DNA from: Pseudokineococcus lusitanus | GTDB taxonomy: Bacteria > Actinomycetota > Actinomycetes > Actinomycetales > Quadrisphaeraceae | Assembly (NCBI RefSeq): GCF_003751265.1 | Contig: NZ_RJKN01000008.1 | Span: 62,001 to 126,000 of the forward strand | Reading direction: 5' to 3' | Length of the DNA: 64,000 nucleotides | Shown: positions 1 to 64,000 of the stretch, one piece after another | Position numbering within the stretch: position 1 is the stretch's first letter | Layout: every line of letters starts with the position of its first letter | Program-made: the position numbers and the translations under genes | The notes under the pieces: generated by a model | What the model was told of the DNA's origin: nothing | What the model saw: the letters and a program-made list of their open reading frames with translations, nothing else | Database searches by the model: none

Positions 1-178
1 CCGTGGCCTCCTCGACGAGCTCGAACGCGAGCGCGGAGATGAGGACCCCGGCGCCGAAGGCCATGACGAGCGCCACGACGGGCTGCGGGACCCGCACCTT
101 CCACGCCACGAGCGCGCCGACGAGCAGCGCCGCCCCGCCGCCCAGCCCCCACAGGCCGGCCTCGAGCCATCCGGGCAC
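1..178 (-). CDS. ZIP-family metal transporter, N-terminal fragment
   Basis: The first 59 codons of a membrane protein that runs off the left edge of the window. The start is a GTG at 178 with a GGAGG ribosome binding site six bases upstream. The peptide has a hydrophobic helix (about residues 5-25), a short basic turn, then a second helix containing AFGAGVLISALAFELVEEA. A small-residue helix ending in FELVEEA is characteristic of ZIP (zinc/iron permease) proteins, which carry divalent metals into the cytoplasm. Substrate cannot be judged because the His-rich loop and the metal-binding helices are missing. The neighbouring reverse-strand operon is separated from it by two strong hairpins. Confidence 0.6.
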   Translation of the reverse strand, partial: MPGWLEAGLWGLGGGAALLVGALVAWKVRVPQPVVALVMAFGAGVLISALAFELVEEAT

Positions 179-207
179 GTCGTCCTCCGTCGGGTCTCGT
201 CAGCCAC

Positions 208-240
208 GCAGGGCCCGGCGCGCGCGGCGCCGGGCCCTGC
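208..240. terminator. Perfect GC hairpin, first of a tandem pair
   Basis: A 14-bp perfect stem (GCAGGGCCCGGCGC and its complement) with a five-base loop, lying just beyond the stop codon of the DUF3618 gene on the reverse strand. There is no T tract, as is usual in high-GC actinobacteria. With the next hairpin it probably ends the operon transcript and insulates the ZIP gene. Confidence 0.55.
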
Positions 241-247
241 GGGTGCT

Positions 248-275
248 CGTCCCGCCGGCGGACGCCGGCGGGACG
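248..275. terminator. Perfect GC hairpin, second of a tandem pair
   Basis: A 13-bp perfect stem (CGTCCCGCCGGCG and its complement) closed by a GA loop, 18 bases after the reverse-strand stop codon at 293-295. It is probably the primary terminator of the 2129-293 operon, with the hairpin at 208-240 as back-up. Confidence 0.6.
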
Positions 276-292
276 GTGGTGCGGTGGTGCGG

Positions 293-913
293 TCAGTGCT
301 GGCCGTGCTGCCGGCGCGCGTCCTCGGCCTGGCCCCGGGCCTCGCCCCGGACCTGCTGCGCCTGGTCCTGCGCCTCGCCGCGGACGTCCTGCGCCCGCGA
401 CGACGCCTCGTCCTTGACCTCCTGGGCCCCGGACTGCGCCGTCTCCTTGACGGACTGCGCGGCCTGCTGCGCCGGCTCCTTCAGCTGCTGCGCGGCGTCG
501 GTGGCGGCGCCCTTGACGTCCTCCACGAGCGGCTGCGCCTTCTCCTTGGCCTGCTGCGCGGCCTCCTGCTCCTTGCGGCTCGTCGGGAGCAGCGCGGCGG
601 CGAGCATGCCCGCCCCGAAGGCGATGACGCCGGCGGCCAGGGGGTTGCCGCGGGTGCGGGCCTTGACCTGGTCCGGGGCGCCGGCCGCGGCGTCCTTGAC
701 GGACGACGTCGCCGAGCCGGTGCTGCTGGACGCGTCGTGGGCGGCACCCATGACGCGCTCCTTGAGGTCGGTGACCCGGCCCTTGACCTTGTCGGTCTGG
801 CGGTGGACCTGCGTCGAGGGGCTCGCCTCGTGGCCCAGCTCGTCGACGTCGGCGGACAGGGCCGCGCGGGTGCGCTCGATCTCGGCGCGGATCTCGTCGG
901 GGGACTGGCTCAT
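293..913 (-). CDS. DUF3618 protein with Ala/Glu/Lys/Gln-rich tail
   Basis: A 206-residue protein. Residues 1-50 form the DUF3618 motif (SPDEIRAEIERTRAALSADVDELG), common in actinobacterial envelope proteins of unknown function. A single transmembrane helix (NPLAAGVIAFGAGMLAAALL) lies near residue 100. The last 90 residues are an Ala/Gln/Glu/Lys-rich amphipathic stretch like late-embryogenesis-abundant (LEA) proteins. The ATG at 913 overlaps the holin-like stop by four bases, so the two are translationally coupled. Role is inferred only: membrane-anchored stabilising or scaffold protein, possibly stress-induced. It is the last gene of the three-gene operon. Confidence 0.8.
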   Translation of the reverse strand: MSQSPDEIRAEIERTRAALSADVDELGHEASPSTQVHRQTDKVKGRVTDLKERVMGAAHDASSSTGSATSSVKDAAAGAPDQVKARTRGNPLAAGVIAFGAGMLAAALLPTSRKEQEAAQQAKEKAQPLVEDVKGAATDAAQQLKEPAQQAAQSVKETAQSGAQEVKDEASSRAQDVRGEAQDQAQQVRGEARGQAEDARRQHGQH

Positions 914-1347
914 CGGTTCTGCTCCTCGTGGCCCTTGGCGGCGTTCGGGATCTTCTGGAGGGTCTCCTGCGTCTGCGGGAGGCCCTTCGCGGACTTCAGC
1001 GAGCGCCGGCCCACGACGGCGAGGACGGCGGCGACGACGGCCCACAGGAGGGCCACCACGAGACCGGACCAGCCGTTCCCGATGGCGGTGCCGAGGCCCC
1101 ACCAGAGGGCGACGGACAGGAAGAGCAGGACGAAGTGGCCGGCGACGCCGGCTCCGCCCAGCAGGCCTGCGCCCTTGCCGGCGCTGGACGCCGACTCCTT
1201 GGCCTCGGCCTTGGCGAGCGCGACCTCCTGGCGCAGCAGTGTCGAGAGGTCCTCGGTCACCGCCCGCAGCAGGTCGCCGATGGAGCGGTGGTCGTCGCCG
1301 CCCGTGCCCGGCGCGGTGCGGAGGGGGCCGTCGGCGGGGGTGCTCAC
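910..1347 (-). CDS. Holin-superfamily III-like membrane protein (DUF1469 type)
   Basis: A 145-residue protein with an amphipathic N-terminal region containing LLRQEVALAKAEAKE, then two transmembrane helices (VAGHFVLLFLSVALWWGLG and WSGLVVALLWAVVAAVLAVVG) and a short charged tail. This is the pattern of the 'phage holin family' proteins in actinobacteria, which despite the name are chromosomal and normally sit next to DUF3618 proteins, as here. It overlaps both neighbours by four bases. The cellular role is not known; it is presumably a partner of the DUF3618 protein in the membrane. Confidence 0.8.
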   Translation of the reverse strand: MSTPADGPLRTAPGTGGDDHRSIGDLLRAVTEDLSTLLRQEVALAKAEAKESASSAGKGAGLLGGAGVAGHFVLLFLSVALWWGLGTAIGNGWSGLVVALLWAVVAAVLAVVGRRSLKSAKGLPQTQETLQKIPNAAKGHEEQNR

Positions 1348-2129
1348 AGGACCCCTCGGTGGACGTCGGCCGACGTGGTGTCCGCGAGCGAGGGCAGCGT
1401 CGGGGCGCCGGGCGTCGTCGTCGTGCCGGCGGCGCCGGTGGCCGTCGTCGTCCCCACCGCGGCGGTGCCGTAGGTGGGGGCGGCGGTGGTGCCGGTGCCC
1501 GTGGAGGTGCCGGCGGTCGTCGACGACGAGCTGTCGTCGGACGCGTCCTTGAGACCGCGGGCCAGGCGGCCGGCGAGGAGGCCGGCGCCCGCGGCGAGGG
1601 CCAGGAAGGCCCCGGGGCGCCGGGCCGCGAAGGAGCGGACGTCCCGCAGGAGGCCGTCGGTGTCACGGTCGCCGAGCCAGCGGGCGGCCTCGTCGACGCG
1701 GTCGGCCGCCTGGCGCGCCAGGTCGGTCACGGGGCCCTGCTGGTCCGTGCCGTCGACCATGCCGCGGAGCTCGGTCGTCACGGCGCGCAGGCCCTGCGCG
1801 GCGCGCTGCTGCTGCTCGCCGGCGTGCTGGGTGAGCTGGCTGCGGCCCTCGCGGTAGAGGTCCTTCGCCTGGGCGGCGGCCTCGTCCTTGACGTCGGCGG
1901 CCTTGGCCTGGGCGGTGCCGGCGACCTCGCGGCCGGCGTCCTTCGCGGTGCCGGCGACCTGGGAGCCGGCGTCCTTCGCGGTGCCGGCCACCTGGCCGGC
2001 GCGCTGCTGCGCCTCGTCGCGGGCGGCGGACGCCGTCGCGGAGGCGTCCGAGCCGGTGCTGCCGGTGCTGCCGGTGCGGGGGTCCGGGGCGCGGTGGGCC
2101 GCGGACGGGTCGGTGCTGTCGTGGCTCAT
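1344..2129 (-). CDS. Ala-rich LEA-like membrane-associated protein
   Basis: A 261-residue protein of unknown function. Residues 35-75 contain an imperfect repeat of about ten residues (QVAGTAKDAGS, QVAGTAKDAGR, EVAGTAQAKAA), an 11-mer-like pattern typical of LEA and apolipoprotein-like amphipathic helices. A weak hydrophobic helix (GAFLALAAGAGLLAGRLA) follows near residue 190. The tail is Ser/Thr/Gly/Ala-rich and likely disordered. It is the first gene of the operon with the holin-like and DUF3618 genes and overlaps the next by four bases. The ATG is preceded by GGAAGGA about 10 bases upstream. A joint role in envelope or desiccation tolerance is inference. Confidence 0.7.
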   Translation of the reverse strand: MSHDSTDPSAAHRAPDPRTGSTGSTGSDASATASAARDEAQQRAGQVAGTAKDAGSQVAGTAKDAGREVAGTAQAKAADVKDEAAAQAKDLYREGRSQLTQHAGEQQQRAAQGLRAVTTELRGMVDGTDQQGPVTDLARQAADRVDEAARWLGDRDTDGLLRDVRSFAARRPGAFLALAAGAGLLAGRLARGLKDASDDSSSSTTAGTSTGTGTTAAPTYGTAAVGTTTATGAAGTTTTPGAPTLPSLADTTSADVHRGVL

Positions 2130-2387
2130 GGGCCTGGGGTCCTTCCGAGGGGGCGGGTCGCGCCCGCTGGGTCGTCGGTGCCCACCACGACGACGCGCCG
2201 GAGGGCGCGGGAGGGGTGGGGGACCGGGGCCCGGGGCGTCGACGGTCCGGGCGCCGCTGCTGGGCCACGGGGTCGACGGGGGTCGCGCGCTTCTGCACGA
2301 CCGGTCGCGCCCACCATGGCCCGGTGCCGTGCGGCCTGCACCTCGGACGGCCCGCAGCGCCCGCGTCCCGCCCCGTCCGGGGCCGGC

Positions 2388-3059
2388 TCAGCCGGGGACG
2401 GCCAGCCCGCTGCGGAAGGCCCACACGACCGTCTGGAGCCGGTCGGCGGTGCCGAGCTTCGTCATCGCCCTCCCGAGGTGGGACTTCACCGTGCTCACCT
2501 CGACGACGAGCTCCGCGGCGATCTCCGCGTTGGTGAGGCCCCGGGCGAGCAGCACGACGACGTCGCGCTCGCGGGGGGTCAGGAGGTCGACCTCGGGGGC
2601 CGAGGGAGCAGGAGCCGGTGCGCGGCGGGCGAACTCGCTGATGACCCGCCGCGTGACGGCGGAGTCCACGAGGCCGTCGCCGGCGGCCAGCCGGCGCACC
2701 GCCGCCACGAGCTCCTCGGGCTCGCAGTCCTTGAGGAGGAAGCCGCTGGCCCCCGCCTCCAGGGCGCCGAAGACGTACTCGTCGAGGTCGAAGGTCGTGA
2801 CGACGAGGACGGCCGGCGGCCGCGACCCGTCCTCGCCGCGGTGCTCGCCGACGATGCGCCGGGTCGCCGTCAGGCCGTCGCCGCCGGGCATCCGCACGTC
2901 CATGACGACGACGTCGGGGCGCACGGCCCGCGCGGCGGCCACCGCCTGGGCGCCGGAGGACGCCTCGGCGACGACCTCGAGGTCGCCGGCGTCCTCGAGC
3001 AGCACGCGGAAGCCCGCGCGCACCACCGCCTGGTCGTCCACGAGCAGCACGCGGGTCAT
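2388..3059 (-). CDS. NarL/FixJ-family response regulator
   Basis: A 223-residue two-component response regulator. The receiver domain (1-120) has the acidic pair at D8-D9, the phosphoacceptor Asp54 in VVMDVRMPG, a conserved Thr (VVTTFD) and Lys (FLLKD). The C-terminal LuxR-type helix-turn-helix (about 158-215) contains LTPRERDVVVLLARGLTNAE. It is translated from an ATG overlapping the kinase stop by four bases, so kinase and regulator are a cognate pair. The target genes are not evident; the serine hydrolase gene just upstream on the same strand and the 2129 operon downstream are candidates by position only. Confidence 0.92.
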   Translation of the reverse strand: MTRVLLVDDQAVVRAGFRVLLEDAGDLEVVAEASSGAQAVAAARAVRPDVVVMDVRMPGGDGLTATRRIVGEHRGEDGSRPPAVLVVTTFDLDEYVFGALEAGASGFLLKDCEPEELVAAVRRLAAGDGLVDSAVTRRVISEFARRAPAPAPSAPEVDLLTPRERDVVVLLARGLTNAEIAAELVVEVSTVKSHLGRAMTKLGTADRLQTVVWAFRSGLAVPG

Positions 3060-4372
3060 GCGGGCACCTCCTCGTCGCCGGGGTCGCGGGGCCCGTCGGG
3101 CACGGGCACGTGCAGCGTGACGCGCCACCCGCCGTCGGGCGTCGGCCCGGCGGCGAGCCGGCCGCCGACGAGCGCCGCGCGCTCGCGCATCACCGCCAGG
3201 CCGGTGCCGCCGCCCCGCACGCCGGGCGCGGCCGCCGGCCCGTTGACGACGTCGAGCGCCAGCTCGGGTCCCGCGACGGCGAGCGCCAGCCGCACGGGCG
3301 CGCCCGGCGCGTGCTGGCGGGCGTTGGTCAGGGCCTGCTGGGCGACGCGGAAGACCGAGGCGTCCGCCAGCGGCGGCAGCACGGGCAGCCGGGGCGGCAC
3401 GTCGACGAGGAGCGCGTCCCCCGCCTCCCGTGCCTGGGCGACGAGGTCGTCGAGGGCGTCGAGGCCGGGCAGCGGGGCCCGGGCGGCGGCGTCGCCCAGG
3501 GGCTCGCCCGCGGGACCGCGCAGCAGCCCCACGGCCTGCCGCAGGTCGGCCAGCGTCTGCTTGCCCTGCTCGCGCAGCCAGGCCGCGCCCTCGCGGGCCG
3601 CCGCCGGGTCGCGCCCCACGAGCCGCTCGACGGCCGCCGCCTGGACGACCATGCCCGAGAGGTGGTGCGCGGCGACGTCGTGCAGCTCGCGCGCCAGCCG
3701 CGAGCGCTCGGCCGCGACGGCCGCCCGGACCCGTTCCTGCTGACCGGCCTCCGCGGCGGCGGCCTCCGCGCGCAGCAGGTGCAGGTAGCGCCGCCGGGTG
3801 GCGACGTGGAGCCCGACGGCGACGGCCACGGCCCCGCTCACGGCGGCGGACAGCGCGTTGAGACCGACGGACGTGGCCACGTCCTGGCCGGTCGTCGCGG
3901 CCGCCACCCCCGCCGTCGCCGTCTCGACGACGACGGCGACGGCGAGGGCGGCCCCGGCCCGACGGACGGTGAGCAGGACGCCCGCCGTGTACCAGGCGAC
4001 CACCGGCGCGAGGGCGCGCAGCGTCTCCTCGGGGGCCACGGCCGCGAGGAGGGCCTGGCAGCCCACGACGGCGGCGAGGCACCACGGGAGCGCCGTGCGT
4101 CGCACGCACAGGGCGGCGCCCTGGACCGCCGCGACCGCGGCGAGCCACCCCGCGCTCCCGCGGTGGACGGAGGCCTCCTCCGGCCCGAGGAGGTCGGCCG
4201 GCAGGAGCGCCGGCAGGGCGAGGGTGATCGCCGTCGTCAGGACGACGACCACCACGGCGAGGAGGGCGTCCCGCCCGAGGACCGTCCGGACGCCCCGCTC
4301 CTCGAGGAGGTCGTCGAGGCGGCCGCGGGAGACGTCGACGGGTCCGTCGTCCGTCGCCCCCCACCGCGTCAC
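3056..4372 (-). CDS. Two-component sensor histidine kinase (HisKA_3, NarX-like)
   Basis: A 438-residue membrane kinase. The first 190 residues hold about five or six hydrophobic segments with short loops, so sensing is probably within or near the membrane. HisKA_3 dimerisation motif LARELHDVAAHHLSG carries the phosphoacceptor His231. The ATPase domain follows, with the N-box region ALTNARQHAPG and the G-box VRGGGTGLAVMRERAALVGG. I chose the GTG at 4372 because it clears the neighbouring serine hydrolase gene; the ribosome binding site there is weak and a start a few codons downstream is possible. It phosphorylates the response regulator encoded next to it. Confidence 0.88.
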   Translation of the reverse strand: MTRWGATDDGPVDVSRGRLDDLLEERGVRTVLGRDALLAVVVVVLTTAITLALPALLPADLLGPEEASVHRGSAGWLAAVAAVQGAALCVRRTALPWCLAAVVGCQALLAAVAPEETLRALAPVVAWYTAGVLLTVRRAGAALAVAVVVETATAGVAAATTGQDVATSVGLNALSAAVSGAVAVAVGLHVATRRRYLHLLRAEAAAAEAGQQERVRAAVAAERSRLARELHDVAAHHLSGMVVQAAAVERLVGRDPAAAREGAAWLREQGKQTLADLRQAVGLLRGPAGEPLGDAAARAPLPGLDALDDLVAQAREAGDALLVDVPPRLPVLPPLADASVFRVAQQALTNARQHAPGAPVRLALAVAGPELALDVVNGPAAAPGVRGGGTGLAVMRERAALVGGRLAAGPTPDGGWRVTLHVPVPDGPRDPGDEEVPA

Positions 4373-4427
4373 CCGCCCATCCTGGCGCCCGCCGCCGCCG
4401 GGCCCGTCCCCGCGCACCGCCCGCGCC

Positions 4428-6437
4428 TCAGTAGCTGACCGACGGGGCGAGCAGCCGCAGCGCGACGGCCAGCCACGCCGTGGCGCCGAGCGCCGCGAGC
4501 AGCAGGACCGCACCGACCACCTGCCACCGGCCGGCGCGCGCGCGGACCTCGGCGGCGACCCGGGCGGCCGCCGGCACGACGCCGACCGCGGCCAGCAGCT
4601 GCAGCGCCTGCACGCCCCGCAGCGGCGCGGCGGGCAGGGCCGTGAAGGACATCACCGCCTGGACGACGACGACCCACCCGACGAGCGCGAGCAGCCCGGC
4701 GAGGGCGGCGCCGCGGGAGAGCCCCCGGAGCACCCGCAGCCCCCGCGGGGCGGCGGGCCGGCCCCGGCGCCGACGGCGGACCGCGCCGACGGGCACCGCG
4801 ACGACGGCGACGAGCAGCACGAGGGCCGAGACGACGAGGACGGGCAGGCCGACCTGCTCCGCCACGGTCGCCGGGCGGAGCGTGAAGGCGCCCTCGTAGC
4901 CGACGGCGGCGACGGCGCCGTCCTCGACGCGGACCGGCAGCAGCCGCTCGCCGCCGACCTCGCGCCACAGCCACGGCCGCACCTCCTCGTAGACGGCGGG
5001 CGTCACCGAGCCGGGGGCCGGGGTGGCGAGGAGGCGGTCGTCGGGCAGGGCGGTCAGCGTCGTGCCGCCGAGGGCCGGCAGCGCGGCGAGGAACGTCGTC
5101 GCCGAGCCGCGGGTGTCGCTGTAGCGGCCGGCCACGGCGGCGGCGCGGTCGGCCGTGCCGCCCGGGTCGGGGCGCGCGGCGACGGGCTCGACGGCGTCCC
5201 GGCGCACGACGTACCGGTCGTCGAAGGCCTCGACGAGCTCGCGGCGCAGGCCGACGGTCGCGGTGGCGTCCGTGCCGGAGCTGTTGAAGGACACGAAGAT
5301 CCCGGCGTGGGCGTCCGGCAGGACGTGCAGCTGGCTGTGGAAGTGCGTGGTGTCTCCGCCGTGGCCCCACGCCTGGGTGCCGCCGCGGCTCTCGTCGAAG
5401 GTGCCGAGGCCCGGCAGAGGACCGGCGGCGAGGTCGCCGAGCGCCTCCTCGTCGGCGGCGGGCGCGAGGAGCAGGGCGCGCTCCTCGTCGCCGACGACGT
5501 CCTCGGTGCCGGGCAGGTCGCCGAGCAGCGCCAGCGTGAACCGCGCCATGTCGGGCCCGGACGTCGTCAGCGCGCCCGCCGGGGCGGGGCCCACGAACTC
5601 GAACGGCGTCGGGGCGCCCGCGGCGTCGGGGTAGGAGCGGGACAGCCGGCCGGCGAGGTCGTCGGGCAGCGGCTGGGCGAAGGTCGAGCTCGTCATGCCC
5701 AGGGGGTCGAGGACCGCCTCCTGCACGTGCTCGGCGAAGGGCGTGCCGGTGACCCGCTCGACGACGTACCCGGCGAGCGCGTTGCCGTAGTTGGAGTAGG
5801 CCGGCGTCGTCCCGGGGGCGAAGACCTGCGCGGGCGGGTCGGTCGCGAGGTGCTCGCGGAGGTCGACCGGGCCGTCCGTCGCGAGGACGCCCTCGACCCG
5901 CTCCTCGAAGCCGCCCGTGTGCGTCAGCAGGTGCCGCAGCGTGAGGTCCTGCGGGTAGCCGCGCGGCACCGGGAAGTCGAGGTACTCGCTGACGTCGACG
6001 TCGAGGTCGAGGCGTCCGTCGGCGACGAGCTGCGCGACCGCGAGGGCCGTGACCGTCTTGGAGACCGAGCCGGCGCGGAAGAGCGTCGCCTCGGCGTCGA
6101 CGGGGACGGGCGTGCCGCTCGGGACGGCGCCGTCGTCGGCCGTCCGCCCCGTGTCGGCCAGGCCGAAGCCGCGGGCGGTGACGAGCCCGCCGTCCGCGAG
6201 GACGGCGACCGTCGCCCCGGCGATGCCCTCGCGCTCCAGCGCGGCGGGCAGGTACCCGTCGAGCCAGGCGTCGACGTCCGCCGTCGTGGGCTCGGCCGTG
6301 ACGACGGGGGCGGGCGTGGGCGGGGGCACGGCCGCGGGGGCGCCGCAGCCGGCGAGGACGGCGACGAGCGCGGCGCCGGCCAGGGCGGTGGCGCCGCGAC
6401 GGCGGCGGACGGGCGGTGACGTGGTGCGGGTGGTCAT
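4428..6437 (-). CDS. Beta-lactamase-fold serine hydrolase lipoprotein with membrane tail
   Basis: A 669-residue protein. It begins with a lipoprotein signal (lipobox ending at Cys31). The class C beta-lactamase/esterase domain (about 50-400) has the SxxK motif S124-V-S-K127, the YxN motif in PAYSNYGN and the third motif HGG in WGHGGDTTH. A linker domain follows, then four or five transmembrane helices in the last 170 residues. This is the Pfam 'Beta-lactamase' serine hydrolase family with a membrane extension, usually a D-amino-acid amidase, esterase or penicillin-binding-like hydrolase of unknown substrate. True beta-lactam resistance should not be assumed. The ATG at 6437 has GAGGAG upstream. 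Confidence 0.82.
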   Translation of the reverse strand: MTTRTTSPPVRRRRGATALAGAALVAVLAGCGAPAAVPPPTPAPVVTAEPTTADVDAWLDGYLPAALEREGIAGATVAVLADGGLVTARGFGLADTGRTADDGAVPSGTPVPVDAEATLFRAGSVSKTVTALAVAQLVADGRLDLDVDVSEYLDFPVPRGYPQDLTLRHLLTHTGGFEERVEGVLATDGPVDLREHLATDPPAQVFAPGTTPAYSNYGNALAGYVVERVTGTPFAEHVQEAVLDPLGMTSSTFAQPLPDDLAGRLSRSYPDAAGAPTPFEFVGPAPAGALTTSGPDMARFTLALLGDLPGTEDVVGDEERALLLAPAADEEALGDLAAGPLPGLGTFDESRGGTQAWGHGGDTTHFHSQLHVLPDAHAGIFVSFNSSGTDATATVGLRRELVEAFDDRYVVRRDAVEPVAARPDPGGTADRAAAVAGRYSDTRGSATTFLAALPALGGTTLTALPDDRLLATPAPGSVTPAVYEEVRPWLWREVGGERLLPVRVEDGAVAAVGYEGAFTLRPATVAEQVGLPVLVVSALVLLVAVVAVPVGAVRRRRRGRPAAPRGLRVLRGLSRGAALAGLLALVGWVVVVQAVMSFTALPAAPLRGVQALQLLAAVGVVPAAARVAAEVRARAGRWQVVGAVLLLAALGATAWLAVALRLLAPSVSY

Positions 6438-6585
6438 GGCGGGCTCCTCGTGCCGGGCGGCGGGCCGGCGCGGGGCCGGTCCTGCGGTCACGACGAGCCT
6501 CGCCACGGGCGGGCGCGGGGTCGTCCCGCGCGGGCAGGCACCCCACCTCCGACCTCCGGAGGAGGTGGGCGGCCGCGAGGTCGGA

Positions 6586-6633
6586 GGTGTGCGCGTCGAT
6601 CTGACGGCAGGCCGTCACATCGACGCGCACACC
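6586..6633. terminator. Long near-perfect hairpin
   Basis: Arms GGTGTGCGCGTCGAT and ATCGACGCGCACACC enclose a second perfect arm pair TGACGGC/GCCGTCA with an AG loop and one C-C mismatch, giving about 22 paired positions. It starts ten bases past the stop codon of the phosphoesterase gene on the reverse strand and is probably its terminator. A second inverted repeat (6544-6556 with 6577-6589) overlaps its outer edge and could form an alternative fold. Confidence 0.6.
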
Positions 6634-6642
6634 CCGCGGGCC

Positions 6643-8493
6643 TCAGCGCGCCGGGCGCACCAGCCACTCCTCGGGCGCGAGGGCCCGGTCGGCGATGCGG
6701 ACGTCGCCCACCCAGCCGTCGAAGGTCTTCTCCACCTGCTCGTCGAAGGTCGTCGCCCCGACGAGCCAAGAGCTACCCGCGCCCGCGATGCCGACGGCGT
6801 CGAGGCCCGGGTCGCGGGCGATGGGGGCGCCGTCGACGTACATCCGCGTGCGGGTGCCGTCGTTGACGACGGCGAGGTGGCGCCACACGCCGGCCTCGAG
6901 CTCGTGGCTCCAGCTGGTCACGGCGTCGTCGCGGTTGGTGGGGTACATCTCCCACTGCACCTGGCGGCTCGGCGAGAAGGCGAGCGTGGCGGTCGAGGCC
7001 CGGGGGTCGTAGCCGCCGGACTTGCCCGCCGAGACGCCGGACGCCCCGCGGCCGAGCAAGCCGGACCACGCCCGGTCGCCCTCGCAGCACCCCTCCGGCA
7101 GCCGCACGTAGGCCTCGACGGTGTACCCGTCGGCGAGGGTCAGGTCGTCGAGCGGGGCGCCCTCGACCGTCCGCAGGTAGGCACCGCCGCCCGGCACACC
7201 GCCGACGAGCCGGAGGCTGCCCGACCCGGGCTGGTCGGGGTCGTCGTCGTCGGACAGGAGCACCGAGCGGCGGTCGCCCTCCGGGAGCGTGACGAGGCGC
7301 AGGTCGTTGCCGGAGCCGGACAGGTCCCGCAGGGTCGGCGAGGTCGGGGCGAGCGGCCGCCCGTCGCTGCTGCGGCCGCGGCCGGTGTCGCCCAGCCGCC
7401 AGTAGGCGACGACGCCGTCGACCAGCGAGTCGGCCACGGGGGCGCCGGGCTCGCGTCCCGCGGGGTCGGGCGTGAAGGCCGCGAAGCGCTCGTCGGCGTC
7501 GAGCGGGTAGGAGAACTGGTCGACGGCGCGCTCGCCGGGCGTCGTCGGGCGGGCGAGCGGGCGCGCCAGCGGGTTGCCCTCCTCGGCCTGCTGCTGCGCC
7601 CACGGGGAGAAGGTCTCGACGTCGACCCGGTCCTCGGTGAGGTCGATCGTGTAGAGCCGGATCATCCCGGCGCCGCCGTAGTAGCGCTCCTGGTAGTTGA
7701 CGAGGTGCATCTCGACGTCGTGGCCGGCGTCGTTGCGGGCCGTCGTGCGGGCGACGGGCCAGAAGTGGCCGCCGAGCGCGAGGAAGACCTGGTCGTTGGC
7801 GGCCACGAGGCGGTCCCACAGCTGCTGCCCGTAGGCGGACGGCGTGGCGACGCCGCCCCCGCCGTCGGCGACGAGCTCGTGCGTCGTCAGGACGACGGGG
7901 CTCGTGGGGTGGGCGTCGATGACGTCCTGCGCCCACGTGAAGGAGGCGTCCGACATGCGCCAGTCCAGGGACAGCACGAGCCAGTCGCGCCCCGCCGCCG
8001 GGACGACGTTGTAGGTGTTGTAGCCGGTCTCGTCGGCACCGCCGAAGGTGGGCTGGTCGGCGAAGCGCTGCGGGCCGAACTCGTCGAGGTAGGGGGTGCC
8101 GAGCCGCTCGGCGTCGGTGCGGCTGCCGTCGACGTCGTGGTTGCCGGCGAGGACGGCGTAGGGCATCCCCGCGTCGTCGAGGCGCTCGTAGACCTCGCCC
8201 ACGCGACCCATCTGGTCGGCGTCGCCGCCCTCGGTGAGGTCGCCGAGCGCGGCCGTGAAGACGACGTCGCGCTCCTCGGCGTGCTCGACGAGCCAGTCGA
8301 GGCCCGCCGCCAGCGGGGCGGCGTCGCCGCGGCCCTGCCCGTCGAAGAGGTACTGCGTGTCGGGGACGACGGCGATGGTGAGGCGCTGCGGCTCGGCGGC
8401 GCCGGGGGGGACGGCGGCGGCCACGGTGGGCAGCACGAGCGCGGTGAGCGCGGTGGCGACGGCGGCGGTGCGCAGCGTCCGGCGGGCGGGCAT
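6643..8493 (-). CDS. Secreted calcineurin-like phosphoesterase with LamG domain
   Basis: A 616-residue exported protein. The signal peptide covers about 1-32. The metallophosphoesterase domain (35-300) shows the metal-binding motifs VVPDTQY, ALGDLTEGG, LAGNHDVDG, a TTHE segment and LGGHFWP. The C-terminal third (about 430-616) is a LamG/concanavalin-like jelly roll (DGYTVEAYVRL, WRHLAVVNDGTRTRMYVDG, GWVGDVRI). The reaction is presumably hydrolysis of an extracellular phosphate ester, with the LamG domain binding glycan or cell surface. The ATG at 8493 has GAGAGGA upstream. The substrate is not deducible. The gene is followed by the long hairpin at 6586-6633. Confidence 0.88.
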   Translation of the reverse strand: MPARRTLRTAAVATALTALVLPTVAAAVPPGAAEPQRLTIAVVPDTQYLFDGQGRGDAAPLAAGLDWLVEHAEERDVVFTAALGDLTEGGDADQMGRVGEVYERLDDAGMPYAVLAGNHDVDGSRTDAERLGTPYLDEFGPQRFADQPTFGGADETGYNTYNVVPAAGRDWLVLSLDWRMSDASFTWAQDVIDAHPTSPVVLTTHELVADGGGGVATPSAYGQQLWDRLVAANDQVFLALGGHFWPVARTTARNDAGHDVEMHLVNYQERYYGGAGMIRLYTIDLTEDRVDVETFSPWAQQQAEEGNPLARPLARPTTPGERAVDQFSYPLDADERFAAFTPDPAGREPGAPVADSLVDGVVAYWRLGDTGRGRSSDGRPLAPTSPTLRDLSGSGNDLRLVTLPEGDRRSVLLSDDDDPDQPGSGSLRLVGGVPGGGAYLRTVEGAPLDDLTLADGYTVEAYVRLPEGCCEGDRAWSGLLGRGASGVSAGKSGGYDPRASTATLAFSPSRQVQWEMYPTNRDDAVTSWSHELEAGVWRHLAVVNDGTRTRMYVDGAPIARDPGLDAVGIAGAGSSWLVGATTFDEQVEKTFDGWVGDVRIADRALAPEEWLVRPAR

Positions 8494-8760
8494 GGCGGTC
8501 CTCTCGGTGACCGGGCAGATGCCGCGACGGTGGACGAACCGGGCGACGGCCGCCGGACGTCGGGTGGGCCGGGGCATGAACGTCGTCGGGCCGGTCGGGT
8601 GGTGGGACGCGACCGACCGGGTGACCCGCGCCCCCGCCCCGGGGTCGCACCGGCTCAGGCGGGGCCGTGCCCGCCCGATGGGAGGGCGTGCACGCAGCCG
8701 CCCCCGCCCGCCGCTCCCTCCGGCCTGCCCGGGGCCGGGGCGTCACGGACGGAGGACCTC

Positions 8761-10806
8761 GTGGACGGTGAGCGGCGCCGCGTCGGCGGCGGACGGACGG
8801 CGGGGCGGTCCCCCGGCGGTCCCCGGCCGGTGCGGCCGCGGCTGCGCGACCGGCCCTGGGCCTCGGCCCGGTGGTGGACGCGGCAGCACGAGGTGGCCAC
8901 CCCGCACGCCGTCGGCGCCTCGCTGGGCGTGCTCTACCTCGCCGCCGCCCTCGCCCTCGCCGCCCAGGCCCTCGGCGTGCCCGGTGGCTTCCCCTTCGTG
9001 TCCGAGGTCGCCTCGAGCGACATGGCCCGGTCCCTCCAGGGGCCCGTCACCCTCCTGTCCCTCTCGGCCGCCGCGGTCGTCGTCAGCGCGGTCGTCACCC
9101 TCCGGCGGGAGGCGGTCACCCACCGCTGGGCGCACCTGCTCACCGCGGTGGCGACGTGCCTCATCGGCGTGGCGGTGGTCGCCGCCCCCGACGACGGCGC
9201 CGCCGTCGCGCTCGCGGCCGTCTACGGCTTCGTCGTCATCGAGAGCGCCGTGGTCTTCGCGCCCGGGCCGGCGACGCTGCAGTTCCTCCTGTGCGGCAGC
9301 GCGGCCGTCATCAGCCTCAGCTGCCGCGACGACGTCGACCCCGGCGAGATGGTCGCCGTGGTCGTGGTGCTCGTGGCCACCGCCGCCGTGGTCGGCGTGC
9401 TCGCGCGCCACGCCTCCGACGCCCGCGTCGACGAGCTCACGGGCCTGCCCAACCGTCGGGGGCTCGACCAGATGCTCGAGGCGGCCGCGACGGCCGCCGG
9501 GCGCGGCGGCACCGTGCTGACCGTCGGCCTGCTCGACCTCGACGGCTTCGGCGCGGTCAACGACGGCCTCGGCCACGAGGCCGGCGACCGCCTGCTGCGC
9601 GAGACCGCCGCCGCCTGGCGCGAGGCCCTGCCCGCCGACGTCGTGCTGGCGCGGATGGGGGGCGACGAGTTCGCCGTCCTGCTGCCGGACCGCTCGCCCG
9701 CGGCGGCCGCCGCGCTGCTCGACGCGCTGTGCGCCGACCCGCACCGGCCCGCCTCCGCCGGCGTCGCCGCCAAGGGCCCCACGGAGTCGACCGCCGACGT
9801 CGTCCGCCGCGCCGACGCCGCCCTCTACCGCGCCAAGAGCACGGGCCGGGGCCGCTGCCTGCAGGCCGACCACGACCTGCCCGGCGCGGGGGACTCCGCG
9901 GCGCTGACCCGCGAGCTCACGGAGGCGCTCCGCAGCGGCGGGCTCCACCTCGTCTACCAGCCCCTGCGGGCCACGCCGAGCACGCCCGGCTTCGCCGCGG
10001 AGGAGGCCCTGCTCGCCGGGGTGGAGACGCTCGTGCGCTGGACGCACCCCGTCCACGGCCCCGTCGGGCCGGACGTCTTCGTGCCGCTCGCCGAGCGCGA
10101 GGGCCTCGTCGCCCAGCTCGGCGCCTTCGTGCTGCGCCGGGCCTGCCACGAGATGGCCGCGCTGCCGGACGCCGCCGCGCGCCGGGTGCGGCTGTCCGTC
10201 AACGTGTCCGGACTCGAGCTGCTCGACCCCGCCTACCCGGGCCGGGTCGCCGACGCGCTCCGCGACTCCGGCTGGCCGGCGGACCTGCTCGTGCTCGAGG
10301 TGACCGAGTCCGTCGTCGAGGCGGACTCCCGGGCCGCGCTGGCGGCGCTGCGCGCCGTCGCCGACCTCGGGGTCGCGCTGGCCGTCGACGACTTCGGCAC
10401 GGGCTTCTCCGCGCTCAGCCGTCTCGACGACATCGGCGCCGGGTACCTCAAGCTCGACAGCACCCTCATCGCGACCGTCCACACGTCGCCGCGCCGCGCC
10501 CGGCTCGTGCGGGCCGCGGCGGCGCTGGCCCGCTCCCTCGACATCACCCTCGTCGCCGAGGGCGTCGAGACCCTCGAGCAGGCCCACGTCCTCGCGTCGA
10601 TGGGGTGCCCCGTCCTCCAGGGCTTCCACCTGGGCCGTCCCGAGCCGGTCGAGGCCCTGGCGCGGCGCCTGGCGACGGAGACCACGCACCCCGTCGGCCG
10701 GGCGCTGCCCCTGCAGGCCCCCGCGGTGGTGCGGCAGGGCCGTGGCGACCACGATCGCGCCGGGGCCGTGGCCGCCGACGCCGGCCGCCCGACCGCGGAC
10801 GCGTAG
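8761..10806 (+). CDS. Membrane-bound GGDEF-EAL c-di-GMP signalling protein
   Basis: A 681-residue protein. After a basic N-terminus come about six transmembrane helices (residues 45-215), then a GGDEF domain with an intact GGDEF at 300-304 but no RxxD inhibitory site (LPAD in its place), then an EAL domain. The EAL signature reads ETL (422-424), a conservative change that keeps the metal-binding Glu. The other EAL motifs are present: NVSG, EVTES, DDFGTGFS, LKLDS, AEGVET and QGFHLGRP. Both activities, synthesis and hydrolysis of c-di-GMP, are possible. The GTG start at 8761 follows GGAGG by five bases; the frame stays open far upstream but has no coding character there. Confidence 0.9.
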   Translation: MDGERRRVGGGRTAGRSPGGPRPVRPRLRDRPWASARWWTRQHEVATPHAVGASLGVLYLAAALALAAQALGVPGGFPFVSEVASSDMARSLQGPVTLLSLSAAAVVVSAVVTLRREAVTHRWAHLLTAVATCLIGVAVVAAPDDGAAVALAAVYGFVVIESAVVFAPGPATLQFLLCGSAAVISLSCRDDVDPGEMVAVVVVLVATAAVVGVLARHASDARVDELTGLPNRRGLDQMLEAAATAAGRGGTVLTVGLLDLDGFGAVNDGLGHEAGDRLLRETAAAWREALPADVVLARMGGDEFAVLLPDRSPAAAAALLDALCADPHRPASAGVAAKGPTESTADVVRRADAALYRAKSTGRGRCLQADHDLPGAGDSAALTRELTEALRSGGLHLVYQPLRATPSTPGFAAEEALLAGVETLVRWTHPVHGPVGPDVFVPLAEREGLVAQLGAFVLRRACHEMAALPDAAARRVRLSVNVSGLELLDPAYPGRVADALRDSGWPADLLVLEVTESVVEADSRAALAALRAVADLGVALAVDDFGTGFSALSRLDDIGAGYLKLDSTLIATVHTSPRRARLVRAAAALARSLDITLVAEGVETLEQAHVLASMGCPVLQGFHLGRPEPVEALARRLATETTHPVGRALPLQAPAVVRQGRGDHDRAGAVAADAGRPTADA

Positions 10807-10827
10807 GTCGCCTCGCGCCCCGTCCGG

Positions 10828-11298
10828 TCAGCCCGCCCGGCGGGCGTGCAGGGCGCGCACGAGCGGGGCCAGCTCCTCGGAGGGGCCGTCGACGACGAGC
10901 CCCGGGGCGACCGCCGTGATCGGCAGCGGCGTGACCGGCGACGGCGGCAGCCCCAGCTCGGCCGACCACGCCGCCAGCTGCGCCGACGAGCTGGCGAAGA
11001 CCACGCGCCCGAGGCCGACCCACGCGTGCGCGGCGGCGCACATGGGGCAGTGCTCGCCGGAGGTGTGGACGGTGGCGCCCGCGCGCTCCGCCGCCGTGAG
11101 GTGCTCGGCCGCCCAGCGCGCCAGCGCCAGCTCGGGGTGCTGCGTCGCGTCGCCGCCGCCCACGCGGTTGCGGTCCTCGTGCCGCACCCGCCCGTCGGCG
11201 TCGACGAGCACCGACCCGAAGGGCTCGTCGCCGGCCTCCAGGGCCTCCGTCGCCAGCTCGACGCACCGCCGGAGGTGCACCAGGTCCCGCTCGTCCAC
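10828..11298 (-). CDS. Nucleoside/cytidine-like deaminase
   Basis: A 156-residue zinc-dependent deaminase of the cytidine deaminase fold. The catalytic motif reads HPELALAR, with Pro instead of Ala in the usual HAE, and the second zinc motif is HCPMCAAA, where His replaces Pro of PCxxC. These variants occur in the guanine deaminase/nucleoside deaminase group, so the substrate is probably a free base or nucleoside rather than tRNA. The GTG start at 11298 has only a weak GGAGA upstream. It converges with the GGDEF-EAL gene at 8761-10806, leaving just 21 bases between stops. Confidence 0.82.
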   Translation of the reverse strand: MDERDLVHLRRCVELATEALEAGDEPFGSVLVDADGRVRHEDRNRVGGGDATQHPELALARWAAEHLTAAERAGATVHTSGEHCPMCAAAHAWVGLGRVVFASSSAQLAAWSAELGLPPSPVTPLPITAVAPGLVVDGPSEELAPLVRALHARRAG

Positions 11299-11375
11299 GT
11301 CCGTGAGTCTCCGTCGGGCCGGGCCGTGACGCCCCTCGACGACGACCGGCCGTCCGCCGGCCGCTCGCCGCACCC

Positions 11376-13754
11376 TCAGTCGACGGGGAGGTGGCGTGCC
11401 GCCCGGCCGCGGTGCTGCGGCGGGACCTGCGCGGTGGCGCGACCGGGGCCGGCCGGCCGGGCGCCGTGCGTGTCGAGCCAGCGCTCGAGCTCGTCGGCGG
11501 GCAGGGGGCGGCTGTGGAGGAAGCCCTGCGCGACGTCGCAGCCGTACGCCCTCAGCCGCTCCAGCGTCGCGGTGTCCTCGACCCCCTCGGCCACGAGCCG
11601 CAGCCCGAGGCTGTGGGCGAGGTCGACGGTGGACCGGACGATGGCCGCGGAGCGGGGGTCGGCGGTGCACCGGGCGACGAAGGTGCGGTCGAGCTTCAGC
11701 TCGTCGACGGGGAGGTCCTGCAGGTAGGACAGGGAGGAGTAGCCGGTCCCGTAGTCGTCGATGGACAGGCCGACGCCGAGCGCGCGCAGGGCGGCGACGA
11801 CGGAGCCGGCGCGCCGGGAGTCGGCCATGAGGACGCTCTCGGTGATCTCGAGGACGAGCGCGGCGGCGGGGACGTCGTGCGTGCGGAGGAGCCGGTCGAC
11901 GTCGCCGGGCAGGTCGGTGTCGAGGAGGTTGGTCACCGACAGGTTGACCGCCACGGTGAGGTCCCGCCCCTGCGCCCGCCAGGCCCGGAGACGGCGGAGG
12001 GTCTGGTCGAGCACGGCGAGCGTGAGGGGGCGCATCAGCCCGGTCTGCTCGGCGAGCGGGAGGAAGGTGTCCGGGGCGAGCAGGCCGCGGGTGGGGTGCT
12101 GCCAGCGCACCAGGGCCTCGACGGAACGGGTCGCCCCGTCCGCGACGGTGACCTTCGGCTGGAAGTGGCAGACCAGCTCCCCCCGGGCCAGGGCGTCCCG
12201 CAGCGCCTCCAGCGTCTGCAGCCGCGCGCGGCTGTGGGGGTCGTCCTCGACGCGGTAGCGGGCGACCCGGTCGCGGGCCGTCTTGGCGCGGTACATGGCG
12301 ACGTCGGCGCGCTGCAGCAGCAGCGCGGGGTCGTCGCAGTGCTCCGGGTGCAGGGCGACGCCGACGCTGGCCTCCACGTGCAGGGTCACGTCGTCGAGGG
12401 CGAAGGTCTCGGCCACCTGCCGGACCAGACCGTGGGCGACGTCGTCGGCGGCCCCGGCCGTGGTCCCGGCGGCCAGGAGGACGGCGAACTCGTCGCCCCC
12501 CAGACGGGCCAGCAGGTCGCCCGGGCGCGTCCGGGCGGCCAGCCGGCCGGCGACCTGGCGCAGCAGCTCGTCGCCGACGTGGTGGCCGAGGGAGTCGTTG
12601 ATCTCCTTGAAGCGGTCGAGGTCCAGCAGGAGCAGACCGGCGGGCGGGCCCGCGCCGGCGTCCGCGGACCCGCGGCGGCCGGGCGGCGCGGGCTCGAGCG
12701 CGGCCTGCAGCGCGCGGCGGTTGGGCAGCCCGGTGAGGTCGTCGGTGAGGGCCTGGCGCCGGCTGTCGGCCAGGTCGCTCACCTCGCGGAAGGTCAGCAC
12801 CAGGCGGACCGCGACGGCGACGAGGGTCAGCGCGGCGAGGAGGACGGCGACGCGCGGGAGGGCGGCGTCGTAGCCGGCGAGCAGGACGCCGACGGCGACG
12901 ACCGTGCACACGAGCGGCGGCGCCAGGACGCCGCCGCGGCCCGGGTGCCGGTCGGTGATCTGCCGCGTGGGGAGCCAGGCCGCGCGGGCGTAGAGCACGC
13001 CCGCGGCGATCCACATCGCGTCGAGCGGGGTGCCCTCGACGTAGGAGCCGCGGGCGATCTGCACCAGCAGCGTGGTGTCGGCGACGGCGAAGAGCGCGAT
13101 CCCGCCGGCGAGGAAGACCCACCGGCGGTCGGCCCGGCGCCCCAGGACCACCAGGGCCGCGGTCACCACCGACAGCAGCAGCACGTCGCCCAGCGGGTAG
13201 GCCAGGCCCGCGGCGACGGCGAGCGCCGACCCCTCCAGGGTCGTGCCGCCGAAGCTCTCGGAGGCGACGGCGCCGAAGAGCGCGGCCAGCGCGAGGCCCG
13301 CCGCGACGCCGTCCACCCACACCGCGGCCGGCAGGCCCCGCACCCGGGTCCGCAGCAGCAGGACCAGCGCCACGTAGGCGCAGGGGAAGATCATGAGGTA
13401 GAGCGGGTCGGCGATGCTGGGGAAGGTCTCGGTGGGCCCGGCGACGAGCGTGGAGTAGACGACCTCGCCGGCGGCGTTCGCGACGACGCCGACGGCCAGG
13501 GCCGCCCACGTGCCGCGCTCGGCCCGGACCGACGAGGCCCGTCCGGCGACGAGCAGCGCGACGAGCAGCGCGCAGCCCCCGTAGACGAACCCGTCGAAGA
13601 CCACCGACCACCCCGGCTCGGGGCGCAGCAGGGTCGAGCCGGTGAAGACCACGGCGCCGGCCAGCAGCAGGCGCTGGCCCCACCGCACGGCGGCCGGGGC
13701 CTGGGCGGGCGCCATCGCGTAGCGACCGCGACGGGCCGGGGCCAGGACCTCCAC
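11376..13754 (-). CDS. Membrane-bound GGDEF-EAL c-di-GMP signalling protein
   Basis: A 792-residue protein with nine or ten transmembrane helices in the first 330 residues, then GGDEF (419-423) and EAL domains. The GGDEF domain has the RxxD inhibitory site (RPGD) five residues ahead, so product feedback is expected. The EAL domain is canonical: EALVRWQHP, NLSVT, EITES, DDYGTGYSS, LKLDRTFV, AEGVED, QGFLHSRP. Predicted to make or break c-di-GMP in response to a membrane cue. The start is uncertain: the GTG at 13754 has AGGA immediately adjacent, and an in-frame ATG at 13715 lies just before the first helix; neither has a well-spaced Shine-Dalgarno sequence. Confidence 0.9.
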   Translation of the reverse strand: MEVLAPARRGRYAMAPAQAPAAVRWGQRLLLAGAVVFTGSTLLRPEPGWSVVFDGFVYGGCALLVALLVAGRASSVRAERGTWAALAVGVVANAAGEVVYSTLVAGPTETFPSIADPLYLMIFPCAYVALVLLLRTRVRGLPAAVWVDGVAAGLALAALFGAVASESFGGTTLEGSALAVAAGLAYPLGDVLLLSVVTAALVVLGRRADRRWVFLAGGIALFAVADTTLLVQIARGSYVEGTPLDAMWIAAGVLYARAAWLPTRQITDRHPGRGGVLAPPLVCTVVAVGVLLAGYDAALPRVAVLLAALTLVAVAVRLVLTFREVSDLADSRRQALTDDLTGLPNRRALQAALEPAPPGRRGSADAGAGPPAGLLLLDLDRFKEINDSLGHHVGDELLRQVAGRLAARTRPGDLLARLGGDEFAVLLAAGTTAGAADDVAHGLVRQVAETFALDDVTLHVEASVGVALHPEHCDDPALLLQRADVAMYRAKTARDRVARYRVEDDPHSRARLQTLEALRDALARGELVCHFQPKVTVADGATRSVEALVRWQHPTRGLLAPDTFLPLAEQTGLMRPLTLAVLDQTLRRLRAWRAQGRDLTVAVNLSVTNLLDTDLPGDVDRLLRTHDVPAAALVLEITESVLMADSRRAGSVVAALRALGVGLSIDDYGTGYSSLSYLQDLPVDELKLDRTFVARCTADPRSAAIVRSTVDLAHSLGLRLVAEGVEDTATLERLRAYGCDVAQGFLHSRPLPADELERWLDTHGARPAGPGRATAQVPPQHRGRAARHLPVD

Positions 13755-13856
13755 TCCTGCTGCATCGGCGCGGGGGGCACCGCGCTGAGCGCGCGGGCGG
13801 CGGCACGTGGCGAACGGATGAGGGCCGCACCGGCGGGCCGTGGGCGCTGCCCCGCG

Positions 13857-14840
13857 TCAGCGACCGGCCGCCGCCCCCGCGCGCCGGGCCAGGTGCGCGA
13901 AGGCCTCCCGCAGCTCCGGCGGGCCGACGACCTCGAGGTCGACGTCGAGGCGCGCCAGCGACGCCGCGAGCCCGGCCCACGACCACGAGCCGGCGACGAG
14001 CCGGCAGCGGTCGTCGTCCAGCGGCTCGAGCGTGCCGTCGCCGACGTAGGGCGCGACGGCGGACGCCGGGGCGGCGAGCACCACCTCGCCGCGGCACGGC
14101 CACCCGCCCGCACCGCCGGGGTCGCGGCTGCCGCGGAAGAGCGCCGCGACGAAGGCGGCCGGGTCGCCGCCGGGCACGGGGCGCGGGACGAAGCGGGGGC
14201 CCGTCGGCGTCCGGGGGCGCAGCCGGTCGAGCCGGAAGGTGCGCCAGTCGTCGCGGTCGAGGTCCCACGCCAGCAGGTACCAGCGCCCGCCGCGGGCCAG
14301 GACGTGGTGCGGCTCGACGCGGCGGGGCGGGCGGAGGTCGCCGTCGTCGCCGTCGCGGGCCGCCACGAGCAGGTCGCAGCGCAGCACCTCGCGCGCCCGG
14401 ACGGCGGCCGTCACGGCGAGGAGGACGGCGGGGTCGACGGGCGCGCCGCCGCCGGTGGTCGGCAGCGGGGTGACGCGGACGGCGTCGACGCGCGTCCGCA
14501 GCCGTGCCGGGAGCACCTGCCGGACCGTCGCGAGCGCCCGCTCGGCCGCCTCCGCGGCGACGCCCTGCCCGGCGGCGAGCTGCAGGGCGAGCGCGAGCGC
14601 GACGGCCTGGTCGTCGTCGAAGAGCAGCGGCGGCAGCTCCGCGCCGGCGTCGAGGCGGTAGCCGCCGGCGGGGCCCCGGCTCGCCCGCACCGGGTAGCCG
14701 AGGTCGCGGAGCCGGTCGACGTCGCGGCGCACCGTCCGCGGGCTGACCTCCAGCCGCTCGGCGAGGGCGTCACCCGGCCAGTCCCGGCGGGCCTGCAGCA
14801 ACGACAGCAGCTGCAGCAGCCGCCCCGGCGTCCCGCTCAT
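13857..14840 (-). CDS. WYL-domain transcriptional regulator (YafY/DeoR-like)
   Basis: A 327-residue regulator. The N-terminal winged helix-turn-helix (1-60) contains LAERLEVSPRTVRRDVDRLRD. The WYL domain (about 140-230) includes GRWYLLAWDLDRDDWRTFRLDR, and a C-terminal WCX-like extension follows. WYL domains are thought to bind small ligands or nucleic acid. It is divergent from a VOC-family gene with 105 bases between, a pairing common in actinobacteria in which the regulator controls its neighbour. The ATG at 14840 is the first good start after the intergenic region. Confidence 0.88.
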   Translation of the reverse strand: MSGTPGRLLQLLSLLQARRDWPGDALAERLEVSPRTVRRDVDRLRDLGYPVRASRGPAGGYRLDAGAELPPLLFDDDQAVALALALQLAAGQGVAAEAAERALATVRQVLPARLRTRVDAVRVTPLPTTGGGAPVDPAVLLAVTAAVRAREVLRCDLLVAARDGDDGDLRPPRRVEPHHVLARGGRWYLLAWDLDRDDWRTFRLDRLRPRTPTGPRFVPRPVPGGDPAAFVAALFRGSRDPGGAGGWPCRGEVVLAAPASAVAPYVGDGTLEPLDDDRCRLVAGSWSWAGLAASLARLDVDLEVVGPPELREAFAHLARRAGAAAGR

Positions 14841-14945
14841 GCGACGAGTATCGGCCGAGGTGGCGGACAGGACCTGACCGCATCTGGCGGAAGTCTTCTC
14901 CTGCAGCCGACGGGCAGGCCGTCGGACGACCGGGAGGACCCCGCC

Positions 14946-15368
14946 ATGAGCGTGCAGACGACGACCCACCTCAACTTCCGCGGCACCGCGCGGGCGGCGC
15001 TGGAGCACTACCGCGACGTCTTCGGCGGGCAGCTGCAGGTCTTCACCTACGCCGACGCGCACCGCACCGGCGAGGGCGCGGTCGCCGACGAGGTGGTCTG
15101 GGGCCAGGTGGAGTCGCCCGCCGGCCTGCGGGTCATGGCCTTCGACGTCCCGCCGCAGCGCGCCTACGACGCCGGTCGTGACGCCGTCTTCGTCTCCGTC
15201 CGCGGCGACGACGCCGACGAGATCACCCGGTACTTCGAGGGCCTGGCCGACGGCGGCGTCGTCCGGGAGGCGCTCGCGCCGTCCGGCTTCTCGCCCTGGT
15301 ACGGCATGGTCACCGACCGCTTCGGCGTGACGTGGGTGCTCGACGTCGCGGTGGCGTACGAGGGGTGA
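14946..15368 (+). CDS. VOC-family (PhnB/glyoxalase-like) protein
   Basis: A 140-residue protein of the vicinal-oxygen-chelate fold, PhnB-like subgroup: an N-terminal LNFRGTARAALEHYRDVFGG segment, a central AFDVPPQ and the C-terminal WYGMVTDRFGVTWVLDV typical of these proteins. Function within the family is variable (metal-dependent isomerase, bleomycin-binding-like or methyltransferase-like) and cannot be set here. The start has GGGAGGA upstream. It is probably controlled by the divergent WYL regulator. The gene ends just before a strong hairpin shared with the convergent LacI gene. Confidence 0.85.
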   Translation: MSVQTTTHLNFRGTARAALEHYRDVFGGQLQVFTYADAHRTGEGAVADEVVWGQVESPAGLRVMAFDVPPQRAYDAGRDAVFVSVRGDDADEITRYFEGLADGGVVREALAPSGFSPWYGMVTDRFGVTWVLDVAVAYEG

Positions 15369-15380
15369 CGCCGAGGGCGT

Positions 15381-15414
15381 GCGCCCGGGTCGCGGTGGAC
15401 CGCGACCCGGGCGC
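15381..15414. terminator. Bidirectional hairpin terminator
   Basis: A perfect 16-bp stem (GCGCCCGGGTCGCGGT and its complement) with a two-base GG turn, lying between the convergent VOC and LacI genes, 12 bases past one stop and 7 before the other. It can serve both directions. The core GGTCGCGGTG..CCGCG recurs in the hairpin at 19685-19736. Confidence 0.65.
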
Positions 15415-15421
15415 CTCCCTG

Positions 15422-16483
15422 TCAGCGCCGCGGCGCCCGCGCCGTCGAGCCGCGGACGACGAGCTCGGCGTCGAAGAGCACCTCCTGCAGCGCGGGCGGA
15501 CGGCCGGTCAGCTGGGCGGTGAGCGCGGTGACGGCCGCCTCGGCCATCTCGGCCACGGGCTGGCGGAGCGTCGTCAGGGGCGGGTCGGTGTGCGCCATGA
15601 GGGGGGAGTCGTCGAAGCCGGTGACGGACACGTCCTCCGGCACGCGAAGGCCGCGCGAGCGGGCGGCGCGGACGGCGCCGAGCGCCATGACGTCGGAGAC
15701 GCCGACCAGGCCGGTGCAGCCGCGGTCGAGGAGCTCGTCGGCGGCGGCCCGCCCGCCCTCGACGGTGTGCATCCCGACGGCGACCGCGTGGTCCGCGGCG
15801 GCCTCGACGACGCCGAGGTGCTCGGCGAGCGCACGCCGGAAGCCCTCCTCCTTCAGGCGGTTGGGCACGAAGCGGTCGGGCCCGACGACGAGCCCGACCC
15901 GCTCGTGGCCCAGGGCCGCGAGGTGCCGGACCGCCGAGGCCACGGCGGCGGCGTCGTCGACGGCGACGCAGGGGGCGGTGAGGGGCCGGCGGGTGCCGTT
16001 GACGAAGACGTGCGGCAGCCCGCGGGCCCGCAGCCGCGCGTAGCGCTCCTGGTCGGCCTCGGTGTCGGCGTGGGCGGCGCAGACGAAGACGATGCCGCGG
16101 ACCTGGTGGTCGAGCAGCATCTGGACGTGCTCGTCCTCGGTGATGCCGCCGCCGGGCAGGGGGCACAGCGCCGGGACGTAGCGCTCGCGCGCCAGCAGCG
16201 TGCTGACCGCCTGCGCCATGGCCGGGAAGATCGGGTTGACGAGGTCGGGGATGACGACGCCGACCTGCCCCCGCGCGGCGCCGGGGCGGTCGGGGCGGGC
16301 GTAGCCCAGCTCGTCCATCGCCGTCATGACGGCCTGGCGCACCTCCGCGGCGACGCCGGGCCGGCCGTTGGCGACGCGGGAGACCGTCGCGACGCTCACG
16401 CCCACGCGGGCCGCGACGTCCTCGAGGCGGGCGCGGCCCGCCGGTGCGGCCGCGGCGGTGCCGGTGGTCGACGACGTCGTCAT
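15422..16483 (-). CDS. LacI-family regulator of the pullulanase gene
   Basis: A 353-residue LacI/GalR repressor. The helix-turn-helix (20-45) contains LEDVAARVGVSVATVSRVANGRPGV split over the first two helices, and the sugar-binding periplasmic-like core follows (QVGVVIPDLVNPIFPAMAQ; DVSVTGFDDSPLMAHTDPPL). It is divergent from the secreted pullulanase with 116 bases between, so it most likely represses that gene and its own in response to maltodextrins, in the manner of actinobacterial MalR. The effector is inferred. The ATG at 16483 has a weak ribosome binding site; an upstream extension would run into the promoter. Confidence 0.88.
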   Translation of the reverse strand: MTTSSTTGTAAAAPAGRARLEDVAARVGVSVATVSRVANGRPGVAAEVRQAVMTAMDELGYARPDRPGAARGQVGVVIPDLVNPIFPAMAQAVSTLLARERYVPALCPLPGGGITEDEHVQMLLDHQVRGIVFVCAAHADTEADQERYARLRARGLPHVFVNGTRRPLTAPCVAVDDAAAVASAVRHLAALGHERVGLVVGPDRFVPNRLKEEGFRRALAEHLGVVEAAADHAVAVGMHTVEGGRAAADELLDRGCTGLVGVSDVMALGAVRAARSRGLRVPEDVSVTGFDDSPLMAHTDPPLTTLRQPVAEMAEAAVTALTAQLTGRPPALQEVLFDAELVVRGSTARAPRR

Positions 16484-16540
16484 GGCGCTGCAAGTTACCG
16501 CAAAGCGTTGACGTGCGGACGACGATGTCCCTACTGTCCG
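16484..16540 (+). promoter_or_regulatory. Pullulanase promoter and candidate LacI/MalR operator
   Basis: A sigma-70-like promoter is readable for the pullulanase gene: -35 TTGACG at 16508-16513, an 18-base spacer, -10 TACTGT at 16532-16537. Immediately upstream, CTGCAAGTTACCGCAAAG carries two direct half-sites; on the reverse strand they read CTTTGC and CTTGCAG, resembling the CTTGCAG repeats described for Streptomyces MalR-controlled amylase and maltose promoters. The site abuts the LacI start codon, so autoregulation is likely. The operator assignment is inference. Confidence 0.55.
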
Positions 16541-16599
16541 GCTGCCACCGGTGCGTCCCGCCCCGGGCGGCCCGCACACCGTCGTGCCCGGAGGTCCGC

Positions 16600-19674
<3,075 letters not shown>

Positions 19675-19684
19675 CCGGTCCCGG

Positions 19685-19736
19685 GGAGCCCGTGTGCCCA
19701 GGTCGCGGTGCACCGCGTCCTGGGCGCACGGGCTCC
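19685..19736. terminator. Long imperfect hairpin terminator
   Basis: Arms GGAGCCCGTG and CACGGGCTCC, then GCCCAGG/CCTGGGC, then a central GCGGTGCACCGC palindrome, separated by single mismatches. It begins 11 bases after the pullulanase stop. The central part closely matches the hairpin at 15381-15414, so the two may belong to one palindromic repeat family flanking the LacI-pullulanase pair. Confidence 0.6.
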
Positions 19737-19768
19737 GTCGTCGTGGGGTGGCCGTCGATGATGGGCGC

Positions 19769-20158
19769 GTGCCCGCCGACGACGCCCCCTGCCCCTGCGG
19801 CTGGGGCGAGCCCTACGGCCGCTGCTGCGGCGCCCTCCACCGCGGCGAGCGGGAGGCGACGACGGCCGAGGCGCTCATGCGCTCGCGGTACAGCGCCTTC
19901 GCCGTCGGCGACGCGGCGTACCTCCTCCGCTCGTGGCACCCGGGCACGCGCCCGGCCGCCCTCGACCTCGACGACGACGTCCGCTGGCTGCACCTCGCCG
20001 TGACCGCCGTCGAGCGCGGGGGCCCCTTCGACGACGAGGGGGTCGTCGCCTTCGAGGCCGTGGCCCGCGCCGACGGGCGGCGGCACGTGCAGGGGGAGCG
20101 GAGCCGCTTCGCCCGGGAGGGCGGGCGGTGGGTGTACGTGGACGGGTCGCCGACCTGA
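19769..20158 (+). CDS. YchJ-family (UPF0225) SEC-C protein
   Basis: A 129-residue protein. The N-terminal SEC-C zinc-binding motif reads CPCGWGEPYGRCCG, and the rest is the NTF2-like YchJ domain (ALMRSRYSAFAVGDAAYLLRSWHP; a Trp-rich middle; RSRFAREGGRWVYVDG at the end). The family is widespread and uncharacterised. I chose the GTG at 19769, which places the zinc motif at the N-terminus as in relatives; a GTG at 19748 is possible. It converges with the large secreted protein gene, with ten bases between stops. Confidence 0.85.
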   Translation: MPADDAPCPCGWGEPYGRCCGALHRGEREATTAEALMRSRYSAFAVGDAAYLLRSWHPGTRPAALDLDDDVRWLHLAVTAVERGGPFDDEGVVAFEAVARADGRRHVQGERSRFAREGGRWVYVDGSPT

Positions 20159-20168
20159 CGCGCGGTCG

Positions 20169-23100
20169 TCAGTAGGCCCGGAGGGCCACCCCGTCGACCA
20201 CGACGTCGCCGCCGCCCAGGTGCTGGAGCGACAGCGCGCCGCCGGCAGCCCTCGCCATCGGCAGCCGGAAGAGCCGGCGGTGCGTGGTCGTCGTGGCCCG
20301 CAGGTCCACCTCGCCGACCACGGTGCTGCCGACCTTCACGCGGACGCGCCCGCACGTCGGGCAGGACGTCGCGACGAGGGTGACCTCGTCCGTCCGGACC
20401 TTCGTCCGTGTCAGCACCGAAGCCGTCTGGCGCGAGCGGGTCGCCGTGCCCGCCGCGAAGGCGCTGTGGGTCGCCCGCGTCCACGAGCCCGACGCCACGG
20501 CGAGGGCGCGGTCGTCGAGGGGCAGCGTCGTGCAGGCCGGCGCCGTCCACGCCGAGCGGTTGCCCGCGTGGTCGACGGACTGCGCGGAGAAGCAGTACGT
20601 CCAGCCAGGCGTGAGGCGCGCCGCCTCGACCGCCCCGGTCCGCAGGGCCGACCACGCGCGCGGGTACTCCCAGCCGCCGAGGGACTGGGCGGTGGTGGCG
20701 TCCCCACGGCGCCAGCGCAGCTGGTAGCCGTCGAGGCGCCGGTCGTCCTTGCCGGACAGCCCGACCGTGACGGCGGTCTCGGTCGTCACCGCGGGGAGGG
20801 CGCGGACGGCCGCGGTGGGGGCGGTGCGGTCGACGCCGTGGACGGGTACCGAGTTGCTCTGCGCGTACGCGCTGCCGTGGCCGGTCTCGGCCGTCACGGT
20901 GACGCCCGTGACGCCCGAGGCGTCGATGACGAACGAGGCCCTGCGGGCGTCGGGCGGCAGCACCACGTCGGGGCCGACGGCGTCGCTGACGCGGAAGCCC
21001 GTCAGCGGCATCGTCGCGGGCGCCGCCGTCCAGGACCAGGTGACGGTGGCGCGGGACGACAGGGGGTCGATCGTCAGACGGACGTCCCGCGGTGCGGGCG
21101 GAGTGGCGGACAACGGCGTCGCCGTGACCCGGACCGGGGCGGACTCGCCGGCCAGGTTGAGCGAGACGACGTCGACAGCTGCCGACCGGCCGTTGACGAG
21201 GCCGGTGACCTGCACGCCGAGCCCGTCGGCGTCGGTCGTCATGACCGCGGCGTCGGGCAGGCCCGCGCCCCGGGCGCGGACGGCCCTCACGCCCGCCGCG
21301 GGGGCGTCCCACCGGACCGACACGGTCGTGTCGCCGGCGGTGGCCCGGACACCGGTCGGTGCGGCCGGCGCGGTGACGACGCCCGTCGGCCTCGGCGGGA
21401 GCGGGCTGCTCGGGACGGGGATGGCGGCGACCCGGACACGCCCGTCGCGGCCGACCCACGCGACCGACGGGAGGTCGCCCGAGCGAGAGGTGGCCGAGGG
21501 CACGCCGTCCTCGGCCACCTCGCCGAGGCGCTGCCACGTCAGCGCGGCGCTCGTGGTCGCCGCCGACCCGGCCAGGGCTGCCCACTCTAGGTAGCCGTCC
21601 CGTCGGCGGACGAGGAAGCCGTCGCCGAGGGTCACGTCACCACCGGACACCTGCACCGAGGGGTGACGCCCCGTGCGGTCGACCACCTGGCCGCACACGA
21701 GGAGCCACGACCCCGCCGCCCTCACCGCGCCGTCCCGGCGGTCCGGGCAGCGGGGGCCCAGCACATCGCTCCGCCCGGTCGCGAGGTCGACGGCGTCGAC
21801 GCGCCGGTCGAGGCTCGAGACGCCGTAGAGGACGCCGTCGAGGAGATCGCCGTCCGCGCGGGCAGGCACGCGTGCCCCGGAGCGCAGGTCGAGCACCGCG
21901 TCGCGGTGCTCGTCGTACATGTCGACCAGGTACGGGCCGTCGATGCCCTCCACCGTGGCGTACACGCCGTCGTCCGTGGGGTCGGGCACGCTGACGACGC
22001 CACCCGAGGCGTCGCGGACGAGGACGGCCCCCCATGTCGCCAGCGCCGTCGTCCCGCCGCCGGCCGCGAGGAGGAGGCACCGGGACAGCGGCCGTGAGGC
22101 GGAGCACGACGACGGCCGGTCGGTCTGGAGCCCGAGTGCCTGGCCGCTCCCGACCAGGAGGCCCGATCCGTCACCGGTGAGGCTGTGCTGCCGCACGGTC
22201 GTGTGGGTGGCCCCGGACTGGTCGGCGACGACGAGGCGCCGTCCGTCCATGGCCAGTGCCCAGACCGGTGCGGGGACGGGAGCCAGGCTGAGGCGCTCCG
22301 CTGTCGCCCCGGTGCGGGCGTCGACACGCTCGAGCGCCCGGCCTCTCGCCGTGACACCGGAGACGACGCGCACGGCGCCGTCGCCCGCCGCCACCACGGA
22401 GGTCGCCGCCCGCCGCAGGACCTCGGACGAGCCGTCCCGACCGACCACCAGGAGGTCACGGGGGGACTGGTCCTGGTCCGTGGGGTTCGTGAGAGGCAGG
22501 ACGACGAGGACGTCGCCCACCGGGACGACCTGGGCGGCGTCGTAGAAGGGAGTCGTCGGAGGGGGCACGGCCGTCGCGGGTCGGACGAGCACGTCCGCCG
22601 GTGCGACGTCCGCGTCCCCGGCGCGAGGGCGGCGGACGCTGTGGACGGTGCGTCCGGCGTCGTAGCCCGTGACCCAGGCGACGGCGTCGTCGCCGAGGGC
22701 AGCCAGCTCGAGCTCGCCGCGGGTGATCGGACGCACCCGGAGGGCCTCGGTGTCGACGAGGACGAGCGCCGCCTGCTGGCCGTTCCGGCTCTGCTCCATG
22801 AGCAGGACGCCGTGCGCGTCCTCCTGCGGGGACGACGACCACCGGCCGAGGCGCGGCTCCAGCGGGGCCAGCGACTCGCCGCCGGTGATGGGGAGCAGCT
22901 GCCCGGGGCGCTCCCAGGGGACGAGAGCCAGACCCGTGGTGGTCTCGACGACGACGCCGTCGCCCGTGGCGGCCACCGGCGTCGTCGTGCTCGGGGGGAC
23001 GAGCTCCTCGTACTCCCCGGACCCGAGCGACGTGGACGAGATGTCGAAGCTCCCGACGCGGTAGTGGACGCGTCGGTCACCCACGACGACGGTCTGGTCG

Positions 23101-23414
23101 ACGTGGCGCTGCGGGTCCAGGACGACGGGTGCCGTCTCGCCGCTCGCCGAGAACCACGTCGCGGGGGCGACGGTGCCACGCCCGGCGGGGTCGACCTCCT
23201 GGGACAGGACCCACGCCTCCTCGCCGCCTTCGACCCGCGCGTCCCGCGGCGTCGGGCGGTCGGGCGACGGCAGCGTCACCACGGTCGCCCCCGCCGGCGC
23301 CGCCTCGGCCGCGGGCGGCGTCGTCGCCACCGACCCGCCGACGACGAGCGTCGCGGCGAGGAGGAGGCCGAGGGACCGGGCCGAGGGCAGGACGGAGCGC
23401 AGCGTGGCGGGCAC
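20169..23414 (-). CDS. Large secreted beta-propeller / fibronectin III protein
   Basis: A 1081-residue exported protein of unknown function. A signal peptide (about 1-35) ends at PAAEAAP. Residues 50-640 form a long all-beta region with repeating blade-like segments such as APVWALAMDGRRLVVADQSG, suggesting a PQQ/WD-type propeller. Three fibronectin III-like modules follow (starting APTGVRATAGDTTVSVRW, PPAPRDVRLTIDPLSSRATV and TAPTAAVRALPAVTTETAV), then a C-terminal beta module with a CPTC pair, possibly carbohydrate- or wall-binding. The GTG at 23414 is the last good start before the signal peptide, though it lacks a clear ribosome binding site. A cell-surface binding role is inference. Confidence 0.72.
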   Translation of the reverse strand: MPATLRSVLPSARSLGLLLAATLVVGGSVATTPPAAEAAPAGATVVTLPSPDRPTPRDARVEGGEEAWVLSQEVDPAGRGTVAPATWFSASGETAPVVLDPQRHVDQTVVVGDRRVHYRVGSFDISSTSLGSGEYEELVPPSTTTPVAATGDGVVVETTTGLALVPWERPGQLLPITGGESLAPLEPRLGRWSSSPQEDAHGVLLMEQSRNGQQAALVLVDTEALRVRPITRGELELAALGDDAVAWVTGYDAGRTVHSVRRPRAGDADVAPADVLVRPATAVPPPTTPFYDAAQVVPVGDVLVVLPLTNPTDQDQSPRDLLVVGRDGSSEVLRRAATSVVAAGDGAVRVVSGVTARGRALERVDARTGATAERLSLAPVPAPVWALAMDGRRLVVADQSGATHTTVRQHSLTGDGSGLLVGSGQALGLQTDRPSSCSASRPLSRCLLLAAGGGTTALATWGAVLVRDASGGVVSVPDPTDDGVYATVEGIDGPYLVDMYDEHRDAVLDLRSGARVPARADGDLLDGVLYGVSSLDRRVDAVDLATGRSDVLGPRCPDRRDGAVRAAGSWLLVCGQVVDRTGRHPSVQVSGGDVTLGDGFLVRRRDGYLEWAALAGSAATTSAALTWQRLGEVAEDGVPSATSRSGDLPSVAWVGRDGRVRVAAIPVPSSPLPPRPTGVVTAPAAPTGVRATAGDTTVSVRWDAPAAGVRAVRARGAGLPDAAVMTTDADGLGVQVTGLVNGRSAAVDVVSLNLAGESAPVRVTATPLSATPPAPRDVRLTIDPLSSRATVTWSWTAAPATMPLTGFRVSDAVGPDVVLPPDARRASFVIDASGVTGVTVTAETGHGSAYAQSNSVPVHGVDRTAPTAAVRALPAVTTETAVTVGLSGKDDRRLDGYQLRWRRGDATTAQSLGGWEYPRAWSALRTGAVEAARLTPGWTYCFSAQSVDHAGNRSAWTAPACTTLPLDDRALAVASGSWTRATHSAFAAGTATRSRQTASVLTRTKVRTDEVTLVATSCPTCGRVRVKVGSTVVGEVDLRATTTTHRRLFRLPMARAAGGALSLQHLGGGDVVVDGVALRAY

Positions 23415-23523
23415 GACGGGAGTGTCGGCAGCGCGGTCGCCGGCCAGCAGCGCTTCGGCGGAAGCGTGACCCGACCGAGTCCTGCGGCGGCCGGCTCCTC
23501 CCCGGACGGGCGACCATGGACCC

Positions 23524-24903
23524 GTGACGGGTGACGGGGAGGTCGGTGCGTCGACCCGACGGTCCGCCGTCACCTCGGCACGCAGACCTCCCGCGCCGCC
23601 TCGGCCCCTGCGGGTTCTCCTCGCCACCGTCCCGCTGCACGGCCACACCCGGCCCGCGGTCCCGGTCGCCGCGGAGCTCGTTCGGCGCGGGCACGCCGTC
23701 CGGTGGCTCGCGGGGGCGGGCCACGCGGGCGCCGTCCGGGCGACGGGCGCGGTGCACCGGCCGCTCGTGGCGGCGCACGACTACGCGGACACCGCCTGGC
23801 TCGAGGCGCTGCCGGGGCGGCGGCCGCCCGGCCCGCGGCGGCTGGCGCAGGACTTCACGCACCTCTTCCTCCGCTCGATGCCCGGCTGGGTCGCCGACGT
23901 CGAGGCGGCCCTGGCCGAGGAGCCGGCCGACGTCCTGCTCGTCGACACCGGGCTCGTCGAGGCGGCGCGCGCCGTCCACGAGCGCGGCGGCCCGCCCTTC
24001 GCCGTCCTCGGCGTCGTCCCGCTCCTGCTGCGCGACACCGACACCGCGCCGTACGGGCTCGGCCTCGCGCCGGCGCGCGGGCGGCTGGGCCGGGCGCGGA
24101 ACCGGGTGCTGCAGGAGGCCGTCTGGCGCGGCCCGCTCAGGCCCGCCGCCGACGCCCTGCGCGAGGAGCGGGAGCGGCTCGGCCTGCCGGGCGCCCAGCC
24201 GCCGCCCGACGTCGGCCCCGTCTCGCCCTTCCTCCACCTCCAGTCGGGCCTCGCGGCGCTCGAGTACCCGCGCCGCGCCATGCCGCCGTCGGTCCGCTTC
24301 GTCGGCCACCTCGCACCGCCGGTCGGCGACGCCCCCCGGCCGCCCTGGTGGGACGACGTCCTGGTGGCCCGCGCGGCCGGGCGCCGGGTCGTCGTCGTCA
24401 CGCAGGGCACGGTGGCGACGACGCCGGAGGACCTCCTGCTGCCCGCGGTCCGCGGGCTCGCCGGGCAGGGCCACCTCGTCGTCGTGGCCACCGGTCGGCG
24501 CGACGTCACGACGCTCCCGGGCGGCCCGCCCCCGGACGACGTGCGCGTCGGCGGCTTCCTGCCCTTCGGCGACCTCCTGCCGCTCGCGGACGTCCTCGTG
24601 ACGAACGGCGGCTTCGGCGGCGTGCAGACGGCGCTCGCCGCGGGCGTGCCGCTCGTCCTCGCCGGCCGGACCGAGGACAAGGCGGAGGTCGCCGCCCGCG
24701 TCGCGTGGGCCGGCGCCGGCGTCGACCTCCGGGTCCAGCGCCCCCGCCCGGAGCAGGTGCGGCGCGGGGTCGGCGCCGTCCTCGCGGGCGGGCACGGCGC
24801 CCGGGCACGGCAGCTGGCGGCCGAGTACGCGGCGCTCGACGCGCCCGTGCGGTGCGCGGAGCTGCTCGAGGAGCTGGTGGGCGGGGCCGGGACGACGGGC
24901 TGA
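23524..24903 (+). CDS. UGT/MGT-family glycosyltransferase
   Basis: A 459-residue GT-B fold glycosyltransferase. The N-terminal acceptor half begins RVLLATVPLHGHTRPAVPVA, the classic LxxxxPxHGHxxP loop. The C-terminal half carries the nucleotide-sugar binding region (GGFLPFGDLLPLADVLVTNGGFGG, then ALAAGVPLVLAG), resembling macrolide and calicheamicin-type glycosyltransferases (GT1). The nucleotide-sugar motif has NGG where HGG is usual. Acceptor and sugar are unknown and no natural-product genes lie nearby. The GTG at 23524 is the only in-frame start before the conserved domain; about 25 low-complexity residues precede it. Divergent from the large secreted protein. Confidence 0.83.
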   Translation: MTGDGEVGASTRRSAVTSARRPPAPPRPLRVLLATVPLHGHTRPAVPVAAELVRRGHAVRWLAGAGHAGAVRATGAVHRPLVAAHDYADTAWLEALPGRRPPGPRRLAQDFTHLFLRSMPGWVADVEAALAEEPADVLLVDTGLVEAARAVHERGGPPFAVLGVVPLLLRDTDTAPYGLGLAPARGRLGRARNRVLQEAVWRGPLRPAADALREERERLGLPGAQPPPDVGPVSPFLHLQSGLAALEYPRRAMPPSVRFVGHLAPPVGDAPRPPWWDDVLVARAAGRRVVVVTQGTVATTPEDLLLPAVRGLAGQGHLVVVATGRRDVTTLPGGPPPDDVRVGGFLPFGDLLPLADVLVTNGGFGGVQTALAAGVPLVLAGRTEDKAEVAARVAWAGAGVDLRVQRPRPEQVRRGVGAVLAGGHGARARQLAAEYAALDAPVRCAELLEELVGGAGTTG

Positions 24904-24915
24904 CGGGCGTCGCCG

Positions 24916-25695
24916 TCAGGCGCCGCCGCGCCGTCGCCGCACGGACAGCCGCAGCCGGTCCCCGCGGAAACGCCCGACGCCGAACTCGAGCGGTCGCCCG
25001 TCCGCGAGGCGGAGCACCCGTTCCAGGCGGAGCACCGGGACGCCCACCGCCACGCCGAGGACGCCGGCCACGACGTCGTCCGCCGCGACCGCCTCCGTCG
25101 TGAGGTCCTCGTGGTCGCAGGCCACGCCGAGGACGCGCTCGAGCGCCTCGTAGTAGTCGCCGACGAGGTCCGAGGCCGGGCACTCCAGCAGGGGGGCGGC
25201 GACCTCGAGGGGCAGGTAGGACGTCCACGCCCCCACTGGCTCCCCTCCCGCGACGGTGCGGCGGTCGAGACGGAGGGCCGGCGCCCCGGCGGGCAGGTCG
25301 AGCAGCGCGGCGACCGGGCCCTGCGCCGTCACGGTGCGACGCAGCACGACCTCGTGACGCACCGGCCCGCCGAGGGTGCTGATGCTGCGCAGGTCGTCGA
25401 CCCGGTGGTGGGCGCCCCGCCCGACGGCCGAGGTGCCCTGCCCCGGCTGGCGCGTGACGAGGCCCTCGGCGCGGAGCAGGTCGAGGGCGCCCCGGACGGC
25501 GCCCCGGCTCGCCCCGTAGACCCGTTGGAGGGTCCGCTCGTCCGGCAGGAGGCGGTCGCCGCCGGACGGGTCCAGCACCTCGGCGCGCAGGACGTCGCGC
25601 AGGTCCGCGGCGGAGGTGGCCACGTCGGAGCGGGGACCGCGCGGGACCGCCCGCGGCCCGCGTCCCGGGGCCCGACGTCCGTCTGCCGGCGACAT
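24916..25695 (-). CDS. GntR/HutC-family transcriptional regulator
   Basis: A 259-residue regulator. The winged helix-turn-helix (about 30-95) has LLPDERTLQRVYGASRGAVR and LDLLRAEGLVTRQPGQGT. The C-terminal UTRA-type ligand domain spans 105-250 (VAALLDLPAGAPALRLDRRTV; RLADGRPLEFGVGRFRGDRL). HutC-type members usually sense the substrate of the neighbouring pathway. It is divergent from the amidase-ABC-MFS operon, with 249 bases between, and is the obvious candidate to control it. The ATG at 25695 is the first start with the full domain. Confidence 0.88.
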   Translation of the reverse strand: MSPADGRRAPGRGPRAVPRGPRSDVATSAADLRDVLRAEVLDPSGGDRLLPDERTLQRVYGASRGAVRGALDLLRAEGLVTRQPGQGTSAVGRGAHHRVDDLRSISTLGGPVRHEVVLRRTVTAQGPVAALLDLPAGAPALRLDRRTVAGGEPVGAWTSYLPLEVAAPLLECPASDLVGDYYEALERVLGVACDHEDLTTEAVAADDVVAGVLGVAVGVPVLRLERVLRLADGRPLEFGVGRFRGDRLRLSVRRRRGGA

Positions 25696-25712
25696 GCCCG
25701 GAGTGTGCCGGG

Positions 25713-25729
25713 CCGGTGTTTCACGCCGG
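25713..25729. promoter_or_regulatory. Candidate GntR operator, site 1
   Basis: CCGGTGTTTCACGCCGG is an inverted repeat (CCGGTG/CGCCGG around TTTCA) 18 bases upstream of the GntR start codon. A related sequence in the opposite orientation lies at 25816-25834. Placement at both ends of the divergent region suits autoregulation plus control of the operon. Assignment is by position and symmetry only. Confidence 0.35.
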
Positions 25730-25815
25730 TGACGCGGCGGGACGCCCGGTCGGGACGGCGTCGTCGCAGCTCAGCGCGCTGCGCCGGCCGCTGCGAACGG
25801 CGTAACCGCGGCGTG

Positions 25816-25834
25816 CGCCGGCGAAACAGCGGTG
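25816..25834. promoter_or_regulatory. Candidate GntR operator, site 2
   Basis: The sequence CGCCGGCGAAACAGCGGTG reads, on the other strand, CACCGCTGTTTCGCCGGCG, which resembles site 1 (GTGTTTCACGCCGG) with a short gap. It lies just upstream of a possible -10 element (TAGCGT, 25849-25854) of the amidase operon. Confidence 0.3.
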
Positions 25835-25869
25835 TGACGCGCCGTTCCTAGCGTCCTCGTCAGACGTCG

Positions 25870-25889
25870 CCCGCGGCAACGACCGCGGG
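25870..25889 (+). promoter_or_regulatory. Leader hairpin ahead of the amidase operon
   Basis: CCCGCGG and CCGCGGG form a 7-bp perfect stem around the loop CAACGA, inside the presumed 5' leader of the amidase-ABC operon. A second small stem (GTCCG..CGGAC) lies nearer the start codon. A structured leader or riboswitch is possible, but I cannot match a known class. Confidence 0.3.
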
Positions 25890-25944
25890 TGGCGGCACCG
25901 GTGGGCCGACGTGGTCCGCCGGACGCCGACCGGAGGAGGGCCCC

Positions 25945-26709
25945 GTGGCCGTGTGGGACGAGTACCTGACCGAGCGTGACCGTGCCGTCTACGCGACGGC
26001 GGGCTACGGGGCGAGGCGGCCCCTCGGCTCGCGGCCCGCCATCGTCGTCATCGACGTCAACTACGACTTCGTGGGCCACGAGCGTGCGCCGGTCCTCGAG
26101 TCGGCCAAGACCTGGCGCAACAGCTGCGGCGAGGAGGGGTGGGACGGCGTCGCCGCCATCGCGACGCTGCTCGAGGCCGCCCGCGACCACTCGCTGCCCA
26201 TCTTCTACTCGACGAGCGAGGAGCCCCGGCCCGACGGCCTCGGCCGGGGCATGTGGCGCAGCAGCCGCGTCGGGGAGACGGCCGGCGTCCCCGGCTTCGT
26301 CGGCAGCGACGTCGTCGCGGAGATCGCGCCCCAGGAGCGGGACGTCCTGCTGCGCAAGAGCAAGCCGAGCGCCTTCTTCGGCACGGGGCTGCTCGCCCTG
26401 CTGCTCGAGCTGGGCGTCGAGGACCTCCTCGTCGTCGGCACGACGACGAGCGGGTGCGTGCGCGCGACGGTCGTCGACGCCTTCTCGCACAACTTCAACG
26501 TCGTCGTCGTCGAGGAGGGGTGCTTCGACCGCGGGCAGGCCTCGCACGCCCTCAACCTCTTCGACATGGACGCCAAGTACGCCGACGTCCTGCCGCTGCA
26601 GGAGGTCCTGGAGCACCTGGCCGGCCTCCCGACGGAGGTCTTCCCCGGTCGTGTCGCGCCGGCCGTGGCCACGCCCGCGGCGCCGGAGCCCGCCGGGGCG
26701 GTGCGGTGA
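25945..26709 (+). CDS. Isochorismatase-fold amidase, N-carbamoylsarcosine-amidase-like
   Basis: A 254-residue cysteine hydrolase. The catalytic triad is readable: Asp37 (VVIDVNYDF), Lys140 (RKSKPSAFFGT) and Cys171 (GTTTSGCVRATVVDA). The C-terminal NLFDMDAKYADV segment and the N-terminal ERDRAVYATAGYG lead resemble N-carbamoylsarcosine amidase and maleamate amidase relatives more than isochorismatase itself. It would cleave an amide or ureido bond and release ammonia in the cytoplasm. It is the first gene of an operon with an ABC importer, so its substrate is likely the imported compound or a product of it. The upstream sequence GGAGGAGG gives a strong ribosome binding site. Confidence 0.85.
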   Translation: MAVWDEYLTERDRAVYATAGYGARRPLGSRPAIVVIDVNYDFVGHERAPVLESAKTWRNSCGEEGWDGVAAIATLLEAARDHSLPIFYSTSEEPRPDGLGRGMWRSSRVGETAGVPGFVGSDVVAEIAPQERDVLLRKSKPSAFFGTGLLALLLELGVEDLLVVGTTTSGCVRATVVDAFSHNFNVVVVEEGCFDRGQASHALNLFDMDAKYADVLPLQEVLEHLAGLPTEVFPGRVAPAVATPAAPEPAGAVR

Positions 26710-27485
26710 CGGGGCTCGCGGTCGAGCACCTGACGCGGCGCTTCACGACCGCGGAGGGAGGTGTCGTCGTCGCCCTCGAGGACGCCGTCGTGGACGTGCC
26801 CCCGGGCTCCTTCACCTCGATCATCGGCCCGAGCGGCTGCGGCAAGAGCACGCTCTTCAGCATCATCGCCGGGCTCGACCGCCCGACCGAGGGGCGTGTC
26901 CTCCTCGACGGGGAGGACTGCACCGGGCAGCAGGGCCGGGTGGGCTACATGCTCCAGAAGGACCTGCTGCTGCCGTGGCGGACCGTGCTCGCCAACGTCG
27001 TCCTCGGGCTCGAGGTCGCGGGCGTCGGCCGGCGCGAGCGGGAGGGCATCGCCCGTCGCCTCCTGCAGCACTACGGGCTCGGCGACTTCGCCGGGCGCTA
27101 CCCCGCCGAGCTGTCGGGCGGCATGCGCCAGCGGGCCGCGCTCCTGCGCACCATCCTCACCAACCGCCAGGTGCTCCTCCTCGACGAGCCCTTCGGCGCC
27201 CTGGACGCCTTCACCCGGGCGCAGATGCAGGAGTGGCTGCTCGACCTCTGGGACGACCTCGGCAAGACGGTGCTCTTCGTCACCCACGACATCGAGGAGG
27301 CCGTCTACCTCTCCGACGTCGTCTACGTGATGTCGCCCCGCCCCGGCCGCGTCGTGGGGCGGCTGGAGATCGACCTGGAGCGTCCCCGCAAGCCCTCCGT
27401 CGTCACGTCCCGACGCTTCGTCGAGCTGCGCGCGCAGGCCCTGGACCTGCTCGACCACGCCCCGGCCGGACGGGTGGCGGCATGA
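26706..27485 (+). CDS. ABC transporter ATPase, NitT/TauT/SsuB type
   Basis: A 259-residue ATPase. Walker A is GPSGCGKST, the Q-loop is YMLQKDLLLPWRTV (the LLPW motif is typical of nitrate/taurine/sulfonate-class importers), the signature is LSGGMRQR, Walker B is VLLLDEPFGALD and the H-loop His is in VTHDIEEA. It is coupled to the amidase by a four-base GTGA overlap and to the permease by an ATGA overlap. It drives the importer built with the next two genes. Confidence 0.93.
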   Translation: MTGLAVEHLTRRFTTAEGGVVVALEDAVVDVPPGSFTSIIGPSGCGKSTLFSIIAGLDRPTEGRVLLDGEDCTGQQGRVGYMLQKDLLLPWRTVLANVVLGLEVAGVGRREREGIARRLLQHYGLGDFAGRYPAELSGGMRQRAALLRTILTNRQVLLLDEPFGALDAFTRAQMQEWLLDLWDDLGKTVLFVTHDIEEAVYLSDVVYVMSPRPGRVVGRLEIDLERPRKPSVVTSRRFVELRAQALDLLDHAPAGRVAA

Positions 27486-28387
27486 GCGCCCCGACCCAGA
27501 CGCGCCCGGACGGCGCGGCGGTCGGCCACGCGCCCGTGTCCGCCGACGTGCGCGACACGATGCAGGACCTCGAGCGCCTGACGCCGCCGCCCCGCCCACG
27601 CCCGGCGCCGCCCGCCCCGCGGCCGGAGCCGCGGCTGCTCGTGCCCGCGCTGCGCGTGCTGGCCCTCGTCGCCCTCGTCGGCGGGTGGGAGCTGGCTGCC
27701 CGGACCGGCGTGGTCGACCCGTTCTTCTACAGCATGCCCTCGCAGATCTGGGCCACCGGCGTCACGGCCGTGACGGAGGGCACCGTCCTCCTCGACACCG
27801 CCTACACCTTCTCCGCCACCCTGCTCGGCTTCGCGATCGGGACGCTCGTCGGGGTGGCGGTGGGCCTGTCGTTCTGGTGGTCCCGGCGCTACGCGGCCGT
27901 CGCGGAGCCCTTCGTCGTCGCCTTCGAGGCCATGCCGAAGCTCGCGCTCGCGCCGATCGTCGTGCTGGTCCTCGGCATCGGCATCTCGTCGAAGGTCGCC
28001 ATGGCCACCGCGCTCGTCGTCGTGGTCCAGGCCCTCAACACCTACTCCGGCGTCAAGTCGGTCGACCCCGACCTCACGCGGATGCTCGCCTCGGTGGGCG
28101 CGAGCCGGCGGCAGGTCTTCGCCAAGGTCGTCGTGCCGACGACGCTGCCCTGGGTCGTCTCGGGCCTGCGGGTCACCATCGGGCTCGCCCTGTCGGGCGC
28201 CATCGTCGGCGAGTACATCGGCGCCACCCAGGGCATCGGCCGGATGATCCAGTACGCCGGCAGCACCTACGAGATCTCCCTCATCTGGGTCGGGATCGCC
28301 GTCCTCGCCGCCCTGTCGATGGTGCTCTACGCCGTCGTCGGCGCCGTCGAGCGGAAGTTCCTGGCCTCCCTCCACGTCAGCCGCTGA
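27482..28387 (+). CDS. ABC transporter permease, NitT/TauT/SsuC type
   Basis: A 301-residue inner-membrane permease with a 50-residue Pro-rich cytoplasmic lead, then about six transmembrane helices. The EAA-like coupling loop reads MLASVGASRRQVFAKVVVPTTLPW split around the conserved G. The C-terminal GEYIGATQGIGRMIQYAG is typical of the taurine/sulfonate/nitrate and hydroxymethylpyrimidine group. As in that class, one gene is enough because the permease forms a homodimer. Overlaps the ATPase gene by four bases. Confidence 0.92.
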   Translation: MSAPTQTRPDGAAVGHAPVSADVRDTMQDLERLTPPPRPRPAPPAPRPEPRLLVPALRVLALVALVGGWELAARTGVVDPFFYSMPSQIWATGVTAVTEGTVLLDTAYTFSATLLGFAIGTLVGVAVGLSFWWSRRYAAVAEPFVVAFEAMPKLALAPIVVLVLGIGISSKVAMATALVVVVQALNTYSGVKSVDPDLTRMLASVGASRRQVFAKVVVPTTLPWVVSGLRVTIGLALSGAIVGEYIGATQGIGRMIQYAGSTYEISLIWVGIAVLAALSMVLYAVVGAVERKFLASLHVSR

Positions 28388-28414
28388 GCGGCACCCCCTC
28401 CCCGAGGAGCACCC

Positions 28415-29497
28415 GTGCGTCGTCCGCTGCCCGTCCCGTCCCCGCCCGTCCCCCGTCGCCACCGAGGGGCGGCGGTGGCCCTCCTCGCCGTCGCCGCGCT
28501 GGCCGTCACCACGACCGCCTGCAGCCCGCAGCGCCCCACCGCCGCGGCGGAGGGCGCCGACGGGACGACGACCCTCACCGTCGCCGAGCCCGTCCACAGC
28601 CTCGGGTACCTCCCGCTCTACGTGGCGCAGGCCGAGGGCTTCTTCGCGGAGGAGGGGCTCGACGTCGAGGTGGTCACGCTCCAGGGCGGCAGCGCCCACA
28701 CCAACGCCGTGCTCACGGGGGAGGCGTGGGCCTTCATCGGCGGTCCCGAGCACAACGCGCTCGCCGCGGCCCGCGCCTCCGGGGACGCCCAGCTGCGGGC
28801 CATCGGGAACGTCGTCAACCGCGGCAACGTGTACCTCGTCGCCGCCGCCGGCGCCGAGGTGCCCGACGACCTCGCCGAAGCCCTGCGCGGGGCGACGGTC
28901 GCCACCGGCGCCTACGGCGGGACGCCGAACTCGATCACCCGCTACCTCATGGCCGAGAGCGACCTCGGCGAGGACGACGTCACGCTCGTCGAGTCGGCCG
29001 ACGCCTCGGCCGTGCTGTCGATCGTCGAGCAGGGCCGGGCCGACCTCGCCGTCGTCGCCGAGCCGGTGCTCGGGCAGGGGATCGCGCAGGGCATCTGGGG
29101 CGAGCCCGTCTACAACGTCCCGCAGGGGCTCGGGGACTACGCCTACTCGACCCTCAACGTGCTCCAGAGCTCCGTCGAGGAGGACCCGGCGACGGCGGCC
29201 GCCTTCACCCGCGCGATGGCGAGGGCGCTCGCGCTCGTCGAAGACGACCCGGCGGCGGCCGAGGGGGTGGCCGCCGCCGAGTTCCCGACGCTCGACCCGG
29301 CCGTGCTGGCCGAGACCCTCGAGCGCTCCTACGCCGACGAGATCTGGGAGTTCGACGGCCGGGTCAGCGAGGCCTCCGTGGAGACGGCCCTCGAGGTCGT
29401 CCGTGCCTCCGGCGTCCTCGACGACGCGGCCGACCCGGTGACCTTCGACGAGCTCGTCGACATGCGCTTCGTCGACGACCTCGACGACGGTGCCTGA
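28415..29497 (+). CDS. ABC transporter substrate-binding lipoprotein (NMT1/SsuA-like)
   Basis: A 360-residue lipoprotein, lipobox ending at Cys36. The mature domain follows the NMT1/SsuA pattern: SLGYLPLYVAQAEGFFAEEGLDVEV near the N-terminus, GGSAHTNAVLTGEAWAFIGG next, and ATGAYGGTPNSITRYL in the second lobe. This family binds taurine, sulfonates, nitrate, bicarbonate or pyrimidine precursors, so the ligand is probably a small nitrogenous or sulfonated compound. Given the amidase, an amide- or ureido-bearing ligand is my inference. The GTG start has GAGGAG upstream, and the end overlaps the MFS gene by eight bases. Confidence 0.9.
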   Translation: MRRPLPVPSPPVPRRHRGAAVALLAVAALAVTTTACSPQRPTAAAEGADGTTTLTVAEPVHSLGYLPLYVAQAEGFFAEEGLDVEVVTLQGGSAHTNAVLTGEAWAFIGGPEHNALAAARASGDAQLRAIGNVVNRGNVYLVAAAGAEVPDDLAEALRGATVATGAYGGTPNSITRYLMAESDLGEDDVTLVESADASAVLSIVEQGRADLAVVAEPVLGQGIAQGIWGEPVYNVPQGLGDYAYSTLNVLQSSVEEDPATAAAFTRAMARALALVEDDPAAAEGVAAAEFPTLDPAVLAETLERSYADEIWEFDGRVSEASVETALEVVRASGVLDDAADPVTFDELVDMRFVDDLDDGA

Positions 29498-30782
29498 GGA
29501 CCGGGCACCGGGTCGTCTTCGCCGGGCGGGGAGGGAGACCTCCCCGCCCGGCGTGCTGCTGGTGTGCCTCCTCGTGGCCTCGACGCAGATGACGTGGGGC
29601 CTGGTCGTCCCGGTCCTGCCCGTCTACGCCGACGGGCTGGGCGCCTCGCCGGCGGCCCTCGGCGCCGCGGTGGCCGTCTTCGGCGTCGGCCGGCTCCTCA
29701 CGAACGTCCCCGGGGGCCTGCTGGCCCAGCGCCTCGACCGGCACCGGGCGCTCCTGCTCTCCTCCGTGGCCGTCGTCGCGGTGCTGACGCTGCTCACCGC
29801 CCTCGTCCAGACGACCCCCCAGCTGCTCGTCGTCCGCCTGCTCACCGGTGCCGCTGGCGGCGTCGCCATCACGGTCGGGCAGCTCGTCCTCTCCGAGACC
29901 GCGCCAGCGCGGTGGGACAGGACGATGTCGTCGCTGCAGGCGTTCCAGCTGGCCGGGGGCTCCGTGGGACCCGTCGTCGGCGGCCTCACCGTGGCGGTCG
30001 ACGCCCGTCTCCCCTTCGTCGTGGCCGGTGGTCTCCTCCTGGCGACGGTGCTCGTGGGGTGCACCCGTCCGCTCCCGGCGCGCGAGGTGCCCACCGCCGC
30101 GCCGGCCGTACCGGGGGAGGACCGGCCGCGGCAGCGGCTGTGGTCGCGCGGGCTGGTCGCCGTCTGCGTCGTGGGCCTGGCGGTCTTCCTCGTCCGCTTC
30201 GGCGGGATGCAGTACCTCGCCCCCGTCCTCGCCTACGAGGAGGCGGGCATGACGCCGGGACAGCTGGGTCTCGTCATGGGGGGCGTCACCGTCCTGGGCC
30301 TCGTCCTCCTGCCCGTCGCCGCCGCGGTCAGCCGACGGGCGGGACGGGCCCGCGTCGTCCCCGTGGCCGTCCTGCTCCTCGGGGCCTCGTGCCTGCTCCT
30401 GCTCGGGTCGCAGCGCCCGGCCCAGCTCGTGGCGGCCGTCGTGCTCGTCGGCGTGCTGACGACCGCGGCCGGCCCGGCGGTCGGGGCCGCCCTCGCCGAG
30501 CACGCGCCCCCCGGGCGGCGGGGCACCGCCGTGGGCGTCTACCGCACCAGCGGGGACGTCGGCACGCTCGTCGGTCCCCTGCTCCTCGGGGCGCTCGTGG
30601 GCGCCGGGCGCTGGGAGGTCGCCGTCGTCGCCCTCGGCCTCGTGCCCGTGGCCGCCGCCGTCGTCTTCGCGGTGCTGGGACGTGGTCGGCGTCGCGCCGG
30701 CGGCGGAGGCGCAGCCGGGACCTCCGACGGCGGTCCCCCGACCGCGGCGCCCGTGGTCGGCGTCCCCGCGGGGAAGGCCTGA
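29490..30782 (+). CDS. MFS transporter
   Basis: A 430-residue major facilitator protein with 12 predicted helices. Motif A between helices 2 and 3 reads GGLLAQRLDRHRAL. A central cytoplasmic loop (about 200-220) separates the halves and the last 30 residues are Gly/Ala/Pro-rich and probably disordered. Motifs suit a DHA1-type drug/proton antiporter, but any small molecule is possible. It overlaps the substrate-binding protein gene by eight bases and so belongs to the same operon, where it could export the product left after the amidase reaction or serve as a second uptake route. Confidence 0.88.
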   Translation: MPEDRAPGRLRRAGRETSPPGVLLVCLLVASTQMTWGLVVPVLPVYADGLGASPAALGAAVAVFGVGRLLTNVPGGLLAQRLDRHRALLLSSVAVVAVLTLLTALVQTTPQLLVVRLLTGAAGGVAITVGQLVLSETAPARWDRTMSSLQAFQLAGGSVGPVVGGLTVAVDARLPFVVAGGLLLATVLVGCTRPLPAREVPTAAPAVPGEDRPRQRLWSRGLVAVCVVGLAVFLVRFGGMQYLAPVLAYEEAGMTPGQLGLVMGGVTVLGLVLLPVAAAVSRRAGRARVVPVAVLLLGASCLLLLGSQRPAQLVAAVVLVGVLTTAAGPAVGAALAEHAPPGRRGTAVGVYRTSGDVGTLVGPLLLGALVGAGRWEVAVVALGLVPVAAAVVFAVLGRGRRRAGGGGAAGTSDGGPPTAAPVVGVPAGKA

Positions 30783-30806
30783 GCCCGCCCGAGCGCTGCG
30801 GTGCCC

Positions 30807-31628
30807 ATGGCGAAGACCTGGTTCATCACCGGCACCTCCCGCGGCTTCGGCCGCGAGTGGGCGACCGCCGCGCTCGAGCGGGGCGACTCCGTGGCCGCCA
30901 CGGCCCGCGACGTCTCCTCCCTCGAGGACCTCGCGACCCGCTTCGGCGACCGCGTCCTGCCGCTGGCGCTCGACGTCACCGACCGCGCCGCGGTGCAGCC
31001 GGCCGTCGACGCGGCGGTCGCGCGCTTCGGGCGGCTCGACGTCGTCGTCAACAACGCGGGCTACGGCCAGTTCGGCATGGTCGAGGAGCTGAGCGAGGAC
31101 GACGCGCGGCAGCAGATGGAGGTCAACCTCTTCGGCGCGCTGTGGGTCACCCAGGCGGTGCTGCCGCAGCTGCGGGCCCAGGGCAGCGGGCACGTGCTGC
31201 AGGTCTCGTCGATCGGCGGCATCAGCGCCTTCCAGAACGTGGGGATGTACCACGCGAGCAAGTGGGCGCTGGAGGGGCTGAGCCAGTCGCTGGCCCAGGA
31301 GGTCTCGTCCTTCGGCATCCACGTCACCCTCGTCGAGCCCGGTGGTTTCGCCACCGACTGGGGCGGCTCGTCGGCCCGCCACGCCGAGGCGCTCCCCGCG
31401 TACGACGGCGTCCGCGAGGCCGCGCAGCAGGCGCGCTCGCAGCGGACGTCGGCGCCCGGCGACCCGAGGGCCTCGGCCGCCGCGGTCCTGCAGGTCGTCG
31501 ACGCCGACGAGCCGCCGCTGCGCGTCTTCCTCGGCGCCGCACCGCTCGCCATCGCCGAGGCCGACTACGCCTCGCGCCTGGAGACGTGGCGCGCCTGGCA
31601 GCCGGTCGCCGAGAAGGCCGGCGGCTGA
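30807..31628 (+). CDS. Short-chain dehydrogenase/reductase
   Basis: A 273-residue classical SDR. The cofactor motif TGTSRGFG lies at the N-terminus, NNAG follows beta-4, and the catalytic Ser (SSIGG) precedes the YHASK motif with Tyr and Lys. The Arg in ARDVSS after beta-2 suggests NADP preference. The substrate is unknown. I chose the ATG at 30807 over the GTG at 30801 because it starts at the conserved MAKTWFITG. It follows the MFS gene by 24 bases and may or may not share its transcript. Confidence 0.9.
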   Translation: MAKTWFITGTSRGFGREWATAALERGDSVAATARDVSSLEDLATRFGDRVLPLALDVTDRAAVQPAVDAAVARFGRLDVVVNNAGYGQFGMVEELSEDDARQQMEVNLFGALWVTQAVLPQLRAQGSGHVLQVSSIGGISAFQNVGMYHASKWALEGLSQSLAQEVSSFGIHVTLVEPGGFATDWGGSSARHAEALPAYDGVREAAQQARSQRTSAPGDPRASAAAVLQVVDADEPPLRVFLGAAPLAIAEADYASRLETWRAWQPVAEKAGG

Positions 31629-31630
31629 GG

Positions 31631-32968
31631 GTGGCCGACCTCACGGCGGGCACGGACGGGCAGGACCCGGTCGGCGCCCGCCTCGACGCCGAGCCCGAGC
31701 ACGTCCGCCGGACGCTCACCGTCCTCGGCGAGCTGCTGACGGGCGCCCGGCGCGGGTCCGCGACCGCGGGCGGCTTCGTCGAGGCGCACCTCGGGCAGCC
31801 GCACACCTCCCTCGTCCTCGAGCGGGTCGACCTCACGCACACGCAGTCCGTGTCGGTCGGGGCCGTCGTCGCCGACCTCGTCGCCGCGCACCCGACCGCG
31901 GTGCTCGGCCCCGTCGAGGACGGCGAGGCGCCGACGTGGACGCGGATCGAGCTCGACGGCGACCACGTGTCGGTCCCCACGTCGGCGGCCGTCGCGCTGC
32001 CGGCGGGGACGGCGGCGCCGGTCGACGTCGTCCTCCAGCTGGTGCGCAACGAGTTCGACCCCGAGCCCGCGTCGCTGCGGGTCCTCGCCCGGCCCGCCGA
32101 CCACGCGGCGGCGCGGGCGCTCGTCGACGACGTCCTCGCGACGGCGCGGAGGGACAAGGGCTTCTTCCGCGGCCGGGTCCTCCACGCCGGCTCCCGCCTG
32201 CCGCTCGAGCTGGAGCCCACGACGCTCGGGCCGGGCGGGCGCGACGACCTGGTCCTGCCCGCGGCCGTGTGGGCGGAGGTCGACGCCGCCGTGTCCGCCC
32301 TCACCACCCGCGCCGACGTCCTGCGCGAGGCGGGCCTCGGCACGAACCGCGGTGTCCTGCTGGCCGGCCCGCCCGGCGTGGGCAAGAGCGCCCTCAGCCG
32401 GGTGGTCGCCCGGGAGATGGCGGGCGACTTCACGGTCGTCGTCGTCGACGCGGCGGCCGCCTCGACGGTGCTGCGGCAGGTCTACCGGGAGACCGCGGAC
32501 CTCGGGCCGTGCGTCGTCGTGCTCGAGGACGTCGACCTCTACCTCGGCGACCGCCGCGCGGGCGCCCGCGGCACCGCGCTCGCGGACTTCCTCGCGGTGC
32601 TCGACGGCACCGAGCCGTACACCGACGTCCTCACGATCGCCTCGACCAACGACCCCTCCGCCCTCGACGCGGCGGTGACGCGCTCGGCCCGCTTCGACAG
32701 CGTCATCACGCTCGACCCGCCGGACGCCGCGGCGTCGGCGCGCATCCTCGACCGGTACCTGGCGCGGGTCGCGCTCGACGACGGCGCCCGCGTCGACACC
32801 ACGACGGTCGCCGCCGCGCTGCCCGCCGGGGTGACCGGCGCGGACCTGCGCGAGGTCGTGCGCCGCGCGGTGCTCGCGCACGGGCGGGGCCTGACGACGC
32901 AGCGGGTGCTCGCCGTCGTGGCCGAGGGGCGGTGGCGGGCCGAGCCGCTGACCGGCAGCTACCTCTGA
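31631..32968 (+). CDS. AAA-family ATPase with uncharacterised N-terminal domain
   Basis: A 445-residue protein. The AAA core (about 210-400) has Walker A GPPGVGKS (residues 246-253), Walker B CVVVLEDVD, sensor 1 IASTNDPSALD and an arginine-finger-like RSARFD. The lid domain ends with GVTGADLREVVRRAVL. The first 200 residues match no domain I recognise. This build fits a hexameric remodelling ATPase (AAA 'classic' clade, like Cdc48/ARC fragments or BCS1-like proteins). The partner is unknown. The GTG start lies two bases after the SDR stop, suggesting coupling. Confidence 0.8.
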   Translation: MADLTAGTDGQDPVGARLDAEPEHVRRTLTVLGELLTGARRGSATAGGFVEAHLGQPHTSLVLERVDLTHTQSVSVGAVVADLVAAHPTAVLGPVEDGEAPTWTRIELDGDHVSVPTSAAVALPAGTAAPVDVVLQLVRNEFDPEPASLRVLARPADHAAARALVDDVLATARRDKGFFRGRVLHAGSRLPLELEPTTLGPGGRDDLVLPAAVWAEVDAAVSALTTRADVLREAGLGTNRGVLLAGPPGVGKSALSRVVAREMAGDFTVVVVDAAAASTVLRQVYRETADLGPCVVVLEDVDLYLGDRRAGARGTALADFLAVLDGTEPYTDVLTIASTNDPSALDAAVTRSARFDSVITLDPPDAAASARILDRYLARVALDDGARVDTTTVAAALPAGVTGADLREVVRRAVLAHGRGLTTQRVLAVVAEGRWRAEPLTGSYL

Positions 32969-32987
32969 GCGCCCCTAGCGTGCGGGG

Positions 32988-33986
32988 ATGAGCGACCTCA
33001 AGGTCCTGTTCCTCGGCGGCAGCGGCATCATCAGCTCGGCCTGCTCCGCGCTCGCCGTCGAGCGCGGCGTCGACCTCACGGTCCTCAACCGCGGGCAGAC
33101 CTCGACGCGGCCGCTGCCGGAGGCCGCGCGAGTGCTCCACGCGGACGTCCGCGACCCCGCCGCACTGCGGGAGGCGCTGGGGGACGAGGAGTTCGACGTC
33201 GTCGTCGACTGGGTGGCCTTCACGCCGGAGCACGTGCGCACCGACCTGGACGTCTTCACCGGCCGCACCGGGCAGTACGTGTTCATCAGCTCGGCCTCGG
33301 CGTACCAGACGCCGCCCGCGCGCCTGCCGGTCGTCGAGTCGACGCCGCTGCGCAACCCGTTCTGGCGGTACAGCCGCGACAAGATCGCCTGCGAGGACCT
33401 GCTGACGACGGCGTACCGCGAGCAGGGCGTCCCCGTCACGGTCGTGCGGCCGTCGCACACCTACGACCGGACGCTGCTGCCCTTCGACGGCGGGTGGACC
33501 GTCGTCGACCGCATGCGCCGGGGCAAGGAGGTCGTCGTCCACGGCGACGGCACCTCGCTGTGGACCCTCACGCACCACCGCGACTTCGCGCGCGGCTTCG
33601 TCGGCCTCCTCGGCAACCGCCACGCGCTCGGGCAGGCCGTCCACATCACCTCGGACGAGGCGCTGCCGTGGGACGAGATCTTCCGGACCGTCGGCGAGGC
33701 CGCGGGGATCGAGCCCCGGCTCGTCCACGTGCCGTCGGACGCCGTCGCCGCCGTCGACGCCGAGTGGGGCGCCGGCCTGCTCGGCGACAAGTCCCACTCG
33801 ATGGTCTTCGACAACAGCCTGCTGAGGACGCTCGTGCCCGACTTCGTGGCCACCACGCCGTTCTCGCGCGGGGCGCGCGAGGTGGTGGCGTGGCACGACG
33901 AGGACCCGGCCCGCCGGGTGGTGGACCCGCACATGGACGACGTCATGGACCGGCTGGTCGAGGCGTACCGCCCGCGCGCGCTCTGA
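32988..33986 (+). CDS. NAD-dependent epimerase/dehydratase (atypical SDR)
   Basis: A 332-residue extended SDR protein. The Rossmann motif is FLGGSGIISSACS, with the dinucleotide-binding Gly residues offset from the standard GxxGxxG. A YSRDK motif supplies the catalytic Tyr and Lys, and VVRPSHTYD follows. A C-terminal substrate lobe ends near residue 320. Members with this pattern are annotated as nucleoside-diphosphate-sugar epimerases, but the sugar is unknown. It follows the AAA gene by 19 bases. Its 3' end overlaps the convergent CtaG gene by 44 bases, so antisense interference is possible. Confidence 0.88.
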   Translation: MSDLKVLFLGGSGIISSACSALAVERGVDLTVLNRGQTSTRPLPEAARVLHADVRDPAALREALGDEEFDVVVDWVAFTPEHVRTDLDVFTGRTGQYVFISSASAYQTPPARLPVVESTPLRNPFWRYSRDKIACEDLLTTAYREQGVPVTVVRPSHTYDRTLLPFDGGWTVVDRMRRGKEVVVHGDGTSLWTLTHHRDFARGFVGLLGNRHALGQAVHITSDEALPWDEIFRTVGEAAGIEPRLVHVPSDAVAAVDAEWGAGLLGDKSHSMVFDNSLLRTLVPDFVATTPFSRGAREVVAWHDEDPARRVVDPHMDDVMDRLVEAYRPRAL

Positions 33987-34770
33987 CCGGCACCCGCGGG
34001 GGCGCCGTCGCCCGGTACCAGCCGGCGGCGACGAGGGCGACGAGCGCGACGTCCACCACCTCGCCGCCGTAGAGCATGAGCAGCGCCCCGGTCTCGGCCT
34101 CGGCGGGCCCGACGCCGGCCGGCGGGTCCGTCCGGAGGCGTTGGGCCAGGACGGTGTGCGCGGCGAGCGAGGCCGCGAGCACCGCGGCGCGGAGGGGGAC
34201 GGGCGCCCGGTGCGGGTCGGGGTCGACGCCCACGAGCGACGCCGTGAGCACGCACCCCGAGACGAGGACGTGGGCGTGGACCGCTGCGGCGACGGGCGGC
34301 GAGGTGTGCGTCAGCGCGAGCAGGTCGGTGCCGTAGAGCACCCACAGCCCGCCCGTGGCCGGGACGGCGGCGACGACGGGGTGGGTCAGCAGGCGGACCG
34401 GGCGGCTCCGCAGCGCACGGACGAGACGACGTGCGGGCCCGACGGGCAGCGCCCGCAGCGCGAGCGTGACGGGCGCCCCGCGCACGATCAGCAGCGGCCC
34501 GAGCATCCCGAGGAGGAGGTGCCCGGCCATGTGCGCGGTGAAGGCCGAGGAGCCCGTGCGGGCGGCGACGGCGAGCGGGCCGACGAGAGCCGCGGCGACG
34601 CAGACGAGCCCGAGGGCGAGGAGCGCCGTCCGGTGCGCCGGCCACGGCCCGCGGCGCCGGGCGCGGACGACCGCCACGGCCAGCAGCGCGCCCGCGCCGA
34701 CGAGGGCGGCGGCGGTGACGGCGTCGAGGACGACGACGCCGCCCGCGGGCCCGGAGCCGTGGTGGTGCAC
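33943..34770 (-). CDS. CtaG-like cytochrome c oxidase assembly membrane protein
   Basis: A 275-residue integral membrane protein with about seven helices. It carries conserved His residues in HMAGHLLLGMLGPLLIV, a VHAHVLVSGC segment and a final YGGEVVDVALVALVAAGW helix, matching the Caa3_CtaG family, which helps assemble copper centres of cytochrome oxidase. No oxidase genes lie nearby. The GTG start at 34770 lies six bases after the DUF2243 stop, so both are cotranscribed. The His-rich N-terminus (MHHHGSG) might bind copper. The stop overlaps the convergent epimerase gene. Confidence 0.82.
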   Translation of the reverse strand: MHHHGSGPAGGVVVLDAVTAAALVGAGALLAVAVVRARRRGPWPAHRTALLALGLVCVAAALVGPLAVAARTGSSAFTAHMAGHLLLGMLGPLLIVRGAPVTLALRALPVGPARRLVRALRSRPVRLLTHPVVAAVPATGGLWVLYGTDLLALTHTSPPVAAAVHAHVLVSGCVLTASLVGVDPDPHRAPVPLRAAVLAASLAAHTVLAQRLRTDPPAGVGPAEAETGALLMLYGGEVVDVALVALVAAGWYRATAPPRVPVRARAGGTPRPAGP

Positions 34771-34776
34771 GGCGTC

Positions 34777-35292
34777 TCAGCCGTCGCCGCGGGCGGCCGA
34801 CCGCCCGGCGCGGCGCAGCACGACCAGCCCCGCCGCGAGCACGAGCACCGCCGACCCGATCCACACGACGTCGTAGACCACCAGGTCCTCGACGTCGTAG
34901 CGGACCTGGTGCAGGCGCAGGAGCTTGTGGTCGACGACGCCGTCGACGAGCTGGAACCCGCCGAGGCCGACGAGGACGCCGCCCCACCACCGCCCGCGCG
35001 GCACGGGCCCGCGCCGTCGCACGTCGAGCAGGAGCACGAGGCCCCAGACGGTCGCCGTCCAGCCGAGCGCGTGGAGGACGCCGTCCGAGGCGACCGCGAC
35101 GGCCGTCGTCGAGCGGTCGTAGAAGTGGTGCCACTGCAGGAGCAGGTGCAGCACGAGCAGGTCGACGACGGACGCCGCGACGCCCGCACCCAGCAGGACG
35201 CCCGCTGCCGTCGTCCGCCGCCACGGGTCGGCGGGTCCGCCGCGGGCGCGGACGGCGCGGCCGGAGGAGGCGCTGCCGGAGGTGCTCGTCAC
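34777..35292 (-). CDS. DUF2243 membrane protein
   Basis: A 171-residue protein with four transmembrane helices. It has LHLLLQWHHFYD after the first helix, WWGGVLVGLGGFQLVDGVVDHKLLRLHQVR in the middle and a DVVWIGSAVLVL helix near the end; the conserved His and Asp residues match DUF2243. The family is usually found beside CtaG-like proteins, as here, and a link to copper or respiratory chain assembly is inferred. The GTG at 35292 has AGGAG eight bases upstream. Confidence 0.82.
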   Translation of the reverse strand: MTSTSGSASSGRAVRARGGPADPWRRTTAAGVLLGAGVAASVVDLLVLHLLLQWHHFYDRSTTAVAVASDGVLHALGWTATVWGLVLLLDVRRRGPVPRGRWWGGVLVGLGGFQLVDGVVDHKLLRLHQVRYDVEDLVVYDVVWIGSAVLVLAAGLVVLRRAGRSAARGDG

Positions 35293-35377
35293 GAGTGATC
35301 TCCTGCCGTCGGCGCCGGGCCGCCGTGCTGGACGCCGCCGCTGGGCCATCCGACCACGCCGCGGCGACCATGGGGGC

Positions 35378-35740
35378 GTGGGCGGTGACGGGACGACGGT
35401 GCGGCCGTCCTTCGTCCTCCACGACCACCGCCGGCCGACCCACCACCTCGACCTGCGGCTCGAGGAGGACGGCGTCCTGCGCTCCTGGGCGCTGCCGCGG
35501 GGCCTGCCGGGGCGGGCGGGCGACCGGCGGCTCGCGGTCGCCGTGCCGGACCACGACCTCGACCACCTGGCGTACGAGGACGACGACAAGTCCGTCGCCG
35601 ACACCGGCTGGTGGGAGGAGCACAGCCGCGACGAGCGGCGTCTCGTCCTCACCCTCCACGGCCGGGGCGCGCCGCGACGCTACGCGCTCGTCCGGACGTC
35701 GCGGGACTGGCTGCTCCTGCTGACGACGCAGCAGCCGTGA
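35378..35740 (+). CDS. Stand-alone LigD-type 3'-phosphoesterase domain protein
   Basis: A 120-residue protein that is essentially one domain: SFVLHDHRRPTHHLDLRLEE followed by LRSWALPRGLP and a closing KWxLI-like segment (YALVRTSRDWLLLL). This is the phosphoesterase ('DNA ligase D, 3'-phosphoesterase') domain, in which the two His and the Asp of HDHRRPTHHLD bind the metal. In LigD it trims 3' ends during non-homologous end joining. Here no ligase, polymerase or Ku gene lies nearby. GTG 35378 gives the full domain; a later GTG at 35399 is possible. Confidence 0.78.
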   Translation: MGGDGTTVRPSFVLHDHRRPTHHLDLRLEEDGVLRSWALPRGLPGRAGDRRLAVAVPDHDLDHLAYEDDDKSVADTGWWEEHSRDERRLVLTLHGRGAPRRYALVRTSRDWLLLLTTQQP

Positions 35741-35755
35741 GCCCGGCGGCGGCAC

Positions 35756-35781
35756 CCGTCCGAGCCCTCGGCGGCGGACGG
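35756..35781. terminator. Small hairpin between convergent genes
   Basis: CCGTCCG and CGGACGG form a 7-bp stem with a 12-base loop, in the 61 bases between the phosphoesterase-domain gene and the convergent EAL gene. Weak, but well placed for a shared terminator. Confidence 0.3.
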
Positions 35782-35801
35782 ACCTCCCGCGACCGTCGCC
35801 G

Positions 35802-37661
35802 TCAGGGCGCGGGTGGGGCGCTCGCCGCCGGCGTCGTGCGGAGGGCGGCGGGAGCCCGGGGGCGGGGGACGCCCGTGCCCGCCGGTCCGGGGAGGTCCGG
35901 CGGCGCGGGGCGGGCGAGGTGGAAGCCCTGCGCGTGGGTGGCGCCGAGGAGGCGGAGCTCGGCGAGCTCGGCGGCGTCCTCGACCCCCTCGGCGACGCAG
36001 GTGGCGCCGAGCTCGTGGGACAGGCCGATGACGGCGCGGGCGATGGCACGGCGGGCGGGGTCGGTGTGGACGGCGCGGACGAAGGCGATGTCGAGCTTGA
36101 TGACGTCGGGCTCGAGCCGGGTCAGGTGCTGGAGGCTGGCGTAACCGGCGCCGGTGTCGTCGATGGCCAGCAGGAGGCCTCGGGCCCGGAGGCCGGCGAG
36201 GGCGGTCAGGAGCGTGGGGTAGTCCTGGACCCGGTCGTGCTCGGTGAGCTCGACGACCAGGCGGCGGGGGTGGGCGGGGTCGAGGGCGTCGGCGAGGAGG
36301 TCGTGGGTGGCGGGGTGCAGCAGGGCGGCGGCCGAGAGGTTGACCGACAGGTACTGGCCGGTGGGCAGGTGGGGGAGCAGGGCGAGGGCGTCGGCGGCGG
36401 CGGCCTGCTCCAGCTCGACGCCCAGGCCGAGGTCGGCGGCGTCGGCGAACACGTGGTCGGGACGCCGGGGGGCGCCGGCGGGGTCGGTGAAGCGGGACAG
36501 CGCCTCGTGGCCGGCGACGTCGCCGGTGGCGAGGTCGACGATCGGCTGCAGGACGAGGGTGCGACGTCGCCCGTCCAGATGAGGCGTGAAGGTGCGGCGC
36601 TCGTCCTCGCGGCGCCGGTGCTGCTCGAGCTCCTGCGCGACGTGGGCGCCGACGAGATCGGCGATGGTCTGCAGGGCGCCGAGCTGGCCGGGGGTCAGCG
36701 GCGTCGACGCGGTGGACCCGACGCCGCAGACCGTCCCGTAGAGGGTGCCGTCGGGCAGGTGCACGGGGACGCTGCAGTAGGCGCCGACCCCGAAGGCCTT
36801 CGTGACCGGCAGGGAGGCCAGGGTGGGGTGGCTGCGGACGTCGGCCACCGAGGCGGGCAGCGTGCCGTCCAGCACGCGGCTGCAGTAGCCGTCCGCCGCG
36901 TCGAGGCTGCTGCCCTCGACGAGCCCCTGCAGGGCCGGACCGACGTCGGGGCCGGCCTCGACGACGGTGAAGGTCTGGGTGCCGCCCTCGAGCGTGGACA
37001 GCGCGGTGACCTCCAGGCCGGTGGTCGCGCGTCCGGCGGCCAGCAGCCGCCGCACCACCGGGGAGGTCGCCGTGGAGGCCTCGCCCGGTGCGGTGCCGGA
37101 GCGGTCGCCGGGGCGGCCGCCGCCGGCGAGGGGGGCGAGGACGTCGACGACCTCGAGGGCCCGCTGCCGGGCCCGCAGCGACGTGACACGGACGGCGGCC
37201 TGACGCGTCAGGGCACGGGCCAGCGCCTCGTGGGTGTCGTCGAAGGTGCCGTGGCCCGGGGGGCGGGTCAGGTAGAGCGCGCCGAGCACGACGCCGTCGT
37301 GCGTGACGGGCAGGGCCAGCAGCGCCGCCATCGGGGTGTGCGCCGAGGGCAGCCCGACCGCCTCGGCATGGGTCCGCATGTCGTCCAGCCGCAGCGTCCT
37401 GCCGGTCAGCACCACCCCCACCAGCCCGACGGGCCGGGGCAGGTGCGGCAGCACCGAGACCTCGGTCGACGTCATGCCCTGGTGGGCCAGCGCCGACGGG
37501 GCCCCGTCGGCGCCGACCAGCAGCGCGACGCCGAAGCGCGCGGCCGTGAGGGTGCGGGCGACGTCGACCAGACGCTCCAGCACGCCGCGCTCGGACTCCT
37601 CGCCGGCGATCGAGACGACCCCGTCCACGACGGGGACCAGCTCCTCGGCCGCCGGGCTCAT
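35802..37661 (-). CDS. GAF-GAF-EAL c-di-GMP phosphodiesterase
   Basis: A 619-residue soluble protein. Residues 15-165 form a GAF domain (FGVALLVGADG; LALPVTHDGVVLGALYLT). A second GAF-like domain (about 205-365) contains YCSVPVHLPDGTLYGTVCGV. The EAL domain (390-600) keeps the catalytic motifs HEALSRF, NLSAA, ELTEH, DDTGAGYAS, IKLDIAFV, AEGVED and QGFHLARP; no GGDEF domain is present. It should hydrolyse c-di-GMP under control of the GAF ligands. The ATG at 37661 overlaps the GGDEF gene stop by four bases, so synthase and hydrolase are made together. Confidence 0.9.
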   Translation of the reverse strand: MSPAAEELVPVVDGVVSIAGEESERGVLERLVDVARTLTAARFGVALLVGADGAPSALAHQGMTSTEVSVLPHLPRPVGLVGVVLTGRTLRLDDMRTHAEAVGLPSAHTPMAALLALPVTHDGVVLGALYLTRPPGHGTFDDTHEALARALTRQAAVRVTSLRARQRALEVVDVLAPLAGGGRPGDRSGTAPGEASTATSPVVRRLLAAGRATTGLEVTALSTLEGGTQTFTVVEAGPDVGPALQGLVEGSSLDAADGYCSRVLDGTLPASVADVRSHPTLASLPVTKAFGVGAYCSVPVHLPDGTLYGTVCGVGSTASTPLTPGQLGALQTIADLVGAHVAQELEQHRRREDERRTFTPHLDGRRRTLVLQPIVDLATGDVAGHEALSRFTDPAGAPRRPDHVFADAADLGLGVELEQAAAADALALLPHLPTGQYLSVNLSAAALLHPATHDLLADALDPAHPRRLVVELTEHDRVQDYPTLLTALAGLRARGLLLAIDDTGAGYASLQHLTRLEPDVIKLDIAFVRAVHTDPARRAIARAVIGLSHELGATCVAEGVEDAAELAELRLLGATHAQGFHLARPAPPDLPGPAGTGVPRPRAPAALRTTPAASAPPAP

Positions 37662-38728
37662 GCCGCCCTCGTCGGGGACGGCCGGCCCGGCGCCGGCTGG
37701 GAGGGGATGCGGTGCGCCGTGTCCCGCACGGCCGGCTCGTGGACGACGAGGTGGTGCTTGCCGGAGCGCTTGGCGGCGTACATCGCCGTGTCCGCACGCA
37801 CCAGCACCTCCGCCGCCGTGGTGGGCGGCGTGGTCGCGTCCAGGTGCACCAGGCCGGCGCTGACGCCGACCGTCCGCGGGGCGCCCGCGACGTCGTAGCT
37901 CTGGCCGGCCAGCACGCCCCGGGCGACCGCGGTGATCCGCTCGAGCGGGGTGTCGTCCTCGACCAGCAGGGCGAACTCGTCGCCGCCGAGGCGCGCGAGG
38001 GTGTTGCCGGGGCTGACCATCGCCGCCCACCGGGCGGCGACCTGCACCAGCAGGTCGTCGCCGACGGCGTGCCCGTGCGTGTCGTTGACGCCCTTGAAGT
38101 CGTCGAGGTCCATCAGCAGCACCGTGATAGCCCGTCCGTCGGAGCGGTGCAGGTCCAGCGCGTGCGCCAGGCGGTCGTGGAACACCGCCCGGGTGGCCAG
38201 GCCGGTGAGCCCGTCGTGGGTCGCCAGCCGGTGCAGCTCGGCCTCCCGCTCCCGGGCCTGCGCCCGCAGCCGCTCGGACAGCAGCACCTGCGCGAGCAGG
38301 TCGGCCAGCAGGTCGAGGACGGGCGCGAGCCGCTCGACCTCCCCGGCGGCCACGGACCGGGGGTGGTAGCCGCACAACGTCCCGTACAGGTGCCCGTCCT
38401 CGAGCCGGATCGGCGCGCCGACGTAGGCCCCGACCGGCCACTGCTGCACCGGGGCCGTCGCGGCGTACTCCTCGACCGCGGCGGTGTCGTGCGCCAGCCG
38501 GGGTGCGCCGGCGACCATCCGTCGGCACAGGGAGCCCTCCCACGAGGCCACGTCGCCCGGGGCGAAGCCGAAGGTGTCGTCGCGGACGTCGACGAAGACC
38601 TGCTCCTCGCCGTCACGGCGGGTGATCGCCCACATGCCGAGCGGCAGCTGCTCCTGCAGGCACGACAGCACCCGTGCGCTGGCGGCCTCGAAGGACAGCA
38701 GCCCGTCCACCGGCTCCTCGCCCGTCAC
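37658..38728 (-). CDS. GAF-GGDEF diguanylate cyclase
   Basis: A 356-residue protein. The N-terminal GAF domain (about 10-165) has YVGAPIRLEDGHLYGTLCGY, closely like the second GAF of the next gene. A helix (AQAREREAELHRLATHDGLTGL) leads into the GGDEF domain, with GGDEF at 248-252. The inhibitory RxxD site is absent (SPGN). I chose the GTG at 38728: GGGGAG lies five bases upstream and the codon overlaps the acetamidase stop as GTGA. An upstream GTG at 38821 would add 31 residues of low complexity. Expected to synthesise c-di-GMP. Confidence 0.88.
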   Translation of the reverse strand: MTGEEPVDGLLSFEAASARVLSCLQEQLPLGMWAITRRDGEEQVFVDVRDDTFGFAPGDVASWEGSLCRRMVAGAPRLAHDTAAVEEYAATAPVQQWPVGAYVGAPIRLEDGHLYGTLCGYHPRSVAAGEVERLAPVLDLLADLLAQVLLSERLRAQAREREAELHRLATHDGLTGLATRAVFHDRLAHALDLHRSDGRAITVLLMDLDDFKGVNDTHGHAVGDDLLVQVAARWAAMVSPGNTLARLGGDEFALLVEDDTPLERITAVARGVLAGQSYDVAGAPRTVGVSAGLVHLDATTPPTTAAEVLVRADTAMYAAKRSGKHHLVVHEPAVRDTAHRIPSQPAPGRPSPTRAA

Positions 38729-39894
38729 ACCGACTCCCCGCTCCGTCTCGGGCCGCTCGACCGCGTCCCGTCGTGGCGGTCCATCGGTCCGGGCGGCGAG
38801 CACCTGAGCGGTCGTCGGCACGAGGAGCCATGGGGAGCAGGACCACCGCGGTCAGCCGCCGGTCCACCGAGCCGGCGCCGGTCCCGGTGCCGCGACGAGG
38901 GCCTGCTCGGTCGGCGGCACCGCCCGCCGACGACCAGGCGGCCCGGCGGCAGGACCGCGTGGACCCCGTGCACCTGGTTGACGACCTGGGTGACCCGCAG
39001 GTCCACGGCCACCGACGCCAGGGCCAGCGCGCGGGTGCGGCCGAGGCCGTGCCGCTCGCGCAGCAGCTCGACCATCCCGTCGAGCGCCATGACGGTCGCC
39101 CGGCGGAGGTCGGCGTCCACGCCGAAGGTGACGTCGCCCGCCGGCGTCGTCGCGCGTGGCGTCCGGGCGAGGGCGGGCGAGGGGGCGGTGTGCAGCACGA
39201 CCTCCAGCTCCACGCGCCGCATCGGGCACTCGACGGCGAGGCCGGAGACCTCGCCGTCCCCCTGCGCCGCGTGGCCGTCCCCGACCGACAGCAGCGCCCC
39301 CGGCACCTCGACGGGCAGGAAGAGGCTGCTGCCGACGACGAGCTCGCGGCAGTCGAGGTTCCCGCCGGTCCGGCGCGGGGGCACCGTGCTGCGGGGACCG
39401 GGTCCGGCGGGGCAGACGCCGACGACGCCGAGGAAGGGCCGGAGCGCCACGACGTCGCCGTGCTGGTCGCGCGCGGTGCCGGTGCCCGCGGCGGCGTCCC
39501 AGGCCAGGTGCCAGAGCAGCATCTCGGGGTCGGCGTCCGCGACGCCGAGCGCGTCGTTGCACCAGCTCGGCCAGCCGCCCGCCCGGGTCCAGCCCCAGCC
39601 GCCGGGCTCGAGGGCGCGCACCCGGACCTCCAGCACCGTGCCGGGCTCGGCCCCCACGACGGCGAAGGGCCCGGTGAGCGCGTGCCCGGGGTCCTGCTCG
39701 CGGTCCCGGCCCGGGCGCGGCGCCGGCGCGGCGTCGGGTCCGTGCAGGTCGCCCTGCTCGTCGGCGTGCCATCCGGCGTCGACGGTGGACAGGACGAGGA
39801 CGTCGCCGCTCGCGACCTCCAGCAGGGGCGGGAGGTCGGCGTCGAAGCGCCCGTGGAGCGACGCGTCGCGGTGCGGGACGACGTGGACGGCCAT
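38725..39894 (-). CDS. Acetamidase/formamidase family protein with extended tail
   Basis: A 389-residue protein. The first 325 residues match the acetamidase/formamidase family: GPFAVVGAEPGTVLEVRV, NLDCRELVVGSSLFLPVEVPGALLSVGDGHAAQGDGEVSG in segments, and VNQVHGVHAVLPP. It should release ammonia from short amides. The last 60 residues are Arg/Pro/Ser/Gly-rich and unlike the family; the true gene end may still be this one, since the stop overlaps the GGDEF start by four bases. The tail could be a recent read-through after loss of the original stop. The ATG at 39894 lacks a strong ribosome binding site. Confidence 0.83.
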   Translation of the reverse strand: MAVHVVPHRDASLHGRFDADLPPLLEVASGDVLVLSTVDAGWHADEQGDLHGPDAAPAPRPGRDREQDPGHALTGPFAVVGAEPGTVLEVRVRALEPGGWGWTRAGGWPSWCNDALGVADADPEMLLWHLAWDAAAGTGTARDQHGDVVALRPFLGVVGVCPAGPGPRSTVPPRRTGGNLDCRELVVGSSLFLPVEVPGALLSVGDGHAAQGDGEVSGLAVECPMRRVELEVVLHTAPSPALARTPRATTPAGDVTFGVDADLRRATVMALDGMVELLRERHGLGRTRALALASVAVDLRVTQVVNQVHGVHAVLPPGRLVVGGRCRRPSRPSSRHRDRRRLGGPAADRGGPAPHGSSCRRPLRCSPPGPMDRHDGTRSSGPRRSGESV

Positions 39895-40006
39895 CCCGCG
39901 ACGCTAGGGCGCGGGCCCGGCCGGGCACGAGCCGGCGGGATGCCCACCGCGGCACGGCAGCCGCCACGGCGGGCACGGCGGGCCGGGCGCGCGCAGGATC
40001 GTGGGC

Positions 40007-41038
40007 GTGACCTCCGCACCGCCCGCCCTCCCGGACGACCCGTTCCCGCGCAGCACCTCTCCGACCGCCGACGTCCTGGCGGCGCAGCGCGCCCACCTGC
40101 GGGCGATGCTCGCGGCCGGCGAGCTGGACGTCCCGCTGCCCGGCGTCGGCCGGACGGCCGAGCGGTGGGCCGCCCTCGCGGAGTGGGGGAGCGCCGACCT
40201 CGTGCTCGGCCGCCTCGCCGAGGGGCACACGGACGCCGTCGCCGTCCTGGCCGAGGCGGGCGTGCCGGCGCCGGAGGACGCGCTGCTCGGCGTGTGGGCG
40301 TCGGCCAGCGAGGGGACGGGGCTGCGGGCCGTCGCCACCGGCGACGGCGGGCTGCGGGTCGCGGGCACCCTGCGCTACGCCAGCGGCGCCCGCGTCCTCG
40401 ACGCCGCGCTCGTCACCGCCACGGAGGACGGCGGGCAGCCGCACCTCGTCCTCCTCGACGTCCGCGGGACCGGCGTGACGCCGCGGCCGGGCACGTGGGC
40501 GGCCGTCGGGATGGACGACAGCGACAGCCTCGACGTCGTCGTCGACGACGTCGACGTGCCCGCCGCCGCGGTCGTCGGCCCGCCGGGCTTCTACGCCGGC
40601 CGGCCCGGCCTCCACGTCGGCGGGCTCGGCGTCGCCGCCGTGTGGTGGGGCGGGGCCCGCGGCGTCGTCCGGGCGCTGACGGCCTCGCTCGCGCGGGGCG
40701 AGGCCTCCGGGCGGGCCCCGACACCGCACCAGCTCGTCCACCTCGGGGCGGCGTCGTCGGCCGTCGCCCGGGGGCAGGCCCTGCTGGCCGAGGCCGCGGG
40801 CGTCGTCGACGCCGACCCGACGGGCGACCGCACGACGCTCGCGCTGCGGGTGCGCCACGAGGTCGACCAGGTGGTCGAGGAGGTGCTGCGCCGCTCGGCC
40901 CGCGCCACGGGCGCCACCCCGCTGTGCCGGGACGCCGACATCGCCCGCCGCGCCGCCGACCTCGCCGTCTACGTCCGCCAGCAGCACGCCGAGGGCGACC
41001 TCGAGCGGCTCGGCCGCGCCGTCCTGGACGCGGCGTGA
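40007..41038 (+). CDS. Acyl-CoA dehydrogenase-like protein
   Basis: A 343-residue protein of the acyl-CoA dehydrogenase fold, somewhat shorter than the usual 380. It has the central beta domain with WASASEGTGLRAVATGDGGL and LRYASGARVLDAALVTA (flavin and substrate binding region) and the C-terminal helical bundle (GGLGVAAVWWGGARGVVRAL). I cannot identify the catalytic Glu with confidence, so activity may differ from beta-oxidation. AGGA nine bases upstream favours the GTG at 40007 over that at 40001. It opens an operon with a deacetylase, methyltransferase and glycosyltransferase, so it probably acts on the acyl part of a glycoconjugate. Confidence 0.82.
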   Translation: MTSAPPALPDDPFPRSTSPTADVLAAQRAHLRAMLAAGELDVPLPGVGRTAERWAALAEWGSADLVLGRLAEGHTDAVAVLAEAGVPAPEDALLGVWASASEGTGLRAVATGDGGLRVAGTLRYASGARVLDAALVTATEDGGQPHLVLLDVRGTGVTPRPGTWAAVGMDDSDSLDVVVDDVDVPAAAVVGPPGFYAGRPGLHVGGLGVAAVWWGGARGVVRALTASLARGEASGRAPTPHQLVHLGAASSAVARGQALLAEAAGVVDADPTGDRTTLALRVRHEVDQVVEEVLRRSARATGATPLCRDADIARRAADLAVYVRQQHAEGDLERLGRAVLDAA

Positions 41039-41760
41039 CCGCGTCGACGGCCACCGCGCGGCCCGGCCGCCCCGTCCTCCCGGTGTGGGCGCCGCCGGTG
41101 CCGCCGGGTCGGGCGCTCGTCGTCGTCGCCCATCCCGACGACGAGGTCCTGGCGCTCGGGCCCGTCGTCACGACGCTCGACGCCGCCGGCTGGGTCCTCG
41201 ACCTGCTCGTCCTCACCGACGGGGAGGCGGCCTACCCCGCCCTCGACGCGGCGGGGCGGGCCCGGCTCGCGGCGGTGCGCCGCGACGAGCTCGACGCCGC
41301 GTGGGCGGCCCTGCTCCCCGGGGCCGGTCACCGCGGCGGGCGGGTGCTCCGGGCGGGGCTGCCCGACGCCCGGCTGCCCGACGTCGCCGCCGCCGTGCGC
41401 GGGGCCGTCGACGCGGCGGCCGCCGCGTCGCCCCCGGACCTCGTCGTGGGCCTGTGGCCGCACGACCCGCACCACGACCACGCCGGGGCGGCGCTCGCGG
41501 CCGTCGCCCTGGCCGCCCGCCTCGCCGTGCCGTCGGTGCAGGCCCCGTTGTGGGCGCGGGTCTGGTGGGACGACGACGACGCCCGCCTGCCCCGGGCGAC
41601 GGCGTCCCGCGTGCCCGTCGCGGGACCGGCGGCGGGCCGGCTCGCCGCGGCGCTCGCCGCCCACGCGAGCCAGGTCGAGGGCTTCGAGGGGCACGGGCCG
41701 CTGCTCGGGCCCGACGACCTCGCCGCGCTCGCCGGCGACGGCCTCGTGGTGACGGCGTGA
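41035..41760 (+). CDS. PIG-L/LmbE-family N-deacetylase
   Basis: A 241-residue zinc-dependent deacetylase. The metal motif AHPDDE occupies residues 32-37 and the second metal site is DPHHDH. TDGEAAYP follows the first motif as in the GlcNAc-PI and GlcNAc-Ins deacetylases. These enzymes remove an acetyl group from an N-acetyl sugar. It overlaps the upstream and downstream genes by four bases each (GTGA). In related actinobacterial and proteobacterial clusters a PIG-L domain is fused to a methyltransferase like the next gene; here they are separate. Confidence 0.9.
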   Translation: MTASTATARPGRPVLPVWAPPVPPGRALVVVAHPDDEVLALGPVVTTLDAAGWVLDLLVLTDGEAAYPALDAAGRARLAAVRRDELDAAWAALLPGAGHRGGRVLRAGLPDARLPDVAAAVRGAVDAAAAASPPDLVVGLWPHDPHHDHAGAALAAVALAARLAVPSVQAPLWARVWWDDDDARLPRATASRVPVAGPAAGRLAAALAAHASQVEGFEGHGPLLGPDDLAALAGDGLVVTA

Positions 41761-42416
41761 GCGCCCCCACGGGCGCAGGGTGTCCGCAGGACCCCGACCG
41801 CTCCGACCTCCCGCCCTTCGACGGCGAGCACTTCGACGCCCTCTACCGGGGCGACGCCGACCCGTGGCGCGTCCGGGGCGACTGGTACGAGCGCCGCAAG
41901 CGCGCCCTAGCGCTGGCGGCCCTGCCGCGCGAGCGCTACGGCCGGGTCCTCGAGATCGGCTGCAGCAACGGCGTCATGACGGTCGAGCTGGCCCGGCGGG
42001 CCGGCCGCCTCACGGCGCTGGACGCCTCCGCCGTCGCGGTGGACCTCGCCCGGCGCGAGGTCGCCGCCGCGGGCCTCGGGGGCGCCGACGTCGACGTCCG
42101 CCGGGGCACCGTGCCGGACGACCTGCCCAGCGGCCCCGGCGCCGTCGTCGACCTCGTCGTCCTCTCCGAGGTGGGGTACTTCCTGCGGCCCGACGCGCTC
42201 GACGAGCTCGTCGCGCGGCTGCCCGCCCTGCTGGCGCCGGGCGGCGAGCTCCTCGCCGTCCACTGGCGGCGGGACCCCGAGACGCTGCCCGTCCCCGGCG
42301 ACGAGGTGCACCGCCGCCTCCGGCGGCTGGAGGACGACGGCGCCGAGCACCTCGTCGCCCACGTCGAGGAGCCGTTCCTCCTCGACGTGTGGCGACGTCC
42401 CGGCGATGACGGCTGA
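41757..42416 (+). CDS. NodS-like SAM-dependent methyltransferase
   Basis: A 219-residue class I methyltransferase. The N-terminal FDALYRGDADPWRVRGDWYERRK lead and the SAM-binding VLEIGCSNGVMTVELA motif are typical of the NodS family (N-methyltransferases of Nod factor synthesis) and its non-symbiotic relatives. Motif II-like VVLSEVGYFL follows. It presumably methylates an amino sugar exposed by the deacetylase encoded just upstream. The GTG start overlaps that gene by four bases and its end overlaps the glycosyltransferase by eleven. Confidence 0.88.
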   Translation: MSAPTGAGCPQDPDRSDLPPFDGEHFDALYRGDADPWRVRGDWYERRKRALALAALPRERYGRVLEIGCSNGVMTVELARRAGRLTALDASAVAVDLARREVAAAGLGGADVDVRRGTVPDDLPSGPGAVVDLVVLSEVGYFLRPDALDELVARLPALLAPGGELLAVHWRRDPETLPVPGDEVHRRLRRLEDDGAEHLVAHVEEPFLLDVWRRPGDDG

Positions 42417-43200
42417 GCCGCACCCCGTCCCGGCGCCGCGCGGCCGCCGACGACCGGTCCGGGCCGTCGTCGTGGCGGTCCCCGTGCGCGACGAGGAGCG
42501 GCGCGTGCGGGCCTGCCTGCGCTCGGTGCTCGCCGCGGCCGCCCGCGTGCCGCTGCCCGTCGTCGTCGCGGTCGCCCTCGACCGCTGCGTCGACGGCTCC
42601 CGCGCCGCCGTGGAGGCCGTGCTCGGGGGCCGCCCCGGCACGCTCGTCGTCGAGCTCGGGCCCGCGCCGCGACGCACCGTCGCGGAGGTGCGGGACGCCG
42701 CCGTGACCGCGGGGCTCGCGCTCGCCCGGCGACGGCGGCCCGTCGCGACGGACGAGCTGTGGGTGGCGGGGACGGACGCGGACACCGTCGTCCCGCCCGG
42801 GTGGCTCGTCGAGCAGGTACGGCGCGCGGACGCGGGGGCGGACCTCGTGGCCGGCGCGGTGGACCTCGACGACGACCCGGGCCTCGACCGCCCGGCCCGC
42901 GAGCGCTACGCCCGCCTCGTCCGGCCCCGCGACGGGGTCGGCGGGGAGGAGCACGGGCACGTCTACGGCGCCGACCTAGGGGTGCGCGCGTCGGCCTGGC
43001 GGGCGGCCGGCGGCTTCCCGCGCGTCGACTCCGGCGAGGACGCGGCGCTGCTCGACGCCGTCGCGGCGGCCGGCGGGGTCGTCGTCCGTCCGACGTGGCC
43101 GCGCGCCGTGACGAGCGGTCGGACGCGCGGACGGGCCGACGGCGGGCTGGCCGACCTCCTCGCCGACCTCGCCGGCCCGGGGCGCGTGCCCAGTGGCTAA
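42406..43200 (+). CDS. Family 2 glycosyltransferase
   Basis: A 264-residue GT-A fold glycosyltransferase. Near the N-terminus is VVVAVPVRDEERRVRACLRS, followed by the acidic GTDADTVVPPGWL (a DxD-like metal site) and later GADLGVRASAWRAAGGF with SGEDAALLD (the ED motif of GT2 enzymes). No transmembrane helix is obvious, so it is cytoplasmic or peripheral. Sugar donor and acceptor are unknown. It closes the four-gene operon. The stop is TAA, rare in this DNA, and it forms part of the TAACGA repeat ahead of the ABC genes. Confidence 0.87.
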   Translation: MTAEPHPVPAPRGRRRPVRAVVVAVPVRDEERRVRACLRSVLAAAARVPLPVVVAVALDRCVDGSRAAVEAVLGGRPGTLVVELGPAPRRTVAEVRDAAVTAGLALARRRRPVATDELWVAGTDADTVVPPGWLVEQVRRADAGADLVAGAVDLDDDPGLDRPARERYARLVRPRDGVGGEEHGHVYGADLGVRASAWRAAGGFPRVDSGEDAALLDAVAAAGGVVVRPTWPRAVTSGRTRGRADGGLADLLADLAGPGRVPSG

Positions 43201-43228
43201 CGATAACGACTCCCACCTGCGCTAACCT
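43198..43228 (+). promoter_or_regulatory. AT-rich control site ahead of the ABC importer
   Basis: Two adjacent TAACGA hexamers (43198-43209) lie in the 64 bases before the ABC genes, followed by a possible -10 element TAACCT (43223-43228). This is the most AT-rich spot for kilobases. The hexamers loosely resemble half of a GATAACGATTATC-type metal-repressor (Zur/Fur-like) box; that link is a guess. Confidence 0.4.
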
Positions 43229-43264
43229 CCGCGGCGTCCTGCTCCACCACGCCCGGAGGTCGCC

Positions 43265-44257
43265 GTGCCGCACCGTCGCCCGGTCCTGCCCTCCGTCGCC
43301 CGTCACCACCGCGGGGGCCGTCCCGCGCCCACGACCGCGACGCCGCCGGCGCACCACGGGCGTCCCCGGGCCGGGGCGACCGGGACCGCCGACGGCACGG
43401 CCGCCGACGAGCCCGTGCTCGAGGTCTCCGACCTGCGGGTCGAGGTCCCCGCCACCCGTCGCGACGCCACCGTGCCGCTGCTGCGCGGCGTCGACCTCGC
43501 CGTCGGCGCCGGCGAGCGCGTGGCCCTCGTCGGCGCGTCGGGGTCGGGCAAGAGCCTCACCGCGGCCGCCGTCCGCGGGCAGCTCCCGCCGGGGCTGCGG
43601 GCGCAGGGACGGGTCCGGCTGGGAGGCGCCGACGTCCTCGACGTCCCGGGCCCCCGCCGCCCCGTCGACCGGCGCCCCGCCGTCGTCCTGCAGGACCCCT
43701 CGGCGGCGCTGCACCCGCTCGTCGCCGTCGGTGCCCAGGTGGCGATGCCGCTGCGCGCGCGCCACGACCGGGCGGGGCGCCGCCCGGGTCGCGCCGCCGC
43801 CCGCCGCGCGGTGCTCGAGCTCCTCGCCGCCGTGGGCCTCGAGGACCCGCGGCGCGTCGCCGCGGGCCGCCCGGCCGAGCTGTCCGGCGGCCAGCGCCAG
43901 CGGGTGGCCCTCGCCGTCGCGCTCGCGGCCGCGGCGCCGCTCGTCGTCGCCGACGAGCCGACGACGGCGCTCGACACCGTGACGCAGGCGGCGGTGCTCG
44001 ACGTCCTCGCCGACCGGACCGGGCCCGGCCGCGCCGGCCTCCTCCTCGTCACCCACGACCTCGCCGTCGCCGCGGCGCTCTGCTCCCGCGTCGCCGTCGT
44101 CGCGGACGGCCGGGTCGTCGAGACCGGCCCGACCGCCCGCGTGCTCGCCGCCCCCGGGCACCCGGCCGCCCGCGCGCTCGTCGGGGCCGACCGCGCCGGC
44201 GGCACCGACCCCCGGGCCGGTGCGACCGTCCCCGCCCCGGCGGGCGTGCCGGCGTGA
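43265..44257 (+). CDS. ABC transporter ATPase, peptide/nickel/opine type (DppD/NikD-like)
   Basis: A 330-residue ATPase. A 45-residue Pro/Ala-rich lead precedes the nucleotide-binding domain. Walker A is GASGSGKS, the Q-loop region is AVVLQDPSAALHPLVAVG (typical of oligopeptide-class importers), the signature LSGGQRQR, Walker B LVVADEPTTALD and the H-loop VTHDLAVAAAL. The Cys-rich C-terminal iron-sulfur motif of many DppD proteins is absent. The GTG start has GGAGG seven bases upstream. It pairs with the next ATPase through a GTGA overlap. Confidence 0.9.
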   Translation: MPHRRPVLPSVARHHRGGRPAPTTATPPAHHGRPRAGATGTADGTAADEPVLEVSDLRVEVPATRRDATVPLLRGVDLAVGAGERVALVGASGSGKSLTAAAVRGQLPPGLRAQGRVRLGGADVLDVPGPRRPVDRRPAVVLQDPSAALHPLVAVGAQVAMPLRARHDRAGRRPGRAAARRAVLELLAAVGLEDPRRVAAGRPAELSGGQRQRVALAVALAAAAPLVVADEPTTALDTVTQAAVLDVLADRTGPGRAGLLLVTHDLAVAAALCSRVAVVADGRVVETGPTARVLAAPGHPAARALVGADRAGGTDPRAGATVPAPAGVPA

Positions 44258-45039
44258 GCCTGCTCGAGGCCCGTGGCCTGCACGTCGTCCACCGTCGTCG
44301 TGGCGCCGCGCCCGTCCACGCCCTGGCGGGCGTCGACCTCGTCGTCGCGCCGGGGGAGCGCACCGCGCTCGTGGGCCGCTCGGGCTCGGGCAAGTCCACG
44401 CTCGTCCGCGCGCTGCTCGCGCTGCAGCCGCTCGACGCGGGCACGCTCGTCGCCGGGGGGCGGCCCGTGCGACCCGGCCGGGCAGGGGCCCTGCGCTGGT
44501 TCCGCCGTCTCGTCCAGCTGGTCCCCCAGGACCCGGCCCTCTCCCTCGACCCGCGCGCCGCCGTGCGCGACCTCGTCGCCGAGCCCGTCCGCCGGCTCGA
44601 GCCCGCCGTGGCGCCGGCGGACCGGGCGGCGCGCGTCGCGGGGGCGCTCGAGGCCGTCGGCCTCGACGACGACCTCGCCGACCGGCTCCCCGGACAGCTC
44701 TCCGGCGGGCAGGCCCAGCGGGTCGCGCTCGCCCGCGCGCTCGTCACCCGCCCCCGGCTGCTCGTGGCCGACGAGCCGCTCGGCGGCCTCGACCCGCCCC
44801 GCCGCGCGGACGCCCTCGCCCTGCTCCGGCGGGTCTCGCAGGAGCAGGGGACGGCGCTCGTCGTCGTCTCCCACGACCTCGCCGCGGCCGCCGCGCTCTG
44901 CCCGCGCGTGCTCGTCCTCGACGGCGGCCGCGTCGTCGAGGAGGGCCCCGCCGACGTCGTCCTCGCCGCCCCCCGCTCCGCCGCCGCCCGCGCGCTCGTC
45001 GACGCGTCCGTCGTCGCCCCGGTCCCGTCCCCCGCCTGA
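44254..45039 (+). CDS. ABC transporter ATPase, peptide/nickel/opine type (DppF/NikE-like)
   Basis: A 261-residue ATPase. Walker A GRSGSGKST, Q-loop QLVPQDPALSLDPRAAV, signature LSGGQAQR, Walker B LLVADEPLGGLD and H-loop VSHDLAAAAAL are all present. It forms a heterodimer with the ATPase encoded immediately upstream, overlapping by four bases, and powers the importer whose binding protein and fused permease follow. Confidence 0.9.
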   Translation: MSLLEARGLHVVHRRRGAAPVHALAGVDLVVAPGERTALVGRSGSGKSTLVRALLALQPLDAGTLVAGGRPVRPGRAGALRWFRRLVQLVPQDPALSLDPRAAVRDLVAEPVRRLEPAVAPADRAARVAGALEAVGLDDDLADRLPGQLSGGQAQRVALARALVTRPRLLVADEPLGGLDPPRRADALALLRRVSQEQGTALVVVSHDLAAAAALCPRVLVLDGGRVVEEGPADVVLAAPRSAAARALVDASVVAPVPSPA

Positions 45040-45089
45040 CCCGACCCGCCCCGGCCCCCGCCGGCCCCGCACCCCTGGAGAGCACCGCC

Positions 45090-46619
45090 ATGCCCACCCG
45101 CAGCACCACCGCCGCCCGCGCCGGCGGCCTCCTCCTCGCCGGCACCCTCCTCTCGGGGTGCTTCTCGGCCGGGCCCGCCGGCACCGGGGACGCCGGGGGC
45201 GCCGACGCCGCGGCCCCGGACGACCGCATCCGCATCGCGCACCTGCAGCCGCCCCGCTCCGCGCTGTCGCCCCTGTCGGACGACGCCTTCAAGCTCTCCC
45301 GCTGGTCGACGGCGGAGACGCTCGTCGTCCTCGACGAGGCCGGGGACGCGCAGCCGGCGCTCGCCACGGCGTGGGAGCAGGTCGACGACCTCACCTGGCG
45401 CTTCGCGGTCCGGCCGGGCGTGACCTTCCACGACGGCACCGACCTCACGGCCGCGGCGGTGGTCCGGTCGCTCACCGCGGCGGCCGGCGCGACGACGCCG
45501 CCGCGCATCCTCGACGGCGTGGACCTCACCGCCGAGGTGGACCCGGCCGACCCCTCCGCGGTGCTCGTGCGGACCGCCGAGGTGGACCCGCTGGTGCCGC
45601 AGCGGCTCTCGAGCCCCCAGCTGGTCGTGCTCGCCGAGGCCGCGTACGGCGACGGCGGCGTCGTCGACCCCGTCGGCACGGGCACGGGCGCCTTCGAGCT
45701 GACCGTCCGCGACGGCACGACCGGGGCGACGCTCGAGCGCTACGACGACTACTGGGGGGAGCCGGCGGCGGCCGCGGGCATCGACGCGCGCTACGTCTCC
45801 GACGGGACGGCGCGCGCGGCGGCGCTGCGGACGGGCACCGCGGACGTCGTCGAGGCGATCCCCGTCTCGCAGGCGTCCCTCGTCGACGAGGAGCTCATCA
45901 CCGAGGTCCCGATGCCCCGGACCAACACGCTCTACCTCAACACCGCCGACGGCGTCCTCGCCGACCCGGCGCTGCGCGCCGCCGTGCGGGAGGCGGTCGA
46001 CGCGGAGGGCATCGTCGAGGGCGTCTACGAGGGTCGCGCCGACGTCGCCGAGGGCCTGCTCGGCCCGGCGCTGCCGTGGGCCGCCGAGGGGCGCCCCGAC
46101 CGGACGCCCACCGCGGCGGGGACGGTGCCGCCCGGCACGCCGCTGACCCTCGGGACCTTCACCGACCGGGCCGAGCTGCCCGAGGTCGCCGTCCAGCTCG
46201 AGCAGCAGCTCGAGGCCGTCGGCTTCGACGTGACGCAGGAGGTGCGCGAGTACGCGCAGATCGAGGCCGACGCCCTCGACGGCGCCTTCGACGCCTTCGT
46301 CCTCTCGCGCGCCACGGTCCTCGACTCCGGCGACCCCGTGGCGTACCTCTACTCCGACTTCGCCTGCGAGGGCTCCTTCAACATCTCCCAGCTCTGCGAC
46401 CCGGAGGTCGACGCGGCGCTCGTGCGGGCGTCGAGGACCCCTCCGGGCGACGCGCGACGGGCCGCCGTCCTCGAGGCGGAGCGGCTCGTCCTCGAGGCCG
46501 ACGCCGGCATCCCCATGCTCCACGAGCGGGTGGTCCAGGGAGAGTCGGCGCGGGTGGCCGGGGCGGCGCGCGACCCGCGCGAGCGCCTGCTCGTGCTGCC
46601 CGGGACGAGCGTGGGCTGA
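45090..46619 (+). CDS. Family 5 substrate-binding lipoprotein (peptide/nickel/opine)
   Basis: A 509-residue lipoprotein, lipobox ending at Cys24. It follows the SBP family 5 pattern: FKLSRWSTAETLVVLDEAG and PALATAWEQVDDLTWRFAVR near the N-terminus, then FHDGTDLTAAAV, and FNISQLCDPEVDAALVRA near the end. Family members bind peptides, nickel complexes, heme or opine metallophores such as staphylopine. The ligand here is not deducible; the AT-rich site upstream of the operon would suit a metallophore. GGAGAG lies ten bases upstream of the ATG. Confidence 0.88.
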   Translation: MPTRSTTAARAGGLLLAGTLLSGCFSAGPAGTGDAGGADAAAPDDRIRIAHLQPPRSALSPLSDDAFKLSRWSTAETLVVLDEAGDAQPALATAWEQVDDLTWRFAVRPGVTFHDGTDLTAAAVVRSLTAAAGATTPPRILDGVDLTAEVDPADPSAVLVRTAEVDPLVPQRLSSPQLVVLAEAAYGDGGVVDPVGTGTGAFELTVRDGTTGATLERYDDYWGEPAAAAGIDARYVSDGTARAAALRTGTADVVEAIPVSQASLVDEELITEVPMPRTNTLYLNTADGVLADPALRAAVREAVDAEGIVEGVYEGRADVAEGLLGPALPWAAEGRPDRTPTAAGTVPPGTPLTLGTFTDRAELPEVAVQLEQQLEAVGFDVTQEVREYAQIEADALDGAFDAFVLSRATVLDSGDPVAYLYSDFACEGSFNISQLCDPEVDAALVRASRTPPGDARRAAVLEAERLVLEADAGIPMLHERVVQGESARVAGAARDPRERLLVLPGTSVG

Positions 46620-46624
46620 CGCCC

Positions 46625-48478
46625 GTGACCGCCGGCCCGTCCACGGCCGCGGCGCCCCCGGGCGCCGCGGGCCACCGCGTCCTCGACCCCGACGCCCCCC
46701 GTCCCGCGGTGCCCGCCGACCCGCGCCGGTGGCGGCGGCGGGCCGGCGACCTCGTCGTGCCCGTGTCCCGCCTCGCCGCCGTCGGCGGGACGGTCGCGCT
46801 CGTCGGCCTCCTGCCCTGGCTGTCGCGCACCGACCCGGCGCTCACCGTCCTGCGCAGCCGCTCGGCGGAGACCCTCGCCACCCCCGAGGCGCTCGCGGCC
46901 GTGCGCGCCGACCTCGGGCTGGACGACGGCCCGTGGACGTTCCTCGGACGCTGGCTCGCCGACGCGGTCCGCGGCGACCTCGGGACGTCGTGGGTCAGCG
47001 GGCGGCCGGTCCTCGCCGGGGCGGTCGAGGGGCTCGGCGTGAGCCTCACCCTCATGGCGCTGGCCGCGCTCGTCGCGGTCGTCGTGGCCGGCCTGCTCGT
47101 CCTGCCCACCCTCCGGCGGGCCGCCGGCGGCCGACCGCGCCGTCCGGGCGGCGCGCTCGCCGCGACCCTCGTGGCCCTGCCCGACTTCCTCCTCGCGTCG
47201 GTGCTCCTCGTCGTCGTCGCCGTGTGGTGGGGGGTGCTGCCGCCCTACGGCTGGGAGGGGCTGCACCACGCGGTGCTGCCCGCGCTCGCCCTCGGCGTGC
47301 CGGGCGGGGGCCTGCTCGGCCTGCTCCTCGCGGACGCCGTCGCGGACGCCGCCACGGGCTCCTGGGTCGCCACGTGGACGGCGGCGGGTGCCTCGCGGGC
47401 CATGCTGGCGCGCGGCCTCCTCCTCCGCGCGCTCCCTGGGCTGCTGCCGCAGGTGGGGCTCGTGCTCGTCGGCCTGACGGGCGGCGCCGTCGCCGTCGAG
47501 CAGGTCTTCGCCGTCCCGGGGCTCGGCCGCCTCACCCTCGGCGCCGCGTCGGCGCAGGACCTGCCCGCCCTGCAGGTCGGCGTCCTCGCCCTGCTCCTCG
47601 TCGCCGCCGTCCTCGGGGCGCTCGCGCAGGCGGCGCGGCGGCTGCTCCTCGGCGCGGCGGCCCGCACGGCCGCCCTGCCGCCGCCCCCCGTCCCGACGCC
47701 GGCCGGCCGGGCCGCCTGGGTCGTGCCCGCCGCCGCCGCGCTGCTGCTCGTGCTCGTCGTCGCCCTCGGGCTGCCGGGGGACGCCTACGCCGCCGACCGC
47801 GGGCGGCTCGCCCCGCCGTCGCCGGACCTGCTCCTGGGCGCCGACGCGTCCGGCCGCGACCTCCTCGCCCGCCTGGCCGCGGGGGCCGCCGCGACCGGCG
47901 CGCTCGCGCTCGCCGTCACCGCGCTGTCCTGCGTCCTCGGCGTCGTGCTCGGCCTCCTCCCGCGCGCGACCACGGGGCTCGTCGAGGTGACGAACGCGAC
48001 GCCGCCCGTCGTCGCCGGCATCGTCGTCGTGGCGCTCGTCGGGCCCTCGGCGGCGGGGGCGGCGGTGGCGGTCCTGCTCGTGAGCTGGGCGCCGCTGGCC
48101 GCGCACACGGCCGCGCTCGTCGGCGAGGCGCGGGCCCGTCCGCACGTCGAGGTCCTGCCCGTCCTCGGCGTCGGGCGGGTGCGCCGCACGGTGCGGCACG
48201 TCCTGCCGGCCGTCGTCCCGCCCGTCGTCCGCAACGCCCTCGTCCGGCTGCCCGGCGTCGCGCTGGCGCTCGCCGCCCTCGGCTTCCTCGGGCTGGGCCC
48301 GCAGCCGCCCTCGCCGGACTGGGGCCTCGTCCTGGCCGGCGGGATGCCGTACGTCGAGCGCGCGCCCTGGGTCGTGCTGGCGCCGGCGGGTGCCCTCGTC
48401 GCGCTGTCGGTCCTCGCCGTCACCGCGGCCGGGCTCCGGCCTCCCCGCCGGCGGCGGCCGGGGGCGCGGCGCGGCTGA
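46625..48478 (+). CDS. Fused two-permease ABC transporter protein (DppB-DppC-like)
   Basis: A 617-residue membrane protein made of two complete permease units in one chain. Unit 1 (about 40-345) looks like DppB: a leading helix, ALPDFLLASVLLVVVAVWW, and the coupling loop AAGASRAMLARGLLLRALPG with EQVFAVPGLGRL. Unit 2 (about 360-610) looks like DppC: GADASGRDLLARLAAG, then VLPVLGVGRVRRTVRHVLPA and LGFLGLGPQPPSPDWG. Normally these are two genes. The reading frame is continuous across the junction without a stop, so this is a true fusion. GTG start five bases after the binding-protein stop. It completes the importer with the two ATPases. Confidence 0.88.
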   Translation: MTAGPSTAAAPPGAAGHRVLDPDAPRPAVPADPRRWRRRAGDLVVPVSRLAAVGGTVALVGLLPWLSRTDPALTVLRSRSAETLATPEALAAVRADLGLDDGPWTFLGRWLADAVRGDLGTSWVSGRPVLAGAVEGLGVSLTLMALAALVAVVVAGLLVLPTLRRAAGGRPRRPGGALAATLVALPDFLLASVLLVVVAVWWGVLPPYGWEGLHHAVLPALALGVPGGGLLGLLLADAVADAATGSWVATWTAAGASRAMLARGLLLRALPGLLPQVGLVLVGLTGGAVAVEQVFAVPGLGRLTLGAASAQDLPALQVGVLALLLVAAVLGALAQAARRLLLGAAARTAALPPPPVPTPAGRAAWVVPAAAALLLVLVVALGLPGDAYAADRGRLAPPSPDLLLGADASGRDLLARLAAGAAATGALALAVTALSCVLGVVLGLLPRATTGLVEVTNATPPVVAGIVVVALVGPSAAGAAVAVLLVSWAPLAAHTAALVGEARARPHVEVLPVLGVGRVRRTVRHVLPAVVPPVVRNALVRLPGVALALAALGFLGLGPQPPSPDWGLVLAGGMPYVERAPWVVLAPAGALVALSVLAVTAAGLRPPRRRRPGARRG

Positions 48479-48499
48479 CCGCCGCGCCGCCCCCCGGCC
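48456..48499. terminator. Strong bidirectional hairpin spanning a stop codon
   Basis: Arms GGCCGGGGGCGCGGCGCGGC and GCCGCGCCGCCCCCCGGCC pair over 19 positions with one bulged C and a TGACC loop. The loop contains the stop codon of the fused permease, so the 5' arm is coding. It lies between convergent genes and can end transcription from both. Confidence 0.6.
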
Positions 48500-48505
48500 G
48501 GGACG

Positions 48506-49561
<1,056 letters not shown>

Positions 49562-49642
49562 GTCGTCGTCCTCTCGAGGGGTGGTCCTTCGCGCCCGAGC
49601 CTAGGGAGCGGCGGGTCGCGCGCCGGGCGCGCGGTGGACACA

Positions 49643-49656
49643 TGCGCACGTGCGCA
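49643..49656. promoter_or_regulatory. Palindrome at the ArsR start, candidate operator
   Basis: TGCGCACGTGCGCA is a perfect 14-bp palindrome ending three bases before the likely ArsR start codon. ArsR/SmtB proteins bind short palindromes over their own promoters and dissociate on metal binding, so autoregulation is likely. The half-site differs from the classical ATATG or TGAA types. Confidence 0.5.
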
Positions 49657-49659
49657 CCT

Positions 49660-49968
49660 ATGGTCCCGGTCGTGGTCGCGGAGGAGGTCTACGAGCGGAC
49701 GGCGGAGCTGTTCGCCACGTTGGCCTCCCCCCGGCGCCTGGCGCTCGTGCAGCGTCTGGCGCAGGCCCCCGCCACGGTGGGCGACCTGGCCGAGGACCTC
49801 GGCGTGAGCCAGCCGCTCGTCTCCCAGCACCTCCGGGTGCTGCGGCAGGCCCGGCTGGTCCACGGCCGCCGCGACGGCCGCACCGTCACCTACGAGGTCG
49901 TCGACGAGCACGTGGCCCACGTGGTCGCCGACGCCCTCGCGCACGGCACCGAGGACGACGACGGCTGA
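49660..49968 (+). CDS. ArsR/SmtB-family metal-type repressor
   Basis: A 102-residue winged-helix repressor. The DNA-binding region reads TVGDLAEDLGVSQPLVSQHLRVLRQARLVHGRRDGRTVTYEVVD, with the recognition helix SQPLVSQHLRVL. The end carries HVAHVVADALAH with His residues that could form an alpha-5 type zinc site, as in CzrA/SmtB. I chose the ATG at 49660, as an ATG at 49642 would place the palindrome inside the gene; both are in frame and the choice is uncertain. It is followed 69 bases on by a His-rich protein gene, probably its target. Confidence 0.88.
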   Translation: MVPVVVAEEVYERTAELFATLASPRRLALVQRLAQAPATVGDLAEDLGVSQPLVSQHLRVLRQARLVHGRRDGRTVTYEVVDEHVAHVVADALAHGTEDDDG

Positions 49969-50037
49969 CCGGCCCCGCGCCGCCCCCGTACCGCCACCCC
50001 CGCACCGCCATCCCCCCGAGACCGACGGAGGACCGCC

Positions 50038-50337
50038 ATGAGCGCCACCACCCACGACACCCACGCGGACCACGACCACGTGCACGCCCCGGACTGCGGC
50101 CACGCCGTCGTCCCCCACGGCGACCACGTGGACTACCTCCACGACGGCCACGCGCACAACGGCCACGACGGCCACTACGACGAGCACCCCGTCGACGCGC
50201 ACGTCGTCGACGGCGGCCACGACCACGAGCACGGCGAGGGCTGCGGCCACGCGACCGTCGAGCACGGCGACCACGTCGACTACGTCCACGGCGAGCACCG
50301 CCACGCGGCCCACGAGGGCCACTACGACGAGCACTGA
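50038..50337 (+). CDS. Histidine-rich metal-binding protein with tandem repeat
   Basis: A 99-residue cytoplasmic protein in which 27 residues are His and many others Asp or Glu. Two copies of a 31-residue unit are readable: one from CGHAVVPHGDHVDYLHDG to HYDEH (residues 20-50), one from CGHATVEHGDHVDYVHGE to HYDEH (69-99). Each has one Cys and the HGDHVDY core. No helix crosses the membrane, so the 'zinc transporter permease' label some relatives carry is wrong. It likely buffers zinc or a similar metal and is expected to be controlled by the ArsR protein upstream. GGAGGA precedes the ATG. Confidence 0.82.
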   Translation: MSATTHDTHADHDHVHAPDCGHAVVPHGDHVDYLHDGHAHNGHDGHYDEHPVDAHVVDGGHDHEHGEGCGHATVEHGDHVDYVHGEHRHAAHEGHYDEH

Positions 50338-50359
50338 CGCCGCTCGACGCACCGCCACC

Positions 50360-50391
50360 GACGCCCCGCCGGCCCCCGCCGGCGGGGCGTC
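50360..50391. terminator. Perfect hairpin terminator
   Basis: A perfect 14-bp stem (GACGCCCCGCCGGC and its complement) with a CCCC loop, 22 bases after the His-rich protein stop. It separates the ArsR-His-rich pair from the LCP gene. The remaining 160 bases before the LCP gene show no feature I can name. Confidence 0.65.
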
Positions 50392-50552
50392 CGTGCGTCC
50401 GGACGGGTCACCGCCGCGGTCACGGGTGGGTCACGCACCCCTGACCTCGTTACCGTGCGTGACGAGGCGCCGGCCACCGCGGGCGCCACGGGCCGGGGGC
50501 CCCGCCGGGCACGACGGCCGACGGCCTCCCCGACGAGGGCCGGGAGGGCCGG

Positions 50553-51590
50553 ATGAGCAGGGACCGCCGGGCGCGCACGGGCGCCGCCGAGACCGCCGCC
50601 GGACGCCCGACCCGTGGACGTCGCCGCCGCCGCGCGGTCGTCGCCGGCGTCGTCGTGCTGGGCCTCGTCGCCGCCACGGCCGTCGCGCTCGTGGGCCTGC
50701 GCGGCGTCGCGGGCACCGCCCTCGCGGACCTGCAGCGGCTCACCGGCGTCGTCACGCCCGGCGCCGGCGCGTCCGAGGGGGACGGGCGCCCGCTCGACGG
50801 CCCCTTCCTCCTCGTCGGCTCCGACGCCCGCGGCGCCGCGCAGGTCGAGGGCGACGGCGACTGGGTGCCGGGGGCGCAGCGCTCCGACGTCATGGTGCTC
50901 GGCCGCGTGACGCCGGCGGGCGAGGTCCTCCTCGTCTCCCTGCCGCGCGACCTGTGGGTCGACGTGCCGGACCACGGCCCCGCCAAGCTCAACGCCGCGT
51001 ACTCCTGGGGCGGGCCGTCCCTGCTCGTGCGGACGCTCGCGCAGGAGACGGGCGTGGAGGTGCAGCACTACGCGGCCATCGACTTCGCCGGCATCACCGA
51101 CCTCACGGACGCCGTCGGCGGCGTCACCGTGCACAACCCCGTCGCCATGACGGCGCAGGGCGTCCCCGTCGCGGAGGGCGAGGTCACCCTCGACGGCCCG
51201 ACGGCGCTGGCCTACCTGCGCGAGCGCAAGAGCCTGCCCCGCGGCGACCTCGACCGGATCGCCAACCAGCAGCGGTACCTCCTCGCCCTCTTCGACGAGG
51301 TGCTCTCGCCCGACACACTGACGGACCCGCGCCGCGCACGGGCCGTCCTCGGCGTCGTCCGCGAGCACGTGGCGGTCGACGACGCCACCGGTGCCGCCGA
51401 CCTCGAGGCCCTGGCGCGGGCGCTGGGGACGACGCCGGGCGAGGACGTCGTCGCCGTCACCGTGCCGGTGGCCGGCGACGGGACGGAGCAGGGCCAGTCG
51501 GTCCTCTACGCGGACGACGCCGGCGCCGCGGCCGTCTGGGCCGCCTTCACGGCGGGCGACGCCGAGGCGCTGCGGGCGGCCGTGGGCTGA
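50553..51590 (+). CDS. LytR-CpsA-Psr (LCP) family protein
   Basis: A 345-residue membrane-anchored protein. A basic cytoplasmic lead precedes one transmembrane helix (AVVAGVVVLGLVAATAVALVG, near residues 28-48). The extracellular LCP domain shows FLLVGSDARG, QRSDVMVLGRV, LVSLPRDLWVDVPDHG, KLNAAYSWGG, AIDFAGITDLTDAVGGV and ALAYLRERKSLPRGDLDRIANQQ, which hold the Arg and Asp residues that bind polyprenyl phosphate. LCP enzymes transfer wall glycopolymers from a lipid carrier to peptidoglycan. The acceptor polymer is unknown. No other wall gene is adjacent. Confidence 0.92.
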   Translation: MSRDRRARTGAAETAAGRPTRGRRRRRAVVAGVVVLGLVAATAVALVGLRGVAGTALADLQRLTGVVTPGAGASEGDGRPLDGPFLLVGSDARGAAQVEGDGDWVPGAQRSDVMVLGRVTPAGEVLLVSLPRDLWVDVPDHGPAKLNAAYSWGGPSLLVRTLAQETGVEVQHYAAIDFAGITDLTDAVGGVTVHNPVAMTAQGVPVAEGEVTLDGPTALAYLRERKSLPRGDLDRIANQQRYLLALFDEVLSPDTLTDPRRARAVLGVVREHVAVDDATGAADLEALARALGTTPGEDVVAVTVPVAGDGTEQGQSVLYADDAGAAAVWAAFTAGDAEALRAAVG

Positions 51591-51654
51591 CGGCGCCCGT
51601 CCCTACGGTGGGGCCGCGCCGGCGGCCGCCGGCCCGGACCCGCCGAGGAGACCC

Positions 51655-53694
51655 GTGCCCCACCTCGTCCCGCGCCTGGACCGGCTCGCCTTCGGCGGCG
51701 ACCACAACCCCGAGCAGTGGCCGGCCGACGTCCTCGAGGAGGACGTGCGCCTCATGGCCGAGGCGGGCGTCACCCTCGTCACGGTCGGCGTCTTCTCCTG
51801 GGTCCTCCTCGAGCCGGAGGAGGGCCGCTACGAGACCGCCTGGCTGCGGGCGCTGCTCGACCGGCTGCACGCGGAGGGGATCAAGGTCGACCTCGCGACG
51901 CCCACGGCCTCGCCCCCGGCGTGGTTCTCGCGCCGGTACTCGGCCTCCCTGCCGATGACGCGCGAGGGCGTCCGCCTCGACGTCGGCGCGCGGGAGCACT
52001 TCTGCCCCAGCAGCCCGGAGTACCGGCGCGCCGCGCAGGCCCTCGCCGGGCACCTGGCCGCCGACCTCGGCGGCCACCCCGCCCTCGCCCTGTGGCACGT
52101 CGGCAACGAGTTCGGCGCCCACGTCGGCGCCTGCTGGTGCCCGGTCAGCGACGCCGCCTTCCGCGCGTGGCTGCGGGAGCGGTACGGCGACCTCGACCGT
52201 CTCAACGAGGCCTGGGGGACGTCCTTCTGGGGCCAGCGGTACGGCACCTGGGAGGAGGTCGGGACGCCGCGGCTCGCGCCCATGCCGTCCAACCCCGCCC
52301 AGCAGCTCGACCACCTGCGCTTCTCCTCCGACGAGCACCTGGCCTGCTTCGTCGGGGAGCGCGACGCCATCCGGGCGCGGCGCCCGGCGGCGGGCGCCGA
52401 CGTCCCCGTGACGACCAACCTCATGACGCAGGGCAGCCGGCACCTCGACTACTGGCGCTGGGCGCGGGAGGTGGACGTCGTCGCCGACGACCACTACCTC
52501 ACGGCCGCCGCGGAGCGCCCGCAGCTGGGCCTCTCGCTCGCGGACGACATCTCCCGCGGTCTCGCGGGCGGGGGCCCGTGGCTCCTCCTCGAGCACTCGA
52601 CGTCGGCCGTCAGCTGGCAGCCGCGCAACCTGGCCAAGCGGCCCGGGGAGATGCGCCGCAACGCGCTGACGCACGTGGCCCGCGGGTCCGAGGGCGCGAT
52701 GTTCTTCCAGTGGAGGGCGTCCCGCGCCGGGGCGGAGAAGTTCCACTCGGCGATGCTGCCGCAGGCGGGGACGGGCTCGCGGCAGTGGCGGGACGTCGTC
52801 GCGCTGGGCGCCGACCTGGCCGCCCTCGCGGAGGTCCGGGGCAGCGTCGTCGAGGACGACGTCGCGATGGTGTGGGACTGGGAGTCCTGGTGGGCGCTCG
52901 AGCTGGAGTTCCGGCCGACGGTCGACCTCACGTACGCCGAGCGGGCCGCGGCCACCCACGAGGCGCTGCTCGACCTGCACCGCACCGTCGCCGTCGTCCC
53001 CGTGGACGCCGACCTCGAGCGCCTCGCCCGGCACCGCGTGCTCGTGCTGCCGCAGCAGTACCTCGTGCCGGACCGGGCGCGGGACGTGCTGCGCGCGTAC
53101 GTCGAGCAGGGCGGGCACCTCGTCGTCCCCTTCTTCTCCGGGGTGGTCGACGAGACCGACGCCGTCCCCGCCGGGCCGTACCCGGGGCAGCTGCGCGACG
53201 TGCTCGGCCTCGACGTCGAGGAGTGGCACCCGTTGCCCGAGGGCGGGCGGGTGCGCCTCTCGCCGGCGGGCGGCACCCCGGGGCCGGTGGCCGACGTCTG
53301 GTCCGAGCGGGTCCGGCCCCGCGGTGCGCAGGTGCTCCGGACCTTCCTCGACGGCCCCGACGCCGGCCACCCCGCGCTCACGCGGCACGACCTGGGCGCG
53401 GGCGCCGCCTGGTACGTCGCGACCCGGCTCGACGTCGTGGGCCTGCGGGAGCTCTACGCCGAGGTGCTCGCCGCCGCGGGCACGCCCGCGCGCGACCTCC
53501 CGCGGGACCTCGAGGTGGTGCGGCGCCGCGCCGGGGAGGTGTCGTGGCTCTTCGCCGTCAACCACGGCGACGTCGACCTGCCGCTGGCGGCGTCCGGCAC
53601 GGACCTCCTCACGGGCGCGGCGCACGACGGCGCCGCCCCCGTCCTCGTGCCGGCCGGGGGCGTCGTCGTGCTGCGGGAGGGCGCCGCCGCCTGA
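51655..53694 (+). CDS. GH42 beta-galactosidase
   Basis: A 679-residue cytoplasmic enzyme that releases galactose from beta-galactosides. It starts with GGDHNPEQWP, a family hallmark. The acid/base Glu152 sits in WHVGNEFG and the nucleophile Glu313 in LLLEHSTSAVSW. A Cys cluster near residue 110 and in GACWCPVSD may bind zinc as in the Thermus enzyme. A trimerisation domain (about 400-610) and a small C-terminal beta domain complete the normal length. GTG 51655 follows GAGGAG. No signal peptide; the sugar importer that feeds it is not obvious. Confidence 0.93.
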   Translation: MPHLVPRLDRLAFGGDHNPEQWPADVLEEDVRLMAEAGVTLVTVGVFSWVLLEPEEGRYETAWLRALLDRLHAEGIKVDLATPTASPPAWFSRRYSASLPMTREGVRLDVGAREHFCPSSPEYRRAAQALAGHLAADLGGHPALALWHVGNEFGAHVGACWCPVSDAAFRAWLRERYGDLDRLNEAWGTSFWGQRYGTWEEVGTPRLAPMPSNPAQQLDHLRFSSDEHLACFVGERDAIRARRPAAGADVPVTTNLMTQGSRHLDYWRWAREVDVVADDHYLTAAAERPQLGLSLADDISRGLAGGGPWLLLEHSTSAVSWQPRNLAKRPGEMRRNALTHVARGSEGAMFFQWRASRAGAEKFHSAMLPQAGTGSRQWRDVVALGADLAALAEVRGSVVEDDVAMVWDWESWWALELEFRPTVDLTYAERAAATHEALLDLHRTVAVVPVDADLERLARHRVLVLPQQYLVPDRARDVLRAYVEQGGHLVVPFFSGVVDETDAVPAGPYPGQLRDVLGLDVEEWHPLPEGGRVRLSPAGGTPGPVADVWSERVRPRGAQVLRTFLDGPDAGHPALTRHDLGAGAAWYVATRLDVVGLRELYAEVLAAAGTPARDLPRDLEVVRRRAGEVSWLFAVNHGDVDLPLAASGTDLLTGAAHDGAAPVLVPAGGVVVLREGAAA

Positions 53695-53844
53695 GCGCTG
53701 GGCCGGACGGGTGACCGTGCCGCGCACGCCCGGGCGCGGCCCGCGCGCCTGCCGACGGGAGAGCGGGGCTCCCGCCGTCCAGGTCCGGGCGCGGGGCCCC
53801 GCGCGCGGCCCCGCCCGGGCCACCAGCAGGAGCAGGAGTCCCCG

Positions 53845-56166
53845 TTGGACCGACATGAGGTGAGCGCCGCCCTGGGGGGCGTCCGCAGCGTCTTCCAGCC
53901 CATCGTCGACCTCGACACGGGCGCCGTCGTCGCCTACGAGGCGCTGGCCCGCGGGCCGCGGGGGACCGCGCTGGAGATGCCGTCCGACCTCTTCGACGCC
54001 GCCCGCGCGCACGGGCTCCTCGGCGAGCTCGACGGCGCCTGCCGCCGCGCGGCGCTGAGCGGCGCCGTCGACGCCGGCCTGCTGGCCCCGCTCACCCTCT
54101 TCGTCAACGTCGAGCCCGAGGTGCTCGACGCGGCACCGCTCGACGAGCTGCTCGCCCTCGCCGAGGGGGCGCCGGGCGACCTGCGCGTCGTCGTCGAGCT
54201 CACCGAGCGCGCCCTCGCGGCCCGCCCCGCCGAGCTGCTCCGCACCGTCGAGCGCGTCCGCTCCCTCGGGTGGGGCGTCGCGCTGGACGACGTCGGCGCC
54301 GAGGCGATGTCCCTCGCGCTCATGCCGCTGCTGCGCCCCGACGTCGTCAAGCTCGACCTGCGGCTCGTGCAGGACCGGCCCGGCCCCGCCGTCGCCCAGG
54401 TGATGAACGCCGTCAACGCCTACGCCGAGGAGACGGGCGCCGTCGTCCTCGCGGAGGGGATCGAGCACGAGGGCCACCTCCGCGCGGCCCGCGGGCTCGG
54501 CGCGCGCCTCGGGCAGGGCTGGCTCTTCGGCCGGCCCGGTCCGGGCCCCGTGGCCGGGCTGGCCGTCGGCGCGCTCGCGCTGCCCGCGCCGCCGCCCGTG
54601 CTCCCCGAGCGCTCGTCGCCCTTCGCCCTCCTGCCGCCCGGCACGCCGCTGCGGCGCTCCCCGAAGCGGCTGCTCATCGAGCTGTCCAAGCAGCTCGAGC
54701 GCGAGGCGCTGCGGCTGGGCGAGACCGCCGTCGTCGCCTCGACCTTCCAGGAGGCGCGCCACTTCACGCCCGCGACCGCCGGCCGCTACCGCGACCTCGT
54801 GGAGCGCACGGGCTTCGTCTGCGCCATCGGCGAGGACCTCCCGGCCGAGCCGGTGCCGGGCCTGCGAGGCGCCCACCTCGACCCGACGGACGCGGTCCGG
54901 GGCGAGTGGGACGTCGTCGTCCTCGGCCCCCACTTCTCCGCCGCGCTGCTGGCGCGCGACCTCGGCGACGACGGCCCCGACATGCAGCGCACCTTCGAGT
55001 ACGCGCTGACCTACCGGCGCAGCACGGTCGTCGCCGCGGCGTGCTCGCTGCTCTCCCGGGTGGCGCCGCGGGTGCCGACGGCCCCGGCCGTCCCGGGCGC
55101 GGTCGCGGGTGGTGCGCCGGCGGTCCTCGCGGCGTCCGTGCCCGGCACGACGACCGTGGTCGGGCCCACGGGGGCCGGCGAGGCGCTCCTGCACCGCGCG
55201 CTCGCGGCGACGACGAGCGGCGTCACCATCGCGGACGCCCGCCGCCCCGACATGCCGCTCGTGTACGTCAACGCCGCCTTCGAGCAGCTCTCCGGCCTGC
55301 GCGCCGAGCAGGTCCTCGGGCGCAACTGCCGCTTCCTCCAGGGCAGCGACACCGACCGCGGCGTCGTCGACGCCATCCGCGCCGCGCTCGCCGCCGGCCG
55401 CGAGTGGCACGGGACGCTGCTCAACCACCGCGGCCCCGACCGCGAGCCGTGGTGGAACGAGATCCACCTCTCGCCGGTCCTCGACGAGGACGGCCGGGTG
55501 CTGCAGTACATCGGCGTCCAGGACGACGTCACCCACCGCGTGCAGGCCGAGCGGCGGCTCGCGCAGGAGCGCGACCGCGCCGCCGGCTACCTGGAGCGGC
55601 TCGAGCGGCTGGCCGTCACCGACCCCCTGACCCGCCTCGCCAACCGGCGCGGGGTCGAGGAGGGCGTCGAGGAGGTCCTCGCCCGGGCCGACGCCACGGG
55701 GACCGCCGCGGCCCTGCTCTTCTGCGACCTCGACGGCTTCAAGGCCGTCAACGACCGCCACGGCCACGGGGTCGGGGACGCGCTGCTCGTGGCCGTCGCC
55801 GAGCGGCTGCGCGGGCGTCTGCGCGAGCACGACCTCCTGGCGCGGCCGGGCGGCGACGAGTTCCTCGTCGTCCTGCCCGGGCTCGTGCCCGCCACCGCCG
55901 CGGCGGACGCGGCGCGGGTGGCCGAGGAGCTCGCGGCGGACCTCGCCGCACCCCTCGTGCTGCCCGACGGCCGCCGCGTCGCCGTGGGCGCGAGCGTCGG
56001 CGTCGCCCTGCACCCCGACGACGGCGCCACCTTCCGCGACCTGCTGCACCACGCCGACGGGCGCATGTACGACGCCAAGCGGGCGCGGCGTGCCGCCGTC
56101 GTGCCCGGGCAGGCCGGCGCGCCCGCCCGCGAGCAGGTGGGGCCGGGGGCGACGGCGCCGGCCTGA
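53845..56166 (+). CDS. EAL-DICT-LOV-GGDEF light-type c-di-GMP signalling protein
   Basis: A 773-residue soluble protein with four domains. EAL (1-235): YEAL at 31-34, NVEPE, ELTER, DDVG, VKLDL, AEGIEH, GQGWLFGRP. DICT (about 255-405): ARHFTPATAGRYRDLVERT and WDVVVLGPHFSAALLARDL. LOV (about 450-565): GRNCRFLQG with the flavin-adduct Cys495, then LLNHR, WWNEIHLSPV and YIGVQDDV, so all flavin-contacting Asn, Arg and Gln residues appear. GGDEF (595-760): GGDEF at 669-673 with an RxxD site (REHD). Blue light is therefore a likely input for c-di-GMP turnover. A TTG at 53845 has AGGAG six bases upstream; a GTG at 53860 is an alternative. Confidence 0.9.
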   Translation: MDRHEVSAALGGVRSVFQPIVDLDTGAVVAYEALARGPRGTALEMPSDLFDAARAHGLLGELDGACRRAALSGAVDAGLLAPLTLFVNVEPEVLDAAPLDELLALAEGAPGDLRVVVELTERALAARPAELLRTVERVRSLGWGVALDDVGAEAMSLALMPLLRPDVVKLDLRLVQDRPGPAVAQVMNAVNAYAEETGAVVLAEGIEHEGHLRAARGLGARLGQGWLFGRPGPGPVAGLAVGALALPAPPPVLPERSSPFALLPPGTPLRRSPKRLLIELSKQLEREALRLGETAVVASTFQEARHFTPATAGRYRDLVERTGFVCAIGEDLPAEPVPGLRGAHLDPTDAVRGEWDVVVLGPHFSAALLARDLGDDGPDMQRTFEYALTYRRSTVVAAACSLLSRVAPRVPTAPAVPGAVAGGAPAVLAASVPGTTTVVGPTGAGEALLHRALAATTSGVTIADARRPDMPLVYVNAAFEQLSGLRAEQVLGRNCRFLQGSDTDRGVVDAIRAALAAGREWHGTLLNHRGPDREPWWNEIHLSPVLDEDGRVLQYIGVQDDVTHRVQAERRLAQERDRAAGYLERLERLAVTDPLTRLANRRGVEEGVEEVLARADATGTAAALLFCDLDGFKAVNDRHGHGVGDALLVAVAERLRGRLREHDLLARPGGDEFLVVLPGLVPATAAADAARVAEELAADLAAPLVLPDGRRVAVGASVGVALHPDDGATFRDLLHHADGRMYDAKRARRAAVVPGQAGAPAREQVGPGATAPA

Positions 56167-56261
56167 GACGCGCGTCACCCGGGCGGTCCACTGCCGCAGC
56201 GGTCCTCGGCATCGGGGAGGCCGACGAAGGCGGACGGGACGGACATGTGCGCGCCCACGAC

Positions 56262-56275
56262 CTGAAGCGCTTCAG
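56262..56275. promoter_or_regulatory. LacI operator palindrome
   Basis: CTGAAGCGCTTCAG is a perfect 14-bp palindrome with the central CG typical of LacI/GalR operators. It lies 29 bases upstream of the -35 element of the sugar importer genes. The LacI gene at 59964 in the same cluster is the likely binder. Confidence 0.65.
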
Positions 56276-56303
56276 TTCGTGACGGGATCGTGACCGGAGG
56301 GCG

Positions 56304-56332
56304 TTGATCGGGAGCCCGACGGGTGCTGTGAT
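56304..56332 (+). promoter_or_regulatory. Promoter of the alpha-glucoside importer operon
   Basis: A -35 TTGATC at 56304-56309 and -10 TGTGAT at 56327-56332 are separated by 17 bases, with the start codon about 42 bases downstream. This fits a vegetative sigma factor promoter. Confidence 0.45.
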
Positions 56333-56374
56333 CCCCTCCGCGAGGCGGCGAGGGCGCCGCCCGGAAGGAGACCC

Positions 56375-57772
56375 ATGAGCGTCCGTCAGACCACCCGCCG
56401 GACCCGGAGCGCCGCGGCCCTCGCCGCCGGGCTCGGTGTCCTCGTCGCCGTCAGCGGCTGCGCCTCGCAGGAGCAGGCCGGTGTCGGTGGCGGCGGGGAG
56501 AACACCGCCGGGGCCGAGGCCGCCGAGTCGGAGATCGACTGCACGCAGTTCGAGCAGTTCGGCGACACCGACGGCGCCGAGGTCGAGGTCTACACGACCA
56601 TCGTCGACCCCGAGTCGCAGTCCTTCATCGACGCCTTCGGCCCCTTCACCGAGTGCACCGGCATCGAGATCAACTACAACGGCTCGCGCCAGTTCGAGGC
56701 GCAGCTGCCGGTGCGCGTGCAGTCCGGCAACGCCCCCGACATCGCGTTCCTCCCGCAGCCGGGCCTGCTCGCCCAGATGGTGTCCACGGGCGCCGTCGTC
56801 GAGCCGCCGCAGGCCGTCGTCGACAACGTCGACCAGTACTTCAGCGAGGACTGGAAGAACTACGGCACGGTGGACGGCACCTTCTACGCCGCGCCGCTCG
56901 GGGCCAACGTCAAGTCCTTCGTCTGGTACTCGCCCAGCGCCTTCGAGGAGGCGGGCTACGAGATCCCCACCACGTGGGACGAGCTCATGACCCTCTCCGA
57001 CACCATCGCCGCCACGGGCGTCAAGCCCTGGTGCGCGGGCATCGCCTCCGGCGAGGCCACCGGCTGGCCGGCCACCGACTTCCTCGAGGACGTCGTCCTG
57101 CACGCGCAGGGCCCGGACGTCTACGACCAGTGGATCAACCACGAGATCCCGTTCAACGACCCGGCCATCGCCGAGTCGCTGGCGCAGGTCGGCACCGTCC
57201 TCAAGAACGACGAGTACGTCAACGGCGGCCTCGGCGACGTCCGCTCGGTCGCGTCGACGGAGTTCCAGGCGGCGGGCCTGCCGATCCTCGACGGCACGTG
57301 CTTCATGCACCGCCAGGCGAGCTTCTACCAGGCCAACTGGCCCGCGGGCACGGACGTGTCCGAGGACGGCGACGTCTTCGCCTTCCCCTTCCCGACCATC
57401 AACGAGGAGGTCGGCAACGCGGTCGTCGGCGGCGGCGAGTTCGTCGCGGCCTTCAACGAGGAGCCGGCCACGCAGGCCGTCCAGTACTGGCTGTCCACGG
57501 CCGACTGGGCCAACCTCAAGGCGCAGGCCTCCAACCCGGGCTGGCTCAACGCCAACCTCGAGCTGGACCCGGCCAACCTCAAGAGCCCGATCGACCAGCT
57601 CGCGGTCGAGCAGCTGCAGGACCCCGAGGTCACCTTCCGCTTCGACGCCTCGGACCTCATGCCGGCGCAGGTCGGCGCGGACGCCGAGTGGCAGCAGCTC
57701 ACGGACTGGATCGCCGCCGACCAGTCCGACGAGGACACGCTGAACAACATCGAGGCCGCCTGGCCCCAGTGA
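56375..57772 (+). CDS. ABC substrate-binding lipoprotein, alpha-glucoside type (AglE-like)
   Basis: A 465-residue lipoprotein, lipobox ending at Cys29. It follows the SBP family 1 pattern: EVEVYTTIVDPESQSFIDAFGPF, then GSRQFEAQLPVRVQSGNAPDIAFLPQPG in two segments, and WYSPSAFEEAGYEIPTTWDEL. The end runs GEFVAAFNEEPATQAVQYWLSTADW. These features, with the cytoplasmic-loop-rich first permease, match AglE/ThuE-type alpha-glucoside binding proteins. Probable ligands are maltose, trehalose, sucrose or similar. GGAAGGAG precedes the ATG. First gene of the operon under the CTGAAGCGCTTCAG operator. Confidence 0.9.
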   Translation: MSVRQTTRRTRSAAALAAGLGVLVAVSGCASQEQAGVGGGGENTAGAEAAESEIDCTQFEQFGDTDGAEVEVYTTIVDPESQSFIDAFGPFTECTGIEINYNGSRQFEAQLPVRVQSGNAPDIAFLPQPGLLAQMVSTGAVVEPPQAVVDNVDQYFSEDWKNYGTVDGTFYAAPLGANVKSFVWYSPSAFEEAGYEIPTTWDELMTLSDTIAATGVKPWCAGIASGEATGWPATDFLEDVVLHAQGPDVYDQWINHEIPFNDPAIAESLAQVGTVLKNDEYVNGGLGDVRSVASTEFQAAGLPILDGTCFMHRQASFYQANWPAGTDVSEDGDVFAFPFPTINEEVGNAVVGGGEFVAAFNEEPATQAVQYWLSTADWANLKAQASNPGWLNANLELDPANLKSPIDQLAVEQLQDPEVTFRFDASDLMPAQVGADAEWQQLTDWIAADQSDEDTLNNIEAAWPQ

Positions 57773-57853
57773 GCACGCGCCGAGGGCGTCGTCGGGCCGT
57801 GGGAACACGCGTCCGGCGGCGCCCTCGGCCGTCCCGCCCGCTGACGTAGCACC

Positions 57854-57870
57854 CCACGGCCCCGCCGTGG
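57854..57870. other. Intercistronic hairpin
   Basis: CCACGGC and GCCGTGG form a 7-bp stem with a CCC loop, 82 bases after the binding-protein stop and before the permease. It may protect the upstream message or partly end transcription, which would give more binding protein than permease. Confidence 0.4.
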
Positions 57871-57888
57871 CCCCCGCCGCCGGCCCCG

Positions 57889-57962
57889 GCCCGGCGGCCC
57901 CCCGCCGCCCGGCCCCGCCCGGCGGCCCCCCGCCGCCCGGCTCCGCCCGGCGGCCCCCCGCC
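57889..57962 (+). repeat. 28-bp tandem repeat, 2.6 copies, between importer genes
   Basis: The 18-mer GCCCGGCGGCCCCCCGCC starts at 57889, 57917 and 57945, an exact 28-base period; the ten bases between copies are GCCCGGCCCC and GCCCGGCTCC. It fills most of the 226-base gap between binding-protein and permease genes and is over 90 percent G+C. The reading frame stays open through it upstream of the permease start, but the composition looks like expansion rather than coding sequence. Confidence 0.75.
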
Positions 57963-57998
57963 CCTGGGTACCTCCCGGACCTGAGGAGACGCACGCCG

Positions 57999-58988
57999 AT
58001 GGACTTCCTGCTCGACGCGGAGACGACGCCGCACAAGCTCGTGCTGATGGTCGTGGCCATCGCGCTCTTCGTCGTCGTGATGGGCGCGATCCTGTTCGCC
58101 GTCGACAAGCCGAAGCGGGTGCCGAACTGGCTCCTCGTCCTCGGCTTCATCGGGCCGCCGCTGCTCATCATGGCGTTCGGCCTCGTGTACCCCGCCCTGC
58201 GGACGCTCTTCAACTCCTTCTTCAACGCCGACGGCTCGCAGTTCGTCGGGGTCGACAACTACACGGCGATCTTCAGCTCGGAGGGGCTGCAGGTGGTCCT
58301 GCGCAACACCGTGCTGTGGGTCGTCCTCGTGCCCCTGCTCGCGACGTTCTTCGGGCTCGTCTACGCGTACCTCGTCGACCGCACGCGCTTCGAGAACTTC
58401 GCCAAGATGCTCGTCTTCCTGCCGATGGCCATCTCCGGCGTCGCGGCCGGCCTCATCTGGCGGTTCGTCTACGAGTACCGGCCGGACCAGGAGGGCATCA
58501 ACCAGATCGGGCTGCTCAACCAGCTGCTCGTGTGGCTGGGCCTCGAGCCCCGGCAGTTCCTGCTCGACCAGCCCACCAACACGTTCTTCATCATCGTCGT
58601 CATGGTGTGGATCAACGCCGGCTTCGCCATGACGGTGCTGTCGGCCTCGATCAAGGCCATCCCCGACGACATCACCGAGGCGGCCCGGCTCGACGGGGTC
58701 TCGGGCATCGGCATGTTCCGCTACGTGACGGTGCCGAGCATCCGGCCCGCGCTCGTGGTCGTGCTCACCACGGTGGCCATCTCGACGCTGAAGGTCTTCG
58801 ACATCATCTACACGATGACCGGCAGCCAGTACGGCACCTCGGTCATCGCCACCGAGTTCTACTCGCAGACCTTCCGGCAGTTCAACGACGGGCTCGGTGC
58901 CGCGCTCGCGGTCCTGCTCTTCGTCCTCGTGATCCCGATCATCGCCTACAACGTCCGTCAGCTGCGGCTGTCCGAGGAGATCCGATGA
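57999..58988 (+). CDS. ABC sugar permease, AglF-like
   Basis: A 329-residue permease with six or seven helices. A first helix (KLVLMVVAIALFVVVMGAILF) precedes the usual set, a trait of the alpha-glucoside AglF/MalF type. The coupling loop is ITEAARLDGVSGIGMFRYVTVPSIRP, preceded by SIKAIPDD. I chose the ATG at 57999, which has TGAGGAG upstream and begins MDFLLDAETT; the frame continues 44 codons upstream through the repeat region but looks non-coding there. Works with the next permease and an ATPase encoded elsewhere. Confidence 0.9.
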   Translation: MDFLLDAETTPHKLVLMVVAIALFVVVMGAILFAVDKPKRVPNWLLVLGFIGPPLLIMAFGLVYPALRTLFNSFFNADGSQFVGVDNYTAIFSSEGLQVVLRNTVLWVVLVPLLATFFGLVYAYLVDRTRFENFAKMLVFLPMAISGVAAGLIWRFVYEYRPDQEGINQIGLLNQLLVWLGLEPRQFLLDQPTNTFFIIVVMVWINAGFAMTVLSASIKAIPDDITEAARLDGVSGIGMFRYVTVPSIRPALVVVLTTVAISTLKVFDIIYTMTGSQYGTSVIATEFYSQTFRQFNDGLGAALAVLLFVLVIPIIAYNVRQLRLSEEIR

Positions 58989-59929
58989 CGTCGACGACCC
59001 CCACGGTGGTGGGCCCGCAGACGGCGCAGGTCGACGCGCCCGTCGCCACGACGGAGAGCTGGCGGCAGCGCCGCAAGCGCCAGAAGGCCGAGGCGGCCGC
59101 CGAGCGGCTGTCCTCGCCGGTGGCGTCGACGATCGCGGTGCTCATCGCGATCCTTTGGAGCATCCCCACGCTCGGGCTCCTCGTGACGTCGTTCCGCACG
59201 GTCGACGACATCAACAGCTCGGGCTGGTGGACGGCGCTCTCCAACCCGCTCTTCTCGCAGTACAACTACGTCGAGGCGCTCTTCGGCGGCGGCGGGCTGG
59301 CCGACAACTTCGTCAACTCGGTCGTCATCACGCTGCCCGCGGTGCTCATCCCCATCACGCTGGCGCTGCTCGCGGCGTACGCCTTCGCGTGGATCCCCTT
59401 CAAGGGCCGCAACATCCTCTTCGTCGCGGTCTTCGCGCTCCAGATCGTCCCGCTCCAGGTGACGCTCGTCCCGCTGCTGACCATCTACGGCGACCTGGGG
59501 ATCGCGGGCTCGTTCTGGACGGTGTGGCTGTCGCACAGCATCTTCGCGCTGCCGCTGGCCATCTTCCTGCTGCACAACTTCATGAAGGACGTGCCGCCCT
59601 CGCTCGTCGAGGCGGCGCGCATGGACGGCGCCGGGCACGTGACGATCTTCTTCAAGGTGCTCCTGCCGCTGCTCACGCCGGCCATCGCCGCCTTCGGCGT
59701 CTTCCAGTTCCTCTGGGTCTGGAACGACCTGCTCGTGGCCCTGACCTTCGCGAGCAACGACGCGAGCCCCATGACGGCGGCCGTCGCGGACCTCGTGGGC
59801 ACCCGCGGCTCGGCCTGGTACCTGCTGTCGGCCGGCGCCTTCCTCACGATGATCGTCCCGCTGGCGGTCTTCCTCGGCCTGCAGCGGTTCTTCGTCCGCG
59901 GCCTGCTGGCGGGCTCGGTCAAGGGATGA
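58985..59929 (+). CDS. ABC sugar permease, AglG-like
   Basis: A 314-residue permease. A 40-residue charged cytoplasmic lead precedes six helices; the coupling loop reads LVEAARMDGAGHVTIFFKVLLPLLTP, the MalG-class EAA motif. The gene overlaps the first permease by four bases (ATGA). No ATPase gene follows, as is common in actinobacteria where one MsiK-type ATPase serves several sugar importers. Confidence 0.92.
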   Translation: MTSTTPTVVGPQTAQVDAPVATTESWRQRRKRQKAEAAAERLSSPVASTIAVLIAILWSIPTLGLLVTSFRTVDDINSSGWWTALSNPLFSQYNYVEALFGGGGLADNFVNSVVITLPAVLIPITLALLAAYAFAWIPFKGRNILFVAVFALQIVPLQVTLVPLLTIYGDLGIAGSFWTVWLSHSIFALPLAIFLLHNFMKDVPPSLVEAARMDGAGHVTIFFKVLLPLLTPAIAAFGVFQFLWVWNDLLVALTFASNDASPMTAAVADLVGTRGSAWYLLSAGAFLTMIVPLAVFLGLQRFFVRGLLAGSVKG

Positions 59930-59963
59930 CCGGCACGCCCGCCCCGGCGGGGGAGGTGCGGCC

Positions 59964-61025
59964 GTGGCACGCGTGACCATCGCCGACATCGCCCGCCGGG
60001 CGGGCGTCTCGACCGGGGCCGTGTCCTACGCCCTCAACGGGCGGCCGGGCGTCTCCGAGGCCACGCGCGAGCGGGTGCTCGAGGTCGCGCGGCAGCTGGA
60101 CTGGCACCCGCACAGCGCCGCCCGCTCCCTGTCGGGCGCCCGCACCCGCACGGTCGGCCTCGTCGTCACCCGGCCCGCCGAGACGCTGGGCACCGAGTCG
60201 TTCTTCATCCAGTTCGTCTCCGGGCTGGAGAGCGTGCTGGGCCCGTCCGGGCACGGCCTGCTGCTGCAGGTCGTGCCCGCGGCGGCGGCCGAGGAGGACA
60301 CCCTGCGCACGTGGGCGCGCGAGCGGCGGGTGGACGGCGTCGTCCTCCTCGACCCGCGGGTCGACGACCCGCGCGTCCCCCTCGTCCGCGAGCTGAGGAT
60401 GCCGTCGGTCGTCGTGGGGCACCCTTCCGTCGCGGGCGGGCTGCCGAGCGTGTGGAAGGACGACGCCGCCGCGGTGGCCGCGGCCGTGGACCACCTCGTG
60501 GGGCTCGGCCACACGCGCGTCGGGCGGGTGGCGGGCCCGGAGCGGCTCGGGCACACCGTCGTCCGCGACGACGCCTTCCGGGACGCCCTGGCGGCGAGCG
60601 GGGCCACGGGCGTCGTGCGGCACACCGACTTCACCGGACCGCGCGCCGCCGAGGCGACGCTGGCCCTCGCGGGCCCGGACGCCGGGGCCGGCGCCCCGAC
60701 CGCGCTGCTCTACGACAACGACGTCATGGCCGTGGCGGGACTGTCGGCCCTGGCCGGTGCCGGGCGCTCGGTGCCCGACGACGTCAGCCTCGTCGCCTGG
60801 GACGACTCCCCGCTCTGCCACGTGACGCATCCGGCGCTCACCGCGGTGGGGCACGACCTCGTGGGCTACGGCGCGGCCGTCGCCGACCTCCTCGTGCGGC
60901 AGGTGCGCGACGGCGACACCGGCCCCGTGGAGGTGCCCGCGCCCACCCTGCGGCTGCGGGCGAGCACGGCGCCGCCGCCCGGCGCGCGCCGCCGGGCGGC
61001 ACGGAGCCCCGCCCGGGCGGGCTGA
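59964..61025 (+). CDS. LacI-family regulator of the sugar importer
   Basis: A 353-residue LacI/GalR repressor. The helix-turn-helix TIADIARRAGVSTGAVSYALNG begins at residue 5, with hinge HPHSAARSLSGARTRTVGLV. The effector domain includes VDGVVLLDPRVDDPRVP, GLGHTRVGRVAGPERLGHT and DDVSLVAWDDSPLCHVTHPALT. It follows the AglG-like gene by 34 bases on the same strand and likely represses the operon through the palindrome at 56262-56275. The inducer is probably the transported sugar. The GTG start precedes the helix-turn-helix at the usual distance and GGGGGAGG lies upstream. Confidence 0.9.
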   Translation: MARVTIADIARRAGVSTGAVSYALNGRPGVSEATRERVLEVARQLDWHPHSAARSLSGARTRTVGLVVTRPAETLGTESFFIQFVSGLESVLGPSGHGLLLQVVPAAAAEEDTLRTWARERRVDGVVLLDPRVDDPRVPLVRELRMPSVVVGHPSVAGGLPSVWKDDAAAVAAAVDHLVGLGHTRVGRVAGPERLGHTVVRDDAFRDALAASGATGVVRHTDFTGPRAAEATLALAGPDAGAGAPTALLYDNDVMAVAGLSALAGAGRSVPDDVSLVAWDDSPLCHVTHPALTAVGHDLVGYGAAVADLLVRQVRDGDTGPVEVPAPTLRLRASTAPPPGARRRAARSPARAG

Positions 61026-61066
61026 GGCCGCCCACGCCCGCCCGCGCCCGCTCCGTCTCTACCCCG

Positions 61067-61083
61067 GCGAGGTCACACGTCGG
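61067..61083 (+). repeat. Short dispersed repeat, copy 1
   Basis: GCGAGGTCACACGTCGG, a partial copy of a short element found five times between 61 and 63.3 kb (shared core GG[TC]CACAC.TCG). It lies between the convergent LacI and nucleoside hydrolase genes. Confidence 0.4.
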
Positions 61084-61110
61084 TCGTGCGTCGTGGCCCG
61101 GGCCGGCGGG

Positions 61111-62118
61111 TCAGGTCAGGTGGTGCAGGAGGAGGCGCGAGACGGCGTCGGGGTCGGCGTCCACGGCGACGCGGGCGGTCCGCGCCCAGTCGGTGCGGGC
61201 CCGGGCGGTGCCGGCGGTCGTGTCGACGACGAGCTCCCCGCGCGTCAGCTCGCCCGCGGTCTCGACGCGGACACCCGCCTCGACCCACGTGCACAGCGAG
61301 GGGTCGAGGAGGGCCGCGACGGCGAGGGCGTCGTGGACGGCCGCCGCCTCCAGCCCGTCGGCGAGGCGCTGCTGGGCCGTGAGGTGCTCGAGCAGGGCGC
61401 CGACGGCACGGCCGCGCGGGTCGGCGGAGGCGCGCAGCGGCGCCGTCGTCGAGGCGTCGACGAGGGCCCGGTGGGTCGCGTCGAGCGGCACCACGCGCAG
61501 CGGCACCCCGGACTCCGTGACGCGACGGGCGGCGTCGGGGTCGCAGCGGAGGTTGAACTCCGCCCGCGGCTCGAGGTTCCCCTCGCAGAACGCCGCGCCG
61601 CCCATGAGGACGACCTCGCGGAGGTCCGCGGCTACCTCCGGGCGCAGGGCGAGGAGCGCGGCGACGGTCGTCAGCGGCCCGAGGGCCACGAGGACGACCT
61701 CACCGGGCCGCTCGGCCACGGCGTCGGCGATCACGTCGACCGCGGAGGCGGTCGCGACGGCCCGCGAGGACGCCGGCAGGTCGAGCCCGCCGAGCGCCCC
61801 GACGCCGTGGACCGGCTCGTCGCGCACCCGCAGCGCCCGCCCGAGCGGGCCGGCGGCCCCCCGCGCGAGGGGCAGGTCGGCCGGGGCGCCGGCGAGGTCG
61901 AGCACCCGGGCGGCGTTGGCGGTGACGACGTCGAGGGACGCGTTGCCGCCGACCGTCGTCACCGCGCGGAGGTCGAGCCCCGGCGCCGCCACGGCGAGCA
62001 GCAGCGCGACGGCGTCGTCGACCCCGGGGTCGCAGTCGACCACCACGGGCACCGGCGACGCCGGGTCGGCCGGCACGAGGGCGGGCAGCGGGCGGGGACG
62101 GTCGACGGGCGCGGTCAC
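61111..62118 (-). CDS. Inosine-uridine-type nucleoside hydrolase
   Basis: A 335-residue enzyme that splits ribonucleosides into base and ribose. The calcium-binding motif DCDPGVDDAVALL occupies residues 28-40. TTVGGNASLDVVTANA, VVLMGGAAFCEGNLEPRAEFN and the late HDALAVAALLDPSL, which supplies the last calcium ligand, complete the family pattern. The GTG at 62118 has GGTGGGG just upstream; a longer frame exists but its 43 extra residues cover the hairpin and repeats beyond. Stand-alone gene in salvage of purine or pyrimidine nucleosides. Confidence 0.9.
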   Translation of the reverse strand: MTAPVDRPRPLPALVPADPASPVPVVVDCDPGVDDAVALLLAVAAPGLDLRAVTTVGGNASLDVVTANAARVLDLAGAPADLPLARGAAGPLGRALRVRDEPVHGVGALGGLDLPASSRAVATASAVDVIADAVAERPGEVVLVALGPLTTVAALLALRPEVAADLREVVLMGGAAFCEGNLEPRAEFNLRCDPDAARRVTESGVPLRVVPLDATHRALVDASTTAPLRASADPRGRAVGALLEHLTAQQRLADGLEAAAVHDALAVAALLDPSLCTWVEAGVRVETAGELTRGELVVDTTAGTARARTDWARTARVAVDADPDAVSRLLLHHLT

Positions 62119-62165
62119 CGCCCCACCGTGCCGCACCCGTCGGCCCCGCGTCGTGCCCGGCTCCC

Positions 62166-62192
62166 GCGACGTGCGGCCGTGCCGCACGTCGC
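62166..62192. other. Perfect hairpin upstream of the nucleoside hydrolase
   Basis: GCGACGTGCGGC and its complement form a 12-bp perfect stem with a CGT loop, 48 bases ahead of the nucleoside hydrolase start on the reverse strand. It could end transcripts from the ABM-DivIVA gene or act in the hydrolase leader. The GCGACGTG arm resembles the dispersed repeat next to it. Confidence 0.45.
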
Positions 62193-62200
62193 CGGCCGTC

Positions 62201-62225
62201 CTCACCGCGACGTGTGGCCACGAGG
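62201..62225 (-). repeat. Short dispersed repeat, copy 2
   Basis: CTCACCGCGACGTGTGGCCACGAGG on the + strand; read on the reverse strand it carries the core TGGCCACACGTCGCGGTG. It is 19 bases from copy 3 in the same orientation. Confidence 0.5.
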
Positions 62226-62243
62226 CGTTCCACGAGGCCGCCC

Positions 62244-62267
62244 CCACCGCGAGGTGTGGCCATGACG
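62244..62267 (-). repeat. Short dispersed repeat, copy 3
   Basis: On the reverse strand this holds TGGCCACACCTCGCGGTGG, differing from copy 2 at one core position. It lies 55 bases past the stop of the ABM-DivIVA gene. Confidence 0.5.
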
Positions 62268-62321
62268 CGCGCGGGAGGGCGACGTCCGACGGCCCCCGGC
62301 CGGACGGGTGGGCGGCCGGGC

Positions 62322-63068
62322 TCAGCCGGTGACGTCGGTGCCGGGCGCCACGTCGACGGGCGACGGGGCCTGCACCGAGCCGGCGAGACGCCCGAGGAGG
62401 CGGTCCACGGCGACGACGTCGTACCCGCGCCGCAGGCTCGTCGTCGTGAAGTTCGCCGTGGCGACGTCGCGCGGCGTCAGCCCGTCACCGCCGGTGCCCG
62501 GGCGGTCGAGGGCGTCCTTGACCCGCTCGAGGAAGGCGTCCACCTCGTCGATGTCGTAGCCGTCCCGGAAGCGGACGACCGGGAGGAAGGTGCTGCGCAG
62601 GGCCGCCGACGCCGTACCGCTCTGGCCCGCGGGGCGCTCGTCGCGCTCGCCCTCCTCGTCGGCCGGGACGGGCTCGTCCCAGGCGGCCTCGCCGGCGGCG
62701 GGCGGCTCGGTGCCCTCGTCGGCCCCCTCGTCGTCGTCCGCCTCGTCGTCGACCGGGTCGTCCAGCTCGAGCAGCCGGCCGCCCTCCTCGAGGACCGTCC
62801 CGCGCACCGTCGTCGTCGGCGCGGCCTCCCAGGCGGCGAAGGGGTCGTTCCCGACCTCGGCCCGCAGCGCCGGCGCGGCGGCGCGCGCGGCCTCGGGGGA
62901 CTCCCACACGGCGGTGCCGACGAGACGGCCGCCCTCGTCGTCGACGACGCCCGTCCACAGCAGCCCCGGTTGGCTCCGCGCCACCCGCCCCCACCGACGC
63001 ATGGACGCGACGAGGGCGGCCCGGTGCTCCGGACCGGGGGTGAAGACGGTGACCACCGCGTACGTCAT
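62322..63068 (-). CDS. ABM-like domain fused to DivIVA motifs
   Basis: A 248-residue protein. The first 95 residues look like an antibiotic-biosynthesis-monooxygenase (ABM, dimeric alpha-beta barrel) domain: YAVVTVFTPGPEHRAALVAS, QPGLLWTGVV and GTAVWESPEAARAA. A highly acidic, probably disordered linker (about 110-145) follows. The C-terminus has two DivIVA-type short motifs, FRDGYDIDEVDAFLERVKDAL and TTSLRRGYDVVAVDRLL. DivIVA motifs mark proteins of poles and division sites in actinobacteria. The pairing is unusual and the function unknown. GAGGT lies eight bases upstream of the ATG. Confidence 0.75.
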   Translation of the reverse strand: MTYAVVTVFTPGPEHRAALVASMRRWGRVARSQPGLLWTGVVDDEGGRLVGTAVWESPEAARAAAPALRAEVGNDPFAAWEAAPTTTVRGTVLEEGGRLLELDDPVDDEADDDEGADEGTEPPAAGEAAWDEPVPADEEGERDERPAGQSGTASAALRSTFLPVVRFRDGYDIDEVDAFLERVKDALDRPGTGGDGLTPRDVATANFTTTSLRRGYDVVAVDRLLGRLAGSVQAPSPVDVAPGTDVTG

Positions 63069-63190
63069 GGCGAGACCTCACCACGCCCGGGACCCCGCGC
63101 GCGTCACGGGTCCACCGGTGAGTCGCGGGTGCGCACGGACCGTCCCGGCGGTCGCCCACCGTGACGACGACGAGCGCCTCCGACCCCCAC

Positions 63191-63227
63191 CTCCCCGCCC
63201 GACGTGGCCACACGTCGGGGTGGGGAG
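63191..63227. other. Long hairpin containing repeat copy 4
   Basis: CCCGACGTG and CACGTCGGG pair perfectly around a GCCA loop, and flanking CTCCCC/GGGGAG extend the stem. It lies between the divergent ABM-DivIVA and small membrane protein genes, so it is not an ordinary terminator. Confidence 0.5.
63201..63225 (+). repeat. Short dispersed repeat, copy 4
   Basis: GACGTGGCCACACGTCGGGG followed by TGGGG. It has the same core as copies 2 and 3 but in the opposite orientation, and is 16 bases from copy 5. Confidence 0.5.
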
Positions 63228-63241
63228 CGCGGCGGAGGCCC

Positions 63242-63268
63242 GATGAGGTCACACATCGGGGGGTGGGG
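63242..63268 (+). repeat. Short dispersed repeat, copy 5
   Basis: GATGAGGTCACACATCGGGG followed by GGTGGGG. The flanking CCCGATG/CATCGGG can pair, and where copy 4 has GACGTG..CACGTC this copy has GATG..CATC, a compensatory change that preserves the stem. Confidence 0.5.
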
Positions 63269-63290
63269 CGGGGCTGGCAGGGTGGGCGCC

Positions 63291-63599
63291 ATGGTGCGCA
63301 TCCCCGAGCAGGGCGGGTCGGTCCTCGGCGGGGTGCTCGTCGTCCTCGCCGCCGGCTTCGCGGCGTCGGCGTGCCTGCTCACCGGCGTCCACCTCGACGA
63401 CACCGGCGAGGGGGCGGGGCTCCGGCTCGCCACCCGCGTCGCGTGGGTCCTCGCCGCGGCGGCGCTGACCTTCGTCGGGGCGCTGGGCTGGTGGCGGCTG
63501 CGGCGCGGCGCGCGGCTGCCGGCGGCGCTCGTCGGTGTCGCCTCGACGGCCGGGTGGACGCTCCTCGCGACGCTCGCGGGCCTCGAGCCCGTCCGCTGA
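63291..63599 (+). CDS. Small hypothetical membrane protein
   Basis: A 102-residue protein of no family I recognise. Three hydrophobic stretches are visible: GGVLVVLAAGFAASACLLTG near residue 15, VAWVLAAAALTFVGALGWW in the middle and LVGVASTAGWTLLATLAG near the end. A short hydrophilic loop (VHLDDTGEGAG) separates the first two. The ATG at 63291 is preceded by a weak GGGTGG. Coding is supported by strong GC bias at third positions and the clean end before the convergent LacI gene. Confidence 0.6.
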   Translation: MVRIPEQGGSVLGGVLVVLAAGFAASACLLTGVHLDDTGEGAGLRLATRVAWVLAAAALTFVGALGWWRLRRGARLPAALVGVASTAGWTLLATLAGLEPVR

Positions 63600-63632
63600 C
63601 CCGACCGGGGCGCACCACGCGGCGCCGTCGGC

Positions 63633-64000
63633 TCAGGCGCGCGGCGGCGCCGTGCTCTCGCGGACGACGAGGCGCGTGGCGAGCTGGACGTGCTGGGGCG
63701 TGACGACGTCGGCCGCCTCGCCGCCCGCGCCCTCGAGCGCGAGGCGTACCGCGTGGGAGGCCATGTCCACGAGCGGCTGCCGCACCGTCGTCAGCGGCGG
63801 GGACAGGTACTGGCAGAGCGCGACGTCGTCGAAGCCGACGACCGACAGGTCCTCCGGGACGGCGAGCCCCCGGGCCCGCGCCTCCTGGTAGACGCCGCTG
63901 GCCTGGGAGTCCGAGCCGGCGAAGATGGCCGTGGGCGGGTCGGCGAGGTCGAGCAGCGCGGCGGCCCCGCGGCGGCCGCCCTCGGGCGTGAAGTCGCCCC
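63633..64000 (-). CDS. LacI-family regulator, C-terminal part
   Basis: The last 122 codons of a LacI/GalR regulator that runs off the right edge. It shows the C-terminal effector lobe: TAIFAGSDSQASGVYQEA, then LAVPEDLSVVGFDDVALCQYL and PPLTTVRQPLVDMASHAVRL, and it ends LVVRESTAPPRA. The sequence resembles the xylose/cellobiose-type LacI subgroup. It is the third LacI protein in the window; its target genes are outside. Confidence 0.88.
   Translation of the reverse strand, partial: GDFTPEGGRRGAAALLDLADPPTAIFAGSDSQASGVYQEARARGLAVPEDLSVVGFDDVALCQYLSPPLTTVRQPLVDMASHAVRLALEGAGGEAADVVTPQHVQLATRLVVRESTAPPRA

Follow-up and report, generated by a model that had tools for sequence, protein, structure and literature searches.

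A widespread mobile four-gene cassette that may make an N-methylated, oxidised glucosamine-type conjugate in Actinomycetota and Pseudomonadota

In the mycothiol and bacillithiol pathways (MshA-MshB and BshA-BshB), a glycosyltransferase acts first and a PIG-L deacetylase follows, which yields a small glucosamine (GlcN) conjugate. In Nod factor synthesis, whose core enzymes are NodC, NodB and NodS, deacetylation comes first and N-methylation second (PMC5080398). Group D flavin monooxygenases share the acyl-CoA dehydrogenase fold, and N-hydroxylating enzymes are among their members (PMC6165268, PMC5481743).

In this study, we analysed a cassette of four genes from Pseudokineococcus lusitanus that combines enzyme types of these systems. 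The host genome has a size of 3.84 Mb in 19 contigs, and the stretch of 64,000 nucleotides that was analysed (hereafter the window) has a G+C content of approximately 78%. The four genes are co-directional and overlap their neighbours by 4, 4, and 11 bases. An earlier note on this DNA had placed four such overlapping genes at 40007-43200, and the positions of the open reading frames bear out both the coordinates and the overlaps. The genes and the adjoining importer are as follows.

40007..41038, + strand: gene 1, flavoprotein with the acyl-CoA dehydrogenase fold, read as a group D monooxygenase (GTG start)
41035..41760, + strand: gene 2, PIG-L (CE14-type) de-N-acetylase (GTG start; PF02585, zinc-site residues)
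41757..42416, + strand: gene 3, NodS-like SAM-dependent methyltransferase (GTG start; closest solved relative 4isc)
42406..43200, + strand: gene 4, short GT2 (GT-A fold) glycosyltransferase (ATG start; DxD, no QxxRW)
43265..48478, + strand: peptide-type ABC importer (two ATPases, SBP_bac_5, and a double permease), neighbour of the cassette

Gene 1 has a second possible in-frame GTG start at 40001. The PIG-L, NodS-like methyltransferase, and GT2 assignments made earlier are each matched by a Pfam profile. We propose, with a probability of about 0.5, that these genes represent a widespread, mobile, stress-associated cassette for a small N-methylated, oxidised glucosamine-type conjugate. Literature searches did not find a paper on the four-gene cassette.

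A conserved and mobile unit in two phyla

A scan of the genome collection anchored on the methyltransferase returned 52 loci, which belong to Micrococcales and Nocardioides relatives, Gordonia, Mycobacterium, Pseudomonas, Variovorax, and other Burkholderiales. All four genes were present in the fetched stretches of 47 of these loci, in both Actinomycetota and Pseudomonadota. Gene 1 was missing at two loci (L007 and L024, the latter a contig end), and a full-length glycosyltransferase was absent nearby at three (L028, L056, and L057). To counter the bias of the methyltransferase anchor, the profile of gene 1 was used as a second anchor with a cut-off of E<=1e-15. It matched in 32/297 sampled Actinomycetota genomes and 34/399 sampled Pseudomonadota genomes, a frequency of approximately 8-11% in the two phyla. 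Within the fetched stretches, the methyltransferase was also found at 18/20 gene-1-anchored loci in Actinomycetota and 34/35 in Pseudomonadota, and the complete set at 10/20 and 26/35, respectively. The linkage across Actinomycetota and Proteobacteria on which the earlier note had staked its operon thus holds from both anchors. Chance adjacency of the four genes is ruled out by this cross-phylum linkage, since the same four are found together in dozens of genomes across both phyla.

The commonest gene order is gene 1, PIG-L, methyltransferase, and glycosyltransferase; in the Pseudomonas loci, the glycosyltransferase gene is convergent. Plasmids carry the whole or a partial set in Acinetobacter, Pandoraea, Cupriavidus, Paraburkholderia, Rubrobacter, and Deinococcus, and the cassette is therefore able to move. 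Its presence is patchy within the genus, as only one of the three congeners searched (G003) has it. The four genes are a real, conserved, and mobile unit.

The four enzymes and their predicted order of action

Gene 2 belongs to the PIG-L/CE14 deacetylases by both its family profile (PF02585, E=1.1e-20) and its zinc-site residues: HPDDE (AHPDDE) and DxHxDH are invariant or nearly so among the 73 members aligned. Gene 3 matches PF13649 (9.4e-14) and, above the curated cut-off, the NodS family PF05401 (9e-9). Its identity as NodS itself is ruled out by the score of 42.8 bits against the NCBIfam NodS equivalog, far under the cut-off of 300, and its score with PDB 4isc (119.6 bits) well exceeds that with NodS (36.6 bits).

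Most Actinomycetota have the PIG-L and methyltransferase domains fused within one reading frame, which favours consecutive reactions. The two proteins are separate in the window and in the congener G003, as in Pseudomonadota. A PIG-L gene was not found near gene 1 in the family taken as Rubrobacteraceae, where 7/7 genomes examined have an unrelated CE4 (NodB-superfamily) polysaccharide deacetylase (PF01522) upstream of gene 1. The replacement of one de-N-acetylase by an unrelated one with retention of the methyltransferase suggests that the substrate of the cassette is an N-acetylated sugar. Because of the gene fusion and the CE4 replacement, the deacetylase and then the methyltransferase very probably act in sequence, which makes an N-methylated amino-sugar product reasonable; a deacetylation-methylation core of the predicted pathway is well supported by these comparisons. 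The earlier note had proposed a small N-methylated, possibly acylated amino-sugar product. Its N-methylated part gains from the fusion and the CE4 swap, and its acylated part found no support. The Rubrobacteraceae-form loci (L094:5960-9778 and L115-L121) also have, in most genomes, a Pyr_redox_2 flavoprotein between the methyltransferase and the glycosyltransferase, and its linkage to the cassette is confined to this family. Group D flavin monooxygenases oxygenate their substrates with reduced flavin that they receive from a reductase.

Gene 1 had been called an acyl-CoA dehydrogenase-like protein, a function that the present analysis does not uphold. Its matches to acyl-CoA dehydrogenase families in Pfam are weak (0.007 and 0.026, under the cut-off). 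Structure prediction gave a confident model (pLDDT 90.6) with the acyl-CoA dehydrogenase fold, and the best 25 Foldseek matches are all flavin monooxygenases, including DszC, TdsC, Rv3094c, MsuC, and the sugar N-oxygenase KijD3; a dehydrogenase first appears at rank 26. The nearest folds are thus oxygenases, as in group D flavin monooxygenases. In a search of its profile against solved proteins, the dehydrogenase ColB1 was the best match, followed by the monooxygenases DszC and TdsC; further matches were acyl-CoA dehydrogenases, methanesulfinate monooxygenase, nitrososynthase, and DnmZ. Acyl-CoA dehydrogenases carry their catalytic Glu in a C-terminal YEG-T/S motif, although isovaleryl-CoA dehydrogenase has its base at a second site. 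In gene 1, an invariant Gln (Q325) aligns with the YEG-S catalytic Glu of a canonical acyl-CoA dehydrogenase from the same genome, a reading of one alignment with one canonical protein at this C-terminal site only. Based on the fold matches and the Gln in place of the catalytic Glu, we infer that gene 1 encodes a group D flavin monooxygenase. In the gene 1 tree, which is unrooted, the window copy is placed on the Pseudomonadota side (98/94) on a long branch. The relative in Deinococcus gobiensis (L090:4917-7265) has 782 aa, with approximately 400 extra N-terminal residues that have no Pfam match.

Gene 4 encodes a GT2 protein of 264 aa (PF00535, 2.1e-8), and QxxRW is absent from it and from all 37 aligned relatives. 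Its model has a GT-A fold, with AvpGT, WrtF, and the teichoic-acid transferases TarS and TarP as the nearest structures, and its profile reaches ArnC-type undecaprenyl-phosphate transferases. These matches, and a Deinococcus set that adjoins glf and another glycosyltransferase gene, are consistent with modification of an envelope glycolipid or polysaccharide. On the cytosolic face, the glycosyltransferase would then attach GlcNAc to a membrane-borne or polymeric acceptor, and deacetylation, N-methylation, and oxidation of this GlcNAc would alter the surface charge. However, Kyte-Doolittle analysis gave no clear membrane span in any of the four proteins, and the cassette has no linked flippase, polymerase, or ligase gene. 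One glycosyltransferase segment in the window scores 2.05, yet only 2/37 relatives exceed 1.9. We regard an envelope role as rather unlikely, although it survives best among the alternatives to a small glucosamine-type conjugate.

Genomic surroundings and stress genes

The patchy presence within the genus and the plasmid copies would also suit a specialised-metabolite tailoring cassette, which makes or decorates a secreted amino-sugar compound of an antibiotic- or signal-like kind; KijD3 and DnmZ tailor the sugars of antibiotics. However, neither export genes nor genes for a scaffold (PKS, NRPS, or terpene synthase) recur beside the cassette, and its occurrence in many non-producer genera and in one-tenth or so of the sampled genomes is broad for a single antibiotic, so we consider such a function improbable.

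The ABC importer follows the cassette in the window and also in G003, the only congener searched that has the cassette. Linkage of the importer to the cassette was not found outside the genus, and it is therefore treated as a neighbour that probably lies outside the cassette proper; its candidacy as a fifth member is unsupported beyond this genus. A catabolic or detoxification route for an imported amino-sugar or peptide-like compound, to which this importer 3' of the cassette and the xenobiotics that are often substrates of group D enzymes might point, is quite improbable, as two of the enzymes, the glycosyltransferase and the SAM-dependent methyltransferase, are anabolic and the transporter is unlinked elsewhere.

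Both importer permeases are unusually fused in one frame of 620 aa (46616-48478), which contains two BPD_transp_1 domains. Several second-messenger proteins with GAF/GGDEF/EAL (and PAS/DICT) domains are encoded within 20 kb on either side of the cassette (35802-38821 and 53845-56166). The region 56500-60000, which contains a solute-binding protein and a permease, has a G+C content of 0.65-0.71 against approximately 0.78 and was possibly acquired.

The preferred reading, a stress-associated cassette for a glucosamine-type conjugate, draws on gene context in other genomes. On an Acinetobacter plasmid, the cassette lies among genes for catalase, DUF421, an iron-containing redox enzyme, and otsAB. 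It adjoins catalase, a PA2169-type protein, and GlgE in Cupriavidus, and LigD, a CBM48/alpha-amylase protein, and DUF2383 at other loci. As a control, every catalase, OtsA, and LigD gene was located in 35 cassette-bearing Pseudomonadota genomes, which hold 36 cassette loci. Within 10 kb of the cassette, catalase was found at 4/36 loci (0.33 expected), OtsA at 3/36 (0.14 expected), and LigD at 3/36 (0.15 expected). At least one of the three was present at 9/36 loci against 0.62 expected (Poisson 2e-8, with loci treated as independent), and the stress association therefore concerns a minority of loci. PF14518 iron-containing redox proteins adjoin the cassette in Pseudomonas and Acinetobacter. 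DtpC, a desiccation factor of A. baumannii, is described as a diiron protein of the heme-oxygenase-like kind (PMC13232832). In their main text, the Acinetobacter stress papers searched do not mention the enzyme types of the cassette. Catalase occurs at only one Actinomycetota locus (L103), and no stress genes were seen among the neighbours of the window copy. From the gene context in Pseudomonadota, we infer a role of the cassette in stress. A gene for a DUF72 protein lies near the cassette in most Pseudomonas loci (e.g., L018:7131-7874).

Proposed pathway and comparison with known systems

We propose a pathway that would begin with the GT2 enzyme, which may use a nucleotide sugar as donor and pass an N-acetylated sugar, most likely GlcNAc, to a small acceptor. 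The deacetylase would free the amino group of the transferred sugar, and the NodS-like enzyme would N-methylate this amino group at once. The flavoprotein, as a putative group D monooxygenase comparable to KijD3 and DnmZ on amino sugars, might then oxidise the methylated amine or its neighbourhood. The product would be a general-stress metabolite under drying, oxidative, or osmotic stress. Against this pathway, a dehydrogenase, ColB1, tops the sequence matches of the gene 1 profile, and PIG-L enzymes also use non-sugar amides as substrates.

A more far-reaching and tentative possibility is that N-methylated, N-oxidised glucosamine conjugates constitute an undescribed class of stress metabolites, present in about one-tenth of the sampled Actinomycetota and Pseudomonadota genomes and protective in drying or oxidative stress. 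If so, a four-gene pathway with gene 1 in 34/399 and 32/297 sampled genomes would lead to a small molecule for which no report was found, and amino-sugar chemistry would be linked to how soil, plant-associated, and hospital bacteria survive drying and oxidative stress. Ready biochemical tests of the cassette substrate would come from its fused and CE4-replaced forms.

Like the Nod factor core, the cassette has a glycosyltransferase, a de-N-acetylase, and an N-methyltransferase. The earlier description of a Nod-factor-like enzyme set stands for these enzyme types and fails for the NodC-, NodB-, and NodS-type identities, on grounds of motif, family, and score. The cassette GT2 is short and lacks the QxxRW motif and the membrane segments of NodC. 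The deacetylase in the window is a PIG-L enzyme and not a CE4 enzyme (PF01522) such as NodB, and CE4 occurs only in the Rubrobacteraceae form. The methyltransferase falls far short of the NodS equivalog, and the cassette has an extra flavoprotein. A Nod-factor pathway is rejected on the features of the GT2, the deacetylase, and the methyltransferase, and the earlier conclusion that the product must differ from a Nod factor agrees with all three. NodA (PF02474) had no match within the cassette or elsewhere in the host genome, and the control genomes were likewise silent.

Gene 1 shares its fold and remote sequence similarity with the group D sugar N-oxygenases and nitrososynthases KijD3 and DnmZ, but it is shorter and the identity is only approximately 20%. 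Amino-sugar oxidation of this type would fit with the deacetylase and the methyltransferase. Among bacterial stress islands (katE, otsAB, ligD, DUF2383, and PF14518), the Pseudomonadota cassette is repeatedly found inside or beside such islands, whereas the window copy lies outside any of them.

The pairing of a glycosyltransferase with a PIG-L deacetylase, and the order in which they would act, are comparable to those of mycothiol and bacillithiol synthesis. Membership in these pathways is rejected, with only 20-23 bits for the BshB2, BshB1, and Mca models, far under their cut-offs. The cassette glycosyltransferase is of family GT2, whereas MshA and BshA are GT4 enzymes; the cassette has no cysteine ligase, and it adds N-methylation and a flavoprotein. 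The proposed N-methylated, N-oxidised glucosamine conjugate might offer the same kind of protection as mycothiol and bacillithiol through a different chemistry.

Follow-up and report, generated by a model that had tools for sequence, protein, structure and literature searches.

The gene at positions 53845 to 56166 of a 64,000-nucleotide stretch of the Pseudokineococcus lusitanus genome (hereafter the window) raises a key question: when a putative blue-light receptor shares one chain with both a candidate cyclase and a candidate phosphodiesterase for c-di-GMP, which of the two enzymes does light control? The open reading frame (+ strand) encodes 773 aa with the domain order EAL-DICT-LOV-GGDEF, and its parts are as follows.

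53834..53838, + strand: Shine-Dalgarno-like AGGAG, with the TTG start six bases further on (sequence)
53845..56166, + strand: EAL-DICT-LOV-GGDEF protein, TTG start (sequence, Pfam)
53875..54537, + strand: EAL domain, residues 11-231 (Pfam 3.3e-37; invariant in the family core)
54286..54333, + strand: EAL loop 6, residues 148-163, DDVGAEAMSLALMPLL, the variant that goes with DICT, acidic at position 153 (alignment; the control is the 16 DICT-free EALs of the genome)
54655..55062, + strand: DICT domain, residues 271-406 (Pfam 4.4e-12; AF2 domain model, pLDDT 94.7)
55063..55182, + strand: Ala/Pro-rich DICT-LOV tether, residues 407-446 (413-443 predicted disordered)
55183..55524, + strand: LOV domain, residues 447-560 (Pfam, conservation, fold match)
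55327..55329, + strand: codon of Cys495, the adduct-forming position, in GRNCRFLQG (sequence, conservation)
55525..55629, + strand: LOV-GGDEF coiled-coil linker, residues 561-595, DVT...DPL, exactly 35 aa (length class per PMC10396304)
55612..56091, + strand: GGDEF domain, residues 590-749 (Pfam 1.5e-40)
55822..55833, + strand: RxxD inhibitory site REHD, residues 660-663 (sequence, conservation)
55849..55863, + strand: GGDEF signature, residues 669-673 (sequence, conservation)

All four Pfam matches lie far above their own cut-offs, including that of the DICT domain (PF10069, residues 271-372; 46.5 bits, cut-off 23.8) and that of the LOV region, which is matched by PAS_9 (468-563, 5.7e-16). 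The catalytic and metal-binding set of the EAL domain is complete (E32, N88, E118, E121, D148, D149, K169, E204, E207 and Q224), all eight flavin and adduct residues of the LOV domain are present (N494, C495, R496, Q499, N527, R529, N538 and Q559), and the GGDEF active site is intact (D628, N636, D637 and 669-673), with R660 and D663 of the RxxD site also in place. An earlier, sequence-only reading of this DNA had pointed to an intact GRNCRFLQG signature with Cys495, to the flavin-contacting segments LLNHR, WWNEI and YIGVQ and to a GGDEF signature with an RxxD feedback site; all of these are found in the translation where it placed them, and the cysteine signature is conserved in the family. 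Its statement that both output domains keep their catalytic motifs is right for the ten EAL positions and the GGDEF set, with the qualification that EAL loop 6 reads DDVGAEAMSL instead of the usual DDFGTGYSSL and thus departs from the class I form. In the predicted full-length model, residues 413-443 of the tether have a pLDDT below 50, indicating disorder, and residues 563-590 form a single helix. The gene stands alone, between a GH42 beta-galactosidase gene and genes for a sugar-type ABC solute-binding protein and permease, and in Geodermatophilaceae its neighbors are phenylalanyl-tRNA synthetase and SpoU methylase genes; the neighborhood offered no functional clue in either Pseudokineococcus or Geodermatophilaceae.

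Is this arrangement a peculiarity of one genome? A scan of named genomes returned 129 related places, and the best 80 of these come from Kineococcus, Pseudokineococcus, Quadrisphaera, Geodermatophilus, Blastococcus, Modestobacter and Klenkia (the genera of the family proper) together with a few bins; the four-domain order is shared by nearly all of them. A lone fusion or an assembly artefact is therefore ruled out, nor is the arrangement due to chance, as the four domains recur, with the same residues, in orthologues from several actinobacterial families. The DICT domain was present in 26 of the 99 genomes searched, that of P. lusitanus included, and in 11 of the 12 other genomes of its own taxonomic family. 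Close relatives make up many of the aligned rows, and certain genomes are represented twice under different identifiers. In the family tree (87 rows, with the remoter EAL-DICT-PAS-GGDEF paralogues excluded), the genera are mostly clustered; one protein titled Streptomyces sp. NP160 (L139) groups with Quadrisphaera, and its name may be wrong. The union of LOV with c-di-GMP enzymes is of an already known kind, as ~18% of the LOV proteins of bacteria have an output of this type (PMC4844311). For the EAL-DICT-LOV-GGDEF architecture in Kineococcus and Geodermatophilaceae, however, no description was found in the open literature (subscription papers lay outside the search), and the family and its natural variants appear to be undescribed there.

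The genome itself (3.84 Mb) contains 51 matching stretches of GGDEF, EAL or LOV type and five flagellin matches, indicating a host that probably has many c-di-GMP enzymes and is motile. Within the window, a GGDEF-EAL protein is encoded at 9391-10806 (+) and a GAF-EAL protein at 35802-38543 (-), with an adjoining GAF-GGDEF protein at 37658-38821 (-). Elsewhere in the genome, an EAL-DICT-PAS-GGDEF paralogue (L041, G000 C6:334663-336879) carries a PAS domain without the LOV cysteine. Another protein (L003, G000 C5:188562-190301) resembles the query in its N-terminal EAL, intact LOV (GRNCRMLQG) and GGDEF domains, but it has no DICT domain, a canonical loop 6 (DDLGSGYSSL) and a 21-aa LOV-GGDEF linker.

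The length of this last segment bears directly on how light might reach the cyclase. LOV-activated diguanylate cyclases (LadC) have been sorted by the distance between LOV and GGDEF, measured from D(I/V)(T/S) to DxLT, into a long class of 35 aa and a short class of 21 aa, and the long class is tightly switched, with activation by light of more than 10,000-fold (Vide et al., PMC10396304). Of the 103 LOV-bearing rows in our alignment, 95 have a linker of exactly 35 aa (71 distinct linker sequences); two remote members have one of exactly 21 aa, and lengths of 32-34 aa occur only in rows without GGDEF. That 35 aa might be general to PAS-GGDEF proteins is ruled out by the linkers of two LOV-free PAS-GGDEF proteins and of the EAL-LOV-GGDEF protein of the same genome, all of 21 aa. 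The top fold match of the full-length predicted model was MsLadC (PDB 8C05), LOV structures were matched by fold at a target TM of at least 0.9, and in sequence the LOV-GGDEF part aligned with MsLadC with an ungapped linker and an E-value of 1.1e-41, which rests largely on conservation of the LOV and GGDEF domains.

The linker also agrees with LadC in its residues. In the register described for these coiled coils (PMC10396304, PMC12805367), which we numbered from the residue numbers given in the two papers, positions 5, 12, 19 and 26 are shared, 8, 15, 22 and 29 are inhibiting, and 2, 9, 16, 23 and 30 are stimulating. The family carries Glu at position 15 in 52 of 53 intact sequences, Glu or Gln at 9 and Arg or Gln at 16, so that, as in MsLadC, both registers contain non-hydrophobic positions; Glu15 and Arg5 match residues discussed for LadC in the same papers. 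The query thus shares with MsLadC a canonical LOV, a GGDEF with an RxxD site, the 35-aa linker and these two residues. LadC proteins, however, consist of LOV-GGDEF alone, with no other enzymatic domain, whereas here EAL and DICT precede the LOV domain on an N-terminal tether, and light activation of the query is a prediction. With this proviso, the earlier proposal of a blue-light-controlled c-di-GMP enzyme is well supported by the intact LOV, the LadC-class linker and the closest structure.

The family-wide behavior of the other connecting segments is quite different. The DICT-LOV tether varies from 21 to 69 aa, is composed of 25% Ala and 18% Pro and is unconserved; the EAL-DICT linker is 37-64 aa long (mean 42). 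From the fixed LOV-GGDEF linker and the variable, disordered DICT-LOV tether, we infer a chain of two rigid modules, EAL-DICT and LOV-GGDEF, held together by a leash. Because the tether is floppy and unconserved, no rigid connection carries the light signal to the EAL domain, and this flexibility argues against simple allosteric light control of EAL. The same contrast in connectors favors the reading that light controls the GGDEF domain only, as in a pure LadC module, with EAL-DICT an independent phosphodiesterase obeying a DICT signal and the fusion merely co-localizing the two. Further in its favor, LOV is nowhere lost in the tree while GGDEF is intact: GGDEF and LOV are both intact in 60 of the 87 proteins, GGDEF is lost with LOV intact in 22, both are lost in 5, and an intact GGDEF without LOV occurs in none.

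The relatives that have lost GGDEF nevertheless weigh against it. At least 8 state changes are required for GGDEF on the tree (about eight losses) and two for LOV, and the LOV domain is intact in 22 of the 27 GGDEF-lost proteins. Two clades of them are well supported: 11 Blastococcus proteins have a dead GGDEF domain (e.g., ADEATRDSF replacing DDNDGGDEF), and in 5 Modestobacter proteins the chain ends after the coiled coil. All eight flavin-site residues of LOV are invariant in both clades; if eight sites were drawn at random among the LOV columns, this would be expected with P ~0.002, a guide only, as these sites are the most conserved in any case. The LOV/EAL distance ratio is not raised in the GGDEF-lost clades (1.4 vs 1.5-2.2 in intact ones), while the GGDEF distance ratio is 3.6 in the GGDEF-dead clade vs 2.1-2.8. 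The only LOV-bearing row of the core family without the adduct cysteine (L061) has a damaged GGDEF too. In four Blastococcus cases (L091, L092, L096 and L098), a second EAL-DICT-GGDEF gene, its LOV gone and its GGDEF degenerate, lies shortly after the EAL-DICT-LOV-GGDEF gene. Since LOV sites and a normal rate are retained in lineages with no cyclase left to control, LOV should serve something besides the cyclase, and EAL is the only other known output. Light therefore probably acts on the EAL side as well, and control of GGDEF alone, although a serious contender, seems to us unlikely.

Could these LOV domains have been retained for another reason? There are LOV-like PAS domains that bind flavin but give no photochemical output, and the LOV domain here could be structural or redox-sensing only, binding flavin and dimerizing while light plays no physiological role. 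In the GGDEF-lost lineages, it could have been kept for dimerization only, though the adduct cysteine is not by itself required for that. Because almost every LOV member, including the GGDEF-lost ones, has Cys495 and the same residues at the seven remaining flavin sites, a LOV domain indifferent to light is highly improbable.

A further possibility is that the protein is in effect a light-regulated phosphodiesterase, in which GGDEF acts in vivo only as a regulatory domain binding GTP or c-di-GMP. The precedent is SL2 of Synechococcus elongatus, which likewise joins LOV, GGDEF and EAL in one chain and is a blue-light-activated phosphodiesterase (PMC8846402). As judged from their catalytic residues, the relatives show EAL to be the constant output, invariant in the catalytic core of the family, and GGDEF to be dispensable and repeatedly lost. 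Yet the query keeps its full GGDEF active site, as do 60 of the 87 tree proteins, most of which also keep the I-site and the 35-aa linker, and its EAL domain has a non-canonical loop 6. The two proteins also differ in build: relative to SL2 (LOV-GGDEF-EAL), the order in the query is reversed, with EAL first, and a DICT domain is added. The order, described as unusual by the sequence-only reading, is unusual in comparison with SL2-type proteins but is the rule within its own family. A 21-aa linker is reported for LOV-GGDEF-EAL systems (PMC10396304), against 35 aa here. Taken as a description of the query, an SL2-like phosphodiesterase is decidedly unlikely.

Another important question is what the DICT domain contributes; neither its own signal nor the DICT-linked change in loop 6 had entered the earlier reading. 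In all 112 catalytic EAL-DICT rows, loop 6 takes the form DDVG[A]-[D/E], so that position 153, a Gly in other EALs, is acidic; the same is true of none of the 16 DICT-free EALs of the genome. Five EAL-DICT proteins of neighboring genomes (L073-L077) have lost nearly all catalytic residues and are still acidic in loop 6; hence it is probably DICT, and not catalysis alone, that preserves the loop variant. The altered loop leaves the activity of the query EAL unsure, but class II EALs may be functional despite deviating signatures (PMC12900916), which makes activity likely. A 2022 review counts DICT itself as one of the sensory domains that have no discernible purpose (PMC8846402). A sequence search at E-values up to 10 found no relative of solved structure. 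The best fold match of the AF2 model was Zucchini (4gen; E 7e-3, probability 0.99, TM 0.56). PPK1, Tdp1 and the NgoAVII R-protein were also matched, and all four have phospholipase-D-superfamily folds; no match reached an E-value of 0.001 or better, so these serve as a lead only. With no HKD-type HxK motif seen in its sequence, DICT may act as a sensor on a PLD-like fold that is catalytically dead.

Taken together, the data best fit a light-switched cyclase of LadC type held on a leash with a DICT-regulated phosphodiesterase, with light also influencing the EAL domain, a reading to which we assign a probability of roughly 0.58. According to it, the protein would be a soluble, probably dimeric blue-light receptor capable of both making and degrading c-di-GMP. 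In the LOV dimer, blue light would join the flavin to Cys495 as an adduct; this would shift the register of the 35-residue coiled coil and switch on the GGDEF dimer, as in long-linker LadC. Against such a switch, LOV-GGDEF parts excised from LOV-GGDEF-EAL proteins showed no light regulation in earlier work that PMC10396304 cites. DICT would set the EAL phosphodiesterase through the altered loop 6. Judging from the relatives without a working GGDEF, the LOV dimer would also influence EAL, the simplest proposal being that, across the leash, it makes the two EAL domains associate or separate. In BlrP1, light acts through the EAL dimer (PMC8846402), and the likeness to it and to other BLUF-EAL phosphodiesterases would lie in blue-light control of EAL; these, however, have BLUF instead of LOV and neither GGDEF nor DICT.

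As both catalytic sets are intact, a single protein may be able to reverse the sign of its output, as the sequence-only reading had suggested. A more specific version of the scheme, which we offer tentatively and regard as doubtful, has a single LOV dimer governing both enzymes, the cyclase being turned on via the coiled coil and the phosphodiesterase being controlled via the leash and a DICT domain docked on loop 6, with DICT a dead PLD-like ligand sensor. If this were true, light and the DICT ligand would jointly set the sign of c-di-GMP turnover in each molecule.

Opposing activities in one chain, possibly both under light control, may also be of use in optogenetics. For the organisms themselves, the analysis defines a light-sensing c-di-GMP protein family of sun-exposed desert, rock and soil actinobacteria. 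This family contains its own natural experiments, namely intact, cyclase-dead, cyclase-less, LOV-less and DICT-less relatives, which make it testable how LOV talks to EAL and what DICT does.
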